A program made the translations under genes and the position numbers. Source: Rugalucina vietnamica (Eukaryota; Mollusca; Bivalvia; Lucinida; Lucinidae). Taken from it: DNA of 64,000 bases. Below the pieces are notes generated by a model. That model saw nothing but the letters and a program-made list of their open reading frames with translations. It was not told the origin of the DNA and searched no databases. The stretch is from positions 62,882,931 to 62,946,930 of the forward strand of contig OZ024869.1 of the NCBI GenBank assembly GCA_964017185.1, given 5' to 3'. Positions 1 to 64,000 of this stretch are shown one piece after another. Each line of letters opens with the position of its first letter. Position 1 is the first letter of the stretch.

Positions 1-1054
1 AAAGATTTTTAATATATGGCAGTACTTTACAGCAGTCCCAGATGTCAATTATTTTTGTATCAAGTGTAAAAGAAAACGGATATAAATTTTAAGCAGAAAT
101 AAAAATATACGTCATCTCCATGCTACGCCTCAACTGTCAGTGACGAAAATAGCCAAGAAGTAAGATCTGTTATTTCGAGAATATGTTTTCTAATTTTTGT
201 ACTGTTATGCAGGATATTGTTCGCTGTATAAAATAGAAATAAATATTGAGTAGAATTTTTGTGCACAACAATTAAAATAAGCCAATTTCAGATGCTAAAC
301 ATGATAGCATTGTTTTCATGGGAACCAAAATCTTAAATTGTGTATTTAATACAGAGGTAGAAGGTATTTTCTGTAAATTAATAAGAGTTTTTTATGAATT
401 CACTGTACTCACGTGTCAAGGATTGAGAATGCATACAATATCTGCCGTGTTACAGTTTATATTTCAAAGGCATTCTTTTTCATGGGGTGTTTTGTCCGTA
501 TACCTCTTTTTCATAACTGTCATATGGTTTCGAACTTTGGTAGTACTATCGACAAATGGTAATATTGATGATGAGATAAAGAATGAAGTTTACTTACACA
601 ACAAATATAACTTTCTATAGTTGATTATGAAGTCAAATTTGTTAAACGCTCAACAAAGGAAAGTTAAAAATGATTTACAAAAGAAAGTAAAGATTGGTGG
701 TAAATAATACCGATAAAAATTAGTAGTCCATGAGAAAAGTCTTTTATTGTATTCATTTAGTGATTTTGATTTGAAGTAAGTCATATTTAAGGTATTTTCT
801 GTTCTACAGAATTTGAAATAAAACTACCAGTTTTGGAAAGTAATTTATTAATTACCGATTAATCTAAAGTATGTTTTAATTTTGTTGTCGGATGAAAGAG
901 AATGATCGAAGAAGGTAGTAAAGTGAAATCAGTGAAGGTATGAGCCATTTGTATGAATACATATGATGATACATCACTGCCAACTAAAGTTTAGTAACTC
1001 TCCTTACACTGTCAGCGGCAGAAATTGTGTTTCAGGATTTTCGTTAAAACAACA
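1..1054. other. Intron or 5' flank, AT-rich, no feature recognised
   Basis: AT-rich DNA upstream of the first recognised CNBD2-like exon. A 100-codon open frame near 318-620 has no family resemblance and atypical composition, so it is not called. Confidence 0.5.
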
Positions 1055-1300
1055 GGGCCCAGTTGTTCAAAGTTAACGACATCGTTATTTAACGATTCGT
1101 TAAAATTTCAAACATGAATATTACAAATACATTATTATTTTTTGATGAAAAATGTGAGAATCCTTTGCAAGAATTCTAAGGATTCTCATATTTTATCAAC
1201 AAAAAATAACAGTGTATTTGCTTATGTAGTTGTCATTTACTTAATGAGTTGAGGTCTTGACGATGATGTTAAACTAACGAAATTTCGAACAACTGGCCCC
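1055..1300. mobile_element. MITE with GGGCCCAGTTGTTC termini
   Basis: Inverted ends GGGCCCAGTTGTTC and GAACAACTGGCCCC enclose 246 bp. The centre is a foldback (GAGAATCCTT ... AAGGATTCTC) next to AT-rich sequence. There is no coding capacity. Confidence 0.65.
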
Positions 1301-1510
1301 AGACCTTTACTCTCTGTCATTTCCTGAAACATACATTTACGTTTTCAACTGATATTTTTGTCTCTGGCAGTTGGTACTTATGAATTATTAACTCTCTTAT
1401 AAGTCGACAGTTGTTTAAGCAAAGGTTAAAAGTAGTTAAAGTGTACTATTATACAAAAATGATTTATAGGCATTTGAGATAAATGTTAGGTACAGCATGT
1501 ACTTTATTAT

Positions 1511-1560
1511 GAGACAGAAAAAAGATACAAATATATATATTTGTATCTTTTTTCTGTCTC
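1511..1560. repeat. Perfect 50-bp palindrome
   Basis: GAGACAGAAAAAAGATAC at the left edge is exactly mirrored on the other strand, with 25+25 bases and no loop. It abuts a long (AT)n tract. Confidence 0.9.
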
Positions 1561-1581
1561 GTATCTTAAAACTAGTACTAC

Positions 1582-1692
<111 letters not shown>

Positions 1693-1714
1693 ACAAGTCC
1701 TTGTGTCGGTAATG

Positions 1715-1872
1715 ATAGGAAGAAAGAATGAAATGAAGCAACAGCAACAATTTATTTCAGGAATTTTAGTAACGCCAAAACAATATGGCGACGTTCCTGC
1801 TGAAGAGCTGTAAAGTGAAAGCGCTACAGGACTGAAATAAATTGTTGCTGTTGCTTCATTTCATTCTTTCTT

Positions 1873-1877
<5 letters not shown>
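1715..1877. repeat. 46-bp perfect inverted repeat with 71-bp spacer, flanked by (AT)n
   Basis: Arms at 1715-1760 and 1832-1877 are exact reverse complements. AT dinucleotide tracts flank both sides (1583-1687 and 1876-1908), so the unit may be a foldback element inserted into a microsatellite. Confidence 0.85.
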
Positions 1878-1911
<34 letters not shown>

Positions 1912-1928
1912 AAACAGAATTAGCGTAC

Positions 1929-2000
1929 AAAAGTCGGTCGTGCCGCGACCGGGAATCGAACCACGGATCTCCTGCATATAATGGGCCACAACGTGAGAAA
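1929..2000 (-). repeat. tRNA-like SINE fragment (B-box)
   Basis: The complement reads GGTTCGATTCCCGG, a perfect-looking pol III B-box, near a dinucleotide repeat. There is no A-box or full cloverleaf, so this is a SINE piece, not a tRNA gene. Confidence 0.4.
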
Positions 2001-2619
2001 ATGTACCTTCAGACAATTTTTTGAGTATAAGAAAAACAAAGTTACTTTGAATGTATGATGTTTCTAGAGTCTGTTAGTCTTTACTTGACCAAATTATTTC
2101 AATTATTTTGTGAGTTATGACCAATTTACTATATGAACCCTACAGACGCCATTGTCCTGAAAAATGACGTCAAAGTTGCGTAATGCATTTCTGCATGTTA
2201 GTAGAGCTTACAAAACTCGATGCATTTACTTAAAACTGTTTAAGCACTGGTCAGAACCTATTGTTAAGATAGATGCATACCATCCTTACAGGTAATCTGC
2301 CGTAATTATTTTGTCTGTTTTTATGATGATGCGGTTGCTATGGTTACCGTTTAATGATAGGTATAGGGAAATTATGTGTATTATGGGCTAAAACAAGGGC
2401 AAATAACTCCAAATATTGAAAATAAATATGTTTTAAAACTCATTCATTTGGTAGCCCAGTGTTCAAAGATTACAAATACAGTGTTATTTCTAAAATGTAT
2501 ATTTCATTATTTTTCCGCTATTTGCTGCTTTCTACTAGTAATATCAGAATGTCCGAAGGTACATTTTGTCACGTTGAGGTTCATATATATATGTTTGCCT
2601 GATGGGTAGTGTTTTAATT
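2001..2619. other. Intronic DNA, nothing recognised
   Basis: AT-rich and non-repetitive at this scale. Short open frames only. Confidence 0.4.
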
Positions 2620-3032
2620 TATGCACCAGTCATTTGTATCCATGACCCCACACCTAAGGGGATGGGTGGGGATTCAATCTGATTAAAACCAGATGTTTCT
2701 TCTTATTTACATACGAGTACAGTAACGTTATTGTGTAGATAATGTAAATAACATCGGTTTTTAATCAGATTGGGCAGGAATTATGACTTCAGTTTTCAGT
2801 GCCCTGCTATAGACCCCACTCCCAGGGGACAAACTGGAGGTCAGAACTATGCTCTTTGTCCTGTCATTCACGATAAAAAATCTTTTTGGGGTAAGGATCT
2901 TAATATCAAAACCCCGTCAGTTCCCTTGCACTGCCGGGACAATAAAAAAGTAATTACCCTGCACTTTAGACCGGCTTTCCCCCCATCCTTCCCCGTAGGT
3001 GGGGTGGGGCGTAGTTACAAATGATTGATGCA
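2620..3032. mobile_element. TIR element (family W, copy 1)
   Basis: The left end ATGCACCAGTCATTTGTA pairs with the right-end complement ATGCATCAATCATTTGTAAC, followed by C-rich segments on both sides (GACCCCAC / GCCCCACC). A second copy lies at about 32557-32863. It is non-coding. Confidence 0.6.
2675..2772. mobile_element. Foldback MITE nested in W copy 1
   Basis: CAATCTGATTAAAACC at the left and its near-perfect complement at the right (ending AATCAGATTG) enclose about 98 bp inside the larger W element. Confidence 0.65.
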
Positions 3033-3189
3033 TTATTCGTGTATATTTTATCAACTAATGATGTTATCTGCAGTTTTAATAAAAAATACACAAGATACGA
3101 ATGTGGAATTCAACAGCCCTTTTTATTGACAAGGACATTTAAAAAGCCACGTGCAAGAGATTAGACGAAAGCCGATTGAAAGGCTATAA

Positions 3190-3190
<1 letters not shown>

Positions 3191-3227
<37 letters not shown>
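3191..3227. repeat. (GT)n microsatellite
   Basis: About 37 bp of TG dinucleotide. Confidence 0.95.
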
Positions 3228-3230
<3 letters not shown>

Positions 3231-4465
3231 ATACTGTCTTTGTTACTCTTTCCTTTAACTCGATATTGCTTTTTAAATCTCAACTTTATACATAATGAAA
3301 CTGTACATATAATATAGGTTTGAATTGTGATATGATCATGACTATAGCTATGACGGGCTTTGTTTACAAAGGCATTGTTTATGAAATCCTATATATTATA
3401 CAATATAATGAATACAACGATTGTTTTGTTGTAACGTACTGTGTACTTATAGCATATACTACAATTATCCGCGGAGGCTAAAATTAAATAGAACTTGCCT
3501 AGTATATTATGATCTTAACGTTTACCATTTATTACAATCATATAAGTTGTTCTATTACAATCGTTTAAATTTTACATTAAAAATGCACTATACGTATTTT
3601 ATTAAAAAAATGCCATACATTTCAGAAAGTTTTTCATCTTTGATACCATTTCAAAGTACCGTCGTTTAACATTTAAATGACACGCAACGGAGCAAGACTT
3701 TCATTTATTCTCACAATAACCTTTTATTATACTTCCATCTAATGCCTGAATATAATACTCTAAATCTGAATAGCACTATCACCAATACCCAAGAGAAATT
3801 AGTAATGAATTTAAACAATAAAAGCATCGGAAAAGACTTATTGAAATACCAGCCTACTCTAATGTCATATCTTTTATCCTCACTAAATCGATTTGAAAAT
3901 AATCTTGTTTTACGAGCTACAATTGAAACTGCGCTGATATGAGGTATGCAAGTTTTGATATGCGCTGATAAAACTTTTGACAACCTTAAAATATTGAATA
4001 TTTTAGACAAACATTTAGTAAGCGTTTTGAAGGGATTTCCATTCTCTGATTTGTGTATGTATATTTTTCCTTATTAACTTTTCTGGTTTCGATCAAGATT
4101 TTCGTTTCCATTTCTTTGTTTAGGAACACGGACTTTTACGCTAAATACGTGCACTACTTTTCACCAGAACCGTCGACTTGAATAATCTTTTTACAACAAT
4201 ACACTATTTTTACAACGTAACCGCGTAAATATTATTTCAATGAAAATGTAATCATACGAAAGAAAATGCAAATTTGTGCAATAAAATCAATTTAAGCAGT
4301 ATTTTTTTTGTATAAACTTCATAAGACAGTATGAGACATAAACCTCGGAGAAGATCCCTCGGTCCATGAGTGAACATCTTTTTGCATAATTCAGTTATTA
4401 ATTTGTTTGGTGCTTTCAGAGTGTACTGTAGGGTTCAGTGTGTAGAAATAATATAGAAGATATTG
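3228..4465. other. Intronic DNA, nothing recognised
   Basis: AT-rich sequence. Short frames on both strands overlap each other and show no family resemblance. Confidence 0.4.
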
Positions 4466-4598
4466 AAATGTTTCTGTTGGCTTTATTTCACGAGTGAAGT
4501 AAAAATATTTATATTCCATTAGTGGCGCGAAGCCACGAATGAAATATACATACTTTTACTTCACGAGTGAAAAAAAGCTATATTTAACAGAAACATTT
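4466..4598. mobile_element. 133-bp foldback element
   Basis: The ends AAATGTTTCTGTT and AACAGAAACATTT are exact complements. Inner arms TTTCACGAGTGAAGTAAAA also pair, around a TGGCGCGAAGCCA centre. Confidence 0.7.
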
Positions 4599-4996
4599 GA
4601 ATTTTCTTTTTATTATATGCAATTTTTAATTTTTGTACATGTACAACCTTTAGGGAAAGAAAATACACAGAGCTTTTCATCATAATAATCAACATTCGAA
4701 ATTACGTTCCAAATAAGATAATGAATACACACGTTTTCGTTCACAAATAGTGGTGATGGAAAAAGCACTGTCAATCCAAAAGTGTTATGAAAACATAAGA
4801 TATAGCCTTTTTTCATATGTGAAAATATAACCTTTTCAAATATGTATTATATTTGATGAATATTTTTTCTATATTTCATGACTTAGCATATAATAAAATG
4901 AATTATTTTCACGACACTAGAATAGCAGGGAAAAAGGGATTTGTGTATTTTGGGAGTTTTATTTGTAAACACTAACTACCAATGTCCTGTTTGTAG

Positions 4997-5058
4997 TTGT
5001 GGAAAAGCCAGAAGGAAAGAAACAACCCACAGACATTGAAGCAGGAGAGAAGTTTGGG
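4997..5058 (+). CDS. CNBD2: CNBD2-like exon 1 of window (CNB-1, strand before cassette)
   Basis: Acceptor TTGTAG, donor GTAAGG. It enters in phase 1 (two bases complete a codon) and leaves in phase 0. It encodes VEKPEGKKQPTDIEAGEKFG, the loop and strand that lead into the phosphate-binding cassette. No preceding exon could be recognised in bases 1-4990. Confidence 0.75.
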
Positions 5059-6207
5059 GTAAGGTCATCAGTAATGAGCTGTTGTAAATACATGTATACT
5101 CAAATATTATCATTTGAACTCTAACAACAATGAGATATTACACTAGTGTGCGTCATTGCTCATCAATTTTTTTCTCATTCCCCCATATCACACTGTGGAT
5201 CTTAATCTGATCAGTACTAACAACATATTTGCTCTCTTAATTTGACAATAGCAAATTACGTTTATGGCATAAACATAATAGAAACGCTGCCAGTTTTGAG
5301 ACACAATACGAAGCAAGTACACACTACTGTTCTTGTATTTCAGGAGGAAGATTTGGTTTGTGGTTCATCCAGACGAGCAACTGTGTTAACAAAACACGAG
5401 GTTGAAATACTGTTTCTACACCGATGTGTAAGTATTTGTACCTCTAAACACTTTTCCTAGTTATAGTTAACTTTTTCATAGGAACACCTTCATGTTATGT
5501 TATGTTCTTTTTAAATATTCAACGATCTTCGTTTTCGAGTGTTCGTCTCATTCGAACGTTATCTCTTTGGAATTGATTTACATAAGAGGTTTTGTGAAAT
5601 AGGAACCGTTTTAGTTTGTAGTCATACAAAATCGCTCAGTCAGGCAGATCTTAAATATGATTGATGTCATATGAGATTAACAAATTAAGATCACATTCCT
5701 TATTCACTGCATAGATGGTATCATTATCTATGCCTTACAGGTTTTGCAGACTTAACTCTGATTTTATTTTTAAAGCAATGTGAGGTTCCTCCCATTTTAG
5801 CCAGGTTCAGGTCTTGTGCCCTTTTGTGGCTCAGAAGCTTAGCACTGTTTTGCAAAATGATTAAATAATATTATAATTTAGTTATGTCACGTTTTCAGGA
5901 TTACAGGATTATATTCAATATGTCGGTTGACTCCTACGATCCCAAGAATCTTCAGGTTTGCTACAAGTAAGTTATCATATACACCTTTAACTGAAATTCC
6001 GAAAAGATGTTATATGTCCAAGAGTCAGGAGAATATCTACAAGGTCTCAACGACAGTCAGACATGTCATTTTCCCGCGAACGAAGAACTATGTGTTTGGT
6101 TTCGTCATCTTCAGTATCAGTCAACTCTTGCGTAAAGATTTGGTGGGTGAAATACTGGTGGCCAGAATGCTAACTGGGATGCATTTAAAATGCTTAATCA
6201 TTTTGAG

Positions 6208-6256
<49 letters not shown>

Positions 6257-9200
6257 TTCCTATCCGTCGTACATCCGGCCTGTTTTAGCGTTTCATCACT
6301 GCGCAATGTCTACGGTCATTCGATCCGTACAGATGCGTTCAGTTATTAATATACCCCTGCGATATTCAGAAATAGATTGACAACTCTTCAGGCATGTTTT
6401 TGAACAGTCGTCACAGGCAAGAAATGGACAACTGGAAGAATTTGTTCATATATTTTGTTAATATTATGAGTGTAAATATCTACTCTGTGTATGAAACTAC
6501 CAGATCTTGTGATGATGTATGCCTAAATTGATTTTATAATAAAGGAGTCCAAGGTTTTTAACGAAACAATTGCTGATATTCGAGTTTCAAAGATTCCACA
6601 AGGAACCATGGTTAATGATTTGTGATTTTATTTGTTATTTATGAAAAAATAACCATTTAACTACAAAGGCTGAAAATTTTGTGTCTTTATTAGCACTCTT
6701 AACATAGTTACTCCCTGATTGTCAGTCGATGTGCACTTTAGAATTTCATGGTAAAGCGGTTGTTACAATAAAAAAACTAAGCATGGCAATGTTATTTTGC
6801 AAGAAAACTAATATTCCACCAGGACGGTTGTATGAAGAAAGTTTCCATGTGGGTTCCTTCATGAGGTAAGCATGTCTTAAAGTAATGTGAAGTCACCTCT
6901 GTCTTTGTATTCTGCCAAAACGTGGGTTGGCATTTCATCATACAGTTTCATGATTTGTTTCTCCGCACAGAATACCATAGTGGGCTAAATTTATTGTTAG
7001 GCAATGACTCACATCTCCTCTTCTTGATATTCCAAACCTCTTACACAGGGTTGAAGTCATGGAAATTAATATGCCAAAAAAGGATGCGAAAAGAATTAGT
7101 TTATATGCAAGGCAATGTTCTGTGTCATAATTCTAAAACGGCAAAACACATTCTTGATATAAGGAGCGTCTGTGTAATGACCTGCTGGTGATTCCCCTGA
7201 CTTACATATACAACAGGTATGAAATATCATGAAGATGAGTTGTGTGTGAAGGCCTTACAATGAAAAGCTTATATTCTCTGTAAAAGTTCCAGTCCCTTAT
7301 GGTATTCTGTGCCGAGAAAACAAATAATGAAACTGTATGGTGAAATTCCAACCCGCATTTTGGCAGAATTTACAGCCAGAGATGACGCCACAGTGCTTTA
7401 AGACATGCTTATCTCGAGAAGGAACCCACTAGCCTTCGTCGTACAACCGTCCATGTGGAATATTAGTGTTTTCTTGCAAAATAACACGGACATGTTTAGT
7501 TTTAAAATATATTGTAACAACCACTTTACCATAAAATCCTAAAATGTACATTGAATGAAAATCAGGGTGTAACTTTGTAAAAAGTGTCCATAAAGACACC
7601 AAATTTTCAGCCTTATTGCAAAAATGGTTATTCTTTCATAAATTACAAATAAAATTACAAACCGTTAACCATGGCTCCTTGTGGAATATTTGAAACTCGA
7701 ATAACAGCGATTTCTTTTTGTTAAAAAATTAGGCTCAATATATTATGTAATCATTTTAGGCATACAGCACCACAAGATCTGGAAGTTTTATATGTAGAGT
7801 AAATATTTACAATCGTACTTAACAAAATATATTAATAAATTCATCCAGTTGTCCATTTCTTGCCAGTGACGATTGTTCAAAAACAAAAAAGAGTTGTCAA
7901 TTTACTTCTGAATATCGCAAGGATATATTAATAACTGAACGCAGCTGTACAACGTACCCGCGTCTAGACTAGTTTTAAACCTGTGGGGGTCAACTCAATG
8001 TGCATTTTGATGAAGGGACCTCTCACCAAAATACACCTTTCGTTTGGGGTACAGGCTCATGTTATCAATTCTCCATACAAACTATCAACATTCACCAAGA
8101 GCCCCACAAAATTTCAAATTTATGATAACTAACGTGGGTACCAACCAGAGTACTATAAATGTAAGTTATCTACATTGTAAGGATGTAGCTAAATTCGCGA
8201 CTGAGCTGGTCCCTATATTGCCAAATATATAAATAAATAGAAGAAAACTACTATGGTGTTGTTTTTCTATAAACCTGATGCTTTCGGCCAGTAAATAGTA
8301 TATGCCTTTCGAATACCGGGCATACAATATCACTGACATCTCCATCAGATACATAAGCATTGCTAGTGATATATAAATAAACTATTCTGTGGAATCACGC
8401 TTTGTTTTTGTGGGAGTACTTGGATTTAAAGACAATTTTCTGCTTCTGTAGTTAAGGTAGCCTGTTATGATCACCTCCAATGAACAGTCCAGGTAGAATA
8501 CCTTACATCAAAGGATTGTCTTATCTAAGTGATTATGGGGTCATTGGGTTCTACCTAGAAGGACTATATAAGGGACAATAATCAGTATGTACTTATTTTA
8601 ACAACCCCTTCGTTGGCCTCTACCTGTGTAAAACAATATTTCTCCTTGGGGTGCTTACTAGTATCTGTTATCTGCTCGGAGTTATATTAGAGTGTCATGC
8701 AATTAAAAATGTGCCTTAACGAGTTTAGACTTAAGAAATGGATACAAACATTGACCACTCGAAGTCATTACTTACTTAATTCCATTAAACGAATTGTGCT
8801 CTGCATGTCTTACAATCTATAGCATTAACCTTTTCAGTCACAGATATAAAGAGCGAATTTTACTTAATTTGCATTTTTATTACAGAAATGATGTTGTGTT
8901 CCAGCATTTTCCTATGAAAAAACTGGTTGATAATCCAGGTACTTGGAGCGCTCTGAAATATAAGTAAGATTCCTTTCTCTTCACTTCCAAAATCAAAGAT
9001 ATATTGCAATGTCACAGGGGTCCGTATGTTCAAAATTCAAAGATATATTGCAGTGTCACAGAGGTCCGTATGTTCCGAAATCAAAGATATATTGCAATGT
9101 CGCAAAGGTCCGTTTGTCCAAAATCAAATATAATTGAGCCACCTCGTGGGAAAACCAACAATGTGGTTTTGAACAGGTCCAATACAAACCGGGCTGTACA

Positions 9201-11520
9201 AGCACGGAAGACGGCTAGAGACTGGAAAATTTGGATTTAGAAAGTAAAGGAATTGTACTATCCGAGTAGCGAAAACAAAGGCTCTGATCAGCTTCGCGGT
9301 TACCGCGAAGCTGATCTGCGTCTTTGTTTTCGCCTATGCAGATTGTTGGTTTTCCCATGGGGCGGCTCGTATATTGCAGTGTCACAGGAGTCCGCATGTT
9401 CCAAATTCAAAGATATATTGTAATGCCACAGGGGTCCGTATGTTCCAAAATCAAAGATATTGCAATGTCAAATGGTTCCGTATGTTCCAAATTCAAAGAT
9501 GTATTGCAATGTCAAATGGTTCCGTATGTTCCAAATTCAAAGATATATTGCAGTGTCACAGGAGTCCGTATGTTCCAAAATCAAAGATATATTGCAGTGT
9601 CACAAGGGTCCGTATGTTCCAAAATCAAAGAATGATATTGCAATGTCACAGGGGTCAGTATGTTCCAAATTCAAAGATATATTGCAATGTCACAGGGGTC
9701 TGTATGTTCCAAAATCAAAGATAGTATTGCGATGCCACAAGGGTCCGAATGTTCCAAATCAAAGATATATTGCAATGTCACATGGGTCAGTATGTTCCAA
9801 AATCAAAGCTATATTGCAATGCCACAAGGGTCCGAATGTTCCAAATCAAAGATATATTGCAATGTCACATGGGTCAGTATGTTCCAAAATCAAAGATATA
9901 TTGCAATGCCACAAGGGTCTGTATGTTCCAAATTCAAAGATATATTGCAATATCACAGGGGTCCGTATGTTCCAAAATCAAACATATATTGCAATGCCAC
10001 AAGGGTCTGTATGTTCAAAATTCAAAGATATATTGCAATGTCACAGGGGTCGGTATGTTCCAAAATCAAAGATATATTGAAATGACACAGGGGTCAGTAT
10101 GTTCCAAAGTCAAAGGTATATTGCAATGTCACAGGGGTCAGTATATTCCAAAATCAAAGATATATTGCAATGTCACAGGGGTCCGTATGTTCCAATTTCA
10201 AAGATATATCGTAATGTCACAAGGGTCCGTATGTTCCAGATTCAAAGATATATTGCAATGTCACAGAGGTCTGTATATTCCAAAATCAAAGATATATCAC
10301 AATGTTACAGGGTTCCGTATGTCCAAATTCAAAGATATATTGCAATGTCACAGGGGTCCGTATGTTCCAAAATCAAATATATATTGCAATGTCACAGGGG
10401 TCCGCATGTTCCAAATTCAAAGATACATGTATAGTACAATGTCACAGGGGTCCGTGTGTCCAAAATCAAAGATATATTACAATGACACAGGGGTCGTCTG
10501 TGTGTCCCAAAATCAAAGATATATTGCAATGTCACAGGAGTCCATGTGTCCAAAATCAAAGGTATATTACAATCAATGTCACAGGGGTCCGTGTGTCCAA
10601 AATCAAAGATATGTTGCAATGTCACAATGGTCCGTATGTCCAAATTCAAAGATATATTGCAATGTCGCAAAGGTCCGTTTATTCCAAAATCAAAGATATA
10701 TCACAATGACACAGGGGTCCGTATGTTCCAAATTCAAAGATACATGTATATTACAATGTAACAGGGGTCCGTGTGTCCAAAATCAAAGATATATATTACA
10801 ATCAATGTCACAGGGGTCCGTGTGTCCAAATTCAAAGATATGTTGCAATGTCACAGGAGTCCGTAAGTTCCAAAATCAAAGATATATTGCAATGTCACAG
10901 AGGTCCGTATGTTCGTATATCAAAGATATATTGCAATGTCACAGGGGTCTGTATGTCCAAAATCAAAGATATATTGCAATGCCACAAGGGTCCGTATGTT
11001 CCAAAATCAAAGATATATTGCAATGTCACAGGGGTCAGTATGCTCCAAAATCAAAGCTATATTGCAATGCCACAAGGGTCCGTATGTTCCAAAATCAAAG
11101 ATATATTGCAATGCCACAGGGGTCCGTATGTTCCAAAATCAAAGATGAACTGCAATGTCACAGGGGTCCGTATGTTTAACTGAAATCACACAACCGGAAC
11201 AATTGACACCTTTTCCTTATGTATAACATATTGCCCACTGGCAGCTTTGTAAATATCGTTGAATACCTTGAACAGTGATGACACGAAATGAAAATGATCA
11301 CAAAACATACAATTCAGAACATAACAATTTAGACTTTCTCTGGAATTTTCTTTCTCTACAGATATGGGAGACTGATAGTGAAGGACAGCAACGATATTGA
11401 ATGGATCTACGTCATCAAATCTGTGAGTACCTTTATTTTATGTGGGGTGAACGTTAAATGGCCACAATAATGACATGTGATATATTGTCGATTAGACTAA
11501 AATGCTCGCAAGGAAAACAG

Positions 11521-11609
<89 letters not shown>

Positions 11610-14600
11610 GTCATCTAGCACCTAGGTCAACTTATACCTAAGTCAAATCATACCTTTTTGGTCAATTCATGGTCCTAAGTATAACCCTCGCCTCTTGTAT
11701 CATATTCTTACGTTAGAAGACATATTGTAGAATGCTTCCTGTTTATTCAGCTATTTTAAACCCAATTGCTTTTTGAACAATTGTTATATATTTTGCTTTT
11801 TCGGCCTAAGGTAAGTAGTTGGAGGGAAAACTTTTACCAATTGATAAACTTTTATTTTGAATGATGAGCTGGGAATGTGTCCATGAAGGAAATAAAGGTA
11901 ATACATAATACTCGAAGAGTAAACATGGAAAATGTGTGGCCAAATTTATAAAAGGTTAAGTATGCCGAAAGAGTATTATAAAAACTAAGTGGTGGTTTCA
12001 CAATGCTTTCAAGAAGCTACGTTCTGACTGAATCAGTCTGTAAATACAGAATGGTTGGTACATATTTTGGATACCTGTTGTTATCAATGAACGTCATTTT
12101 AAACTCCAGCAACTTCTCGTTACTACTGTACAGGGTGAAGCTCGGGTGCTGAAACACTTGGAGCCTGGCAGAGTAGATGTGAAATCACGTAGAAAGAAAA
12201 TACAGCAAATGATGGAAGAGCAGTCACCATACCACAAGAAGAAGAAAATCCTCGATTTCATAGCAGATGGTGTATCAAGTAAGTGAAGAGTTATCAGTAG
12301 CTTACCTATACAGTGTACTAATTCATTTTTGAAACGTTTGTCAAGACGTCAACGTGATCATTTTTTTTTCTTCTAAAAATATCAAGGAATTAACAATACT
12401 GAATTTTAAATCCCAAGTATATGTGAAACGCGTCGTGTAACAACAATATGCACGAGCAAAATGATCCACTCTTTCCGAGTTAGGTGGTTATCCACATAGT
12501 CTCAACCAAGGAAACAAGGATATAGTGGTGAACAACAGATGCACAGATCTGTTGCTCATATTAAGTCAGCAACATGACTGGCAACTCCCACCAAATGAAC
12601 AAGTTGAATCCAACGAGAATATCGAGTAGAATACCTTCAACCAGGGATGGGAAGACCAGTTGACGTACATTTGGTGAAAAAGGTAAATTCATTTTAAACC
12701 TTTCGGGCAATGACACTGCATGGACTTAATGGTATTCATATACATCTTCAAACAACATTAGTTCATGGCTCGTCGTCATCACAATAACATCCAAATGGAA
12801 CTTACATTAATGTCAGTCATACTACTTAGCTCAAAAAATGCATTTTACTAACAGGCATGCTACAATAGCACCATCTTGCATGTTTTAGAACGATCAACTT
12901 ACTCACCTTCCAACTATAATCCTGGTTTACGAAGATCTATGTCAGTAGCCGCTTACTCAACAGCACATCCGTCTGCTCTTAGAAGTCGACCGAACTCTCC
13001 ACAAGAGCGTAGACGTTTAAGCACGTGCAGGCCGAGTATTCGGAGAGATCGTCCAATGACAGTAGCTCCACGGCACGTGAATATTCATGAGGATAAGGAA
13101 AACGAACACCCTACTGCCAGATCACGGCTACCAGGTCTGACTATTTGCATTTTTTTTACAAAAAAAAAAAACAAAAACAAATGCGCACTGCATATGTCTG
13201 CATCTCACAGGATTGTTCAGTAGCGTCTTTATTCGAATGGTAACATGCATCAATAGCAACATTCATGCTTAAATGGTTTTGGAATTCATCTTTGTCATAA
13301 GAATATACATATACTAGGAGGCAAAAGAAAATATACACCCTACTTCTTTCGCGCTTTCTTGTGAAAAACCAACAGTTGGTGTTGTCTGCAGTGATATTAA
13401 ATAGATATCACAGGGAATAAACAATACGCCAATGAAAGTAAATGGCGGGTAAATTTCGAAAAATTTCATACAAGGTAGATCACCTGAAAATTGGTTTAGG
13501 CGTTTTTAACGAACTCGTTTGGATCTGGTAAACTGATATTGAAACCACTTCATATTTTTAAATTTGATTTAGCAATAAAACTTACGAAAATAAACAAGGG
13601 AGAATGAAATAAATCAGGGGGTGGGGTAAAAACATATTAAGTGAACCGCTGCGTAAGAAAACCAACAATCTGCATACGCGAAAACAGAGACACAGATCAG
13701 CTTCGCAGTAACTGCGAAGCTGACCAGCGCCTTTGTTTTCACTACACGGATAGTACAATTACTCTTCTTCTTAAATCCGAAATTTCAAGCTTCTAACCTT
13801 CTTCTGTGACTGTACAGTCCGGTTTGTGTCAGACCAGGTGGGAATCCAAATTGTTGTCTGTCAGGCACAAGCTCAATTGAAGAAAAGATAAATTAGCATT
13901 AAAATGACGTATTGTTAATGAATGCCATTTCGATTTATATATTCCAAATTTTCTTATGCACTACTAAAATCATGTGGTATTGTATACATACAAACCGATA
14001 AATGATCGGTGACACCTTGGATTAATATGTTTCGAGAGGTGACACACAATGAAATTCTGTCCGAAGTTGAGGTTAGATTTTCGAGTTTTCTCCAATAACG
14101 TTTCTCCTACTGACTGATAGATAGGTGCAGTCAATGCAGAAATTGAACAACATGAGAAATTCCGGTTATTTCGTTTTCGAAAACATGTTATTGTGATGGA
14201 ATAATCTTCTAAGAGCGGGGATGGGCCATGCCGCGGTTTCGGCTACTAAAGCTATAGATTTGACAACATGGAGCAAACGAGAATAACTGTAATTTTGCAA
14301 CTTTCAACAGGATAGTCGATACAAATACTATGATAATCAAAAAGGGGCCAAATATATTAAACGTTGTATCTAAGCCGATAATAATTTTCTGATATCTCAG
14401 AATACCCTCGCCGATCTCAAAGGACCAAAAGAAAAATATAATCTGCACTATGGATGATGTACGGGGAAACTTTTTAGGGCCGCCACACGGCACAACACCA
14501 GCTGCAGTTATAGCAAATAAAAATAAAACTGAGATCCTTTAAGAGCGGTGAGCATATTTATGAGTATAGGGTATCTGTCAGTAGGTATATGTTCATGGGG

Positions 14601-17600
14601 CGGAAGTGTTTACGAAAACGAAATAACCTTGATTCCTTATCATAATTATGTTACTTTCATTCAACAAATATTCAATTTCTGCATTAACTGCACATATCTA
14701 TCGGTCAATAGAGAAAACTCGAATTTCTCATCTCAACTTCGGACAGTATTTCATTGTCCGTACCACGTGTTTCTCAGCTGAGTAATGGAGCGTTTTAGAC
14801 ATTTCATAATAAAGCTTATTAAAAAAAAAAGTTGACTGAATTCTGTCAGCTACACAGAGTCGAACACTCATGTGCTCAAACAGAGAAAAACAAATACAGA
14901 TTTTCATTAATATTCGATAGTCCAATCTGGTGCACGTGCAAAATATGCAAACCGACATTAAACCAGAGCATGGCTGTTCAGGGTTTCAAAATGTAATTAA
15001 AGATTGAAATTCAGATTTTAGATTTCACTAGATGATGAAAAACAATAGGCTGTTTTACTGTCTGTGAAGTCCGAAGGGTTTTTCGGAGACATTAAACACT
15101 GGGTGCTTCCTTGCTCCCGATATAAAAAAGGTTTTGTTTGACTTTTTGGTACCGGCTTTTTAGCTCACCTGAGCCGAAGGCTCACAGGTGAGCTTATAGG
15201 ATAGGCAGGCATCCGGCGTCCGTCGTCGTCCGGCGTCCGTCGTCCGTCGTCGTCCGTCGTCGTCCGTCCACAATTTCAAAGAAGAATATTTCTGAAGCTA
15301 GTGGGCCGATCTTGATCAAATTTAATGTGAACCATAATTGGGTTGGGGGATGATGGTATTAGGTTTTGGAGCAGATTGTATCAAAATTGTGGTTTCCATG
15401 GCAACAGATAGGTCCCATAGACTTACAATGGGAAAAACTAAAAAAATCTTCTTCTCTGAAACCACTAGGCCCACAGCTTTGATATTTGGTATGTAGCAAT
15501 GGCTAATGGTCCTCTACGTAAATTGTGCCATTCATGCCCCTGGGATCAAATTTGGCCACGCCCCGGGGGGTCGATAGTCTCCATAGACTTACTATGGGAA
15601 AAAAAATTAAAAAATCTTCTTCTCTGAAACCACAGGGCCCACAGCTTTGATATTTGGTATGTGGCAATGGCTAATGGTCCTCTTCATAAATTGTGCCAGC
15701 CATGCCCCTTGGGTCAAATTTGGCCACGCCCCAGGGGTTGATAGTCTCCATAGACTTACTATGGGAAAAAAATAAAAAAATCTTCTTCTCTGAAACCACA
15801 GGGCCCACAGCTTTGAAATTTTGTATGTGGCAATGGCTAATGGTCCTCTACATAAATTGTGCCAATCATGCCCCTGGGGTCAAATTTGGCCACGCCCCGG
15901 GGGTCGATAGTCTCCATATACCTACAATAGGAAAAAACTAAAAAAATCTTCTTCTCTGAAACCACTAGGCCCACAGCTTTGATATTTGGTATGTAGCAAT
16001 GGCTAATGGTCCTCTACATAAATTGTGCCATTCATGCCCCTGGGGTCAAATTTGGCCACGCCCCAGGGGTTGATAGTCTCCATAGACTTACTATGGGAAA
16101 AAATTAAAAAATCTTCTTCTCTGAAACCACAGGGCCCACAGCTTTGATATTTTGTATGTGGCAATGGCTAATGGTCCTCTACATAAATTGTGCCAATCAT
16201 GCCCCTGGGGTCAAATTTGGCCACGCCCCGGGGGTCGATAGTCTCCATAGACCTACAATAGGAAAAAAACTAAAAAAATCTTCTTCCCTGAAACCACAGG
16301 GCCCACAGCTTTGATATTTGGTATGTGGCAATGGCTAATGGTCCTCTACATAAATTGTGCCAGCCATGCCCCTGGGGTCAAATTTGGCCACGCCCCGGGG
16401 GTGGATAGTTTCCATAGATTTACAATTGGAAAAACTAAAAAAATCTTCTTCTCTGAAACCACTAGGCCCACAGCTTTGATATTTGGTATGTAGCAATGGC
16501 TAATGGTCCTCTACATAAATTGTGCCATTCATGCCCCTGGGGTCAAATTTGGCCACGCCCCAGGGGTTGATAGTCTCCATAGACTTACTATGGGAAAAAA
16601 AATAAAAAATCTTCTTCTCTGAAACCACAGGGCCCACAGCTTTGATATTTTGTATGTGGCAATGGCTAATGGTCCTCTACATAAATTGTGCCAATCATGC
16701 CCCTGGGGTCAAATTTGGCCACGCCCCGGGGGGTTGATAGTCTCCATAGACCTACAATAGGAAAAAACTAAAAAAATCTTCTTCTCTGAAACCACAGGGC
16801 CCACAGCTTTGATATTTTGTATGTGGCAGTGGCTAATGGTCCTCTACATAAATTATGCCAATCATGTCCCCGGGGTCAAAATTGGCCACGCCCCGGGGGT
16901 GGATAGTCTCCATAGACCTACAATAGGAAAAACTAAAAAAATCTTCTTCTCTGAAACCACTAGGCCCACAGCTTTGTTATTTGGTATGTAGCAATGGCTA
17001 ATGGTCCTCTACATAAATTGTGCCATTCATGCCCCAGGGGTCAAATTTGGCCAGGCCCCGGAGGTTGATAGTCTCAATAGACTTGCTATGGGAAAAAATT
17101 AAAAAATCTTCTTCTCTGAAACCACAGGGCACACAGCTTTGATATTTTGTATGTGGCAATGGCTAATGGTCCTCTACATAAATTGTGCCAGCCATGCCCC
17201 TGGGATCAAATTTGGCCACGCCCCGGGGGTAGATAGTCTCCATAGACTTACAATGGGAAAAACTAAAAAAATCTTCTTCTCTGAAACCAAAAGGCCCAGA
17301 GCTTCTATATTTTGTATGTAGCAATGTTTGGTAGTCCCCATTATAAATTGTGCCAGTCATGCCCCTGGGTCAAATTCGGCCATGCCCGGGGGGTCAATAG
17401 TGTCCATGCATAGACTTTCATTGGTCGATTCTCAATTAATTTAAATCTCATGAGCTTACAATGTGATAATCTCTCAGGTGAGCTACAGGACCAATGGTCC
17501 TCTAGTTTCTACTAGATTAACACAGCAAATCCTCACAAAACAGAGTCGGCAATAACATTAATTGCGTAATTTATATCACTCCTTAACGAATCAAATACAT

Positions 17601-20600
17601 GCTTACTTTAAAATTGCGTTTAAAGCACTATTTTATTACTTGAAATTCTGTCAATGACGTCATAAATGAGAATCGAATCAAATCATTGACCAAATTCTAG
17701 GAATTATTGTAGAAACAAATCTGATACCACAATCAAACAAAACCAAATCAGTCCTATCGGGACCTGCAATTAAAGTCAAACAAAACCTTTTTATATCGGG
17801 ACGAAGGAAGCACCCAGTGTTAAAACAGCTAATGTTTTTCATCATCCAGTGAAAGCTAAAATCTGAATTTTAATCCTTAATTTTAAATTTTATATTATCA
17901 ATAAAGTATCAGATTTTATTTGCACATATCATAGCTCATTTTCAGGTTATTTAACATAAATTCGACTTAACGGACTTTTGGAACAGCCAAAATGTCAAAT
18001 TTTCGCGCTTAACGTCATGGTGATACGTGGCCGACGTCACGTCAAAAGCACTATACAAAAAACGCCACTGGCTGGTTTTGAGGCCGCCCATAGGCATTGC
18101 CTCTAGATCACGTGACTTAATGTTTTTTTTTCATCGGGGAATGAAGAACATCAAGAAAGATACTTTCATTTAAGGCGATTGCAATGAAAATGTAAAATTA
18201 TAACATTATCATTCTATTGCGTTATGATAACCGTCGCATTGCTTGGGTCCGCATCTCTGTCAGTGTCTGTTTATCGTAAACAGATCGTTCTACATTTTGA
18301 ACCAGCTTGTCATTTTTCTATTATTAGAGAAGCGGTTCTGTTAGCATTCGATCCGTCAATACTTCATAATCATTCAAAAAAAAACTTATTTTCATCTGAT
18401 CACAGGCTAAATGTGTGCATATATTTTTCTCAAATATTTTTTCAATCATTACGCAGTGTATTTCTGTACAACTACGATATTAGAACAGAACAAATGCATA
18501 TGAATTAACACGAATGCTATAACTTTATGTTTGACACTAGAACATGCTTGTAAAATAAAATTGCTGAACTATTCATATTTGCACGTGTTTAACCATATCT
18601 AAATGATTAGTAACATTGAAACAATAGAAAGATAAATTTGATCACTAAGATGTAATAAGCAATCACTTCTCATTTTTAAAGCTATAAAGTCGGCGTCTAC
18701 GAGAAGTAGCACTTCAAACAAGGAAAGACCCAAATCAACACGACCAGACATTAACTTGGACTTGGACAAAGATTCACAGAAAGATGAAAAAGACAACTCA
18801 CATTGTGACATTGCTGACGAGGAGATTAAAGATTTAGACGCAACGGGTGATGAATGTCAAGATCCGCCGTTAAGTAGCAGGAGTCAGACAGGGAGAAAAG
18901 ATAAGCTGGACCTTACAATTCGACCACAAACAGTTCCATCTGATCTGCAGACCAGGTACATATTACATAACTGATTTATACTTGTATACATATAGATATG
19001 GGCAATATGCAGATTCACTTTATGAAGAATCAAATTGCTTTGGGGCTTTACTATTGTATTTTGTTGAACGATTTTAAAGCCGTTCCTGTAAACTATAAGG
19101 TATTCATGGCTACTTGATACTTATAACTACATGTATATTAGCTGATTATGAAATAAATAAATAAAATAAATACCGTACAACACAGTAATCGTGGTAATAC
19201 TCATTTTTTATTTTGTAATACTGCTTATTTGGTATTTTCACGCTTTCAGCTCAGTGTTGTGTTGAATTTAATTAAAAACTCTGTGAATGTCCTTATACGT
19301 CTGTTCTGTCGTGTAGGAGAGTGCTTACTTTTACCGCTGTAGTGACAATTTGCCTACTTGCTTACAATATCTAACAACATGTGTTTCTGCTATTGTGTTT
19401 AGATGCACAGCTTGAAATAATATAATAATTAAAGCCTTAACATCCCTTTCTTTTTATGTACTATACGATGTGTAACACTTATTTTCATTAATAATATTTT
19501 ATATGGGATATAAAGATACAAAATACATACTAAGTAAGGCATGATCGCGATTGGTTGGAGTATGAATATGACTTTGGCTATACATATAGATTGCAGACAG
19601 AATGTCCAATGTCTTTAATCTAATACAAGAGTGAGAACAATACTAATATGCTTTGTAATATTAACCTTCATATCACTTTAAACGTTAATACTAATTTTCT
19701 AGTATATTATAGTTTACCTTTACAAAGATATAGGGTCTGTTCATTGACACTTTTCATGGACAACTTAGTCCAATATCATTGCAAATGTAAAACTTTGGAA
19801 GCTTCTATCATATATCTTAAACACATATGCATACTTAAAACAATAAATTTATTTTTTATAAAAACATGGACATGGAAGTTGAAAATAAAATATAATAATT
19901 ATTATTATAAGATGTCAGTAAGGTATTATTAAGTCGTCAGTAAAAGCTAGCACTTTCCTTTTCAAAAGGACAGACATTGTTTAAGGATAGGGGCACAGAC
20001 TCTGTATCTTTTAAGGTACTATAAAACCCCTACCCCCAGATTGGGAGCCAGAAGAATGTCAGTGAAGCCTGAGCCGGACAACAGCATTATGTTACCACCG
20101 TTCGTACAGATAGAAACACTACACCCTGGGCAAACGTTTGTAAGTTGACTAAAATGCATGCATATTTTAAAAAGTACATGGAATATTAGTGGGCTCGCAT
20201 ATGTCATGTTAAGTACATTATCTAAAGGTTAGAAATAATATATATGATATGAATATTAAGTCTAAGCATCTGCATTCAATTCAGCACCCCTCAAGGCTGA
20301 TGGTTTAATTTTGGTATAACTACATGTAGTTAAAACACTGAGAAATTGAAATCAGAAATGCATTCACCACTTAGTAGCTAGCAACAGAATTTTTCATTAG
20401 AAGGCCATCACATCGACACCTGTCTTGCGCTGGTTTTAAAAGTTTATTTTTAGTATTTTGCTTTAAACGTGAACGTATTTTGTTATGGCACATATTTAAT
20501 ACAATTCATCTAACAATTGAAAATACACAGTCGGGTTGCTAAGTTTTTGACAGAGTATAAATCATAAAAGGAATATCTGATCAATGTGTTTTTCAGGGCT

Positions 20601-23600
20601 TGCGTTCGTGCTTAGAAATGGATGAGAGAGGACCATCTGTTAGTCTGGTAATATCATCAGATTAGACAAAGAATGTCGTGCATGCGTCAAGCAAAATATC
20701 AAAGCAGCAAGCCATCGGCTTATTCTTGGGTTGGGCAATGAATTGTGCTACTCTGACACAAACAGGAAATGGTATCTGAGACACGCAAATCCCATTGTGT
20801 TCCTGTCAGAGATTTTTCTTTCCCAGTATATGTACATTTTGGTTGTCTAAAAATGCCAATGTCTGTAATGTACACAAATATTTACTTCCATATCAGGAAG
20901 TGATAATAGGAGTGGCAACTGTCAGGGACAAAAGTAACCTTGGCAACTGACAGGAACAAAAGTAACCTAACCTTGTAGCTGTTACTTTCAAGAAGATTTC
21001 AGAAATAGTTGTAGTCTGCTGCTTTGATAAAAATCTCAAAATTAAATTATGCTAAGAAATTTTAGTCACAAAACAAAATGCTGGTTAAATATTTTTGTAA
21101 GTGCAAATACAAAAGGTATTTAAATATTTTTCACTCGTTAATTTGCACATTGCTTCATGTAAAAACAAAATGGCTGCATAACAGCACTTGAGGCCTATCC
21201 AGACTCAAAATTGATTAAGAGATGCGTGAGAAAAATAATCAGTAATGGTGCTGAGGTCTCATCAAGGAAATCTCGGGCTCGTTTTCAGATTATCCGACTC
21301 TCATCCTCGACAGAGCCTCTGATGATACAGTGTACTTGAATAATCTGAAAAGTTGCCTCAAATCTATCACAGATTCTTTTAAACTTTGGCTTCAGTAATT
21401 TGGTGAATGCAGTGTTCATGGACTGACTGTCCGTAAGAATACTTTAATGGCCAGTATTTATTACAAGTAAAGGACCAATTTAATTCGATTTGCATGTATA
21501 TCAGTTTAGTTGACCAAACACAAGGACGGCATGAGTTTGACAACTGCTTTACCAAACACAGAGCATATAACATCAAATCATAAGGGGACTTTAAATAAGA
21601 AATACAGCAGTTGGCTGATTAAAATCTTAAACCGAGTCTCTCTGCGACCCTTTACACTTAGTATAACACCAGAAACACATTTTTTCTTTCAGGTGAGTGG
21701 TGAATGTGAAGTATTGGCTATCAATAAAAAGTTCTTCATGAAGCACTGTGATGATGCACTCTACAGCCTTATACGGTTAAAGGTAATACCCTTTCACATT
21801 TTATTTTGATGAATTTCGGACAGAAAATTTCAGGCTCTTTTAATAACAGAACAATATTAACAAACATGAAAATTCTTGTGATTTAAAAAGGATTGTCTGT
21901 TCTCATAAAATTCACGCACAATGTATTTTTCTGATTACTATTTCAGGCCAAACCATTTCCCTCACAAACGGAGCTGGTAGACAGGCTAGATGCCAATATG
22001 CAGTGGGAAGAATTTAAACAAGAAACATTGAAAGACTTCTTAAGACATAGAGTGAGAGTATCTCGATAACATATGTCAACAATTAGACTTGAACTTAGTG
22101 CTATAAAACATGACCATAATGACGTCTGTGGTTGAAAGTCATAGAGTACTGCAGGATACCTATTTCTCACCTATCAAACCAACGTACCACTTTGTGTTGA
22201 CGTTAGAGACTTTTCCGTCCCAGTACTATTACTTTACAGCTGTCTCTGTTTTAAATTCGAAATATACGTCTTAATTACTTTTTGACAGACATAATCAATT
22301 TGAGATAATACAAAATAATCACTGCCCATATAGGAAAGTGTCATTCTGGGGTGCCAACTTTCAGAGACACAAGTACCAATTGAAGTGTATATTTCATAAA
22401 ACAGAAAATAGTTATTTTGGAGCTGTTTATTTGATGAAATTCTTAAAATTCAATTTTGCTGAGAATTTTATTTACAAAACAGAACGGTTGATATTTGTAA
22501 GCCGAGACAAATACAAAATTAATTTTATTTGCTCATTTCTGTGAAATGGTTAATTTGCACCATGCGCAATAAAATGACTACCTTGAACGCACATGACGCC
22601 AATGTACAATCAAGCTGTATGATTTATAAACGGATGAGAAATATAACCAAGGTGTCAGACCTAAACAAGAAAATCTCAGGCTAAATTTCAGAATCTGGGC
22701 AGAGGTTCAGATGAGACTTTACTGATCTGAAGACTTCCAGAGGCTTGTTTGTCATTGTAGCAAGGTTTTGTTCAGGATCAGAAATACTAGTCTACCGCTG
22801 CTTGTCTGACCCTGGAGGCCCTCCCAGGGGTTTTGGGGATTCAGGGAGAAGGGCTATTTATTTTCAAGGATTTGGGGAGAAGGGTCATTTATTTTCAGGG
22901 ATTTGGGGAGAAAACATATTTTTTTTTGGGTTTTAGGGAGCAGGGAGCTGAGGAAAAACATTTTAGGGAGCTGGGGAGAAAGGTCATTTTTCTTTCAGGG
23001 AGCAGGGAGCAAAGCCCCCGCCCCCCTGTGGGGGCCTCACTCTGTGCTCTTGTGTTGATATTTAACATTGGTTGTATAGAATGTCACGTAACTTTCATCA
23101 TACACGCATAACAACGGGGCCCTACCAGGGGTTTTGGGGATCTGGCGAGAAGTGCCTTTTATTTTCAGGGATTTGGGCAGACAGGCAATCTTGTTTCAGG
23201 GATCTGGGGAGCGAGCAAAAATTGGGGGTATTAGGGAGCAGAGACCTGAGGAAAAACATTTTTGGGATCTGGGGAGAAAGGTCATGTTTCTTTCGAGGAG
23301 CAGGGAGCCAACACTCCTGGTAGGGCCTCAACTACGTCTAAACGTTCTATTGCAAAATGGCGGATACGAATAAAGCGTGCTTTTTAGGTAAATGTTATGG
23401 AAATCAAGATTTGCCGCCTTAAAACGTAAATGAAAAAGAATATATCACGCGGTTAGCAAATCTGTCCCTCAGGTCACAGTTTGGCATCACCCGGCGAACC
23501 TCGCGGTGCCAAAGTGACCGTCTATCCATACTTGATCATGTAAGATTCTTATATTGTCACCCATCAGACAAGCATATCCCTTTGTGTTGGTTTCAGAGTT

Positions 23601-26600
23601 TCTATCCAAGCACTAGTGCCTTACAGGTGTCTCAATATGTCAATCATTTCTATATCTTAAACAGGTATGGTTATGTCGGCACGTTGCCTTCATTTTCTGG
23701 GACTTTTACCCAACATTAGGGCGTATTACCATCCAAATGTGCTTTTAAATATAACCGCCCAAATAAAAACTATGAGTTTTATGTATGGATGGTTTGGCTA
23801 AACTTTTCTGGTTAGGTTCAGCCTTCAGTCCTTCTAAGCGGGTAATCAGTCGTCAGGTAGTCGATCAGCTGCTTGTAAATATATTGCCTGGAGATAAAAG
23901 CAGCCCATCTATTTCTGACGGCCCCAGTGGCGGTGGGGCATGCAAATACAGAATTATTTTGATTGACTTGGTTACTTCTATGAAATGGTTAATTTGCATC
24001 TAATTTAATTGAAATAATGTGCAAGCAGGATTGCTGCCTTAATTATTAACAGCCACATCCAAATACAATGTATAGAGATAAAAACGAATATCAAAGCAGA
24101 TGAAAAGCGAATTCGAGCTGCGTCCTCAGTAAGGAAATCTCAGCCTCGTTTTCAGATTAATTCGAACTCGTCCTCGGCAGAGAGACATGAATAATCTGGA
24201 ATTGAAGATTTCCTCGTCTCAGTTCCAAATACATCATAGATTACAAGATCTACCAACCAGGCCTAGTGGTTAAGGTTGCTAAGATTTCATTTTTCGATCA
24301 TCTCATGGCTGTGTCCAGTTTGGACTCAAGGAGCAAATGCGGGACAAGTAAAGTTCTACTTGCATCAATTACTATTATCCAGCAACTGCATTTCTCCAAC
24401 TGTAAATGATTGGTTATTCACAGGCACCTTCGAGTAGGTCCAACAAGATAAATAGGCAAAAGAAAAACAATTTTTGTGTAGACTTTTATAATACAACGTG
24501 AATAAAAATTAAAATTGAGATCCTTTAAGAGCAGTGAACACATTGAGAAAGGGGATGGGCCATACCGCGGTTTCGACTATTTAAGTCTCGTCAGCGACCC
24601 TTTAGATTTGGCAACATGGAATCAAAGAGACTTACTGAAATTTTGCAACTATCAACAGGGTAGTCGATACAAAGACTAGTATTATCTAAATGGGACCAAA
24701 TATGCCAAACATCTGCCAGAAAACAAACCTCAACCGATAATAAATTTACGATTTCTCAGAATATCCTCGCTGATCTCAAAGGACCCAAAAGAAAATATAA
24801 CCTGCACTATGGATGATGTACGGGGATACTTTTTAGGGCCGCCACAGCACCAGCTACAGTAATAGCAAACAAAAATTAAAATTGATATCCTTTAAAAGCA
24901 GTGAACACATTAAGGAGAAAGGGGATGGGCCATACCGGGGTTTCGACTATTAAAGTCTCGTCAGTGACCCTTTAGATCTGGCAACATGGAGCCAAAGAGA
25001 CTTACTGAAATTTTGCAACTATCAACAGTGTAGTCGATACAAAGATTAGTTATGGCGGCCCCCGTGGCCGAGTGGTTAAGGTCGCTGACTTCAGTGCTCT
25101 TGATCATTCGCTCACCGATGTGGGTTCGCGCCTCGCACGGGGCACGAATTCATATGTGAGACAAGCCATGTTCTGCTTGCGGGTGTGTCAGGTGGTTTTT
25201 CCCCGGGTACTCCGGTTTTCGCCCCACCTACCGATTGATTCGTCTCGATATGAGTGAAAAAGCTTGAAAGGGACGTAAAACTGAATCCAAAAAAAAACAA
25301 AAAAAAAACAAAAAAAAAAACAAAAAAAAAAAAAACAAAGAATAGTATTATCTAAATGGGACCAAATATGCCATAATGCCAAACATCGGCCAGAAAACGA
25401 ACCTCAAGCGATAATAAATTTCTGATTTCTCAGAATATCCTCGCTGATCTCAAAGGACCCAAAAGAAAATATAACCTGCACTATGGATGATGTACGGGGA
25501 TACTTTTTAGGGCCGCCACACGGCACAGCACCAGCTGCAGTAATAGCAAATAAAAATTAAAACCGAGATCCTTTAAAAGCAGTGAACACATTAACGAGAA
25601 AGGGGATGGGCCATACCGGGATTTCGACTATTAAAGTCTCGTCAGTGACCCTTTAGATCTGGCAACATGGAGCCAAAGAGACTTACTGAATTTTGCAACT
25701 ATCAACAGGGTAGTCGATACAAAGACTATTATTATCTAAATAGGACCAAATATGCCAAACATCGGCCAGAAAACGAACCTCAACCGACAATAAATTTCTG
25801 ATTTCTCAGAATATCCTCGCTGATCTCAAAGGACCGAAAAGAAAATACCAGAGGACCAATGGTCCTGCAAACGCTCACCTGAGCCTGATGTGACTTAGAT
25901 TATTAATATACACATTGGTTCCCCCATCGTATAGATGATTCACATAAAATTTGGCTTCAATTGGCCAAGTGGTTTTAGAGGAGAAGATGTTTGAATATTA
26001 TGGTAATATACATGTATATTGCCCCGGGGTGTGGACATATGAGCCCTTAGGTCCATTTTGTTTTTCAGAATCATTAATATTTAGTCCTACTACCCATTTC
26101 CTGCAAGATTTTCACCTCAAATGACTTTTTAAAAGTTTTCCCCATTCCAATGCATTGGCGACCTATGTTGACCTTGTCGTAAAATAGGTCAAGGTCACCA
26201 CAGGGTCATGATTTATATATACATTGTAGTACTTCAGCCATTGATGCTTCATACCACGTTTCTTTGAAATCGGTCCTCAAAATTCGGAGAAGATTTTTGA
26301 AGGGTTTTTACCATATATGGGCATGGCAGCCATCTTGGTTATGTGAACTAGATAATTTATATATACATTAATTCCCCTATTCCATAGATGCTTCACATTT
26401 GGCTTTGATTCGCCAAGCGGTTTCAGAGGAGATGTTTGAATGTTATGGTAATATACATGTATATTGCCCCGGGGTGGGGGCAGATGAGCCCCTGGGGTCC
26501 ATTTTTTCAGAATCATTAATATTCAGTCCTACTGCCCATTTCCTGCAAGACTTTCACTTTAAATGACATTTTAAAAGTTTTCCCTATTCAAATGCATTGG

Positions 26601-29600
26601 CGACCTATGTTGACCTTGCCGTAAAAAAAGATCAAGGTCATCACAGGGTCATGATTTATATGCACATTGTAGTACTTCAGCCATCGATGCTTCATGCCAA
26701 GTTTCTTTGAAATCGATCCATCTGTTCTGGAGAAGAAGATTTTTGAAGGGTTTTTACCATATATGGGCATCGCGGTCATCTTGGTCATGTGACCTGGATT
26801 ATTTATATACACATTGATTACCCCTTCCTATTGATGCTTCACATAAAATTTGGCTTGGATTGGCCAAGTGGTTTCAGAGGAGATGATGTTTGAATATTAT
26901 GGTAATATACATGTATATTGCCCCGGGGTGGGGGCATATGAGCCCCTGGGGTCCAATTTTTTTCCAGAATCATTAATATCCAGTCCTACTGCCCATTTCC
27001 TGCAAGACTTTCACTTTAAATGACTTTAAATGACATTTTAAAAGTTTTCCCCATTCAAATGCATTGGCGACCTATGTTGACCTTGCCGTAAAATAAGTCA
27101 AGGTCATCACAGGGTCATGATTTATATACTTATTGTAGTGCTTGAGCCATCAATGCTTCATGCCAAGTTTCGTTGAAATCAGTTTACCGGTTCTGGAGAA
27201 GAAGATTTTTGAAGGGTTTTTACCATATATGGGCATGGCGGCCATCTTGGACGGACGGACGACGGACGGACGCCGGATCATGGCCATCCTATAAGCTCAC
27301 CTTGTGAGCCTAACGGCTCAGGTGAGCTAATAACCTGCAGAGCATTTTATGTACTGCTTTACACCCCAGTCAACAGTAATGGTCATGTCGGGATGTTGCC
27401 TCTATTTTATGGGATTTCTACCCAACATCAGGATGCCATGACGCCCAAAATGTCCTAAAATACAACCACCCAAGTAAACAATTTAAAGATTTGTATGTAT
27501 GGATGGGATGGTTTGACTAAAAAACTTTTCCCGCACAAGCTCAGATCTTCAAAGCGGTTAACCAGTAATCAGGTGGTCGGTCAGTTCGTGGAGACACAAG
27601 CACTCAATTTATTTCCAAAGGCCCAATGGGTAGGGGACCCAAGAAAACAGGTAAGAATTAAAGATTATATGCTAGTGGTTTGGATGAAAAAGATAACTAC
27701 AGAGGTAATCCTGTCTTTTTAATAAGCTTACATCTTAACCATAAACAACACAATTCATTTAATCTCATTCTCAGTAACAAAATATAAATGTTGATGAAAA
27801 AATCAAACATGGTGTCAACATGAATTTGTGCGAAACATTTTTAAGGGTTCCCCTGATCATGAATAGACAATGGTTGCTTATGTTACAGCATAATGTGATT
27901 CCTAAACACAGACAAACATTCATTAATATACAAAATATGCTGAGAGGCCTGTCCATACATAACATGAAAGGGAAATATTTTTGCAAATATAACAAATAAA
28001 GAAAATACAGAAGGATTGTTGTGTAGGCTGATCGGTGCAATGCCTAGAATGTAGAACTGTACCTCAAACCAAAATTCCAATCCTCTGGGCATCTTTAACT
28101 TGTTACAAAGTCTTGTATCCAACCAGGTGGGAAAGCCTTGCAAAAATGTTGTGATTTTACAATAGAGAAGAACAAATTGCTCCAGATGTCACAAACATAA
28201 AAGTGTCATCAGCCTGTAAGACCAGGTAGTCTGACAACAACTTCTGTTGTTGTTGTTTGCTGACTACATAATACAAGACCTTGCAGTTTCAAGATAAATT
28301 TCTAGGCAGACTATGTGTGTCTGGGAAAGTCTGTACTGGTCAAACTGCAATGTTCTGTTCTCATGAAACAATACATAATACTAGGTATGTGCTAATATAA
28401 GGAATCACTACTCGTCTTAAAAAAACTTACTTTAATAGCACTTTTAAGCCATTGCACAATAACAAGTTTCTATTTCACATGAAAACATTTTCTTCATCTA
28501 AATAAATGATGCTTAGGGGAGCGCAGTGGCGTAGTAGTAGAGAATCAGACACCGAACTGAGAGGTCATGGGTTCAATCCCCAGTGATGACACTATGTTGT
28601 GTTCTTGAGCGAGACACATCAACTTCCCTACCCAGAATCATCAGTCTGCTTGCATACATAAGAGCCTGACTAATTTTAAGGTATCTAATCAAACTAAACT
28701 GGTTGTCAAGATGGCAAAGAGCCTGACTAAGTTTAAGGTATCTAATCAAACTATACTGGTTGTCTCCTCAAAAAAAAAATAGCTTGTTTCAATATGAAAC
28801 ATATCATGGTCATACATAAACATCTCATCTGAATCTAACTTGTGATAAAGTCTATTTCATGATACATAAAATAGGATTTGGGTCCTGGTGAAGATGAAAA
28901 ATTTTAAAGATTTTTCTCATATCTGGATATGGGGCCATCTTGGTCTTAAAGACTTGACCATTTGTATTATATTTTGTTTCTGCTTCCCAAACGTTTGCTT
29001 GAATGTTGGTGTTTATTGGCCAAGTGGTTTCAGAGAAGACCTTACACATGTTAAAATTGTATTCCAGTACCCCTGGGCTGGAGCAGACCATACCCAACCT
29101 TAGATCATTTTTAGAATAACAAATCTTTGTCCATTTCCTGCAGGTTCTCATTAAATGCACAGGTCACTAAACTGACCTTGCAAATAAAAACGTCAAGGTC
29201 ATGATACATAAATTATATAAACTTTTATTAACCTTTTCTAGTCCTTCCTAAGGTCAGGCTTCACTGTTGCAGAAATCTTTTTAAAAATGTTGCAGAAATC
29301 TTTTTAAAAATGACGAACATATGGATGGATGCCAGAGGGTATGCTATAACCTCAGATTTTTAGACTAATAACACAGATGAGCTAAAATATACTCAAGGAC
29401 TTTGAAAACGCCTGACTTGTTTTATTGCTTCTTACTCTCAGAATACATGATATATCGGCAAAAATACTTTTGAACTAAAAAGTACAATCCAGTCTGCTTA
29501 ACTTCGATACCAAAACCGAAGCATCAACACCAGTTATTAACGGCATACACAATTAATTCAAGCGTTACCCAGAATTCAACAAAACCAGAGTATAGGGACG

Positions 29601-32600
29601 TCAAATATTCATCAGATACAACATGATTTCTGGAAAGAAACACCAAATGCCAAGCAAATAATGTTGATTTGCTTTCATTTGCACTAAAAGACCGGTAGTT
29701 ACATCAATTTTACATTCATTAAGAAAACTTTATTTTTTGTGCGTAAAATGAAAGGAATTCAAAAGATTTTGTGCACAGTGAATAGGCAAGGACTTACGTA
29801 AAAATGACAATTACTTTCGGCGCTGTAATCGAATGGCTAGAGGTATTTTGAACGCTTACGCTTGACGTCATCAAATAACATTAGCGCCTCAAACGACATT
29901 TAAAGAAATCCCCCATTTTGATTTTGCTTTTTCTTGTGCTGAAGGTCGTAAGCTATCACTAGAGACGGTTTTGTTTTACAAAATCCGATTATTGTAGCCG
30001 TTTTAAGGTTTTCTTGCGTCTCGCTGACGTCTGTGAAAACAGCTGTAGCAAACAAACGAGCGAACGTTTTTTATGGATCTTTATGGATAAATATTGTTTA
30101 TCATGTTGGCGTACACGATACTATGTTTATTTTGTACAGTGAGGCGTTTTCAAAGTCCTCTAGTATACAGTCGGGTCCCCTAACATTGCGCGGACCCCAA
30201 CATTGCGCATATGTCGTGTCAACCAGATTTCAAACAGTATTGCACTACCAATGCTATTTTCTCATATGTTACACCAACAAGAGTGTACAAGATTAATATG
30301 AAGACAAAAATGATTTTTCCTTCGTTTCTGAATGAATAATTTGGCACAATTATGTGATTTTGTTAATTTTGAAATACTGTGTGGTGACATTTTTGTGCCA
30401 CCATACACAGCATGATTTTCTTTGAACTTTCTTGTTTGTAATTTGTCACGTGTGCCATATGTATTGGAAGAAATACAATACAACCGCTGTGGATATATTG
30501 CAGGTTCCTGTAAAATATAAATTTGATTTAGCAGTGCGCAATGTTAGGGGACGAATTGCCGTTATTTTTTTCAAGGGGGTGCATATGTTTAAACCAAAAT
30601 ATTTCTAAAGCTGGTAGGAATTGCTGACATTTCATATTATGATATTTTAATTATTGAATCACTAAAATGTCTCATGGTAAGTAATGTTAGTCAGGGTTTA
30701 TATTTGACGTCAGACCTGGCATGAAATACCTTAGGTGCGCAATGTTACCGGACTGCACCGTAGTCATAAAATGGTTATTCATCTATATTTTACCTTGTAT
30801 GGCAAAACTCAAATATGTAACTTATCCAAATATGGATTCTCTTTAAAACTGATTTAAAATTAAGTTTTTAACCATATCTTGATTATTCAACTCATTTATA
30901 TCCCAGACAATAATGTAATTAGTGAGAAAATTGAAAATTATCTAAACTATGGCACTCTTAGGCAATAAAGCACAGCTGTGAGCCAAACTTTATCTTTGAT
31001 CGGATATATTATTGACAAGCTCTATTATATATATTAAGACAATTGAAACTGTAATGAAGGAATGTACATTTTGAAAAAAAAGGTTGTTACATTATCAGAT
31101 TATGGTCATTAAAGAAATCAATGGTAAAGAAATCAATATTAATTTTCATGATTCAAACAAGAAATTGAATGGCTTTACATATTCCCATCAATGACTTTAT
31201 TTACTTTTAAAATTGTTTGCAGAGTCTTAATGTCGACATTATGAAACTTGCTGTCCTTTTCTGCCTGTGTCAAGGTAAAACAGTTGTGATATTCATGCAA
31301 CTACAACCCGTTCTTGACTTCAAAGTAAGGCTGCAATACCATCACACTAATGATCCTGGTCAAAGGCCTAGATATATAATTATGAAAAACCTTTCAATTC
31401 CATGTTTTATATCTTACCTGACACTTAAAAGAGGACTTGTTTCATTTTTTTACGTTTTATAATTTTGATTGAAACCCAAACCATGCATGGCAAATTTTAA
31501 GGATGTTCGCTGCCAATGAAAAAGTATTCAAACTTTTTTTCTAACCAGTCGTTTTTGATTCCAAAATACAACACAAGACACTTGAAAACAAAATAAGTAT
31601 AGGGTAGTGTGCATTTTTTCAAGTGACAGGCCTGTGAATGAGACCTCTGAACACCATGTTTTAAATTTAGTAAAATTAATTTAATTTTTAATTCTTTGAA
31701 ATATACCTGTCTTGAACAAACATACACCGAGAATGCTTTCAAAAGTCATAATATTTACGTAATGCATACTATTTTGGACCAAAAGCATAGAAAAAATTGC
31801 AACTTGAAGTGGATGACAAAATTTTACGAGTCGTTTTCCAACCCTACCCCCATACTTGAAAAGTCGGTAAAAATCAATATTTTGAAATGTGCCAAACCTA
31901 TATTTGTAGATTCAAACTTTTTCTTGTATTTTCAGGCAACATAGAACTTGGTAATATTGTTCGAATATTGTTCGAATAAAAGAAAGAAATATATAGGGTA
32001 GTGTGCATAAGGGAGAACCAACAACTTGAAAATCGCCATTTTAAGCCTTTTTTCGGCTGTTTTATTTCTTAAAGCTCATTTCATAAAACCACCCAAAATT
32101 TTAATACTAGCACACCAAAACCAGAAAGACTGACTTAGAAGACCATGTACACATATATTGCTGCTAAAATAAACATCGAACTCGTGCAATTAATTTGAAG
32201 ATGTGTAATATACATGTTTAATCTACCCTACCCCCTAAATTTCAGTGACAACTAAAATTTTCTGAAAAAAATTTGCAGAAAATGGGGTGAAAAAATGAAG
32301 TTCCTTAGATTGACTATTTTCATGGCTCATTCAATGCATATCATCAATATGTATCCAAATATAAAATATTAGGAAAATATCTGCAACCGTTTACGAGCTA
32401 TTCAACAAAAGAAAAACCGGAAGTTCCGAAATGTCAAATGTTAGCAGCGAACATCCTTAATCAATAATATTTTATCACCCAAATAAGAACCACATCAGAG
32501 GTGAACAAAATGATACTGTCCAGCCTGCACACCCATATACACTTTGACCTCTTTATACTGCACTAGTCATATAAAACCACGCCCCTCCCCCAGGGGGGAT

Positions 32601-33950
32601 GGTCGGGACAGCCATGGAAATGAGCAGGGCTTTGACCAAAGTTTTGCTACAGCAGTGCAGGGGAAGTACCAGGGGTTTGCCTTATATAGGCAAAAAGGGC
32701 TGTGAAATGAAAAGAAAGCAGGCTGCAGGGGAAAACAGCAGCAGTTTACCAATGAGCAGTCCCCGCAGTGTGGGGCTTTCAGTGGGGATTTGCCGGATCA
32801 AAAGTCAACGTCCCCGCTATTCCCCGAAGAAAAGGGGCCATGGTTACAAATGACAAGTGCATAACACAGCCTGTTCCTAACACTGTTTTGGATATTACAA
32901 GGATTACTCATGCTTTTTCTTTACATATATAGGCATTCATAGGCATTGAGGTTTATTTTTATTCATTTTATACTCATAACATGGAGACTTAGAACTCAGC
33001 GACAGTGTTATAAAGTGATTGTGGTGTACTGGGATGATAAATATCTTACTAGCATACATGATAACTACAGGGATGTAACAACTGCCTTGCAAATGGCTGC
33101 AGAAAAAATGTTAGATGACTTCTTTTCAAGAAAACAATAACCCATACCAGAGGACCACTGGTCCTGTAAACACTCACCTGAGATGTGGTATATATACCAA
33201 TAAAGATGTTTTAATATTATGGTCATATAGTATCTAGTCCTTGTATATTATAACAGTTTTCCCCATTCAAATACATTCAATTTGACAAACTAAGCTGGCC
33301 ATGTCAAAAAGTATGTCGAGGTCATCACAGGATCATGATTTATATTCATATTGTAGTACTCTAATCCCCAATGCTATATTCCAAGTTTCATTGAAATCAG
33401 TCCACCAGTTCCAAAGACTTTTGATGGGGGTTTATGGGCATGGTCGCCATCTTGAGCATGTGGGATGAATTATTAACTAACATGTTGCTTCCCCTTTCCT
33501 TGATAGGACTTCCCATCGGTGTTTTGTAATACCTTCACACCAACCAGAACGGCTAACATTGGACCATTAGTAGTAAATTAAAAATCAACAAGAACAGCAA
33601 AGAAAGGAAAGGGTGTGTTAGATCTTTTTGAACATGTACGATTTGAAGATATGAAAAATGAATATATCAGTACAAAGAATGTGTAGAGTGTATATACAAC
33701 ATTATTATGTCTATAAACAGATAGCATTAAACCGAAAGAAGAAATAAATGAACATTGATATTTTCCTGTTTCCATGTAGTTTCCAGGTAATCGATTGTTC
33801 ACATCTGTAGATATTTGCTTCTGCTACACGTGTACTTACACATTTCAGAAACAACTGAAACCAAATAGCGTAGCTGACAGTCGATTAAAGGTAACTAATG
33901 CTAAGCCATCATACGGAAGTGGCATGATGTATCAAAGTGGAGCAGAGTGA
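4997..33950 (+). CDS. CNBD2: CNBD2-like cyclic nucleotide-binding domain protein (13 exons, 5' partial)
   Basis: This is a split gene. Joined exons are 4997-5058, 5344-5427, 5899-5966, 8886-8963, 11362-11422, 12134-12278, 12889-13134, 18682-18955, 20040-20139, 20597-20647, 21693-21782, 21947-22051 and 33849-33950. They give 1466 nt, open in one frame to a TGA (about 487 residues). Seen: a first CNB fold with cassette FGEEDLVCGSSRRATV, which keeps the Glu and Arg that contact cNMP; a helical linker; a second CNB fold starting IYVIKSGEARVLKHL and resuming at LPPFVQIETLHPGQTFGL; and an Arg/Ser-rich then acidic insert of about 225 residues between those halves. Two CNB-like folds with an interrupted second one fit CNBD2, a cAMP-binding sperm protein (CRIS) in mouse. 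The start codon and the beta strands of CNB-1 are missing and should lie upstream. The last exon is the least certain. The protein is probably soluble: no signal peptide or membrane segment is seen. The family name is from pattern recognition, not from a search. Confidence 0.72.
5344..5427 (+). CDS. CNBD2: CNBD2-like exon 2 (CNB-1 phosphate-binding cassette)
   Basis: It has 28 codons, phase 0 in and out, and donor GTAAGT. It begins EEDLVCGSSRRATV, so the cassette glycine and first Glu are split across the intron (FG|E). The Arg-Ala-Thr at the cassette end is the canonical cNMP phosphate contact, so this domain may really bind cAMP or cGMP. It ends in the strand VEILFLHRC. Confidence 0.82.
5899..5966 (+). 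CDS. CNBD2: CNBD2-like exon 3 (linker)
   Basis: Acceptor GTTTTCAG, donor GTAAGT, phase 0 to 2. It encodes DYRIIFNMSVDSYDPKNLQV then CY, plus two bases of a Lys codon. The nearer GT after the Gln codon (CAG|GTTTGC) would break the frame to exon 4, so the later donor was chosen. Confidence 0.7.
6209..6254. repeat. (AC)n microsatellite
   Basis: About 46 bp of CA dinucleotide in a CNBD2-like intron. Confidence 0.95.
6327..7953. mobile_element. Decayed Tc1/mariner element with ~650-bp inverted arms
   Basis: Left arm about 6327-6980 and right arm about 7295-7953 are diverged reverse complements along their whole length. Examples: GCGTTCAGTTATTAATATA near the left end against TATATTAATAACTGAACGC at the right, and ATACAGTTTCAT against ATGAAACTGTAT near the centre. 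The roughly 315-bp centre retains a transposase scrap (see the pseudogene entry). Arms this long exceed usual Tc1/mariner TIRs. Confidence 0.65.
7063..7230 (+). pseudogene. Tc1/mariner transposase fragment
   Basis: The frame reads MQGNVLCHNSKTAKHILDIR then SVCVMTCW, followed after in-frame stops by a decayed 'FP.LTYTTG'. This follows the DDE segment 'QDNAxCHTAKxVK...VxVMxWPxxSPDLN' in order and spacing. The catalytic Asp of QDN is replaced by Gly, and stops interrupt the frame, so it is dead. Confidence 0.6.
7954..8885. other. Intron, nothing recognised
   Basis: Non-coding DNA between the Tc1 relic and exon 4. No repeat was recognised. Confidence 0.4.
8886..8963 (+). CDS. CNBD2: CNBD2-like exon 4 (inter-CNB linker)
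   Basis: Acceptor TTACAG, donor GTAAGA. Phase 2 is completed by the first base, and two bases are left over at the end. It encodes NDVVFQHFPMKKLVDNPGTW then SALKY. The 44-bp satellite array begins only about 30 bp after this donor. Confidence 0.78.
8990..11178 (+). repeat. 44-bp satellite array (~44 units) in an intron
   Basis: The unit contains AATGTCACAGGGGTCCGTAT followed by a GTTCCAAAATCAAAGATATA-type half. The period is 44 bp, with small indels and substitutions such as TCCGT/TCAGT/TCTGT. Three units precede, and about 41 follow, an inserted MITE. The unit has no stop in any + frame, which explains open frames up to 476 codons; these are not genes. The array nearly fills the intron between exons 4 and 5. 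Confidence 0.93.
9136..9368. mobile_element. MITE family M, copy 1, inserted in the satellite
   Basis: The inverted ends GAGCCACCTCGTGGGAAAAC and (complement of right end) GAGCCGCCCCATGGGAAAAC both continue into CAACAAT[G/C]TG. An internal hairpin GATCAGCTTCGCGG / CCGCGAAGCTGATC lies near 9287-9317. TATA occurs on both sides, consistent with a TA-rich target duplication within the satellite's GATATATTGC. Other copies are at 13641-13866 and 45121-46791. Confidence 0.8.
11362..11422 (+). CDS. CNBD2: CNBD2-like exon 5 (start of CNB-2)
   Basis: Acceptor CTCTACAG, donor GTGAGT. It encodes YGRLIVKDSNDIEWIYVIKS, the first strands of a second CNB fold (IYVIKSG resembles the usual 'fYfIlsG'). Confidence 0.8.
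11525..11609. repeat. (TC)n followed by (AAAT)n microsatellite
   Basis: About 51 bp of TC dinucleotide runs directly into about 34 bp of TAAA tetranucleotide. Confidence 0.95.
11610..12133. other. Intron, nothing recognised
   Basis: Ordinary AT-rich intron ending in the acceptor of exon 6. Confidence 0.4.
12134..12278 (+). CDS. CNBD2: CNBD2-like exon 6 (CNB-2 strand, then basic helix)
   Basis: Acceptor ACTGTACAG, donor GTAAGT, phase 0 to 1. It begins GEARVLKHLEPGRVDVKSRR and then becomes Lys-rich (positions of KKK around residue 38), entering the long insert in CNB-2. Confidence 0.8.
12889..13134 (+). CDS. CNBD2: CNBD2-like exon 7 (Arg/Ser/Pro-rich insert)
   Basis: Acceptor TGTTTTAG, donor GTCTGA (weak), phase 1 to 1. 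It holds 82 codons rich in Arg, Ser, Pro and Tyr, with no predicted fold, for example RRSMSVAA and SRPNSPQERRR. RRxS and SP motifs suggest kinase target sites (inference). Confidence 0.75.
13135..13640. other. Start of 5.5-kb intron, poly-A tract only
   Basis: Contains an A-rich stretch near 13160-13185. No element was recognised. Confidence 0.4.
13641..13866 (-). mobile_element. MITE family M, copy 3 (reverse orientation)
   Basis: Contains AAACCAACAATCTGCATACG at its left and the shared hairpin GATCAGCTTCGCAG / CTGCGAAGCTGA. It then matches the complement of copy 1 through CTGTACAGTCCGGTTTGTGT. Its terminal GAGCC boxes are eroded. Confidence 0.7.
14048..14760. repeat. Foldback structure enclosing a Q repeat
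   Basis: Left arm CCGAAGTTGAG...CTGCAGTCAAT-type sequence (about 14048-14150) and right arm (about 14665-14760, e.g. CTCAACTTCGGACAG) are diverged complements. Between them lies the Q-type unit. Confidence 0.6.
14213..14545 (+). repeat. Q repeat, single unit
   Basis: It shares GGGGATGGGCCAT, TAGTCGATACAAA, CTCAGAATA and CTATGGATGATGTACGGGG, in order, with the tandem Q array near 24.5-25.8 kb, at roughly 85-90% by eye. Confidence 0.75.
14998..17892. repeat. Inverted arms flanking pearl-like element A1
   Basis: The left arm (about 14998-15148) and right arm (about 17772-17892) are complements, e.g. CACTGGGTGCTTCCTT against AAGGAAGCACCCAGTG and AAAGGTTTTGTTTGACTTT against AAAGTCAAACAAAACCTTT. 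The right arm lacks about 40 bp present in the left. The pair reads as the ends of an older foldback element that later received A1. Confidence 0.6.
15160..17505 (-). mobile_element. Pearl-like (Helitron/Helentron-type) element A1, core II
   Basis: On the complement it starts CTAGAGGACCATTGGTCCTG, then GCTCACCTGAG, and ends in a hairpin GCTCACCTGTGAGCC / GGCTCAGGTGAGC followed by CTAA. The interior is about 12 tandem units of ~164 bp (GGGGTCAAATTTGGCCACGC marks each). There are no long open frames beyond repeat artefacts. It resembles 'pearl' elements of bivalves, with ~160-bp tandem cores. Confidence 0.75.
17893..18681. other. Intron, nothing recognised
   Basis: AT-rich DNA leading to exon 8. 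A CACGTGAC motif near 18110 is isolated. Confidence 0.4.
18682..18955 (+). CDS. CNBD2: CNBD2-like exon 8 (Ser/Thr then acidic insert)
   Basis: The acceptor is a weak TTTTAAAG. The next AG downstream would give an immediate stop, so this one is required by frame. Donor GTACAT, phase 1 to 2. It holds 91 codons: a Ser/Thr/Arg stretch, then an acidic run (DLDKDSQKDEKD) and SSRSQTGRKDK. It looks disordered. The intron before it is 5.5 kb and filled with repeats. Confidence 0.72.
18956..20039. other. Intron with short AAAT-rich tract
   Basis: An (AAAT)-like stretch lies at about 19150-19175. Otherwise nothing was recognised. Confidence 0.4.
20040..20139 (+). CDS. CNBD2: CNBD2-like exon 9 (CNB-2 resumes)
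   Basis: Acceptor CCCCCAG, donor GTAAGT, phase 2 to 0. It ends in IMLPPFVQIETLHPGQTF, the strand and turn just before a cassette. Confidence 0.78.
20597..20647 (+). CDS. CNBD2: CNBD2-like exon 10 (degenerate cassette of CNB-2)
   Basis: It has 17 codons, acceptor TTTTTCAG, donor GTAATA. It encodes GLRSCLEMDERGPSVSL. The canonical Glu after FG and the later Arg are absent, so this second pocket is unlikely to bind cyclic nucleotide in the usual way. Confidence 0.75.
20876..21385 (+). repeat. Dispersed repeat U, copy 1
   Basis: It shares GGAAATCTCGGGCTCGTTTTCAGATTA and TTAATTTGCAC blocks, in order, with two other diverged copies (about 22325-22760 and 23936-24260). All have the same orientation and are non-coding. 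Confidence 0.55.
21693..21782 (+). CDS. CNBD2: CNBD2-like exon 11 (end of CNB-2 barrel, C helix)
   Basis: Acceptor TTCTTTCAG, donor GTAATA, 30 codons, phase 0. It encodes VSGECEVLAINKKFFMKHCD and a helix. 'Cys-Glu-Val-Leu ... Lys-Lys-Phe-Phe' is the usual end of a CNB barrel. Confidence 0.8.
21947..22051 (+). CDS. CNBD2: CNBD2-like exon 12 (C-terminal helix)
   Basis: Acceptor CTATTTCAG, 35 codons, donor GTGAGA. It encodes AKPFPSQTELVDRLDANMQW and a charged helix ending DFLRHR. If the donor were not used, the frame would stop five codons later at TAA (22067-22069), which is an alternative C-terminus. Confidence 0.78.
22325..22760 (+). repeat. Dispersed repeat U, copy 2
   Basis: GTGCCAACTTTCAGAGACAC, GAAATGGTTAATTTGCAC and AAAATCTCAGGCTAAATTTC align in order with copy 1. 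Confidence 0.55.
22805..23035. mobile_element. Short G-rich TIR element, copy 1
   Basis: Ends GAGGCCCTCCCAGGGG and CCCCCCTGTGGGGGCCTC are inverted. The interior repeats a ~30-bp unit (GGGGAGAAGGGTCATTTAT). A second copy lies 80 bp away. Confidence 0.6.
23116..23330. mobile_element. Short G-rich TIR element, copy 2
   Basis: Ends GGGGCCCTACCAGGGG and CTCCTGGTAGGGCCTC, with the same decayed GGGGAGAAAGGTCAT-type repeats inside. Confidence 0.6.
23661..23935 (+). repeat. Dispersed repeat R, copy 1
   Basis: TATGTCGGCACGTTGCCTTC, GGACTTTTACCCAACAT and TATGTATGGATGGTTTG occur in the same order at about 27371-27640 and 55690-55965. It directly abuts a U copy. Confidence 0.65.
23936..24260 (+). repeat. 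Dispersed repeat U, copy 3
   Basis: TCAGTAAGGAAATCTCAGCC and CGTTTTCAGATTAATTCGAA match copy 1. Confidence 0.55.
24490..25847 (+). repeat. Q tandem array (three units, middle one split by a SINE)
   Basis: Units of about 360-390 bp each carry GGGGATGGGCCATACCG, TAGTCGATACAAAGA, ATATCCTCGCTGATCTCAAA and CTATGGATGATGTACGGGG. The third unit is cut at GAAAATA by pearl-like element A2 and resumes with TAACCTGCA after it. Confidence 0.85.
25054..25337 (+). mobile_element. tRNA-derived SINE, copy 1
   Basis: The head GGCGGCCCCCGTGGCCGAGT is followed by GGTTAAGG (pol III A-box, Leu/Ser-type) and a B-box GGTTCGCGCC. The body has CCCCGGGTACTCCGGTTTTC. The tail is A-rich with C interruptions. AAAGA[T/A]TAGT occurs on both sides as the target duplication. 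It is a SINE, not a functional tRNA. Confidence 0.88.
25848..27330 (+). mobile_element. Pearl-like element A2, core I
   Basis: It starts CCAGAGGACCAATGGTCCTG, then GCTCACCTGAG. It ends with the hairpin AGCTCACCTTGTGAGCC / GGCTCAGGTGAGCT and CTAA. The interior holds about three ~450-bp units marked by CCATATATGGGCATGGC and AGGTCAAGGTCA. Sister Q units give the empty site: GAAAATA|TAACCTGCA, with no duplication. Confidence 0.8.
27351..27640 (+). repeat. Dispersed repeat R, copy 2
   Basis: TGGTCATGTCGGGATGTTGC, TCTACCCAACATCAGG and TATGTATGGATGG align with the other R copies. Confidence 0.65.
27641..28515. other. Intron, nothing recognised
   Basis: AT-rich. Overlapping short - strand frames (27771-28143) show no family resemblance. 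Confidence 0.35.
28516..28779 (+). mobile_element. tRNA-derived SINE (second type)
   Basis: Head GGGGAGCGCAGTGGCGTAGT gives an A-box-like start, and GGGTTCAATCCC is a clear B-box. The body has TTGTGTTCTTGAGCGAGACAC. The tail holds a duplicated ~47-bp block (GAGCCTGACTAA...GGTTGTC) and a short poly-A. Confidence 0.65.
28850..29390. mobile_element. Degenerate family-A fragment
   Basis: Weak but ordered matches to core I: ATATGGGGCCATCTTGGTC, GGCCAAGTGGTTTCAGAGAAG, CGTCAAGGTCATGA and a final GATGAGCTAAAA. Confidence 0.45.
29391..30165. other. Intron, nothing recognised
   Basis: No repeat or coding signal recognised. Confidence 0.4.
30166..30758. mobile_element. TIR element (ACAGTCGGGTCCCCTAACATTGCGC ends)
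   Basis: The left end ACAGTCGGG...AACATTGCGC and the right end GCGCAATGTTACCGGACTGC are inverted. A further inner copy GCGCAATGTTAGGGGACGA lies near 30537. It is non-coding. Confidence 0.65.
31222..31273 (+). other. Possible signal-peptide-like mini-exon, not assigned
   Basis: A good acceptor (TTGTTTGCAG) precedes 52 open bases reading SLNVDIMKLAVLFCLCQ, then GTAAAA. MKLAVLFCLCQ looks like a signal peptide start. The phase does not fit the CNBD2-like gene, and no partner exon was found, so it may be chance. Confidence 0.12.
31498..32460. mobile_element. TIR element (TTAAGGATGTTCGCTGC ends)
   Basis: The left end TTAAGGATGTTCGCTGC and the right end GCAGCGAACATCCTTAA are exact complements. The internal motif TAGGGTAGTGTGCAT occurs twice in direct orientation. 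There is no transposase. Confidence 0.72.
32557..32863. mobile_element. TIR element family W, copy 2
   Basis: The left end CTGCACTAGTCATATAAAACC and the right end GGTTACAAATGACAAGTGCA are inverted, and both are followed inward by C-rich boxes as in copy 1. Confidence 0.6.
33147..33540 (+). mobile_element. Family-A element A3, 5' part
   Basis: It starts CCAGAGGACCACTGGTCCTG with CTCACCTGAG, then decayed core I (GTCGAGGTCATCACAGGATC, GGCATGGTCGCCATCTTGAG). It breaks off before the candidate last CNBD2-like exon. Confidence 0.65.
33849..33950 (+). CDS. CNBD2: CNBD2-like candidate last exon with stop codon
   Basis: Acceptor TACACATTTCAG. The frame continues in phase 0 from exon 12 and reads KQLKPNSVADSRLKVTNAKP then about 13 residues to TGA. 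Composition is gene-like and basic. Supporting it: correct strand and phase, and a position just upstream of the LAMTOR1 3' end. Against it: an 11.8-kb intron, and flanking fragments of a family-A mobile element. No AATAAA is evident after it. Confidence 0.45.
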   Translation, partial: KQLKPNSVADSRLKVTNAKPSYGSGMMYQSGAE

Positions 33951-34369
33951 AGGCTACCTTGTTGATCTACCCCTTGCCTAAAGACGTTTTATATAAAATT
34001 TCACTTTGATATGCAAGGTTTAGGGAAGGCGCTTTTTGAAAATGATGGACAACAGACAGGTACCTGCCTTTCCTATAAACTCGCCAGTGAGCCTCCAGCT
34101 CAGGTGAGCTTAAATGCTCTTAGATTGGCTATCAGTGAAACAGGTAAGGGGGTTATACCATCTCTCTCAGCTGACACATCCCCACCATATCTAGTTTATC
34201 AACACATTCAGCTGGGCTATTTCCACTTTTCAGTCTCTGGACATGAAATAATTACCTCCTAATGTGAAAGCATGATGGATAACACAGTTTCTCTGGGCCT
34301 GGCACTGCAGTTTTGATACTGTCTCTAATATATTAAAATTTAAATAGTCCTAGGAGTTATTTGCCCCTG
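33951..34369. other. Convergent intergenic gap (CNBD2-like / LAMTOR1)
   Basis: About 420 bp between the two stop codons. Part (about 33990-34112) is a family-A 3' end: TAAAATTTCACTTTGATATG, then CTCGCCAGTGAGCC / CAGCTCAGGTGAGCT. No AATAAA or ATTAAA was seen on either strand in a useful place. Confidence 0.5.
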
Positions 34370-34462
34370 TCATGGAACACCAAATGGTACAACTAAATCT
34401 TCTCTATGTTCTACTCTAACATGTTTCATCAGTTGGGAGGCCTTCAAGGCTGCTGAACTTAT
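34370..34462 (-). CDS. LAMTOR1: LAMTOR1 terminal exon
   Basis: On the complement: acceptor GTTTTTCAG, 30 codons and TGA. It ends VEHREDLVVPFGVP, the signature C-terminus. No AATAAA was seen within about 400 bp downstream on this strand. Confidence 0.9.
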   Translation of the reverse strand: MSSAALKASQLMKHVRVEHREDLVVPFGVP

Positions 34463-37400
34463 CTGAAAAACACAAGAAATTTTACTGCTGAATTCTACAT
34501 TAGATTGTAATATGTATTCAATAACTTCTGAATGACAATAAAGACATAAGTGGTATATGCCATGCATCACAATCGATTCTACCCATCATGCTTTGTCGTA
34601 TGCTTCGATGTACAAGTAATTTGCTTTACATGCAAGAAGTAAAGTATGTGAGCTTTTGCAAATGCTTTTTACCACTCAGAATAAGACAATATCCACTGCA
34701 GACATTCAGTCTCAGCTAAAAGAAATAAGAGTTATAAGATGGCTGTCATGCTTATAAAAATGCATGTGGATAATGTTTTTTGTTCTACTTTACTTATAAT
34801 TATTATATATTATGCTATTACTTTATATACATACTGCATGGTTTTCAAAGTGATGCTATGAGTGTATTTAAGGATATGGCTTTTATACATCTGAAAAAAA
34901 AACAACAAACTTTCAAAACTATCTAGAAGCATTAAGCATACCAGGTCTATGTCTGCTGTTGAGATTGGTTGAGAAGCTAAGACTATCTGTGGTGCTGTTA
35001 CTCCATTTGGCACTGGTAATTTGTACTGTCGTCCTCGACCAGAACTCGCTAGCACCTGGTTCACTCGATTGCTAAAATAATCAATATAATATTATATATC
35101 ATTGGCATGCAAACTGTTTCAGTAATTTATGATGTTTATATACCAAAGAAACACATCTTCATTGATGGTCATCATATTGTAAGATGAGTCAAGCTTATAG
35201 GTATACTGCAACATATCTTGACAGATTATGAACTGCGCATAAAAAATAATTCAAAAACAGTTTTATAATAAAACAAATAACTACTGTCTTCACAACATCT
35301 TCCAGAAACTGCATTTTTCCAAGTCTCACTTTTCTGAAAGACCTCGAGAAAAATATGAGCATGTCACCATTTTGCATTCCAAAAGTCTTAAAAAGTGCCA
35401 CAAACATTTTGAAAATTGATTGACAAATAAAAAAAAAGTAACTATTTTCCCTGAAAAAAATCTAAATTGATTATTTTTCATCTAAAATGCACCAAACCAA
35501 AACAAAATTGTTTTTTATGCATAGCTGAGCACCAAACTCTTCAAATTATTCCATTGATTTGCTAGATTTCAGTTTAAGGTGTTTGGATTACCTCCCTTGC
35601 ACATGCAAAATGCCTATTCAAAATGATTTTTGGGCATAATTATGTTACGAACGATTTTCAAACTTTTTGTGGCACTTTTTAGCACTCATGAGTTGCAAAA
35701 AGATGGCATGGTCATATTTTTCTTGTGGTATTTCAGAAAAGTGAGATTTCGAAAAATGCAGTTTCTGAAAGGTGTTCAGACAGTAGGTTGCAAACGGAAT
35801 CATATGTAGCTGATCTTAACTTCATAATTGAAAGGGTAAATGTTTGTGAATCATAGTCAAAGAAAGTACATATATATGTACCTCTGACAAGCAAACTGTT
35901 ATAATGCTGTGTGATGGACTAACTTGCAAATATATGTTGTACATGTGTACTTTTAATTCAAGCAGAGATTTAATTTTATGTTATGGCATTCATTCTCTTT
36001 AGCACACTATGGGCTTATTTTTGTTTCGAAGTTGCCTCTAAAATTCAATAAACCATTTTTATTAGCCCGCACAAAATCTTAAAACAACAAAATACTTCTT
36101 TAGAGTGCTTGTCCAAAATTTGAAAGTTTGTCACAATTTAAGTATTCCAACCATTGTAACATATTACCTTTGTAACATCATTAAGACTAAGTTTAAGTAC
36201 ATGTATACTTAATTACTAGTTTTACAAGTTTTTGGCAGATATGTTTGATTTTGACAGTGAAACTGTTTACTACTTTTCAGCAGCTGACAATCTGTCAAAT
36301 TATAATATTCTGGTAAAAGGTAAAATGATCTTGATTGTTACTGACAAGCCTGTTTGATATACACGTCCGCTAGAGTTACTTATTCTGGTTTAGTTACGAT
36401 ATCAATTTAATAAAAATCGCACCAACATGACTGAAAACTGTAGACTAGACTAAGGATGTTATATTACAAAACAAACACATTTCAGCAAAATGACTTCAGC
36501 GTTGGCTCACAAATGTTTACACTGACTTGTGTTTAGTGACTGTCATTTATGTACAGATTGTTAATGTTTTCTAAGCATATAATGTCACACCATCTCTGAC
36601 CCCCTCCCTCAATATTTAATGTCGAGAGCAGAATGCTGAGCATGTCATTTTTGATACATATTACTGCAATGTAAATCTAAAGTATGATATTAATCAACAC
36701 TCCCGATTCACTTCCAAATTTTCGGATTAATATCTATTTCAGATGCCTTGACAAACCACATTGTAATATACTATTTCCTCTTACATCATCCTGTAGTATG
36801 ATCTGAGATGTCAATAAAAGATATGTTCGTTCCTTCATTCATACTAAGATAAATTGGTGGCAAAACTGGTGCAAAATACTGACATGTCAGTCTCACAGTG
36901 TTTGCTTTTACATGTGTTTTGGACTTACTGGAGCATGTTCACTAATTAGACTGAATGCGGAAATCGGAAAACTTTTGTAGCATTAGAAGATTCAAGGGTT
37001 TGTCTGTATGTATTTACCTGTACTGTCTTGCTTTATCATGATATTCATTTTGTTCCATGCCCTGTGTCTCTGTTGCCGCGACATCTATCACATTGCTACA
37101 ATAGGAAAAACATTGTGTCTATAATAAATGTGCATCACTGTAATAAGTGGCAATTTTCCGTAACACTCCATCAGATATACAAACAAACTATTAATCATAA
37201 TCTAGAAAATTAACGATAAGTTATATTTTGTCTATTTGTGTGTGTTGTTGCTGTCATGTTATGATACTTAACTAGTACTTTTGTGGCATTAAATGTGTCT
37301 TGTCCATGGGTACAACATAGAAGTGGTAGGTTTAAGCTCCTGACTTCTTGCTCCAGAATCCACACTCTACCAAACTTGACAATACTGTAAATGTTTGTTT

Positions 37401-40400
37401 TGCCGGTGATTTAATGTCCCAGTCAACTTTGTCAGTATTGCTGTGATGCAGCCTAAGTTTCCTGCGTGTTTACCAGTATTATGTGGAATCTTGCTTGAGA
37501 ACACAGTGGGGTTCAAACCCAGGATCTCTCGATTATGGAGTCCTTCATCAATAGGCCACTACTTGACCGCACTCCTCTATCATCCGGAAAACATGTCCGT
37601 GAAAAGTATACCCCCTTGAGCCCCACTTTTATATAGAAAACTGGGGTTTACCGGGGTATACCTATTTTTCTTATTTTTGCTCCAAAACATAGATTGTGGG
37701 TACTTGTTAGAAGTGCCTCGCCGAGGTGGTTCTAACGAGTACCCACAATCTATGTTTTGGAGCAAAAATAAGAAAAACTAGAATTGTCAGAGGATCTGAC
37801 TATAGCCCCGCTGCTGAGCTTTTTTCAAGGGTAACAATCCCAAGCTAGATCTTGTTAATGTTGATGCACATAAAAAAATTGGTAAGATTCTGTCAATTTG
37901 TTCTCAAGAAATTGAGCGGAAACATAATTGTGACATCAATCAAGGGCCGTAACTCTGTCAAAATTTTGCAAAAAAAGACGGGCTACAATCCCAAGCTAGA
38001 TCTTGTCAATGTTAATGTGCATACAAAATATGGTTAGATTCTGTTGATTCATACTCAAGGTATTGAGCGGAAACGAAATTCTGATGTCAATCAAGGGCCG
38101 TAACTCTGTCAAAATTTTGCAAAAAATGACGGGCAACAATCCCAAGCTAGATCTTGTCAATGCTGATGTGCATACAAAATTTGGTCAGATTCTGTCTATT
38201 CAGTCTCAAGATATTGAGCGCAACCGAAATTCTGTCAATCAAGGGCTGTAACTCCATCAAAATTTTGTTAAACATGACAGGCAACAATCCCAAGCTAGAT
38301 CTTACCAATGTTGATGTGCATACAAAATTTGGTCACATTCTGTCAATTCGTTCTCAAGATATTGAGCGGAAACAAAATTCTGACGTCAATCAAGGGCTTT
38401 TATTCCGTCAAAATTTTGCGAAAAATGACAGACAACAATCCCAAGCTAGATCTTGTCAATGTTGATAAGCATAAAAAATTTGGTCACATTCTGTCAATTC
38501 GTTCTCAAGATATTGAGCGGAAACAAAATTCTGACGTCAATCAAGGGCCGTAACTCTGTCAAAATTTTTTCGAAAAATGATGGGTAATAATCCCAAGCTA
38601 GGTCCTGTCAATATTGATGTGCATACAAAATTTGGCCCTATTCTGTCAAATCTTTCTCAAGATATTGAGCAGAAACGAAATTTTAAAATAAATCAAGGGC
38701 TGCAACTCTGTCAAAATTTTTTCGAAAAATGATGGGTAACAATCCCAAGCTAGGTCTTGTAAATGTTGATGTGCATACAAAACTTGGTCAGATTCTATCA
38801 ATTTGTTCTCAAGATATTGAACGGAAACGAAATTCTGACGTAAATCAAGGGCTGTAACTCCGTCAAAATTTTGCAAAAAAAGACATTTAACAATACCAAG
38901 CTAGGTCTTGTCAATGTTGATGAGTATACAAAATTTGGTCAGATTATGTCAATTCGTTCTCAAGATATTGAGTGGAAACCAAATATTCACGGAATCATGG
39001 AATAACGGAATCACGGAAAGATGGAGAGACGGAATGACGGAAGGACAGGGTGAATCCAGTATAGGTATAGCCCCACTTTTCCAAAGCGGGGCTATAATAA
39101 CAATATTTCTACTGAAAATATTCAATTTTCACCACTTAAAAAATCTCTGTATATTACATGGGTATGTTTTCATAATGCAGTTCTGTGATTACCTTGCATT
39201 CCTATGTAAGATCCTTGAAAGAGCAGATTCTTCATCAGCTTTAGGTTGTGTACTGGGTACAGGAGTAATAGCGGCATTGCTGTAATAAAGGACATACCAT
39301 GTCTAACAAAACTTGCTGTCAGGATTTCTGAGCAGGTAATAATGGCGCCCAAAATTTAAATTTTCTATTTAAAACTTCCCTAATTTTGTCAAAATTTGAA
39401 TAAATATGAAGGCTCTAGCTCAAATACTTTTCGAGATATCTTTAAAAAAAAAAAGAATTTTCAAATTTCGTTTTCAAAGGGACATAACTCAAAAAAGAGG
39501 CATAAATCTGACATAAAAAACACTATTTTTTCATGAGGAATATGTATATGAAACTAGAAGGAGTTTTCAGAGGAAAACATATGTCCCCCCTCTCTGCACA
39601 AACCCACTTTTAATGTTGTAAATTTTTACATATAACCCTGAAAAATATATACCAACAGACATTTTAAATTAAAACCAATATATACCAACAGACATTTTAA
39701 ATATCACATGTTTCAGCTTTCAATATCTATAAAGTTTGAAGTTTCACAAAATTTACCCATCTACAATCCCAAACCAATCCTTGCCAGTATCAACTAATAT
39801 GCAAAGTTTGAAGAAAATCGGTAAAAAACTACTCAAGTTAGAGAGCGGAAATGAAAAAAATGCAATTTTTAATATCAATCAAGGGCCATTACTCTAAGGT
39901 CATTTGACGAAATTTACAAGGGCCATTACTCTAAGGTCATTTGACGAAATTTACCCATCTACAATCCCAAACCACTCCTTGCCGGTATCAACTCATATGC
40001 AAAGTTTGAAGAAAATCGGTCAAAAACTACTCAAGTTAGAGAGCGGAACCGAACAGAATGTAATTTTTAACATCAATTAAGGGCCATAACTCTGAGGGCG
40101 TTTGACGAAATTTACCCAGATCTACAATCCCAAACCACTCCTTGTCAGTATCAACTAATATGCAAAGTTTGAAGAAAATCGATAAAAAACTACTCAAGTT
40201 AGAGAGCGGAAACGAAAACCAGAGGACCATTGGTCCTGAGAACGCTCACCTGAAGCCCGATCTTGGAGTATTAAGTCATCATGAAATGACCTTGAATACT
40301 CACACACCTTTATTGACATCATAATTGTCTGCATCTGCAAAGTTTCAGGTCTCAGGCTGCAATGGTTTAGTTTCCAAACCCAGTGATTTCTGAGAAGACC

Positions 40401-43400
40401 ATAATTTTAATTTTGATATTTAAATGACCTTGGGTCAAGGTCAAGAAATGACCTTGGCCTTCATTAATTAATTACCTTCATTGACTCCATTAGTTGTCTG
40501 CATGTAGCAACTTTCAGGTCTCAGGCTGCAACAGTTTCCAAAATAATTGATTTCGCCTTTTCCCATGTAAAAGCCTATGTTTCCAAAATTAAAATTGCTG
40601 TAAAATAGGTCAAGGTCATCCTAGGGTCATCATTTGATCAAACTATGATGGGCTGGAGTCCCAAACTGCTACATACCAAGTTTCGCGTAAATCGGCCTGC
40701 CGGTTCTGGAGAAGAAGATTTTTGAGTGGTTTTTACCATAGTTGGGCCTGGCGGCCATCTTGGTCATGTGACCCAAATTTCGCTACCAAACTTTCGTTCT
40801 CCCTATCCATGGACGCTCCACATAAAATTTCACTTTGATTGGCCAAGCAGTTTCAGAGAAGAAGATCTTTGAAAAGTGTGTATGGACGACAGACTGGCCA
40901 AGTTCAAGAGATGACCTTGACCTAAATTAATCACATACCTTCATCTACTCATTTAGTTGTTTGCATCTACCACTTTTTAGGTCTCAGGCTGCAACAGTTT
41001 TCAAAAAATCCATAGTTTTCACTTTTCCCATGTAAAAGCCTATGTTTCCAAAATTGAAATTGCTGTAAAATAAGTCAAGGTCATCCTAGGGTCATCATTT
41101 GATCAAACTATGATGGGCTGGAGTCCCAAATGCTACATACCAAGTTTCATGAAAATTGGCCTGCCGGTTCTGGAGAAGATTTTTGAGTGGTTTTTACCAT
41201 ATATGGGTGTGGCGGCCATCTTGGTCATGTGACCTGGATTTCTCAATCAAACTTTCATTATCTCTACCCATGGATGCTCCACATAAAATTTCAGTTTGAT
41301 TGGCCATGCAGTTTCAGAGAAGAAGATCTAGTGTGTATGGACGACAGACTGGTCAAGGTCAAGAGATGACCTTGACCTAAATTAATCACATACTTTCATT
41401 AGTTGTTTTGCATCTATCACTTTTCAGGCCTCAGGCTGCAATAGTTTTCAAAAAATCCTTAGTTTTCACTTTTTCCCATGTAAAAGCCAATGTTTACAAA
41501 ACTGACCTTGCTGTAAAATAGGTCAAGGTCATGCTAGGGTCATCATTTGATCAAACTATGATGGGCTGTAGTCCCAAATGCTACAGACCAAGTTTCTTGA
41601 AAATTGGCCTTCCGGTTCATGAGAAGAAGATTTTTGAGTGGTTTTTACCATATATGGGTGTGGCGGCCATCTTGGTCATGTGACCTGGATTTCGCGATCA
41701 AACTTTCGTCATCCCTACCCATGGATGCTCCATATAAAATTTCACTTTGATTGACCAAGCGGTTTCAGAAAAGAAGATCTTTGAAAAGTGTGTATGGACG
41801 ACAGACTGGCCAAGGTCAAGAGATGACCTTGACCTAAATTAATCACATACCTCCATTAAGTGTTTTCATCTACCACTTTTCAGGCCTCAGGCTGCAATAG
41901 TTAAAAAAAATCCATAGTTTTCACTTTTTCCCATGTAAAAGCCTATGTTTCCAAATTTGACCCTTGACGTAAAATAGGTCGAGGTCATCCAAGGGTCATC
42001 ATTTTATCTGATGGGCTGAAGTCTTCAATGCTACATACCAAGTTTCGTGGAAATCCGCCCACCAGTTCTGGAGAAGAAGATTTTTGAAGTGTTTTTACCA
42101 TATATTGGCATGGCGGCCATCTTGGTCACGTGACCCGGATCTCGCGATCAAACTTCAGTTCCCCCTACCCATGGATGCTCCACATAATATTTCACTTTGA
42201 TTGGCCAAGCGGTTTCAGAGAAGAAGATCTTTAAAATTGTGGATGACGGACGGACGGATCATGGCCATCCTATAAGCTCACCTTGTGAGCCTTCGGCTCA
42301 GGTGAGCTAAAAATGCATTTTTTAACATCAATCAAGGGCCATTACTCTAAGGTCATTTGACAAAATTTACCCATCTACAATCCCAAACCACTCCTTGCCG
42401 GTATCAACTCGTATGCAAAGTTTGAAGAAAATCGGTCAAAAACTACTCAAGTTAGAGAGTGGAAACGAACAGAATGTAATTTTTAACATCAATTAAGGGC
42501 CATAACTCTGAGGTCGTTTGAAGAAATTTACCCATATACAATCCCAAACCAATCCTTGACAGTATCAACTTATATGCAAAGTTTGAAGAAAATCGGTCAA
42601 ACACTACTCAAGTTAGAGAGCGGAACAAAAAAATTCAATTTTTAACCTCAATCAAGGGCCATAACTCTAAGGTCATTTAACGAAATTTACCCATCTACAA
42701 TCCCAAACCACTCCTTGCTGGTATCAACTCATATGCAAAGTTTGAAGAAAATCTGTCAAAAACTACTCAAGCGGAAACAATCAAGGGCCATAACTCTAAG
42801 GTCATTTGACGAAATTTACCCATCTTCAATCCCAAACCACTCCTTGCCGGTATCAACTAATATGCAAAGTTTGAAGAAAATCGGTCAAAAACTACTCAAG
42901 TTAGAGAGCGGAAACGAATGGAGACACCTGGATTTTCAAACAGTTAATTGACCTTTGTGACCTTGAAAATTAGGTCAAGGTCACCGAAATCTAATCACTC
43001 CATTCGGCTGTCCCAATGAAGTTTCTGTGCCAGTTTGGTCTAATTCTATCCAGTGGTTCAGGAGATATCGTGCAGACAAAAAGCTACGCCGCCGACGCCT
43101 ACGCGATTCACACCAAAAACAATATGTCCCCCACCCCTTCGGAGGGGGGACATAATTTCAAAACTGAAGCAAGCAGCATTCAAAAGTTAGAATAAGAGCT
43201 GTCGCAGGACAGCGTAGCTCGCCTGACTTGTGCTTTGTCACTAAACTTATCAAAATCTATGACCCACGACCTTGACCTCAAGGTCGCTCAGGTGGGTTGT
43301 GATGGTACAGCATACAATTTCAGACCAATATCCACAAACATGCAAAGTTTCAACTTGATCCATCAACATAGAGATATATAGACTTCAAAAATCTTTAACC

Positions 43401-45004
43401 CAAAACTTTAACCAAAAATTTCTAAGGCCATGACCTTGACCTCAAGTTCACCCAGGGTGGGTCATAATAGTACAGCATAAAACTTCAGACCAATATCTAC
43501 CAACACGCAAAGTACCAACTTGATTCATCATGATCTACATGTTCAAGAGATATAGACTTCTAAAAACTTTAACCGAAAACTTTAACAAAATAATTCTAAG
43601 TCTGTGACCTTGACCTCAAGGTCACTCAGGGTGGGTCATGATGGTACTGCATAAAACTTCAGACCAATATCTACCAACATGCAAAGTATCAACTTGATCC
43701 ATCAACATGTTCAAGAGATATAGACTTCTAAAAACTTTAATGAAAAAGTCACTAGAGCACAAAATATAGGTCAAGGTCACTAGATCAATGTGGGTGCAAA
43801 GTCGGGACATCGAGGAGAAGACATATGCAAGGTTTGATGTTTTAGTTGATGAGATATTAAAGGTTGGCTTAAAAAATGACAAAGTCACTGGAGCATGAAA
43901 TATAGGTCAAGGTCAGTAGATCAATGTGGGTGCCGAGTCGGGACATCGAAGAGAAGCCATACGCAAGGTTTGATGGTTGTAGGCTTTATAGTTGATGAGA
44001 TATTAAGGGTTGGCTTGAAAAATGACAAAGTCACTAGAGCATGAAATATAGGTCAAGGTCACTAGGTGAATGTGGGTGCCGAGTCGGGACATCAAGGAGA
44101 AGTCATATGCAAGGTTTGATGGTTATAGGCTTTATAGTTGATGAGATATTAAGAGTTGGCTTCAAAAATGACAAAGTCACTAGAGCATGAAATATAGGTC
44201 AAGGTCACTAGATCAATGTGGGTGCAAAGTCGGGACATCGAGGAGAAGCCATATGCAAGGTTTGATGGTTGTAGGCTTTATAGTTGATGAGATATTTAGG
44301 GTTGGCTTAAAAAATGACAAAGTCACTGGAGCATGAAATATAGGTCAAGGTCAGTAGGTCAATGTGGGTGCCGAGTCGGGACATCGAGGAGAAGCCTTAT
44401 GTAAGGTTTGACAGTTCTAGGCTTTACAGTTGATGAGAAACTAACACAGCATCTAAGCATTGTACAAAGGTGTTATAGATACTGACCTCTAGCCCCGCCC
44501 CCAGGCATGACCCCACGGGTCCCTTCACACTAAATCACAGAGGACCCTCATATGTAGCAATGTTCCAAATATGAATGATTTCTGGTCAGTGACTATCAAG
44601 ATATAACAATTTTAAAAACTTTAACCGAAAGTGTGACGCGGAAGTAAACGTACACGTAAACGTAAACGGGGACGACCAAGGTGACTACAATAGCTCTATG
44701 CACTTCGTGCAGGCGAGCTAAAAAAATGTAACAGACACACAGACAGACATGCCGAAAGCAATATGCCTTCCAACTTTTCCAAGGTTGGGATCATAAAAAT
44801 TTTAAGTTTACTGGGTAACTGAGTGATAACTTATATTATACTTATCAGTCTAGTATTATACTGAAAAAAAAACAACAACAAAAAACCAACAACAGAAGAA
44901 ACTTATTTCACATCCAAACAAAGCTTTCCTTACTTGGTATTTGGAATCTGGGTGTGTCCATTGGCTGCTGGAATCAGAGGGTCCCTCTCACTTGGTGAGC
45001 CAGC
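34370..45004 (-). CDS. LAMTOR1: LAMTOR1 / p18, Ragulator complex lysosomal anchor (5 exons, lacks first exon)
   Basis: Exons on the complement, in coding order: 45004-44934, 39279-39193, 37095-37018, 35071-34942 and 34462-34370. They total 459 nt, 152 residues plus TGA, with phases matching at each junction. LAMTOR1 holds the Ragulator-Rag GTPase scaffold on late endosomes/lysosomes for amino-acid signalling to mTORC1. Recognised by NVIDVAATETQGMEQNEYHD, by QIVLASQPIS, and by a C-terminus DLVVPFGVP, which matches the family's conserved ELVVQFGIP ending. An acidic-dileucine-like ExxxLI (SERDPLI) sits where the family has its sorting motif. Human LAMTOR1 has 161 residues, so only roughly the first 10-20 (the MGCC myristoyl/palmitoyl site) are missing. 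No matching ATG-GG-Cys-Cys exon was found up to base 64000. The introns carry large nested mobile elements. Confidence 0.9.
34942..35071 (-). CDS. LAMTOR1: LAMTOR1 exon
   Basis: On the complement: acceptor ATTTTAG, donor GTATGC. It holds 43 codons, including NRVNQVLASSGRGRQYKLPV and APQIVLASQPISTADIDL. The family's '[25 protein letters not shown]' aligns here. Confidence 0.88.
35281..35787. mobile_element. Foldback element in a LAMTOR1 intron
   Basis: Left arm (about 35281-35420) and right arm (about 35640-35787) are diverged complements. Examples: CTACTGTCTTCACAACATCT against GGTGTTCAGACAGTAG, and AAAAGTGCCACAAA against TTTGTGGCACTTTTT. Confidence 0.6.
35788..37017. other. LAMTOR1 intron, nothing recognised
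   Basis: Ordinary AT-rich intron. Confidence 0.4.
37018..37095 (-). CDS. LAMTOR1: LAMTOR1 exon (core helix)
   Basis: On the complement: acceptor ATTGTAG, donor GTAAAT. It encodes NVIDVAATETQGMEQNEYHD then KARQY. This is the most conserved segment of the family ([24 protein letters not shown] in vertebrates). Confidence 0.93.
37501..37556 (-). repeat. SINE fragment (B-box side)
   Basis: The complement reads GATCCTGGGTTTGAACCCCAC, a pol III B-box. Nothing of the A-box side is clear. Confidence 0.35.
37579..39177. mobile_element. Hairpin MITE family P, copy 1, interrupted by C1
   Basis: The ends GGAAAACATGTCCGTG and CATGGGTATGTTTTC are inverted. The centre carries a ~114-bp hairpin (37664-37777) with two ~56-nt arms and about 3 mismatches, containing ACATAGATTGTGGGTAC. 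Pearl-like C1 (37778-39097) sits between its hairpin and its right end. Confidence 0.75.
37778..39097 (+). mobile_element. Pearl-like element C1
   Basis: It starts CTAGAATTGTCAGAGGATCT (hairpin GTCAGA-GGA-TCTGAC), then TATAGCCCCGC. It ends with hairpin TATAGCCCC...GGGGCTATA and AA. The interior holds about eight ~151-bp units marked by CAATCCCAAGCTAG and TCAAGGGCCGTAACT. Family P copy 2 shows the empty site (AAGAAAAA|TATC), consistent with A|T insertion. Confidence 0.8.
39193..39279 (-). CDS. LAMTOR1: LAMTOR1 exon
   Basis: On the complement: acceptor TTACAG, donor GTAATC. It encodes NAAITPVPSTQPKADEESAL then SRILHRNA, matching the family segment 'DEQALLSSILAKTAS'. Confidence 0.87.
39554..43155 (+). 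mobile_element. Pearl-like element D1, hosting A4
   Basis: It starts CTAGAAGGAGTTTTCAGAGG (hairpin GTTTTC-AGAG-GAAAAC), then ATATGTCCCCCC. It ends with ATGTCCCCC...GGGGGGACAT and AA. The interior has ~160-bp units (CAATCCCAAACCACTCCTTG) on both sides of a nested family-A element. The last part has TGACCTTGAAAATTAGGTCA. Confidence 0.78.
40219..42310 (+). mobile_element. Pearl-like element A4, core I, nested in D1
   Basis: Start CCAGAGGACCATTGGTCCTG, end hairpin TTGTGAGCCTTCGGCTCAGG and GAGCTAA. There are about three ~455-bp units (GACCTTGACCTAAATTAATC marks each). It lies within an A-run of a D1 repeat unit (GGAAACGAAAA | AAATGC), with no visible target duplication. Confidence 0.82.
43193..44721 (+). 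mobile_element. Pearl-like element B1
   Basis: It starts TAAGAGCTGTCGCAGGACAG (hairpin GCTGTC-GCAG-GACAGC), then TAGCTCGCCTG. It ends TAGCTCTATGCACTTC...GCAGGCGAGCTAA. Two repeat types occur inside: ~170-bp units with TGACCTTGACCTCAAGGTCA, and ~190-bp units with GTCGGGACATCGAGGAGAAG. Confidence 0.78.
44934..45004 (-). CDS. LAMTOR1: LAMTOR1 exon (first found; dileucine region)
   Basis: On the complement: acceptor ATTTAG, donor GTAAGG, phase 0 to 2. It encodes AGSPSERDPLIPAANGHTQI then PNT. The SERDPLI motif aligns with the acidic-dileucine of LAMTOR1. Confidence 0.82.
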
Positions 45005-45314
45005 CTAAATAAATAGAACATGACACCAACTATTTGTAGTCCTAAACCTTAGAAATAGAAACATCAGATTGTATTCATTTATGGGAATCTTTGTACTGTT
45101 ACAATTCAACTATATAATATGAGCCTCCTCCTGGGAAAACCAACAATGTGGTTTCCGAACAGGTCCGACACAAAGCGGGCTGTACAAGCACAGAAGATGG
45201 ATAGAGACTGGAAATTTTGGATTTAGAGAGGAATTGTACTATCCGTGTAGCGAAAAGAAAGGCGCTGATTAGCTTTGTGATTACCCTGAAGCTGATCTGC
45301 GCCTTTGTTTTCGC

Positions 45315-46751
45315 ATATCATCAGGAAAACATGTCCGTGTAATGTTTACCCCCTTGAACCCCACTTTTATATAGCAAAACTGGGGTTTGCAGGGGTATAC
45401 CTATTTTTCTTACTTTTGCTCCAAAACATAGATTGTGGGTACTCGTTAGAACCGCCTCGCCGAGGTGGTTCTAACGTGTACCCACAATCTATGTTTTGAG
45501 CAAAAATAAGAAAAATATCAAAGATTTTCAACTAATTTTTTTCAATTTTTACAACTTAAATAAGAGCTGTCGCAGGACAGCGTAGCTCGCCTGACTTGTG
45601 CTTTGTCACTACATCTGTTAAAATCTATGACCCATGACCTTGACCTCAAGGTCACTCAGGTGGGTCATGATGGTACAACATAAAACTTCAGACCAATGCA
45701 AAGTATCAACTTGATCAGTCTACATGTTCAAGAGATATAGACTTATAAAAACATTAACCAAAACTTAAACACAAAACTTCCAAGTCCGTGACCCTGACCT
45801 CAAGGTCATCCAGGTGAGTTGTGATGTACAGCATAAAACCCGAGACCAATATCTACCAACATGCAAGTATCAACTTTATCCATCAACATGTTCAAGAGAT
45901 TTAGACTTTAACCAAAAAATTTAACACAAAATTTCTAAGTCTGTGACCTTGACCTCAAGGTCACCCAGGGTAGGCCATGATGGTACTGCATAAAACTTCA
46001 GATCAATATCTACCAACATGCAAAGTATCATCTCGATCAATCAACATGGTCAAGAGATATAGACTTACAAAAACTTAAATCAAAAACTTAAACACAAAAT
46101 TTCTAAGTCTGTCAGTGTGACCTTGACCTCAATGACCTTGACCTCAAGGTCACCAAGAGTGGGTCATGATGGTACTGCATAAAACTTCAGACCAATATCT
46201 ATCAACATGCAAAGTATCAACTCAATCCATCAATATGGTCAAGAGATATAGACTTACAAAAACTTTAACCAAAAACTTAAACACAAAATTTCTAGTCTGT
46301 GACCTTGACCTCAAGGCACCCAGGGTGGGTCATGATGGTACTGCGTAAAACTTTAAAACTTCAGACCAATATCTAGCAACATGCAAAGTATCACCTCAAT
46401 CCATCAATATGGTCAAGAGATATAGACTTACAAAAACTTTAACCAAAAACTTAAACACAAAATTTCTAAGTCTGTGACCTTGACCTCAAGGTCACCCAGG
46501 GTGGGTCATGATGGTACTGCGTAAAACTTCAGACCAATATCTAGCAACATGCAAAGTATCAACTTTATCCATCAACATGGTCAAGAGATATAGACTTATA
46601 AAAAACTTTAACCGAAAGTGTGACGCGGACGCGGATGCGCACGTAAACGTAAACGTAAACGCGCACGACCAAGGTGACTACAATAGCTCTATGCACTTCA
46701 TGCAGGCGAGCTAAAAATCTCTGTATATTGCATGGGCGTGTTTTCGTAATG
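45315..46751 (+). mobile_element. Hairpin MITE family P, copy 2, interrupted by B2
   Basis: Same ends as copy 1 (GGAAAACATGTCCGTG / CATGGGCGTGTTTTC) and the same central hairpin (about 45403-45515). Sequence right of the hairpin, ending ACAACTTAAA, resumes after B2 with AAATCTCTGTATATT. Copy 1 has these two pieces joined. Confidence 0.8.
45561..46714 (+). mobile_element. Pearl-like element B2
   Basis: Same start (TAAGAGCTGTCGCAGGACAG) and end (GCAGGCGAGCTAA) as B1. The interior is ~165-175-bp units with TGACCTTGACCTCAAGGTCA and CAAGAGATATAGACTTA. It lacks the second repeat type of B1. Confidence 0.82.
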
Positions 46752-46791
46752 TGCAGATTGTTGGTTTTCTCATGGGGGCTCATATCATGCC

Positions 46792-47282
46792 ACAAATTCA
46801 CTGTTTTTATGCACAAACCAACTTTTGGCATCAATTTAATTTGGCTTTAAAAGGATGTCATATGGCGACTGACAGTTTAACGTCTTTAGCTCCTTGAGCA
46901 GACATCACACATCCATGTTTAAACAGTCTAATTTAGGGCAGGATTGCAATGGCAAAAAGTTGGTAGAAGCTGAAGGCTTCAAATCAATTATTGTCATTAA
47001 TCAAAACAGATCAGCTCTATAGAGCTAGAATTCTCTACATGCTTGTGATTTGATCTGTCTCACAATTTTAACTGCCCTACAAACTTATCAGCATCTAGCC
47101 ATGCCTGTTTATATTTGTACAGCCAGGTTTCTGCCAGAACTGCATGGGTGGAAACAGCACAGACACAGATTGTCATGACCGGTCTCACACAATTTTTTTA
47201 TATACATGTAGTTTTGGATAGTTGACTGAAGTATCAACAGATGTTCAGAATATTATCACTGCAATATTTCAGTTGCCCATTC
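46792..47282. other. Non-coding, nothing recognised
   Basis: No repeat or coding signal recognised. Confidence 0.35.
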
Positions 47283-47500
47283 CAAATGACCATGATCCGG
47301 CGTCCATCCGTCGTCCACAATTTCAAAGATGAATATCTCAGAGACCAGTGGGCCGATCGCAATCAAACTTTATTAGCAGCATCATTGTAGTGGGGCATAT
47401 TGCCTGCATAAGCTTTTGAAGCAGATTGAATTAGAACTCTGGTTGCTATGGCAACAGACAACTCCCATAGACTTTGTATGGAGGAAATGTTGTCCACACA
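47283..47500 (-). mobile_element. Family-A fragment
   Basis: GATCCGGCGTCCATCCGTCG, CAGTGGGCCGATCGCAATCA and TTGCTATGGCAACAGACA match the left part of A1/A7. The ends and core are missing. Confidence 0.6.
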
Positions 47501-47589
47501 TTATCTCCGCTATTTTCAATTGGATCTTTTCCATACTTGCAAGGAACAACAACTTACATAAGAGATCGGTTGAGTTAGAAATTCAGCCA

Positions 47590-47910
47590 GATCCGACCTC
47601 GGGCTGCGGAGTTCCCGCACCTAAAATCTCCGCATCAACCATGAGGACCTCCGCACAACATCTGCGGAATTACGCATCAACTATGCGAAATTCTGCAAAA
47701 ACATGCAGAATATCAGCATTTTTTGTGCGGAATTCCGCATAGACATGCGGCACAATATGCGGAATTTCTTCCGCATCTCTCATCGGAAACTTTTCCGCAC
47801 CAGCAGCGGAAAAATCAGACTTAATACTTTTTTAGTGCGGAAACAATGCGGAAAATGTAGACTCAGACAATTTTTGAAGCGGAAAATATCTTAGATTATT
47901 TTACATGCGG
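47590..47910. repeat. Decayed palindromic minisatellite (ATGCGGAATTCCGCAT)
   Basis: Short degenerate units built on TGCGGAA / TTCCGCA alternate in both orientations. A related, cleaner cluster lies at 50868-50940. Confidence 0.65.
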
Positions 47911-48042
47911 AAAATAACTTAGAAAAATTTTACTTGGACAATTTTTGTATATGGGACTTTTCTTAGTGTCAGTGTCCCATTGTATCTTAGGAAAATTATA
48001 GTGCAGAAATTTTGACTTTTTACAAACAAACAATTTCATAAA

Positions 48043-50192
48043 CCAGAGGACCATTGGTCCTGAGAACGCTCACCTGAAGCCTGATCTTGGAGTATTAAGT
48101 CATCATGAAATGACCTTGAATACTCACACTCCTTCACACCTTTATTGACTTCATAAGTTGTCTGCATCTGCAAAGTTTCAGGTCTCATGATCAGGCTGCA
48201 ATAGTTTCCAAACCAAGTGATTTCTGAGAAAACCATAATTTTAATTTTGATATTTAAATGACCTTGGGTCAAGGTCAAGAAATGACCTTGGCCTTCATTA
48301 ATAACTTACCTTCATTGACTTCATTAGTTGTCTGCATCTAGCAACTTTCAGGTCTCAGGCTGCAACAGTTTCCAAAATATCCATTGTTTTCGCCTTTTCC
48401 CATGTAAAAACCTATGTTTCCAAAATTGACCTTGCCATAAAATAGGTCAAGGTCATCCTATGTTCATCATTTCAACAAAGTATGATGGGCTGGAGTCCCA
48501 AATGCTTCATACCAAGTTTTGCCTAAATCGGCCAGCCGGCTCTGGAGAAGAAGATTTTTGAGTGGTTTTTACCATAGTTGGGCATGGTGGCCATCTTGGT
48601 CATGTGACCGGAATTTCGCGATCAAACTTTCGTTCCCCCTAACCATGGATGCTCCACATAAAATTTCACTTTGATTGGCCCAGCAGTTTCAGAGAAGAAG
48701 ATCTTTGAAAAGTGTGTATGGACAACAGACTGGCCAAAGTCGAGATGACCTTGACCTAAATTTATCACAAACCTTCATCTACTCCATTCCTTGTTTGCAT
48801 CTACCACTTTTTAGGTCTCAGGCTGCAACAGTTTCCAAAAACTCCATAGTTTTCACTTTTCCCATGTAAAAGCCTATGTTTCCAAAATTGAAATTGCTGT
48901 AAAATAGGTCAAGGTCATCCTAGGGTCATCATTTTATCAAACTATGATGGGCTGGCGTCCTAAATGCTTCATATCAAGTTTCATGAAAATCGGCCTGCCG
49001 GTTCTGGAGAAGAAGATTTTTGAGTGGTTTTTACCATATATGGGCTTGGCGGCCATCTTGGTCATGTGACCTGGATTTCGCAATCAAACTTTTGTCTCCC
49101 CTACCCATGGATGCTTCACATAAAATTTCACTTTGATTGGACCAGCAGTTTCAGAGAAGAAGATCTTTGAAAAGTGTGTATGGACGATGACTGGCCAAGG
49201 TCAAGAGATGACCTTGACCTACATTAATCACATACCTTCATCTACTCCATTAGTTGTTTGCATCTACTACTTTTTAGGCATCAGGCTGCAATAGTTTTCA
49301 AAAAATCCATAGTTTTCACTTTTTCCCATGTTAAAGCCTATGTTTCCAAAATTGACCTTGCCGGAAATTAGGTCAAGGTCATCCTAGGGTCATCATTTAA
49401 TCAAACTATGATGGGCTGGAGTCCCAAATGCTACATACCAAGTTTCCTGAAAATCAGCCTGCCGGTTCTGGAGAAGAAGATTTTTGAGTGGTTTTTACCA
49501 TATATGGGCGTGGCGGCCATCTTGGTCATGTGACCTGGATTTCGCGATCAAACTTTCGTCTCCCCTACCCATGGATGCTCCACATAAAATTTCACTTTGA
49601 TTGGACCAGCAGTTTCAGAGAAGAAGATCTTTGAAAAGTGTGAATGGATGACAGACTGGTCAAGGTCAAGAGATGACCTTGACCTAAATTAATCACAAAC
49701 CTTCATCTACTCCATTAGTTGTTTGCATCTACCACTTTTCAGGCCTCAGGCTGCAATAGTTTTCAAAAAATCCATAGTTTTCACTTTTTCCCATGTAAAA
49801 GCCTATGTTTCCAAAATTGACCTTGCCGTAAAATAGGTCAAGGTCATCCAAGGGTCATCATTTTATCAAACTATAATGGGCTGAAGTCCCCGATGCTACA
49901 TACCAAGTTTCGTGGAAATCGGCTCACCGGTTCTGGAGAAGAAGATTTTTGAAGGGTTTTTACCATATATGGGCGTGGCGGCCATCTTGGTCATGTGACC
50001 TGGATTTCGCGATCAAACTTGAAATGCCACTACCCAAGGAGGCTCCACATAAAATTTCAACTTGATCGACCAAGCGGTTTCAGAGAAGAAGATCTTTGTG
50101 GACGACGACGACGACGACGGACGGACGGACGGACGCCGGATCATGGCCATCCTATAAGCTCACCTTGTGAGCCTTCGGCTCAGGTGAGCTAA
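48043..50192 (+). mobile_element. Pearl-like element A5, core I
   Basis: Complete: CCAGAGGACCATTGGTCCTG start, AGCTCACCTTGTGAGCC hairpin and CTAA end. There are about four ~460-bp units. Near the 3' end is a (GAC)n/(GGAC)n microsatellite. At least ten TCAAGGTCA or TGACCTTGA boxes lie inside. Confidence 0.85.
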
Positions 50193-50837
50193 AAATACCA
50201 AATTATCGCTGCCATGTATTTCTGGAGTCAAACTGTCAAATGTTAGAGACCATGCGCAAAGGATATCATTATCGGGAGATTTGAAATTATGTCCGGGAAT
50301 AGTCTGGGAAATGTCAGGTAATTTCGCTTCCGCCCGAAATTGGCAACCCTTTCCTGGAGGTCCATTCAAATACTCCATAGACTCTACTCTTTTAGCTATT
50401 TAATCTGACAAAGATGAATAATAGAGATGCAGACGATTTCATGGAAACAATTTAGTTTATTGAAATTTTAGAACTTTTTGCAATTCGTTTTGGCAAACTT
50501 TATAATGTTAGGAGTTATGTATGCATACCAGAAGATGGCTCAAAAGTTAGCATGTTCGATTCCACACATGAAAATATTTCTAATCCCATTTTTCGCTTCC
50601 ACTGATTCAAGAGCACTTGTTAGTTTCAACTGTTAAAAGAAATGTGCCCTAAGTACTAGTAATCTGCCCCAAACATGCTTGTCTAGGAATAGTGTGGTTA
50701 GGATAGCTGACTGTCCAGATATGACCATAGCTGTTGACTACATGTGGACATAAAGCAATGAAACAAACAAACACAACCATATTAAGATAATGTAATAATA
50801 TACATTTCTTTTGTCTCTCTTGACTTTAAACCAGCAC
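50193..50837. other. Non-coding, nothing recognised
   Basis: No repeat or coding signal recognised. Confidence 0.35.
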
Positions 50838-50867
50838 CTCAAACCCCTGTATCGCACTGAGCGGAGC

Positions 50868-50940
50868 TCCGCATCACATGCGGAATTTTTTATGCACCAC
50901 ATGCGGAATTCCGCATCCACATGCGGAATTCCGCATCAGA
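50868..50940. repeat. CATGCGGAATTCCGCAT minisatellite
   Basis: Four imperfect units of ~19 bp. The core ATGCGGAATTCCGCAT is a perfect 16-bp palindrome. Confidence 0.75.
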
Positions 50941-51312
50941 CCATTTTGAATATATTATTGCTGACCAATAGGAAATCAGAATTTCAAGTACTGACTCACT
51001 TCCTGTTTTCAAATATTAGAGGGAGCATTGTTTGAAAGGAAGTGTTCTAACATGTGCCATTTTTAAAATTGTGTTATAATGAAAATGCTGTTAAGGAGTT
51101 TAATTCTTTAGCAATGTAAGTAGCCAGTATTTATATGAATTGTCTTTTTATGTTGCTCTATGCCTTCTCTGTGTTGAAATTTGCTACTGCAGATTGCTTC
51201 AATAAATTTTGTCTCAGTCCATGAATTTATATATATAGTTCAACAAAACAATGATTCAGGAACATTAGAATCTCTAGAATACAAAATTACAGGTCTTCAT
51301 ATACAATAGTAA

Positions 51313-51831
51313 TGTAACAGGATAGTCTCCCTTGTAGAATACGTTGGTGCAACGTATTAGCAGCATATTAGCGGGTAGTAATATGCAAATTAGAAACTCG
51401 AAACTTTGTGATTAGAGTAAGTGTTGGGTATATAGCGCAGTAAACCACCCTTGGTGGATGAGCATGCTTTTCCACCGACGGGGTTTGCTGTGGCTTGGCT
51501 CGGCTGTTCGTTACATTTGGTGGCAGCGGTGGGATGATGACAACTGTCAGACAGGAGTTGCCTTACCTACAAATGTATGTAGTCCCTAGGCCAAGACTCG
51601 GGACGAGTCTTCTCGGAGGGGGAAGTAATGTAACGGGATAGTTTCCCTTGTAGAATACGTTGGTGCAACGTATTAGCGGCATATTAGCGGGTAGTAATAT
51701 GCAAATAAGAAACTCGAAACTTTGTGATTAGAGTAAGTGTTGGGTATATAGCGCAGTAAACCACCCTTGGTGGATGAGCATGCTTTTCCACCGACGGGGT
51801 TTGCTGTGGCTTGGCTCGGCTGTTCGTTACA
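51313..51831 (+). mobile_element. TRIM: miniature LTR retrotransposon with tRNA-Leu primer site
   Basis: Two 203-bp LTRs, 51313-51515 and 51629-51831, begin TGTAAC and end GTTACA and differ at about four positions (~98% identical). The PBS TGGTGGCAGCGGTGGGA (51518-51534) is complementary to the 3' end of tRNA-Leu (AAG type, plus CCA). A purine tract GGAGGGGGAAG precedes the second LTR. Only ~113 bp separate the LTRs, so it has no gag or pol and depends on another element. No clear flanking duplication is seen (AGTAA / GTTAT). Confidence 0.92.
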
Positions 51832-51913
51832 GTTATTTCTCAAAGCAATTCAGACATAACTTTCTCCAGATTAAAATGTGTTTCTTTTGCATTCTCTGAA
51901 ACAGCTTGACCTT

Positions 51914-52821
51914 TAGCCTTGTTCTTACTGTCCCGGTTCTACCCCGGTGAAGGCAAGCCAGTATACTGTGATAAACACTGTGTCGCTCCGGTTTTTGACA
52001 TCTCTCACGGCTCACCCGGGTTTACCCCGGTTGTCAGTCAGGGACAAAACCTAAACAGGTTATAAAAAAAATAACTGAGACAAGTTATTAATACACTTTA
52101 AATGATCTCCCTTTCCAAGATGTTAGAGTTAACTTTTCTTGGATATTTTTTTCAGGTCAAAAAACCACTATAAGTTATGCTTTAATTATAGTAATTATGA
52201 CAATATTAACTTGAATAGGTTATTAGTATCATTACCCCACTTGTCTTTGAAGTACCTGCGTACTACTTTTTAGCCTATGCGTACGAAGAAATTCTTTTGT
52301 AGTAGCTACATTAAAGTTACATCATCCTGGGAAAATTGTCTAGACATGTGCCAAAATTCTGGTAAGGTGGGAACAGATGTTTTAAAATCAGGGATTTTGC
52401 CATTCTGATGCCCAAAAATTGCATAAAAAACTGAAATTTTCAAAATCTGAATGGTATATACTAACTTTCAGCCATGTGAGTATAAAGCTCTCATCTTGCT
52501 GCATCTTCCATTAACATTTTAATTATGTAAAACCCTGCATATTTCAATTAAATTAAGAGAAACTTCACAGATTTTGACTGATGCAGGGAAAATGAAAAAT
52601 AACTTGTTTCAGTTATTTTTTTTATAACCTGTTTAGGTTTTGTCCCTGACTGGTTGTATTAAACATTTTTATACAACCGTGAAGGCTCCCCGGTTTATCT
52701 TGGTTCTTCCCAGTTTGCCACGGTAGCACTAAGGTTCTATCACGGTTCATCCCCGTTTACCCTGGTTTGATTTACCCCGGGCGAACTGGGGAGCTAAACC
52801 GGGACAGTGAGAACATAGCTT
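51914..52821. mobile_element. TIR element (AGCC/ATTGTTCTCACTGTCCCGGT ends) hosting a second MITE
   Basis: The left end TTGTTCTTACTGTCCCGGTT and the right-end complement TGTTCTCACTGTCCCGGTTT are inverted. The interior is rich in CCCGGTTTACC-type boxes. It is interrupted by the element at 52037-52650. Confidence 0.7.
52037..52650. mobile_element. 614-bp MITE with ~50-bp near-perfect TIRs
   Basis: GTCAGGGACAAAACCTAAAC at the left, continuing through GGTTATAAAAAAAATAACTG, is mirrored at the right (...TTTAGGTTTTGTCCCTGAC) with about one mismatch in 50. There is no coding capacity. High arm identity suggests a recent insertion. Confidence 0.85.
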
Positions 52822-53010
52822 AAGTAAGAATGGAGATTGTACAATCAAATTCAAAATCCCACACCGGATACCAGGCGAGTGATTAAGTACAGCACAATAC
52901 AACATGAAAATGTTACAACACCCATGAAGAGCAAAATGATTACTTCTGTCTCAACAAAGATAGCCATCTGGCTTACATCAACCAAATATAAAAGTGACAA
53001 GTACAACAGA

Positions 53011-53635
53011 CCAGAGGACCAATGGTCCTGTAAACGCTCACCTGAGATCTGCTGCATATACCAAAAAACATGTTTGAATATTATGGTATTTAATCCCAGT
53101 GCAGGGGCAGATGAAGCCCTTGGGACATTTTCTTTTTCAGAATAATCAATATATTGTCCATTTGCCAATTTCCTGCTGGCTTTTTCCTTCAAATGACATT
53201 TTAACAGTTATTCCCATTCAAATGCATTGGCAACCCATGTTGACCTTGCCATAAACTGGGTCAAGGTCATCACAGGGTCATGATTTATATATACATTGTA
53301 GTACTTGAGCCATCGATGCTTCAAGCCAAGTTTCCTTGAAATCTGTCCACTGGTTCCGGAGAAGAAGATTTTTGAGAGATTTTTACCATATATGGGCCTG
53401 GCGGCCATCTTGGTCATGTGACCTGGATTATTTATATACACATTGATTACCCCATCCTTTAGATGCTTCACATAAAATTTGGCTTTGATTGGCCAAGTGG
53501 TTTCAGAAGAGAGATGTTTGAATATTATGGAGATATACATGTATATTGCCCCGGGGTGGGGGCATATGAGCCCCTGTGGTCCATTTTTTGTCAGAATCAT
53601 TAATAGTCAGTCCTATTGCCCATTTCCTGCAAGGG
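53011..53635 (+). mobile_element. Family-A element A6, 3'-truncated
   Basis: Starts CCAGAGGACCAATGGTCCTG and carries one and a half core-I units (GGTCAAGGTCATCACAGGG, ATATGGGCCTGGCGGCCATC), then stops abruptly at CCTGCAAG. Confidence 0.75.
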
Positions 53636-54297
53636 ATTGTGACTTGGGGAAACCCTTGTTGTATTTGGACAATTCCATGTTGATTTTGGTGTTTCAACCT
53701 GGTTTGTGTATATCTAAGCTCAGCCGGCTTCGTGGTGTCCCTGTGATAGATGGACCAGCCAACTTGGGGAGGAAAAACCATTTACCCATTTTTTACAACA
53801 TCGAACCAGCTTACGATAACAGCGAGATATTATTTCTAATGCTGGCTTTATTTATCTATTTTGCTTCATTTGCCAGCTATTTATAATTTCTAAGACTGAC
53901 TTTATTTATCTATTGTGCTTCATTTTTTTATACCCAATATAGAAAAGAAGGCTACGCATGTTGTTACCCAATTAAAATCTGGTATACCTAATTACACCAA
54001 AAATGGGTGCGTGAATACCCAAAAAGTATAAATCCTTATCTGGAGCACTGATCTTACTGCGCTTCTGTGGCATTTGCAAGGCGCTGTCGTGCTATTCACT
54101 GCGCTTGCGTGGAGCTTACCCCATTCAATGGCATTTTTATGATAAAAACACATAAACAGATAAAAAAGATATGCAAATTTTAAACATGTAAAAAGCAAAC
54201 AAAACACAAATGAGACGCACATAATTATAAGAATTTCTTTCTCTATGTTAGACTTTATCGACAACAAGCTGGTTTACTACTTGTATATATTATATGC
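53636..54297. other. Non-coding, nothing certain
   Basis: A short open + frame runs out of A6 into this region but is not gene-like. TTTATTTATCTATT recurs twice near 53860-53920. Confidence 0.3.
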
Positions 54298-54620
54298 AGG
54301 CGCAGCAGATACAAATTGCTACTGATGCTGCTCACCTTATAGTTCTGCAAAGACAAAGATGGAGGATGCAAAGAAGTAGAATGCTTAGGGTCCAGCCATG
54401 GTTGGAGGCAGCTATAGACATTTTCAGCGTGGCCATTTCACAGACTGATGCTAGAGCTGAGATTAGAGGATCTTCTTGAAAGCAAAAGTAAAATGACGGT
54501 TTTGCATGCAAGCCATCAGCGCAGTGCCAGGACACAGTGGAAGCGCAGAGTGAACGCTGTGGAAACGTGTATACACCAAGAGCTCCGTGCAAGCACAAAG
54601 AAAATGTTGTTGCGAGCTAG
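54298..54620 (+). pseudogene. PIF/Harbinger-like transposase N-terminal relic
   Basis: One frame reads RMLRVQPWLEAA after a basic run. A second frame, starting about 25 codons later, reads HRLMLELRLEDLLES. Together these resemble the start of HARBI1-type nucleases (basic run, WVRPWL, then 'YHxLMxELRxED'). A frameshift lies between, and no DDE catalytic region follows. The identification rests on motif memory only. Confidence 0.35.
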
Positions 54621-55675
54621 ATGAATCGCCTGCTAAAACTCTATAGAAACGCCTTGGACGCGATGAAGACATGATGAGGACGCCATTGCTTTCTTTTTTC
54701 ACAAATAAAATAATTTTTCCTTAGAGTTCTGGTGGCGCTCTGGAAAATTTAAGAACGCCGTGCCAACACTTCTTGGTATGATAGGAGCTTTAAAGTCATC
54801 TATTCTTTTCTTGTCATAATAAAATTTTTTGCCCTGTGGTCTGTGCAAAATTTCTATCAGTATCCATGGCTTGAATACAGGTCACTAAATAAATATATAA
54901 ATAATAATCAACAGTCTGTACTGCGGTCAAAGAATTACACATTGTCGTAATCATATATGCTGAAGCTACATCAGAATTCTATGCTATTTTGGACCTTAGT
55001 GATATGTAAGCAAAAATTAAAGGCAAAAGCAGTGCAGGTTGGTGTGGTATGAAACACCCAGCCGAGCCGAGCTGCCGAGCTCGATATTTTGAATTCATAT
55101 TTTTGTCAAAGTTAAGATTTGCATTTTAGTAAAGATGTTTTTGGTAAATTCCTATACACTAAATAAAAGCTTCAGCAGTGGAATTTTCATAAATTTCTGG
55201 GAAATTATGCTTTTATTTTCATTTTCACCTCCGCCAGGGGTATGAAAGACCCAGCTGACAAAAATATCGATTTTCAGGGAATTATTTCATTTAGAGCAAA
55301 TGAATACCTTTTTGGCCGAGTCTAAATGTAAAATATGTTTAAGGATATTGTATGGGACATCTTTGTCTTCGCTTTGGGAAATACACCCGGATTTCATCTA
55401 ATTAGAGCCAAAGTGTGTAGCGCTTTTAAATTGAAATTTGCACTCAACATACCGTCTTATGTTTATCTATTCCTTGAGACTCGACACACAATATCCAGAT
55501 GTCACATTGCAACGCATTTTGACCTTAAAGCATGTCCAAGCACATGTTTGAATTTATTTGTGGTCACAAAATGTTTGAAACACACCCTAGGATACCATGA
55601 CACAGACATTACCATATATATGCATCAACAAACACAGAAGGCAAACATGGCAAAGGAAGTTTTTGTTTGACTTCA
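54621..55675. other. Non-coding, nothing recognised
   Basis: AT-rich. A 111-codon + frame at 55335-55670 has no recognisable motif and merges into repeat R. Confidence 0.3.
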
Positions 55676-55965
55676 TGCTTAACGTCCCAATCAAAAGCAA
55701 TGGTCATGTCGGGACATTGCCTCCATTTTATGGGACTTTTACCCAAAATGAGGATGTCATGACATCCAACAAGTGCTTCAAATATAACCATCCAACTAAG
55801 CCACAAAGGCTCATATGTATGGATGGTTTGATTTGAACCACTTTTCCTGGGCTGGCTCAAACCAGAGCGGTATACCAGTAATCAGCCGGTCAGTCAGAAG
55901 CGTGTAAGCTTTGCCTGGAAGCACAAACAGCCCATCTATTTCTTTAGGCCCCATGCACTATTTGG
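55676..55965 (+). repeat. Dispersed repeat R, copy 3
   Basis: TGGTCATGTCGGGACATTGC, GGGACTTTTACCCA, TATGTATGGATGGTTTG and AGCCCATCTATTTCT match copies 1 and 2 in order. Confidence 0.7.
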
Positions 55966-56879
55966 TTGTCATTTTGATTGAATAATACATCAGCCATGTG
56001 AGGAGACTGTAGTAGCATATGATGGCTTTGCGCCAATGCAACGCGCTACAAATGTGATATTTGGTGAATGATAAAAACCTGAAGTACAAAAATGCATGTT
56101 CATTGAGTGTGTTTAATGTTTAATATTGAAGGGTATACAATATTACCGAGTTGATTTTGGGTGAAATGATCTTCAAATATTGTTAAAATACAATGTACAG
56201 TCGAGTTTCCGGTTACGCAAAGTTCCCGACTCCGGAAATCCTTATTAAAACATGGTTAAACATGTATTACCAGTACCTTCAAAACAAATAATCAGTTTTT
56301 ATTTTCTAAACATTGCATTATCCAATAAATATCTGTGAATATCTCACACCAATCTTTTATCTTTAGTAGCGTTTTGCATGTCAAATTTTATGACATCTGA
56401 TGTCACGCTGTTACATACCGAGATCAAAGAAACATCGATTATGCATGGAAACAACCATGTACATTACGTACATGAAGGATCTCATAAAATTATATAGAAA
56501 ATTGTAAACACTGTTACATTATATTTAATGGCAAACACAGGCTGGACCAGAACCCAATACTTCAAACTTACGTAGGATGACACATTGCCGGGGCTAAAAA
56601 ATCAGCAAGAATGTACAATTTCTTTTGAAATAGTCGCTTCTATGAGGTAATGGCTTCAAGAAACGAAAAATTTGGTAATAAAATCTTTCCTGCAAAGTAA
56701 AGGATATGACTTTGTCTACATCTTGTCGGGTATAGTTTAGCAGTAATTAAAATTCTATTCTTCTGATGGCAATGATTTATCATTGACAAGAACATTTTGC
56801 GAAACCAAGTACTTGACTGTAATGGAAATTTGATTTTATGACAATTACTAAATTTATTCACCCAAGAAACACAAAAGAA
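55966..56879. other. Non-coding, nothing recognised
   Basis: AT-rich sequence without repeats I can identify. Confidence 0.35.
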
Positions 56880-57330
56880 AAAGCGGCTCTCCTAGCAAAG
56901 CGTGGGGAGCCTGGTTTGCTAACAGAGAACCGGACTAACAACTGAGAGGTCATGATTCGGTCCGATACCCGCCTCCGCCATGTAGTGTCCCTGAGCAAGA
57001 CACTTCAAGCTCCGGGCGGCCCCCGTGGCCGAATGGTTAAGGTCGCTGACTTCAGTGCTCTTGATCATTCGATCATCTCACCTCTGTGGGTTCGCACCTC
57101 GCACGGGGCATGAGTCACATGTGGGACAAGCATAGTTCTGCTTCCGGGTGTGTCAGGTGGTTTTCCCCGGGTACTCCGCTTTTCGCCACACCTACCGATT
57201 GATTTGTCTCGATATGAGTAAAAAAGCTTGAAAGGGATGCAAAATTGAATTAAAAAAAAAAAAAAAAAATTCAAGCTCCACAAAGTACCGGTTACGTACC
57301 CAGAAAGGGATGGCTTTGTCTCGCAATGAC
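56880..57330 (+). mobile_element. Second-type SINE split by the tRNA SINE
   Basis: AACTGAGAGGTCATGATTCG and GTCCCTGAGCAAGACACTTC match the SINE near 28.5 kb, with a decayed B-box. The sequence continues after the inserted SINE with ACAAAGTACC. Confidence 0.55.
57015..57269 (+). mobile_element. tRNA-derived SINE, copy 2, with perfect target duplication
   Basis: Head GGCGGCCCCCGTGGCCGAAT and GGTTAAGG A-box, B-box GGTTCGCACC, body CCCCGGGTACTCCGCTTTTC, tail (A)n. TTCAAGCTCC flanks both sides exactly (57004-57013 and 57270-57279). Confidence 0.9.
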
Positions 57331-57754
57331 TAAATATAATAGTTGTGAAATACATTACGGCCAAAACACAAAAGAAAGTGAGAAAAAAATAATGACTTGA
57401 CACAACCATCCTATGAGTCAGTATTTACATTGTGTATATGCATTAGACCCAAGGTTGCAAAACAGTTAAATTTTGCTTCAATGGCTTGTTTGGTAATGTT
57501 TTTACGTCCCACTTAATAAAGTAGCTAAGGTCATGCAGATAAACTAGCTCATTTTAAATTTTAACCGGAAAGGCTGAAGAACCCTTGGATCAATACCACT
57601 CTGGAAACAGTTCAATAGGCCCAGAGCTATGTATACATGTACATATATGTCGATATTGTACCAGGTTGACCAATCTTTTGTTTGACCGACTTTGTCCAAG
57701 GACTATCGTATAAGGGGGTACAAGATAGACAAGTTTCAGTGGTCAATTTTTTTT

Positions 57755-57780
57755 TTCATATATATATATATATATATATT
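57755..57780. repeat. (AT)n microsatellite
   Basis: About 25 bp of TA dinucleotide after a T-run. An (AAT)n tract follows at about 57823-57845. Confidence 0.9.
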
Positions 57781-57860
57781 TTTGTCTTTGCTGTTGGTAT
57801 GGGTAACCTTAAGTGTTGTAATAAAAATAATAATAATAATAAATAAATTTTATATTTTAG

Positions 57861-57973
57861 GAGGACAACAAATTTAGCACAATTGACAATCTTCCATATG
57901 GTCCTCCAGTGAATTCAGACAGTGATCAGTATCAGACCTTTTTTTTTCAGTCATTTTCATATATTTTCGAGAT
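57861..57973 (+). CDS. Possible isolated exon, unknown protein
   Basis: A good acceptor (TATATTTTAG) precedes a 113-nt open stretch, followed by the strong donor GTAAGT. The frame reads EDNKFSTIDNLPYGPPVNSD then SDQYQTFFFQSFSYIFE. Composition looks protein-like, but there is no partner exon and I do not recognise the family. It may be chance or a mobile-element relic. Confidence 0.22.
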
Positions 57974-59268
57974 GTAAGTAATGCTATATTTTGAAAGAAG
58001 AGAATCCAGTGCTTGCCTTATAATGCTGAGCGCCAAGCAAAGTAGCCACTGATACCATTTAAACGGTCTTATTTATGATGCGGCTCTGGATCTAACCTAC
58101 GACACTCTAACCATTACACAATGAGCAAGCACGATTTGGGAAAAATATCCGTAGGCTGTCAGCAGTTAATTTGGTTGTTTGTATGGAGGCTTAACATTCC
58201 AGTCAACATTTTTTTAGTCATGTCGGGGCGGAGCCAACGCTTGTGGGGCTGTCAGCAGTTTAGCAGTGTAGCATTGAAGTGAAGTCTCAAATCACATACG
58301 TTGTAATATATATCAGCAGTAAGACGAATAGCAACTATTTAAGAAAAATCTGAAATTTAGACCACTGAATCATATTCTTGTTGTAGTGTCAGCGTTTTAT
58401 GCCCTACTTACATCACTGTGGCATAACTCGCTAATAAGAATTTCAACATTTCGTGAATTTCGGTCACAACAATTTCACGAAGGACACAACTTATTCGCGA
58501 ATTGCAGGTGGAAACATGGAGGTGACTCTCTTTTTACGCGTTTTTCTGTGCTTTAAAGGTATATTATTGTTTAAATCAACTATTTTTCTGTGGCACATAC
58601 TCAATGGGTTATGGTTTTAAAGCAATAACATTCTGCAGTCGCATTTGCTGTTTTCTTTTTACCTTTTTATGCGAAATAATGTGTAATCCATGATCTGTTG
58701 GCGTTAAACATGAATATCTTTGACATTTCTATAATGATTTTGCACTGAAAATGAACAAAAATCAATTGCAAGGACACCTGTCAAAAACTGTCTTAAAATA
58801 ATACGCATAAGTCATGAAATAAAGAAGAAAAGATGACTACCCTTTGTTGATGCAGCTACAACTATTTCTTGAGTAGGCTATAACTGTTTCATGAGTCTGT
58901 TACAACTGTTTCTTGATCTTAATGACTGTTGGACACAAACGGTTCGTGATCAATGATTTGCACAAACTCTGATTTAATTAATTAAGTCACCTCAGAAGCA
59001 CGATGTGCCTTTCGCATTTAGTTTCAATAGTATCTGAGTATTGAGTAGACATAATCAAATACGTAAATGCAAGAAATTATCTTAATACCGATTTACTACA
59101 CTATTTCAAACCATCATTTGGCCTATAAAATTGTCTTTGGGGTTGTAGACCAGGCAAGTTTGACATTGCTGCTCAGGTTTCTTAACTCCTTATATTTCAG
59201 TAAATGTCAATGTCATATCTAAGATGTTATGCTGTCTAAGCAACCAAAATTTAGAAATCTCGCAATTT

Positions 59269-61045
59269 TTAGCTCACCTGAGCCGAAGGCTCACAAGGTG
59301 AGCTTATAGTATAGTGGTCGAGCCGGCGTCCGTGCGTGCGTCCGTCCGTCCGTGCGTCTGTCCACATTTTCAAACTTGAATATCTCTAAGACAACAAGGC
59401 CAATCGTGACCAAATTTTATCTAAAGCATCATTGAGGAGGGGGAAAGGTTGTGTTAGGTTTTGGGCTAGGTCGGATAGGAACTCTGGTTTCCATGGCAAC
59501 GGATAGCTCCAATAGACTTACAATGGGAAAAACATATAAAAATCTTCTTCTCTGAAACCACAAGGCCAAGAGCTTTCATATTTTGCTGTAGCAATGTCTA
59601 GTGGTCCTCTTCATAAATCCTGCCTACCGTGCTCTTGGGGTCCATACGGGCCCCGCCCCGGGGGTGTCATGGGAAAAACATAAAAAATCTTCTTCTCCAA
59701 AACCACAAGGCCCAAAGCTTTCATATTTTGTTTGTAGCAATGTTTACTATAAATCCTGCTAATCATGCCCCTGGGGTCAAAAATGGCCCCGCCCCGGTGG
59801 TCATTAGCTCCCATAGACTTACATGTACAATGGGGAAAAAACATAAAAAAAAATCTTCTTCTTGGAAACCACAAGGCCCAGAGCTTTCATATTTTGTCAG
59901 TAGCAATGTATAATGGTCCTCTTTATAAATCATGCCAACCGTGCCCCTGGGGTCCATACGGGCCCCGCCCCGGGGGCGTCATGGGAAAAACTTTTAAAAA
60001 ATTTCTCCGAAACCACAAGACCCAAAGCTTTCATATTTTGTGTGTAGCAATGTATAGTGGTCCTTTTTATAAATCCTGCCAGCATTGCCCCTGGGGTCCA
60101 TACGGGCCCCGCCCCAGGGGGGGTCATGGGTAAAACATAAAAAATCTTTTTCTCCGAAACTACAAGGCCCAGAGCTTTCATATTTTGTTTGTAGCAATGT
60201 ATAGTGGTCCTCTTTGTAAATCCTGCCAACCGTGCCCCTGGGGTCCATACGGGGCCCGACCCAGGGGCGTCATGGGAAAAACTTTAAAAAATCTTCTTCT
60301 TCGAAACCACAAGGCCCAAAGCTTTCATATTTTGTGTGTAGCAATGTATAGTGGTCCTCTTTATAAATCCTGCCAGCCGTGCCCCTGGGTTCCATACGGG
60401 CCCCGCCCCGGGAGGGTCATGGATAAAACATAAAAAAAATCTTCTCCTCCGAAACCACATGGCCCAGAGCTTTCATATTTTGTTTGTAGCAATGTATAGT
60501 GGTCCTCTTTATGAATCCTGTCAACCATGTCCCTGGGGTCCATACGGGCCCCGCCCCGGGGGCGTCATGGGAAAAACTTTGAAAAAATCCTCTTCTCCGA
60601 AACCACAAGGCCCAAAGCTTTCATATTTTGTGTGTAGCAATGTAAAGTGGTCATCTTTATAAATCCTGCTACAAATCCTGCCAACCATGCCCCTGGGGTC
60701 CATGCAGGCCCCACCCCGAGGGCGTCATTGGAAAAACATAAAAAAAATCTTCTTCTCTGAAACCATATGGCCCAGAGCTTTCATATGTTGTGTGGACCAA
60801 TGTATAATACTCTCCTTTATAAATTCTGCCAACGGTGCCCCTGGGGTCCATACAGGCCATGCCCCAGGCATGTCATTATCTACCATAGACTTATAATGGA
60901 AATATATGAAAAAAATCTTCTCTGCAACAGCATGACACAAAGCTTGTATATTTGATATACAACATTGTCATGTGGAGCTCTACATAAATCCTGCCAATCT
61001 TGCCCCTGGGGTCAAATATGGCCCCACCCCGGGGGTCATTATAGG
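59269..61045 (-). mobile_element. Family-A element A7, core II (5' end lost)
   Basis: On the complement it ends with the hairpin GCTCACCTTGTGAGCC / GGCTCAGGTGAGCT and CTAA. The interior is about ten units of ~148 bp carrying GGGGTCCATACGGGCCCCGC, related to but distinct from the A1 core. The CCAGAGG 5' terminus is absent. Confidence 0.75.
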
Positions 61046-61253
61046 TAGATGATTTTTTCAAGTGAAGCAAAATGGCAGAAAAGAGGATACACAATCCAGA
61101 CAAGAGCTCTTCTGCTGATGTAAGTAGGGTTTCAAGATCACGTGACCAAGATGGCCACCATACCCATATATGGTAAAAACCCAATTGCTTTGGTCCAGTG
61201 ACTGTACTTGTTGACTCACAGGTTGAGCGATCGTTGCCCTTGGGCTACTTGTG

Positions 61254-61289
61254 TTTTTTTTTTGTTTTTTTTTTTTTTTTTTTTTTTTT
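61254..61289. repeat. Poly-T tract
   Basis: About 35 bp of T with one G interruption. Confidence 0.9.
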
Positions 61290-61440
61290 GCTATGTGTAT
61301 TGAATGACAGAAAATGGAGGATTTTAGATGCCACTACCGCCAATAATAATTAAGTATCGGTTTTCACAAAAAAGGTTTGCAAAATATACAGACATAATGC
61401 TCGATCTAGTTCTATTTTTTGTTTTCGTTTTTCTTTTCTT

Positions 61441-62725
61441 TTTGGCTCACCTGAGCCATTTGGCTCACAATGTGAGCTTATAGTATACCCATGCTCCGTC
61501 GTCCTTCGTCGTCGTTCACACTTTTCAAAGATCTTCTCCTCTGAAACCCCTGGGCCAATCAAAGCCAAACTTTATATGGAGTATCCTTAGGAAGGGGAAC
61601 CAAAGTTTGTATAAATGGTCCAGGCCACATGACCAAGATAGCAGCCATGCTCATATATGGTAAAAACCTTTAAAATCTTCTTCTCCGGAACCGGTGGACC
61701 GACTTCAATGAAACTTGGTATGTAGCATCGAGGACTCTGGCCCACCATAATTTGTATGAACCATGATCTTGGGTTGACCTTGACCTATTTTACGGCAAGA
61801 TCAACTTTGGTCACATAGGCTTTTCAAAGGACAAAAGTGAAAACATTGGATTTTTCAGGAAGTTTTTTGGCCTGTGACCTGAAAGTTGGTAGATACATAT
61901 AATTTATTGATTAAATGAAGTCATAGGAGTATTCAAGGTCAAAATCATCACTTGACCTTGGCCTAAGGTCATTTACATAATAAATTTAAAACTTAATTTT
62001 CTCAGGAACCACACAACCAATCAAAGCCAAATTTTATATGTGGTATCCTTATGAGGGGGGAATCAAAGTTTATATAAATGGTCTAGGTTGCATGGCCAAG
62101 ATGGATGCCATGCCCATATATGGTAAAACCTTAAAAAAATCTTCTTCTCTGGAACTGCTGGACGATTTCAATAAAACTTGGTATGTAGCATCAAAGACTC
62201 TGACCCATTATAGTTTGTATAAATCATGACCTTGGGTTGACCTTGACCTATTTTATGGCAAAGTCAACATTGGTCACATATGCTTCTCAATGGAAAACAT
62301 TGGATTTTTCACATCTTTTGTGGCATGTGACCTAAAAGTTGGTACATACATACAACTTATTGAGTTAATGAAGTCCTACGAGTATTCAAGGTCAATGTCA
62401 TCTCTTGACATTGACCAAAGGTCATTTACATATTATATTTAAAACTCAATTTTCTCAGAAACCACTGCACCAATCAAAGCCAAATTTTATATGTGCTATC
62501 CTTAGGAAGGGGAACCAAAGTTTGTATAAATGGTCCAGGTCACATTACCAAGATGGCCGCCATGCCCATATATGTGGTAAAATCCTTTAAAAATAAATTT
62601 CTCTGGAATAGGTGGACCGATTTCAATGAAACTTGGTATGTAGCATTGGAAGCTCTGGCCCTTCATAGTTTATATAAATCATGACCTTGGGTTGACATTG
62701 ACCTATTAAACAGTTAATTTAAACA
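61441..62725 (-). mobile_element. Family-A element A8, core I (5' end lost)
   Basis: The hairpin GGCTCACCTGAGCC / GGCTCACAATGTGAGC is at one end. Inside are three ~450-bp units with CCCATATATGGTAAAA and GGTTGACCTTGACCTATTTT. Its orientation is opposite to A2, A4 and A5. Confidence 0.72.
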
Positions 62726-63004
62726 GAAATGGCAAATATTGCCAGAAAGATTTGAAAGTTGGTAGATACAGGCAGTTTTTAGTGTTAATAATTATGTCAG
62801 TGTAGAAGGCCATTCTTAAAAATGAAACGCCACGTGGAAACATCTTTGTCGGTGCGCTGACAAGAACACAGTGGGTTGATTAGACCTAGCCGTGAGATCA
62901 CGGTAGCAGCGCAGATCACGGTAGCAGCGCCCTGTGATCAATATAATATTTATTACAGGCTGCTCAGCTCTTTGTACTGCGCGTTGTACGGCCCCTTAAA
63001 ACGC

Positions 63005-63048
<44 letters not shown>

Positions 63049-63055
63049 TAATAAA
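63005..63055. repeat. (AAT)n microsatellite
   Basis: About 50 bp of AAT trinucleotide with one interruption. It generates an artefactual poly-Asn / poly-Ile frame. Confidence 0.95.
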
Positions 63056-63931
63056 AGGTTCGGCAGACATAAACGAAAGTTGCTCTGCAAACACTGTGGT
63101 CAGCCGTGCGGTTGTATGGAGATTGTACAGCGCAATGTTAAGGCCGCACAAGAACAATGATCTGCACTGCGCGCACCATGAGCACAAAAAAAGTTAGGTT
63201 GATTGATTCTTTTATTTCCTCCTTTGAAAATTCACTCCTCTTAAAGAGTTTAGATCTAATTAACAATAGAAAAAAAAAACGATATTGCGGTGATTCGTAA
63301 GTCAAAACAAGGTTATGTCGTGTTCTATGTGAGGTTTTTAATTATAAATCTTCTGTGCTCATCACGATCATGGCTTGTACTATGCCTGTATATTTTTCTG
63401 TTTTGGTTCAAACTGTACGCACTGTCTATTTCCTGTGCTTTATGTGTACAAATGTTGAAACTTTATGCTAAATACCGTGTATTGCTCAAGAAACAGTTGT
63501 GACTTACTCAAGAAACAGTTATGACTGACTCAAGAAATGTTTGTAGCTTTCTCATGGCTCACTCCTGAAATAGTTGTGTCCACTAGCTGACTTGGTACAT
63601 GGGATTCTCGGTGTATTACAGACTCTATTGTTACAGAAGTTTCAATCTTTTTATACCAAGAAGTTCTTTAGGTATCCTTTTATACATATAGCATGCCCAA
63701 ATTCTGGTGCAAAAGGACACTTTTACTGGATTGGCAATTAAACTAGGAAAACACCTAATTTTGTTAGAAAAATGAGAATGAGTATCTTTAATTAGCTTTC
63801 CCAAACATAAAAAGTACATATTCATTCACCCATATGTCTCGCCAAGGCATATGAAACTATTTCAGTTTAGATTTCACCTTAATCACTTCAAAGCATGGCT
63901 TTAAACAAAGCAGGTACAACTTCATCCAGGT
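63056..63931. other. Interior of large TIR element, nothing coding recognised
   Basis: Short frames only. CAAGAAACAGTT repeats lie near 63488-63530. Confidence 0.35.
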
Positions 63932-64000
63932 AATTCGCGAATAAGTTGTGTCCTTCGTGAAATTGTTGTGACCGAAATTCACAAAATGTTGAAATCCTTA

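Follow-up and report, generated by a model that had tools for sequence, protein, structure and literature searches.

The stretch of Rugalucina vietnamica DNA analyzed here, referred to as the window (64,000 nt), harbors eight complete repeat elements and several partial copies, which are grouped by their ends into the families A to D and read below as HINEs. A complete family C element occupies 37778..39097 on the minus strand (5′ end at 39097; 3′ palindrome 37786-37800, 3′ subterminal inverted repeat (subTIR) 37801-37811, 5′ hairpin 39066-39097) and is followed by family D (39554..43155, minus strand; 3′ palindrome 39563-39578, 3′ subTIR 39579-39589, 5′ hairpin 43124-43155), which is split by a nested family A element (40219..42310, minus strand; 3′ palindrome 40223-40237, 3′ subTIR 40244-40253, 5′ hairpin ~42275-42310). 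Two family B copies lie on the same strand, namely copy 1 at 43193..44721 (3′ palindrome 43198-43213, 3′ subTIR 43215-43225, 5′ hairpin 44691-44721) and copy 2, inserted within a host repeat, at 45561..46714 (3′ palindrome 45566-45581, 3′ subTIR 45583-45593, 5′ hairpin 46684-46714), and a second family A copy, also on the minus strand, is found at 48043..50192 (3′ palindrome 48047-48061, 3′ subTIR 48068-48077, 5′ hairpin ~50157-50192). Two further complete elements are A-ended, one with a different core and a GTTA loop (25848..27330, minus strand), the other in the opposite orientation with a 165-bp core and the 3′ end CTAG (15160..17505, plus strand). The partial copies comprise an A-type 3′ module (53011..53046, minus strand) with no 5′ hairpin detected nearby, an A-type 5′ hairpin with a GAA loop (59269..59303, plus strand) with a 147-bp tandem core at ~59.8-60.9 kb, and a further A-type 5′ hairpin, diverged and with the loop ATTT (61442..61479, plus strand), that adjoins a 453-bp tandem core. 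A Pfam search with ten ORFs of the window gave no matches (0/10).

The hairpins, arms and 3′ hairpins that the initial annotation quoted for families A to D are all present where it had placed them. The ends had been read in reverse, however, as the Rep frame of an autonomous A-ended element (described below) runs the opposite way: what had been taken for the 3′ hairpin is the true 5′ end, consisting of TT and then a subTIR with its nearby complement, and the true 3′ end is the supposed 5′ palindrome with CTAG, CTGG or CTTA after it. After reverse complementation, the order is TT, subTIR with local complement (the 5′ hairpin), microsatellite, tandem core, 3′ subTIR and palindrome. All eight complete elements start with TT and a 5′ hairpin, carry subTIRs near both ends (10-13 bases, by reading), have a local complement of the 5′ subTIR and possess a short palindrome close to the 3′ end, while the microsatellite lying between the 5′ hairpin and the tandem core is, by reading, a GTCC-type run in A and another short repeat in B, C, and D. 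A scan for this grammar, using a pattern composed after the elements had been seen, returned 14 clusters in the window, against a mean of 0.15 and a maximum of 1 in 40 dinucleotide shuffles; these correspond to the eight complete elements, one cluster whose left and right ends come from different B copies, three clusters at ~51.3-51.8 kb that fall in a TRIM-like repeat, and two apparent chance matches.

For one A, one B and the C element, the boundaries are set by empty sites located in the window, and these three comparisons place the insertions in TT or T-rich sites (A/T runs) without target duplication. For C and B copy 2, two copies of one host repeat serve as each other's empty site: the copy holding C has its left part at 37580..37777 and resumes at 39098, and the copy holding B has its left part at 45318..45560 and resumes after 46714. 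The comparison for this second B was run with 46713 as the end, and taking 46714 brings the A run into agreement. Excision of the nested A in silico restores a core unit of D, and for family D itself no empty site was found. Among genomic copies of A, 29 of 30 abut an A (T on the HINE strand) directly before CCAGAGG, in a sample consisting of the first 30 exact matches on a single contig, two pairs of which have a common flank, and the boundary check called for by the initial annotation thus came out in its favor. Genome-wide, the palindrome-arm module was counted 19,483 times for A, 4,934 times for B, 1,727 times for C and 404 times for D, with zero counts in the controls for A, B, and C. An exact search with the family A hairpin yielded 0 matches in a prokaryote and 0 in a viral contig collection.

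A matching autonomous element, which the initial annotation had envisaged, exists for A with both ends and for C with the 3′ end. The A-ended element is a 13-kb Rep/helicase Helentron of the same genome, present in two copies (94% identical) that both terminate exactly at A ends. One copy carries a 2,604-aa frame with Helitron_like_N (8.7e-28), DUF6570 and PIF1 (1e-18) domains, a weak C-terminal Exo_endo_phos match that is sub-threshold (19.9 bits; curated cut-off 24.5), and a CGTCC array; the first 290 bp of the element match the HINE at 15160 by 72.5%. A separate Rep group, represented by two loci that are 99.7% identical, terminates at the C 3′ end, the match comprising this 3′ end and the Rep domain only; when second copies were tried for the C end at four other loci, with guessed offsets, L082 aligned and L079, L083, and L084 did not. 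The sole candidate partner for D is a Rep group with a diverged D-like 3′ end, a sub-threshold Exo_endo_phos match (23.9 bits; cut-off 24.5) and no 5′ end found in 4.5 kb upstream, and for B no Rep-bearing partner was found in the genome. Downstream scans of seven Rep loci left four without an assignable 3′ end, and the candidate 3′ end of another, the L047 group, was absent from a second copy; the arm and palindrome motifs occurred in 0/30 Rep loci as initially extracted.

We therefore regard families A to D as HINEs, that is, non-autonomous Helentrons (Helitron2-type rolling-circle elements) mobilized by Helentron Rep/helicase proteins of the same genome, with a probability of roughly 95%. 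Their shared terminal layout is the already published HINE plan rather than a new grammar, since the reverse-complemented order matches the published one (Helitron2/Helentron/HINE ends as outlined in PMC3627910, PMC4067079, PMC7492417), and the pointer of the initial annotation to pearl and Helentron-associated elements was correct. The closest counterpart, as far as its description in PMC7492417 goes, is Cg_HINE of the Pacific oyster, which likewise has 11-12 bp subTIRs, a local complementary inverted repeat, a GTCY/GTCC microsatellite, a tandem core, a 3′ subTIR followed by a palindrome, T-rich insertion without duplication, and related ends on related or unrelated cores; it differs in genome and arms, and the comparison is one of descriptions, not of sequences. 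The same source states that bivalve Pearl elements have been re-classed as non-autonomous Helentrons and describes short arrays of ~160-bp repeats, a likeness that is again by description (PMC7492417). The terminal strings of the present elements had no match in paper texts. According to the description in PMC4067079, subTIRs, a 5′ inverted repeat, a 3′ stem loop and the TT target are also shared by the DINE-1/HINE elements and Helentrons known from Drosophila, a mite and a mosquito. The partner described there has Rep, helicase and endonuclease; the endonuclease match here is sub-threshold. In mites, 8-35 bp separate the palindrome from the 3′ end, against ~4 to 10 bases here, and some 3′ ends here are CTAG, unlike those described there (PMC4067079). 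Helitron2 and Fusarium FoHeli1/2 are similarly described as having a hairpin at either end and inverted repeats that are asymmetric (PMC3627910, PMC5148889).

The alternative, in line with the initial annotation, is that four unrelated lineages arrived at one layout by convergence, with end recognition co-evolving anew. Between the A/B pair, C and D, the arms indeed change jointly at both ends, as the annotation had observed, but pairing of inverted repeats by itself requires such joint change, and two Culex elements with compensatory changes are already on record in the literature. Nor are the families unrelated: a single base separates the arm of A from that of B, and the cores of C and D show homology, with identities of 0.68 across 490 columns and 0.65 across 619 that far exceed those of 12 shuffles each; within A, the cores of the second copy (48043) and the nested copy are 0.92 identical. 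As the layout had also been published for a single superfamily, and the A- and C-ended Rep proteins are 33-34% identical over ~1,000 aa, convergence is very improbable. Non-autonomous canonical Helitrons (Helitron1) would account for the hairpin followed by CTAG and T at the ends of C, D and one A copy, which resembles Helitron1 3′ ends, yet the elements begin with TT instead of TC, and Helitron1 as described has neither their 5′ hairpin nor their inverted repeats at the two ends. A 5′ TC without a 5′ hairpin occurs in none of the eight complete elements, and the A-ended autonomous element has its weak, sub-threshold endonuclease match, so that we give this identity little credence. Short inverted repeats, many copies and lack of coding capacity would also fit MITE-like cut-and-paste elements, as in the first description of Pearl elements; against this stand the lack of target duplication in the empty-site comparisons, the asymmetric ends and a Rep/helicase partner with identical end types, which rules it out for A and leaves it scarcely credible overall.

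The new point here is that one particular DNA loop of very high stability usually caps the 5′ hairpin. Among 131 sampled 5′ hairpins, 111 had GNA or GNNA loops on the Rep-sense strand (18/131 had a different loop and 2/131 lacked the inner stem), compared with 0/129 on the other strand and a background rate of 54/1,366; the sample came from two search patterns covering two arm types, and its copies derive from few families and are non-independent. Single-stranded DNA hairpins with GNA/GNNA loops are unusually stable (the extraordinarily stable DNA mini-hairpin fold). A folding program with DNA energies favored neither strand, and the strand argument thus depends on published loop chemistry; given the stability of such loops and their restriction to the Rep-sense strand, the folding strand is probably this one. 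No description of a GNA/GNNA loop in Helentron 5′ hairpins was found in the literature searched. We lean towards the view that 5′ hairpins of Helitron2/Helentron elements in this genome and in fungi have a conserved strand-specific GNA/GNNA cap that is retained through arm and stem turnover. It is quite possible that the loop instead descends from a single ancestral hairpin and is itself without function, as the few families and two arm types sampled, the deviating hairpins and the absence of a strand difference in the folding program would allow. Inheritance fits less well with the low background and with at least ten different pairings in the stem next to the loop, beside which the terminal G and A of the loop persist while its length shifts (GAA as against GTTA, GTCA, GGAA, and GAAA). 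In PMC5148889, moreover, two Fusarium subgroups, FoHeli1 and FoHeli2, are printed with the same C/G-closed GAA loop (C-GAA-G). The fungal elements have no endonuclease, and FoHeli3-5 are described with a degenerate 5′ hairpin for which the text consulted prints no loop.

In the mechanism that we consider most likely, which follows the published proposal of Bao and Jurka, Rep would nick and then peel off the Rep-sense strand, on which the 5′ arm may pair with its local complement to form the hairpin. At the end of a round, the 3′ subTIR, which bears the same complement, could compete for the 5′ arm in a pairing switch, and the 3′ palindrome would signal the stop. Any arm change would have to be matched in both complements, which would explain the joint change of the three arm copies, and the GNA/GNNA cap, present only on the Rep-sense strand, may stabilize the folding strand, with the ends presumably recognized by protein.

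The striking shared grammar is thus resolved as Helentron end structure with its orientation now fixed, and Rep-bearing partners are identified for two of the four end kinds, one of which has ~19,500 copies in the genome. If the conserved cap is real, it would mark the strand that is single-stranded in transposition and provide a general, family-independent 5′-end signature that is usable for searching. Should the loop rule prove valid elsewhere, the way in which Helitron2-type transposases find the 5′ end would become open to a simple oligonucleotide test.

The hairpins, arms (short subterminal repeats, subTIRs) and 3′ hairpins quoted for the repeat families A, B, C and D in the initial annotation are present in the sequence where they had been placed. 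HINEs (non-autonomous Helentrons), as which the families are read here, carry a 5′ subTIR with a complementary inverted repeat close by, next a microsatellite and tandem repeats, and finally a 3′ subTIR, with a palindrome close to the 3′ end; they insert in T-rich DNA without duplication (PMC7492417, PMC4067079). Helitron2 ends are the same in plan, the 5′ repeat pairing with downstream bases to form the 5′ hairpin and a 3′ copy lying directly upstream of the 3′ hairpin (PMC3627910). The window elements reproduce the HINE order once reverse-complemented, and the 5′ and 3′ ends had been assigned the wrong way round: the reported AA ending is a TT start, and what had been given as the start (CTAGA, CCAGA or TAAGA) is the 3′ end, reading TCTAG, TCTGG or TCTTA. 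The orientation is fixed by an autonomous Helentron copy with A ends on contig C1, in which the direction of the 2,604-aa frame is from the hairpin end towards the palindrome end. What the initial annotation observed is correct; it is known anatomy, described in the reverse direction.

A grammar scan, composed once the elements had been seen, returned 14 clusters fitting the layout in the window versus a mean of 0.15 and a maximum of 1 in 40 dinucleotide shuffles. Complete elements make up eight of these (four A, two B, one C and one D), one combines a left end and a right end from different B copies, three fall inside a TRIM-like repeat and two resemble chance. The repeat in question (about 51310-51831) comprises two direct repeats of ~200 bp with TGTAAC...GTTACA ends and a short spacer between them, and we take it to resemble a TRIM (a small non-autonomous LTR element). 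Also present in the window are an array in which a 44-bp unit recurs ~41 times (9370-11176) plus a short block ahead (8988-11176 in all), parted by a foldback-MITE-like insert at about 9140-9370, and imperfect short repeats based on GCGGAATTCCGCAT at about 47600-47900 and 50860-50940. The families had been described as unrelated, which does not hold, as a single base separates the A arm from the B arm, and alignments of C with D core units have identities of 0.68 over 490 columns (score 72) and 0.65 over 619 (score 109.5), both scores being well above the best of 12 shuffles in each case (23.5 and 19.5). The A-ended cores are mutually related in 15/15 pairs (six cores compared). Oyster HINEs form the same mosaic, with related ends carrying related or unrelated cores (PMC7492417).

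Two copies of one host repeat serve as empty sites for each other: C sits in the one at about 37.58 kb, which lacks B, and B sits in the one at about 45.32 kb, which lacks C. The A element at 40219-42310 splits a D core unit, of which an intact form lies ~350 bases to the left. These comparisons (C, B and A) reveal no duplication, each element supplying its own AA; no empty site was found for D. The host repeat (37580-37777 and 45318-45560) is of foldback type, its long inverted repeat lying around ATAGATTGTGGGTAC; an autonomous Helentron locus and the fetched locus L006 contain related inverted repeats. The proposed boundary is kept in genome copies of A, with A preceding CCAGAGG in 29/30 copies, the copies taken being the first 30 on one contig to match exactly; a flank is common within two pairs of them. 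The neighbouring A copies L008/L009 and L019/L020 have identical flanks within each pair, and part of the neighbourhood is therefore duplicated. At L029/L030 (C1:9242702 and 9245311) two A elements seemingly lie head to tail, a GAGCTAA end adjoining a CCAGAGG end, the arrangement that tandem rolling-circle products, or an insertion next to an end, would give.

Across the assembly (1,089,854,562 bases, 47 contigs), the palindrome-arm module (3′ palindrome plus 3′ subTIR, ≤3 mismatches) occurs at 19,483 places for A, 4,934 for B, 1,727 for C and 404 for D, with 0 matches for each when the pattern was read backwards as a control. More families with the 5′ hairpin plan exist outside A-D, with arms TATACCCCC and TATGCCCCC. 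A first look with Helitron_like_N found 409 candidates in this genome; all 150 that were scored match, as do 0/14 control genomes. In all, 31 Rep sequences (30 fetched loci and one longer copy) form eleven groups at 70% identity. A Rep/helicase element with matching ends, suggested as a search target by the initial annotation, was found for A (both ends) and C (3′ end), in D-like form only for D, and not for B among the Rep loci examined; Rep-bearing partners are present for two of the four families.

In the seven-member Rep group containing the longer copy, the copies on contigs C1 and C8 are ~94% identical where compared, and this identity ends at TTTTTAGCTCACCTGAGCCGAAGGCTCA (left) and CAGGACCATTGGTCCTCTGGTT (right), the family A ends. 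Beside the 5′ hairpin of the C1 copy (about 13.2 kb) lie a CGTCC microsatellite and a 325-bp tandem array. Over its first 290 bp this copy matches the complete A-ended HINE at 15160 at 72.5%, and its frame matches Helitron_like_N, DUF6570 and PIF1, the endonuclease match falling below the cut-off. Frames reach 3,542 aa in another group, where two loci share 99.7% identity over the 366 bp that lead to GCGGGGCTATAGTCAGATTCTCTGACAGTTCTAG and TT, which is the 3′ end of family C; three further loci gave no alignment within a stretch chosen by guess. In a third group an endonuclease-like frame precedes a D-like end common to two copies at 99.4%. In a Rep/endonuclease Helentron with a D-like 3′ end on its copies (L072:820-1105 and the same region of L078), an A-type 3′ module lies ~235 bp upstream of that end; this module may be an older terminator that is now bypassed, or what is left of a different insertion. 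The 3′ end was unassignable at 4/7 Rep loci scanned downstream, and a candidate at one of the seven is absent from a second copy.

Bao and Jurka proposed that the inverted-repeat copies pair, destroying the 5′ hairpin and thereby setting the replication endpoint (PMC3627910). The parts needed by this scheme, a 5′ arm and two complements (local and at the 3′ end), are found on the window elements. Joint change of the three arm copies may come about through this pairing, because an altered arm would need a matching alteration in both complements.

On the Rep-sense strand (that following the Rep/helicase frame), the 5′ hairpin tip is GAA in most A copies, B and D, and GGA or GAA in C; the 3′ palindromes of these families have different loops. 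Loops were sampled in the genome with two patterns that left the tip free. The first, TTATNNCCCC with GGGGNNATA, occurs at 6,351 places (control 48), and among the 100 matches listed 82 have GNA and 4 GNNA, a different loop is present in 12 and the inner stem is lacking in 2, with GNA/GNNA on the opposite strand in 0/98 of those listed; the second, TTAGCTCNCC with GAGCTNNT, occurs at 36,033 places (control 10), with 16 GNA, 9 GNNA and 6 other among the 31 matches listed and 0/31 of these on the opposite strand, but the sampled copies are kin to one another and the loop counts hence carry no probability. As background, GNA or GNNA closes 54/1,366 hairpins in the window outside the elements (4-bp stems, 3- or 4-base loops). 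The stems bearing GNA/GNNA include AAAAC/GTTTT, ATAC/GTAT, TATAAC/GTTATA, ACC/GGT, CTCC/GGAG, AACTTC/GAAGTT, CTTT/AAAG, TGAGCC/GGCTCA, TGCAC/GTGCA and CCTGTAC/GTACAGG, and among the 18 ‘other’ loops at least 6 (AAA, ATTA, TTGA, TGAAG) amount to a single-step change at the CG with which the loop opens. In the fetched loci, GAA, GTTA or GTCA is found in 14/14 matches to the family A regex, which required the family A stem; the diverged partial A-type copy at 61.44 kb, with loop ATTT, escapes it.

DNA mini-hairpins are extraordinarily stable when a GNA or GNNA loop sits on two or more G-C pairs (PMC4686876); several stems here have fewer such pairs adjoining the loop, and C has none at the tip. 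In the literature searched, part of it judged by its listing alone, no discussion of a GNA/GNNA loop in Helitron 5′ hairpins was found; the FoHeli1 and FoHeli2 5′ hairpins, as printed in PMC5148889, carry a GAA loop between C and G, and the word ‘loop’ is absent from the main text of that paper. The strand-specific GNA/GNNA cap is the part that deserves a second look.
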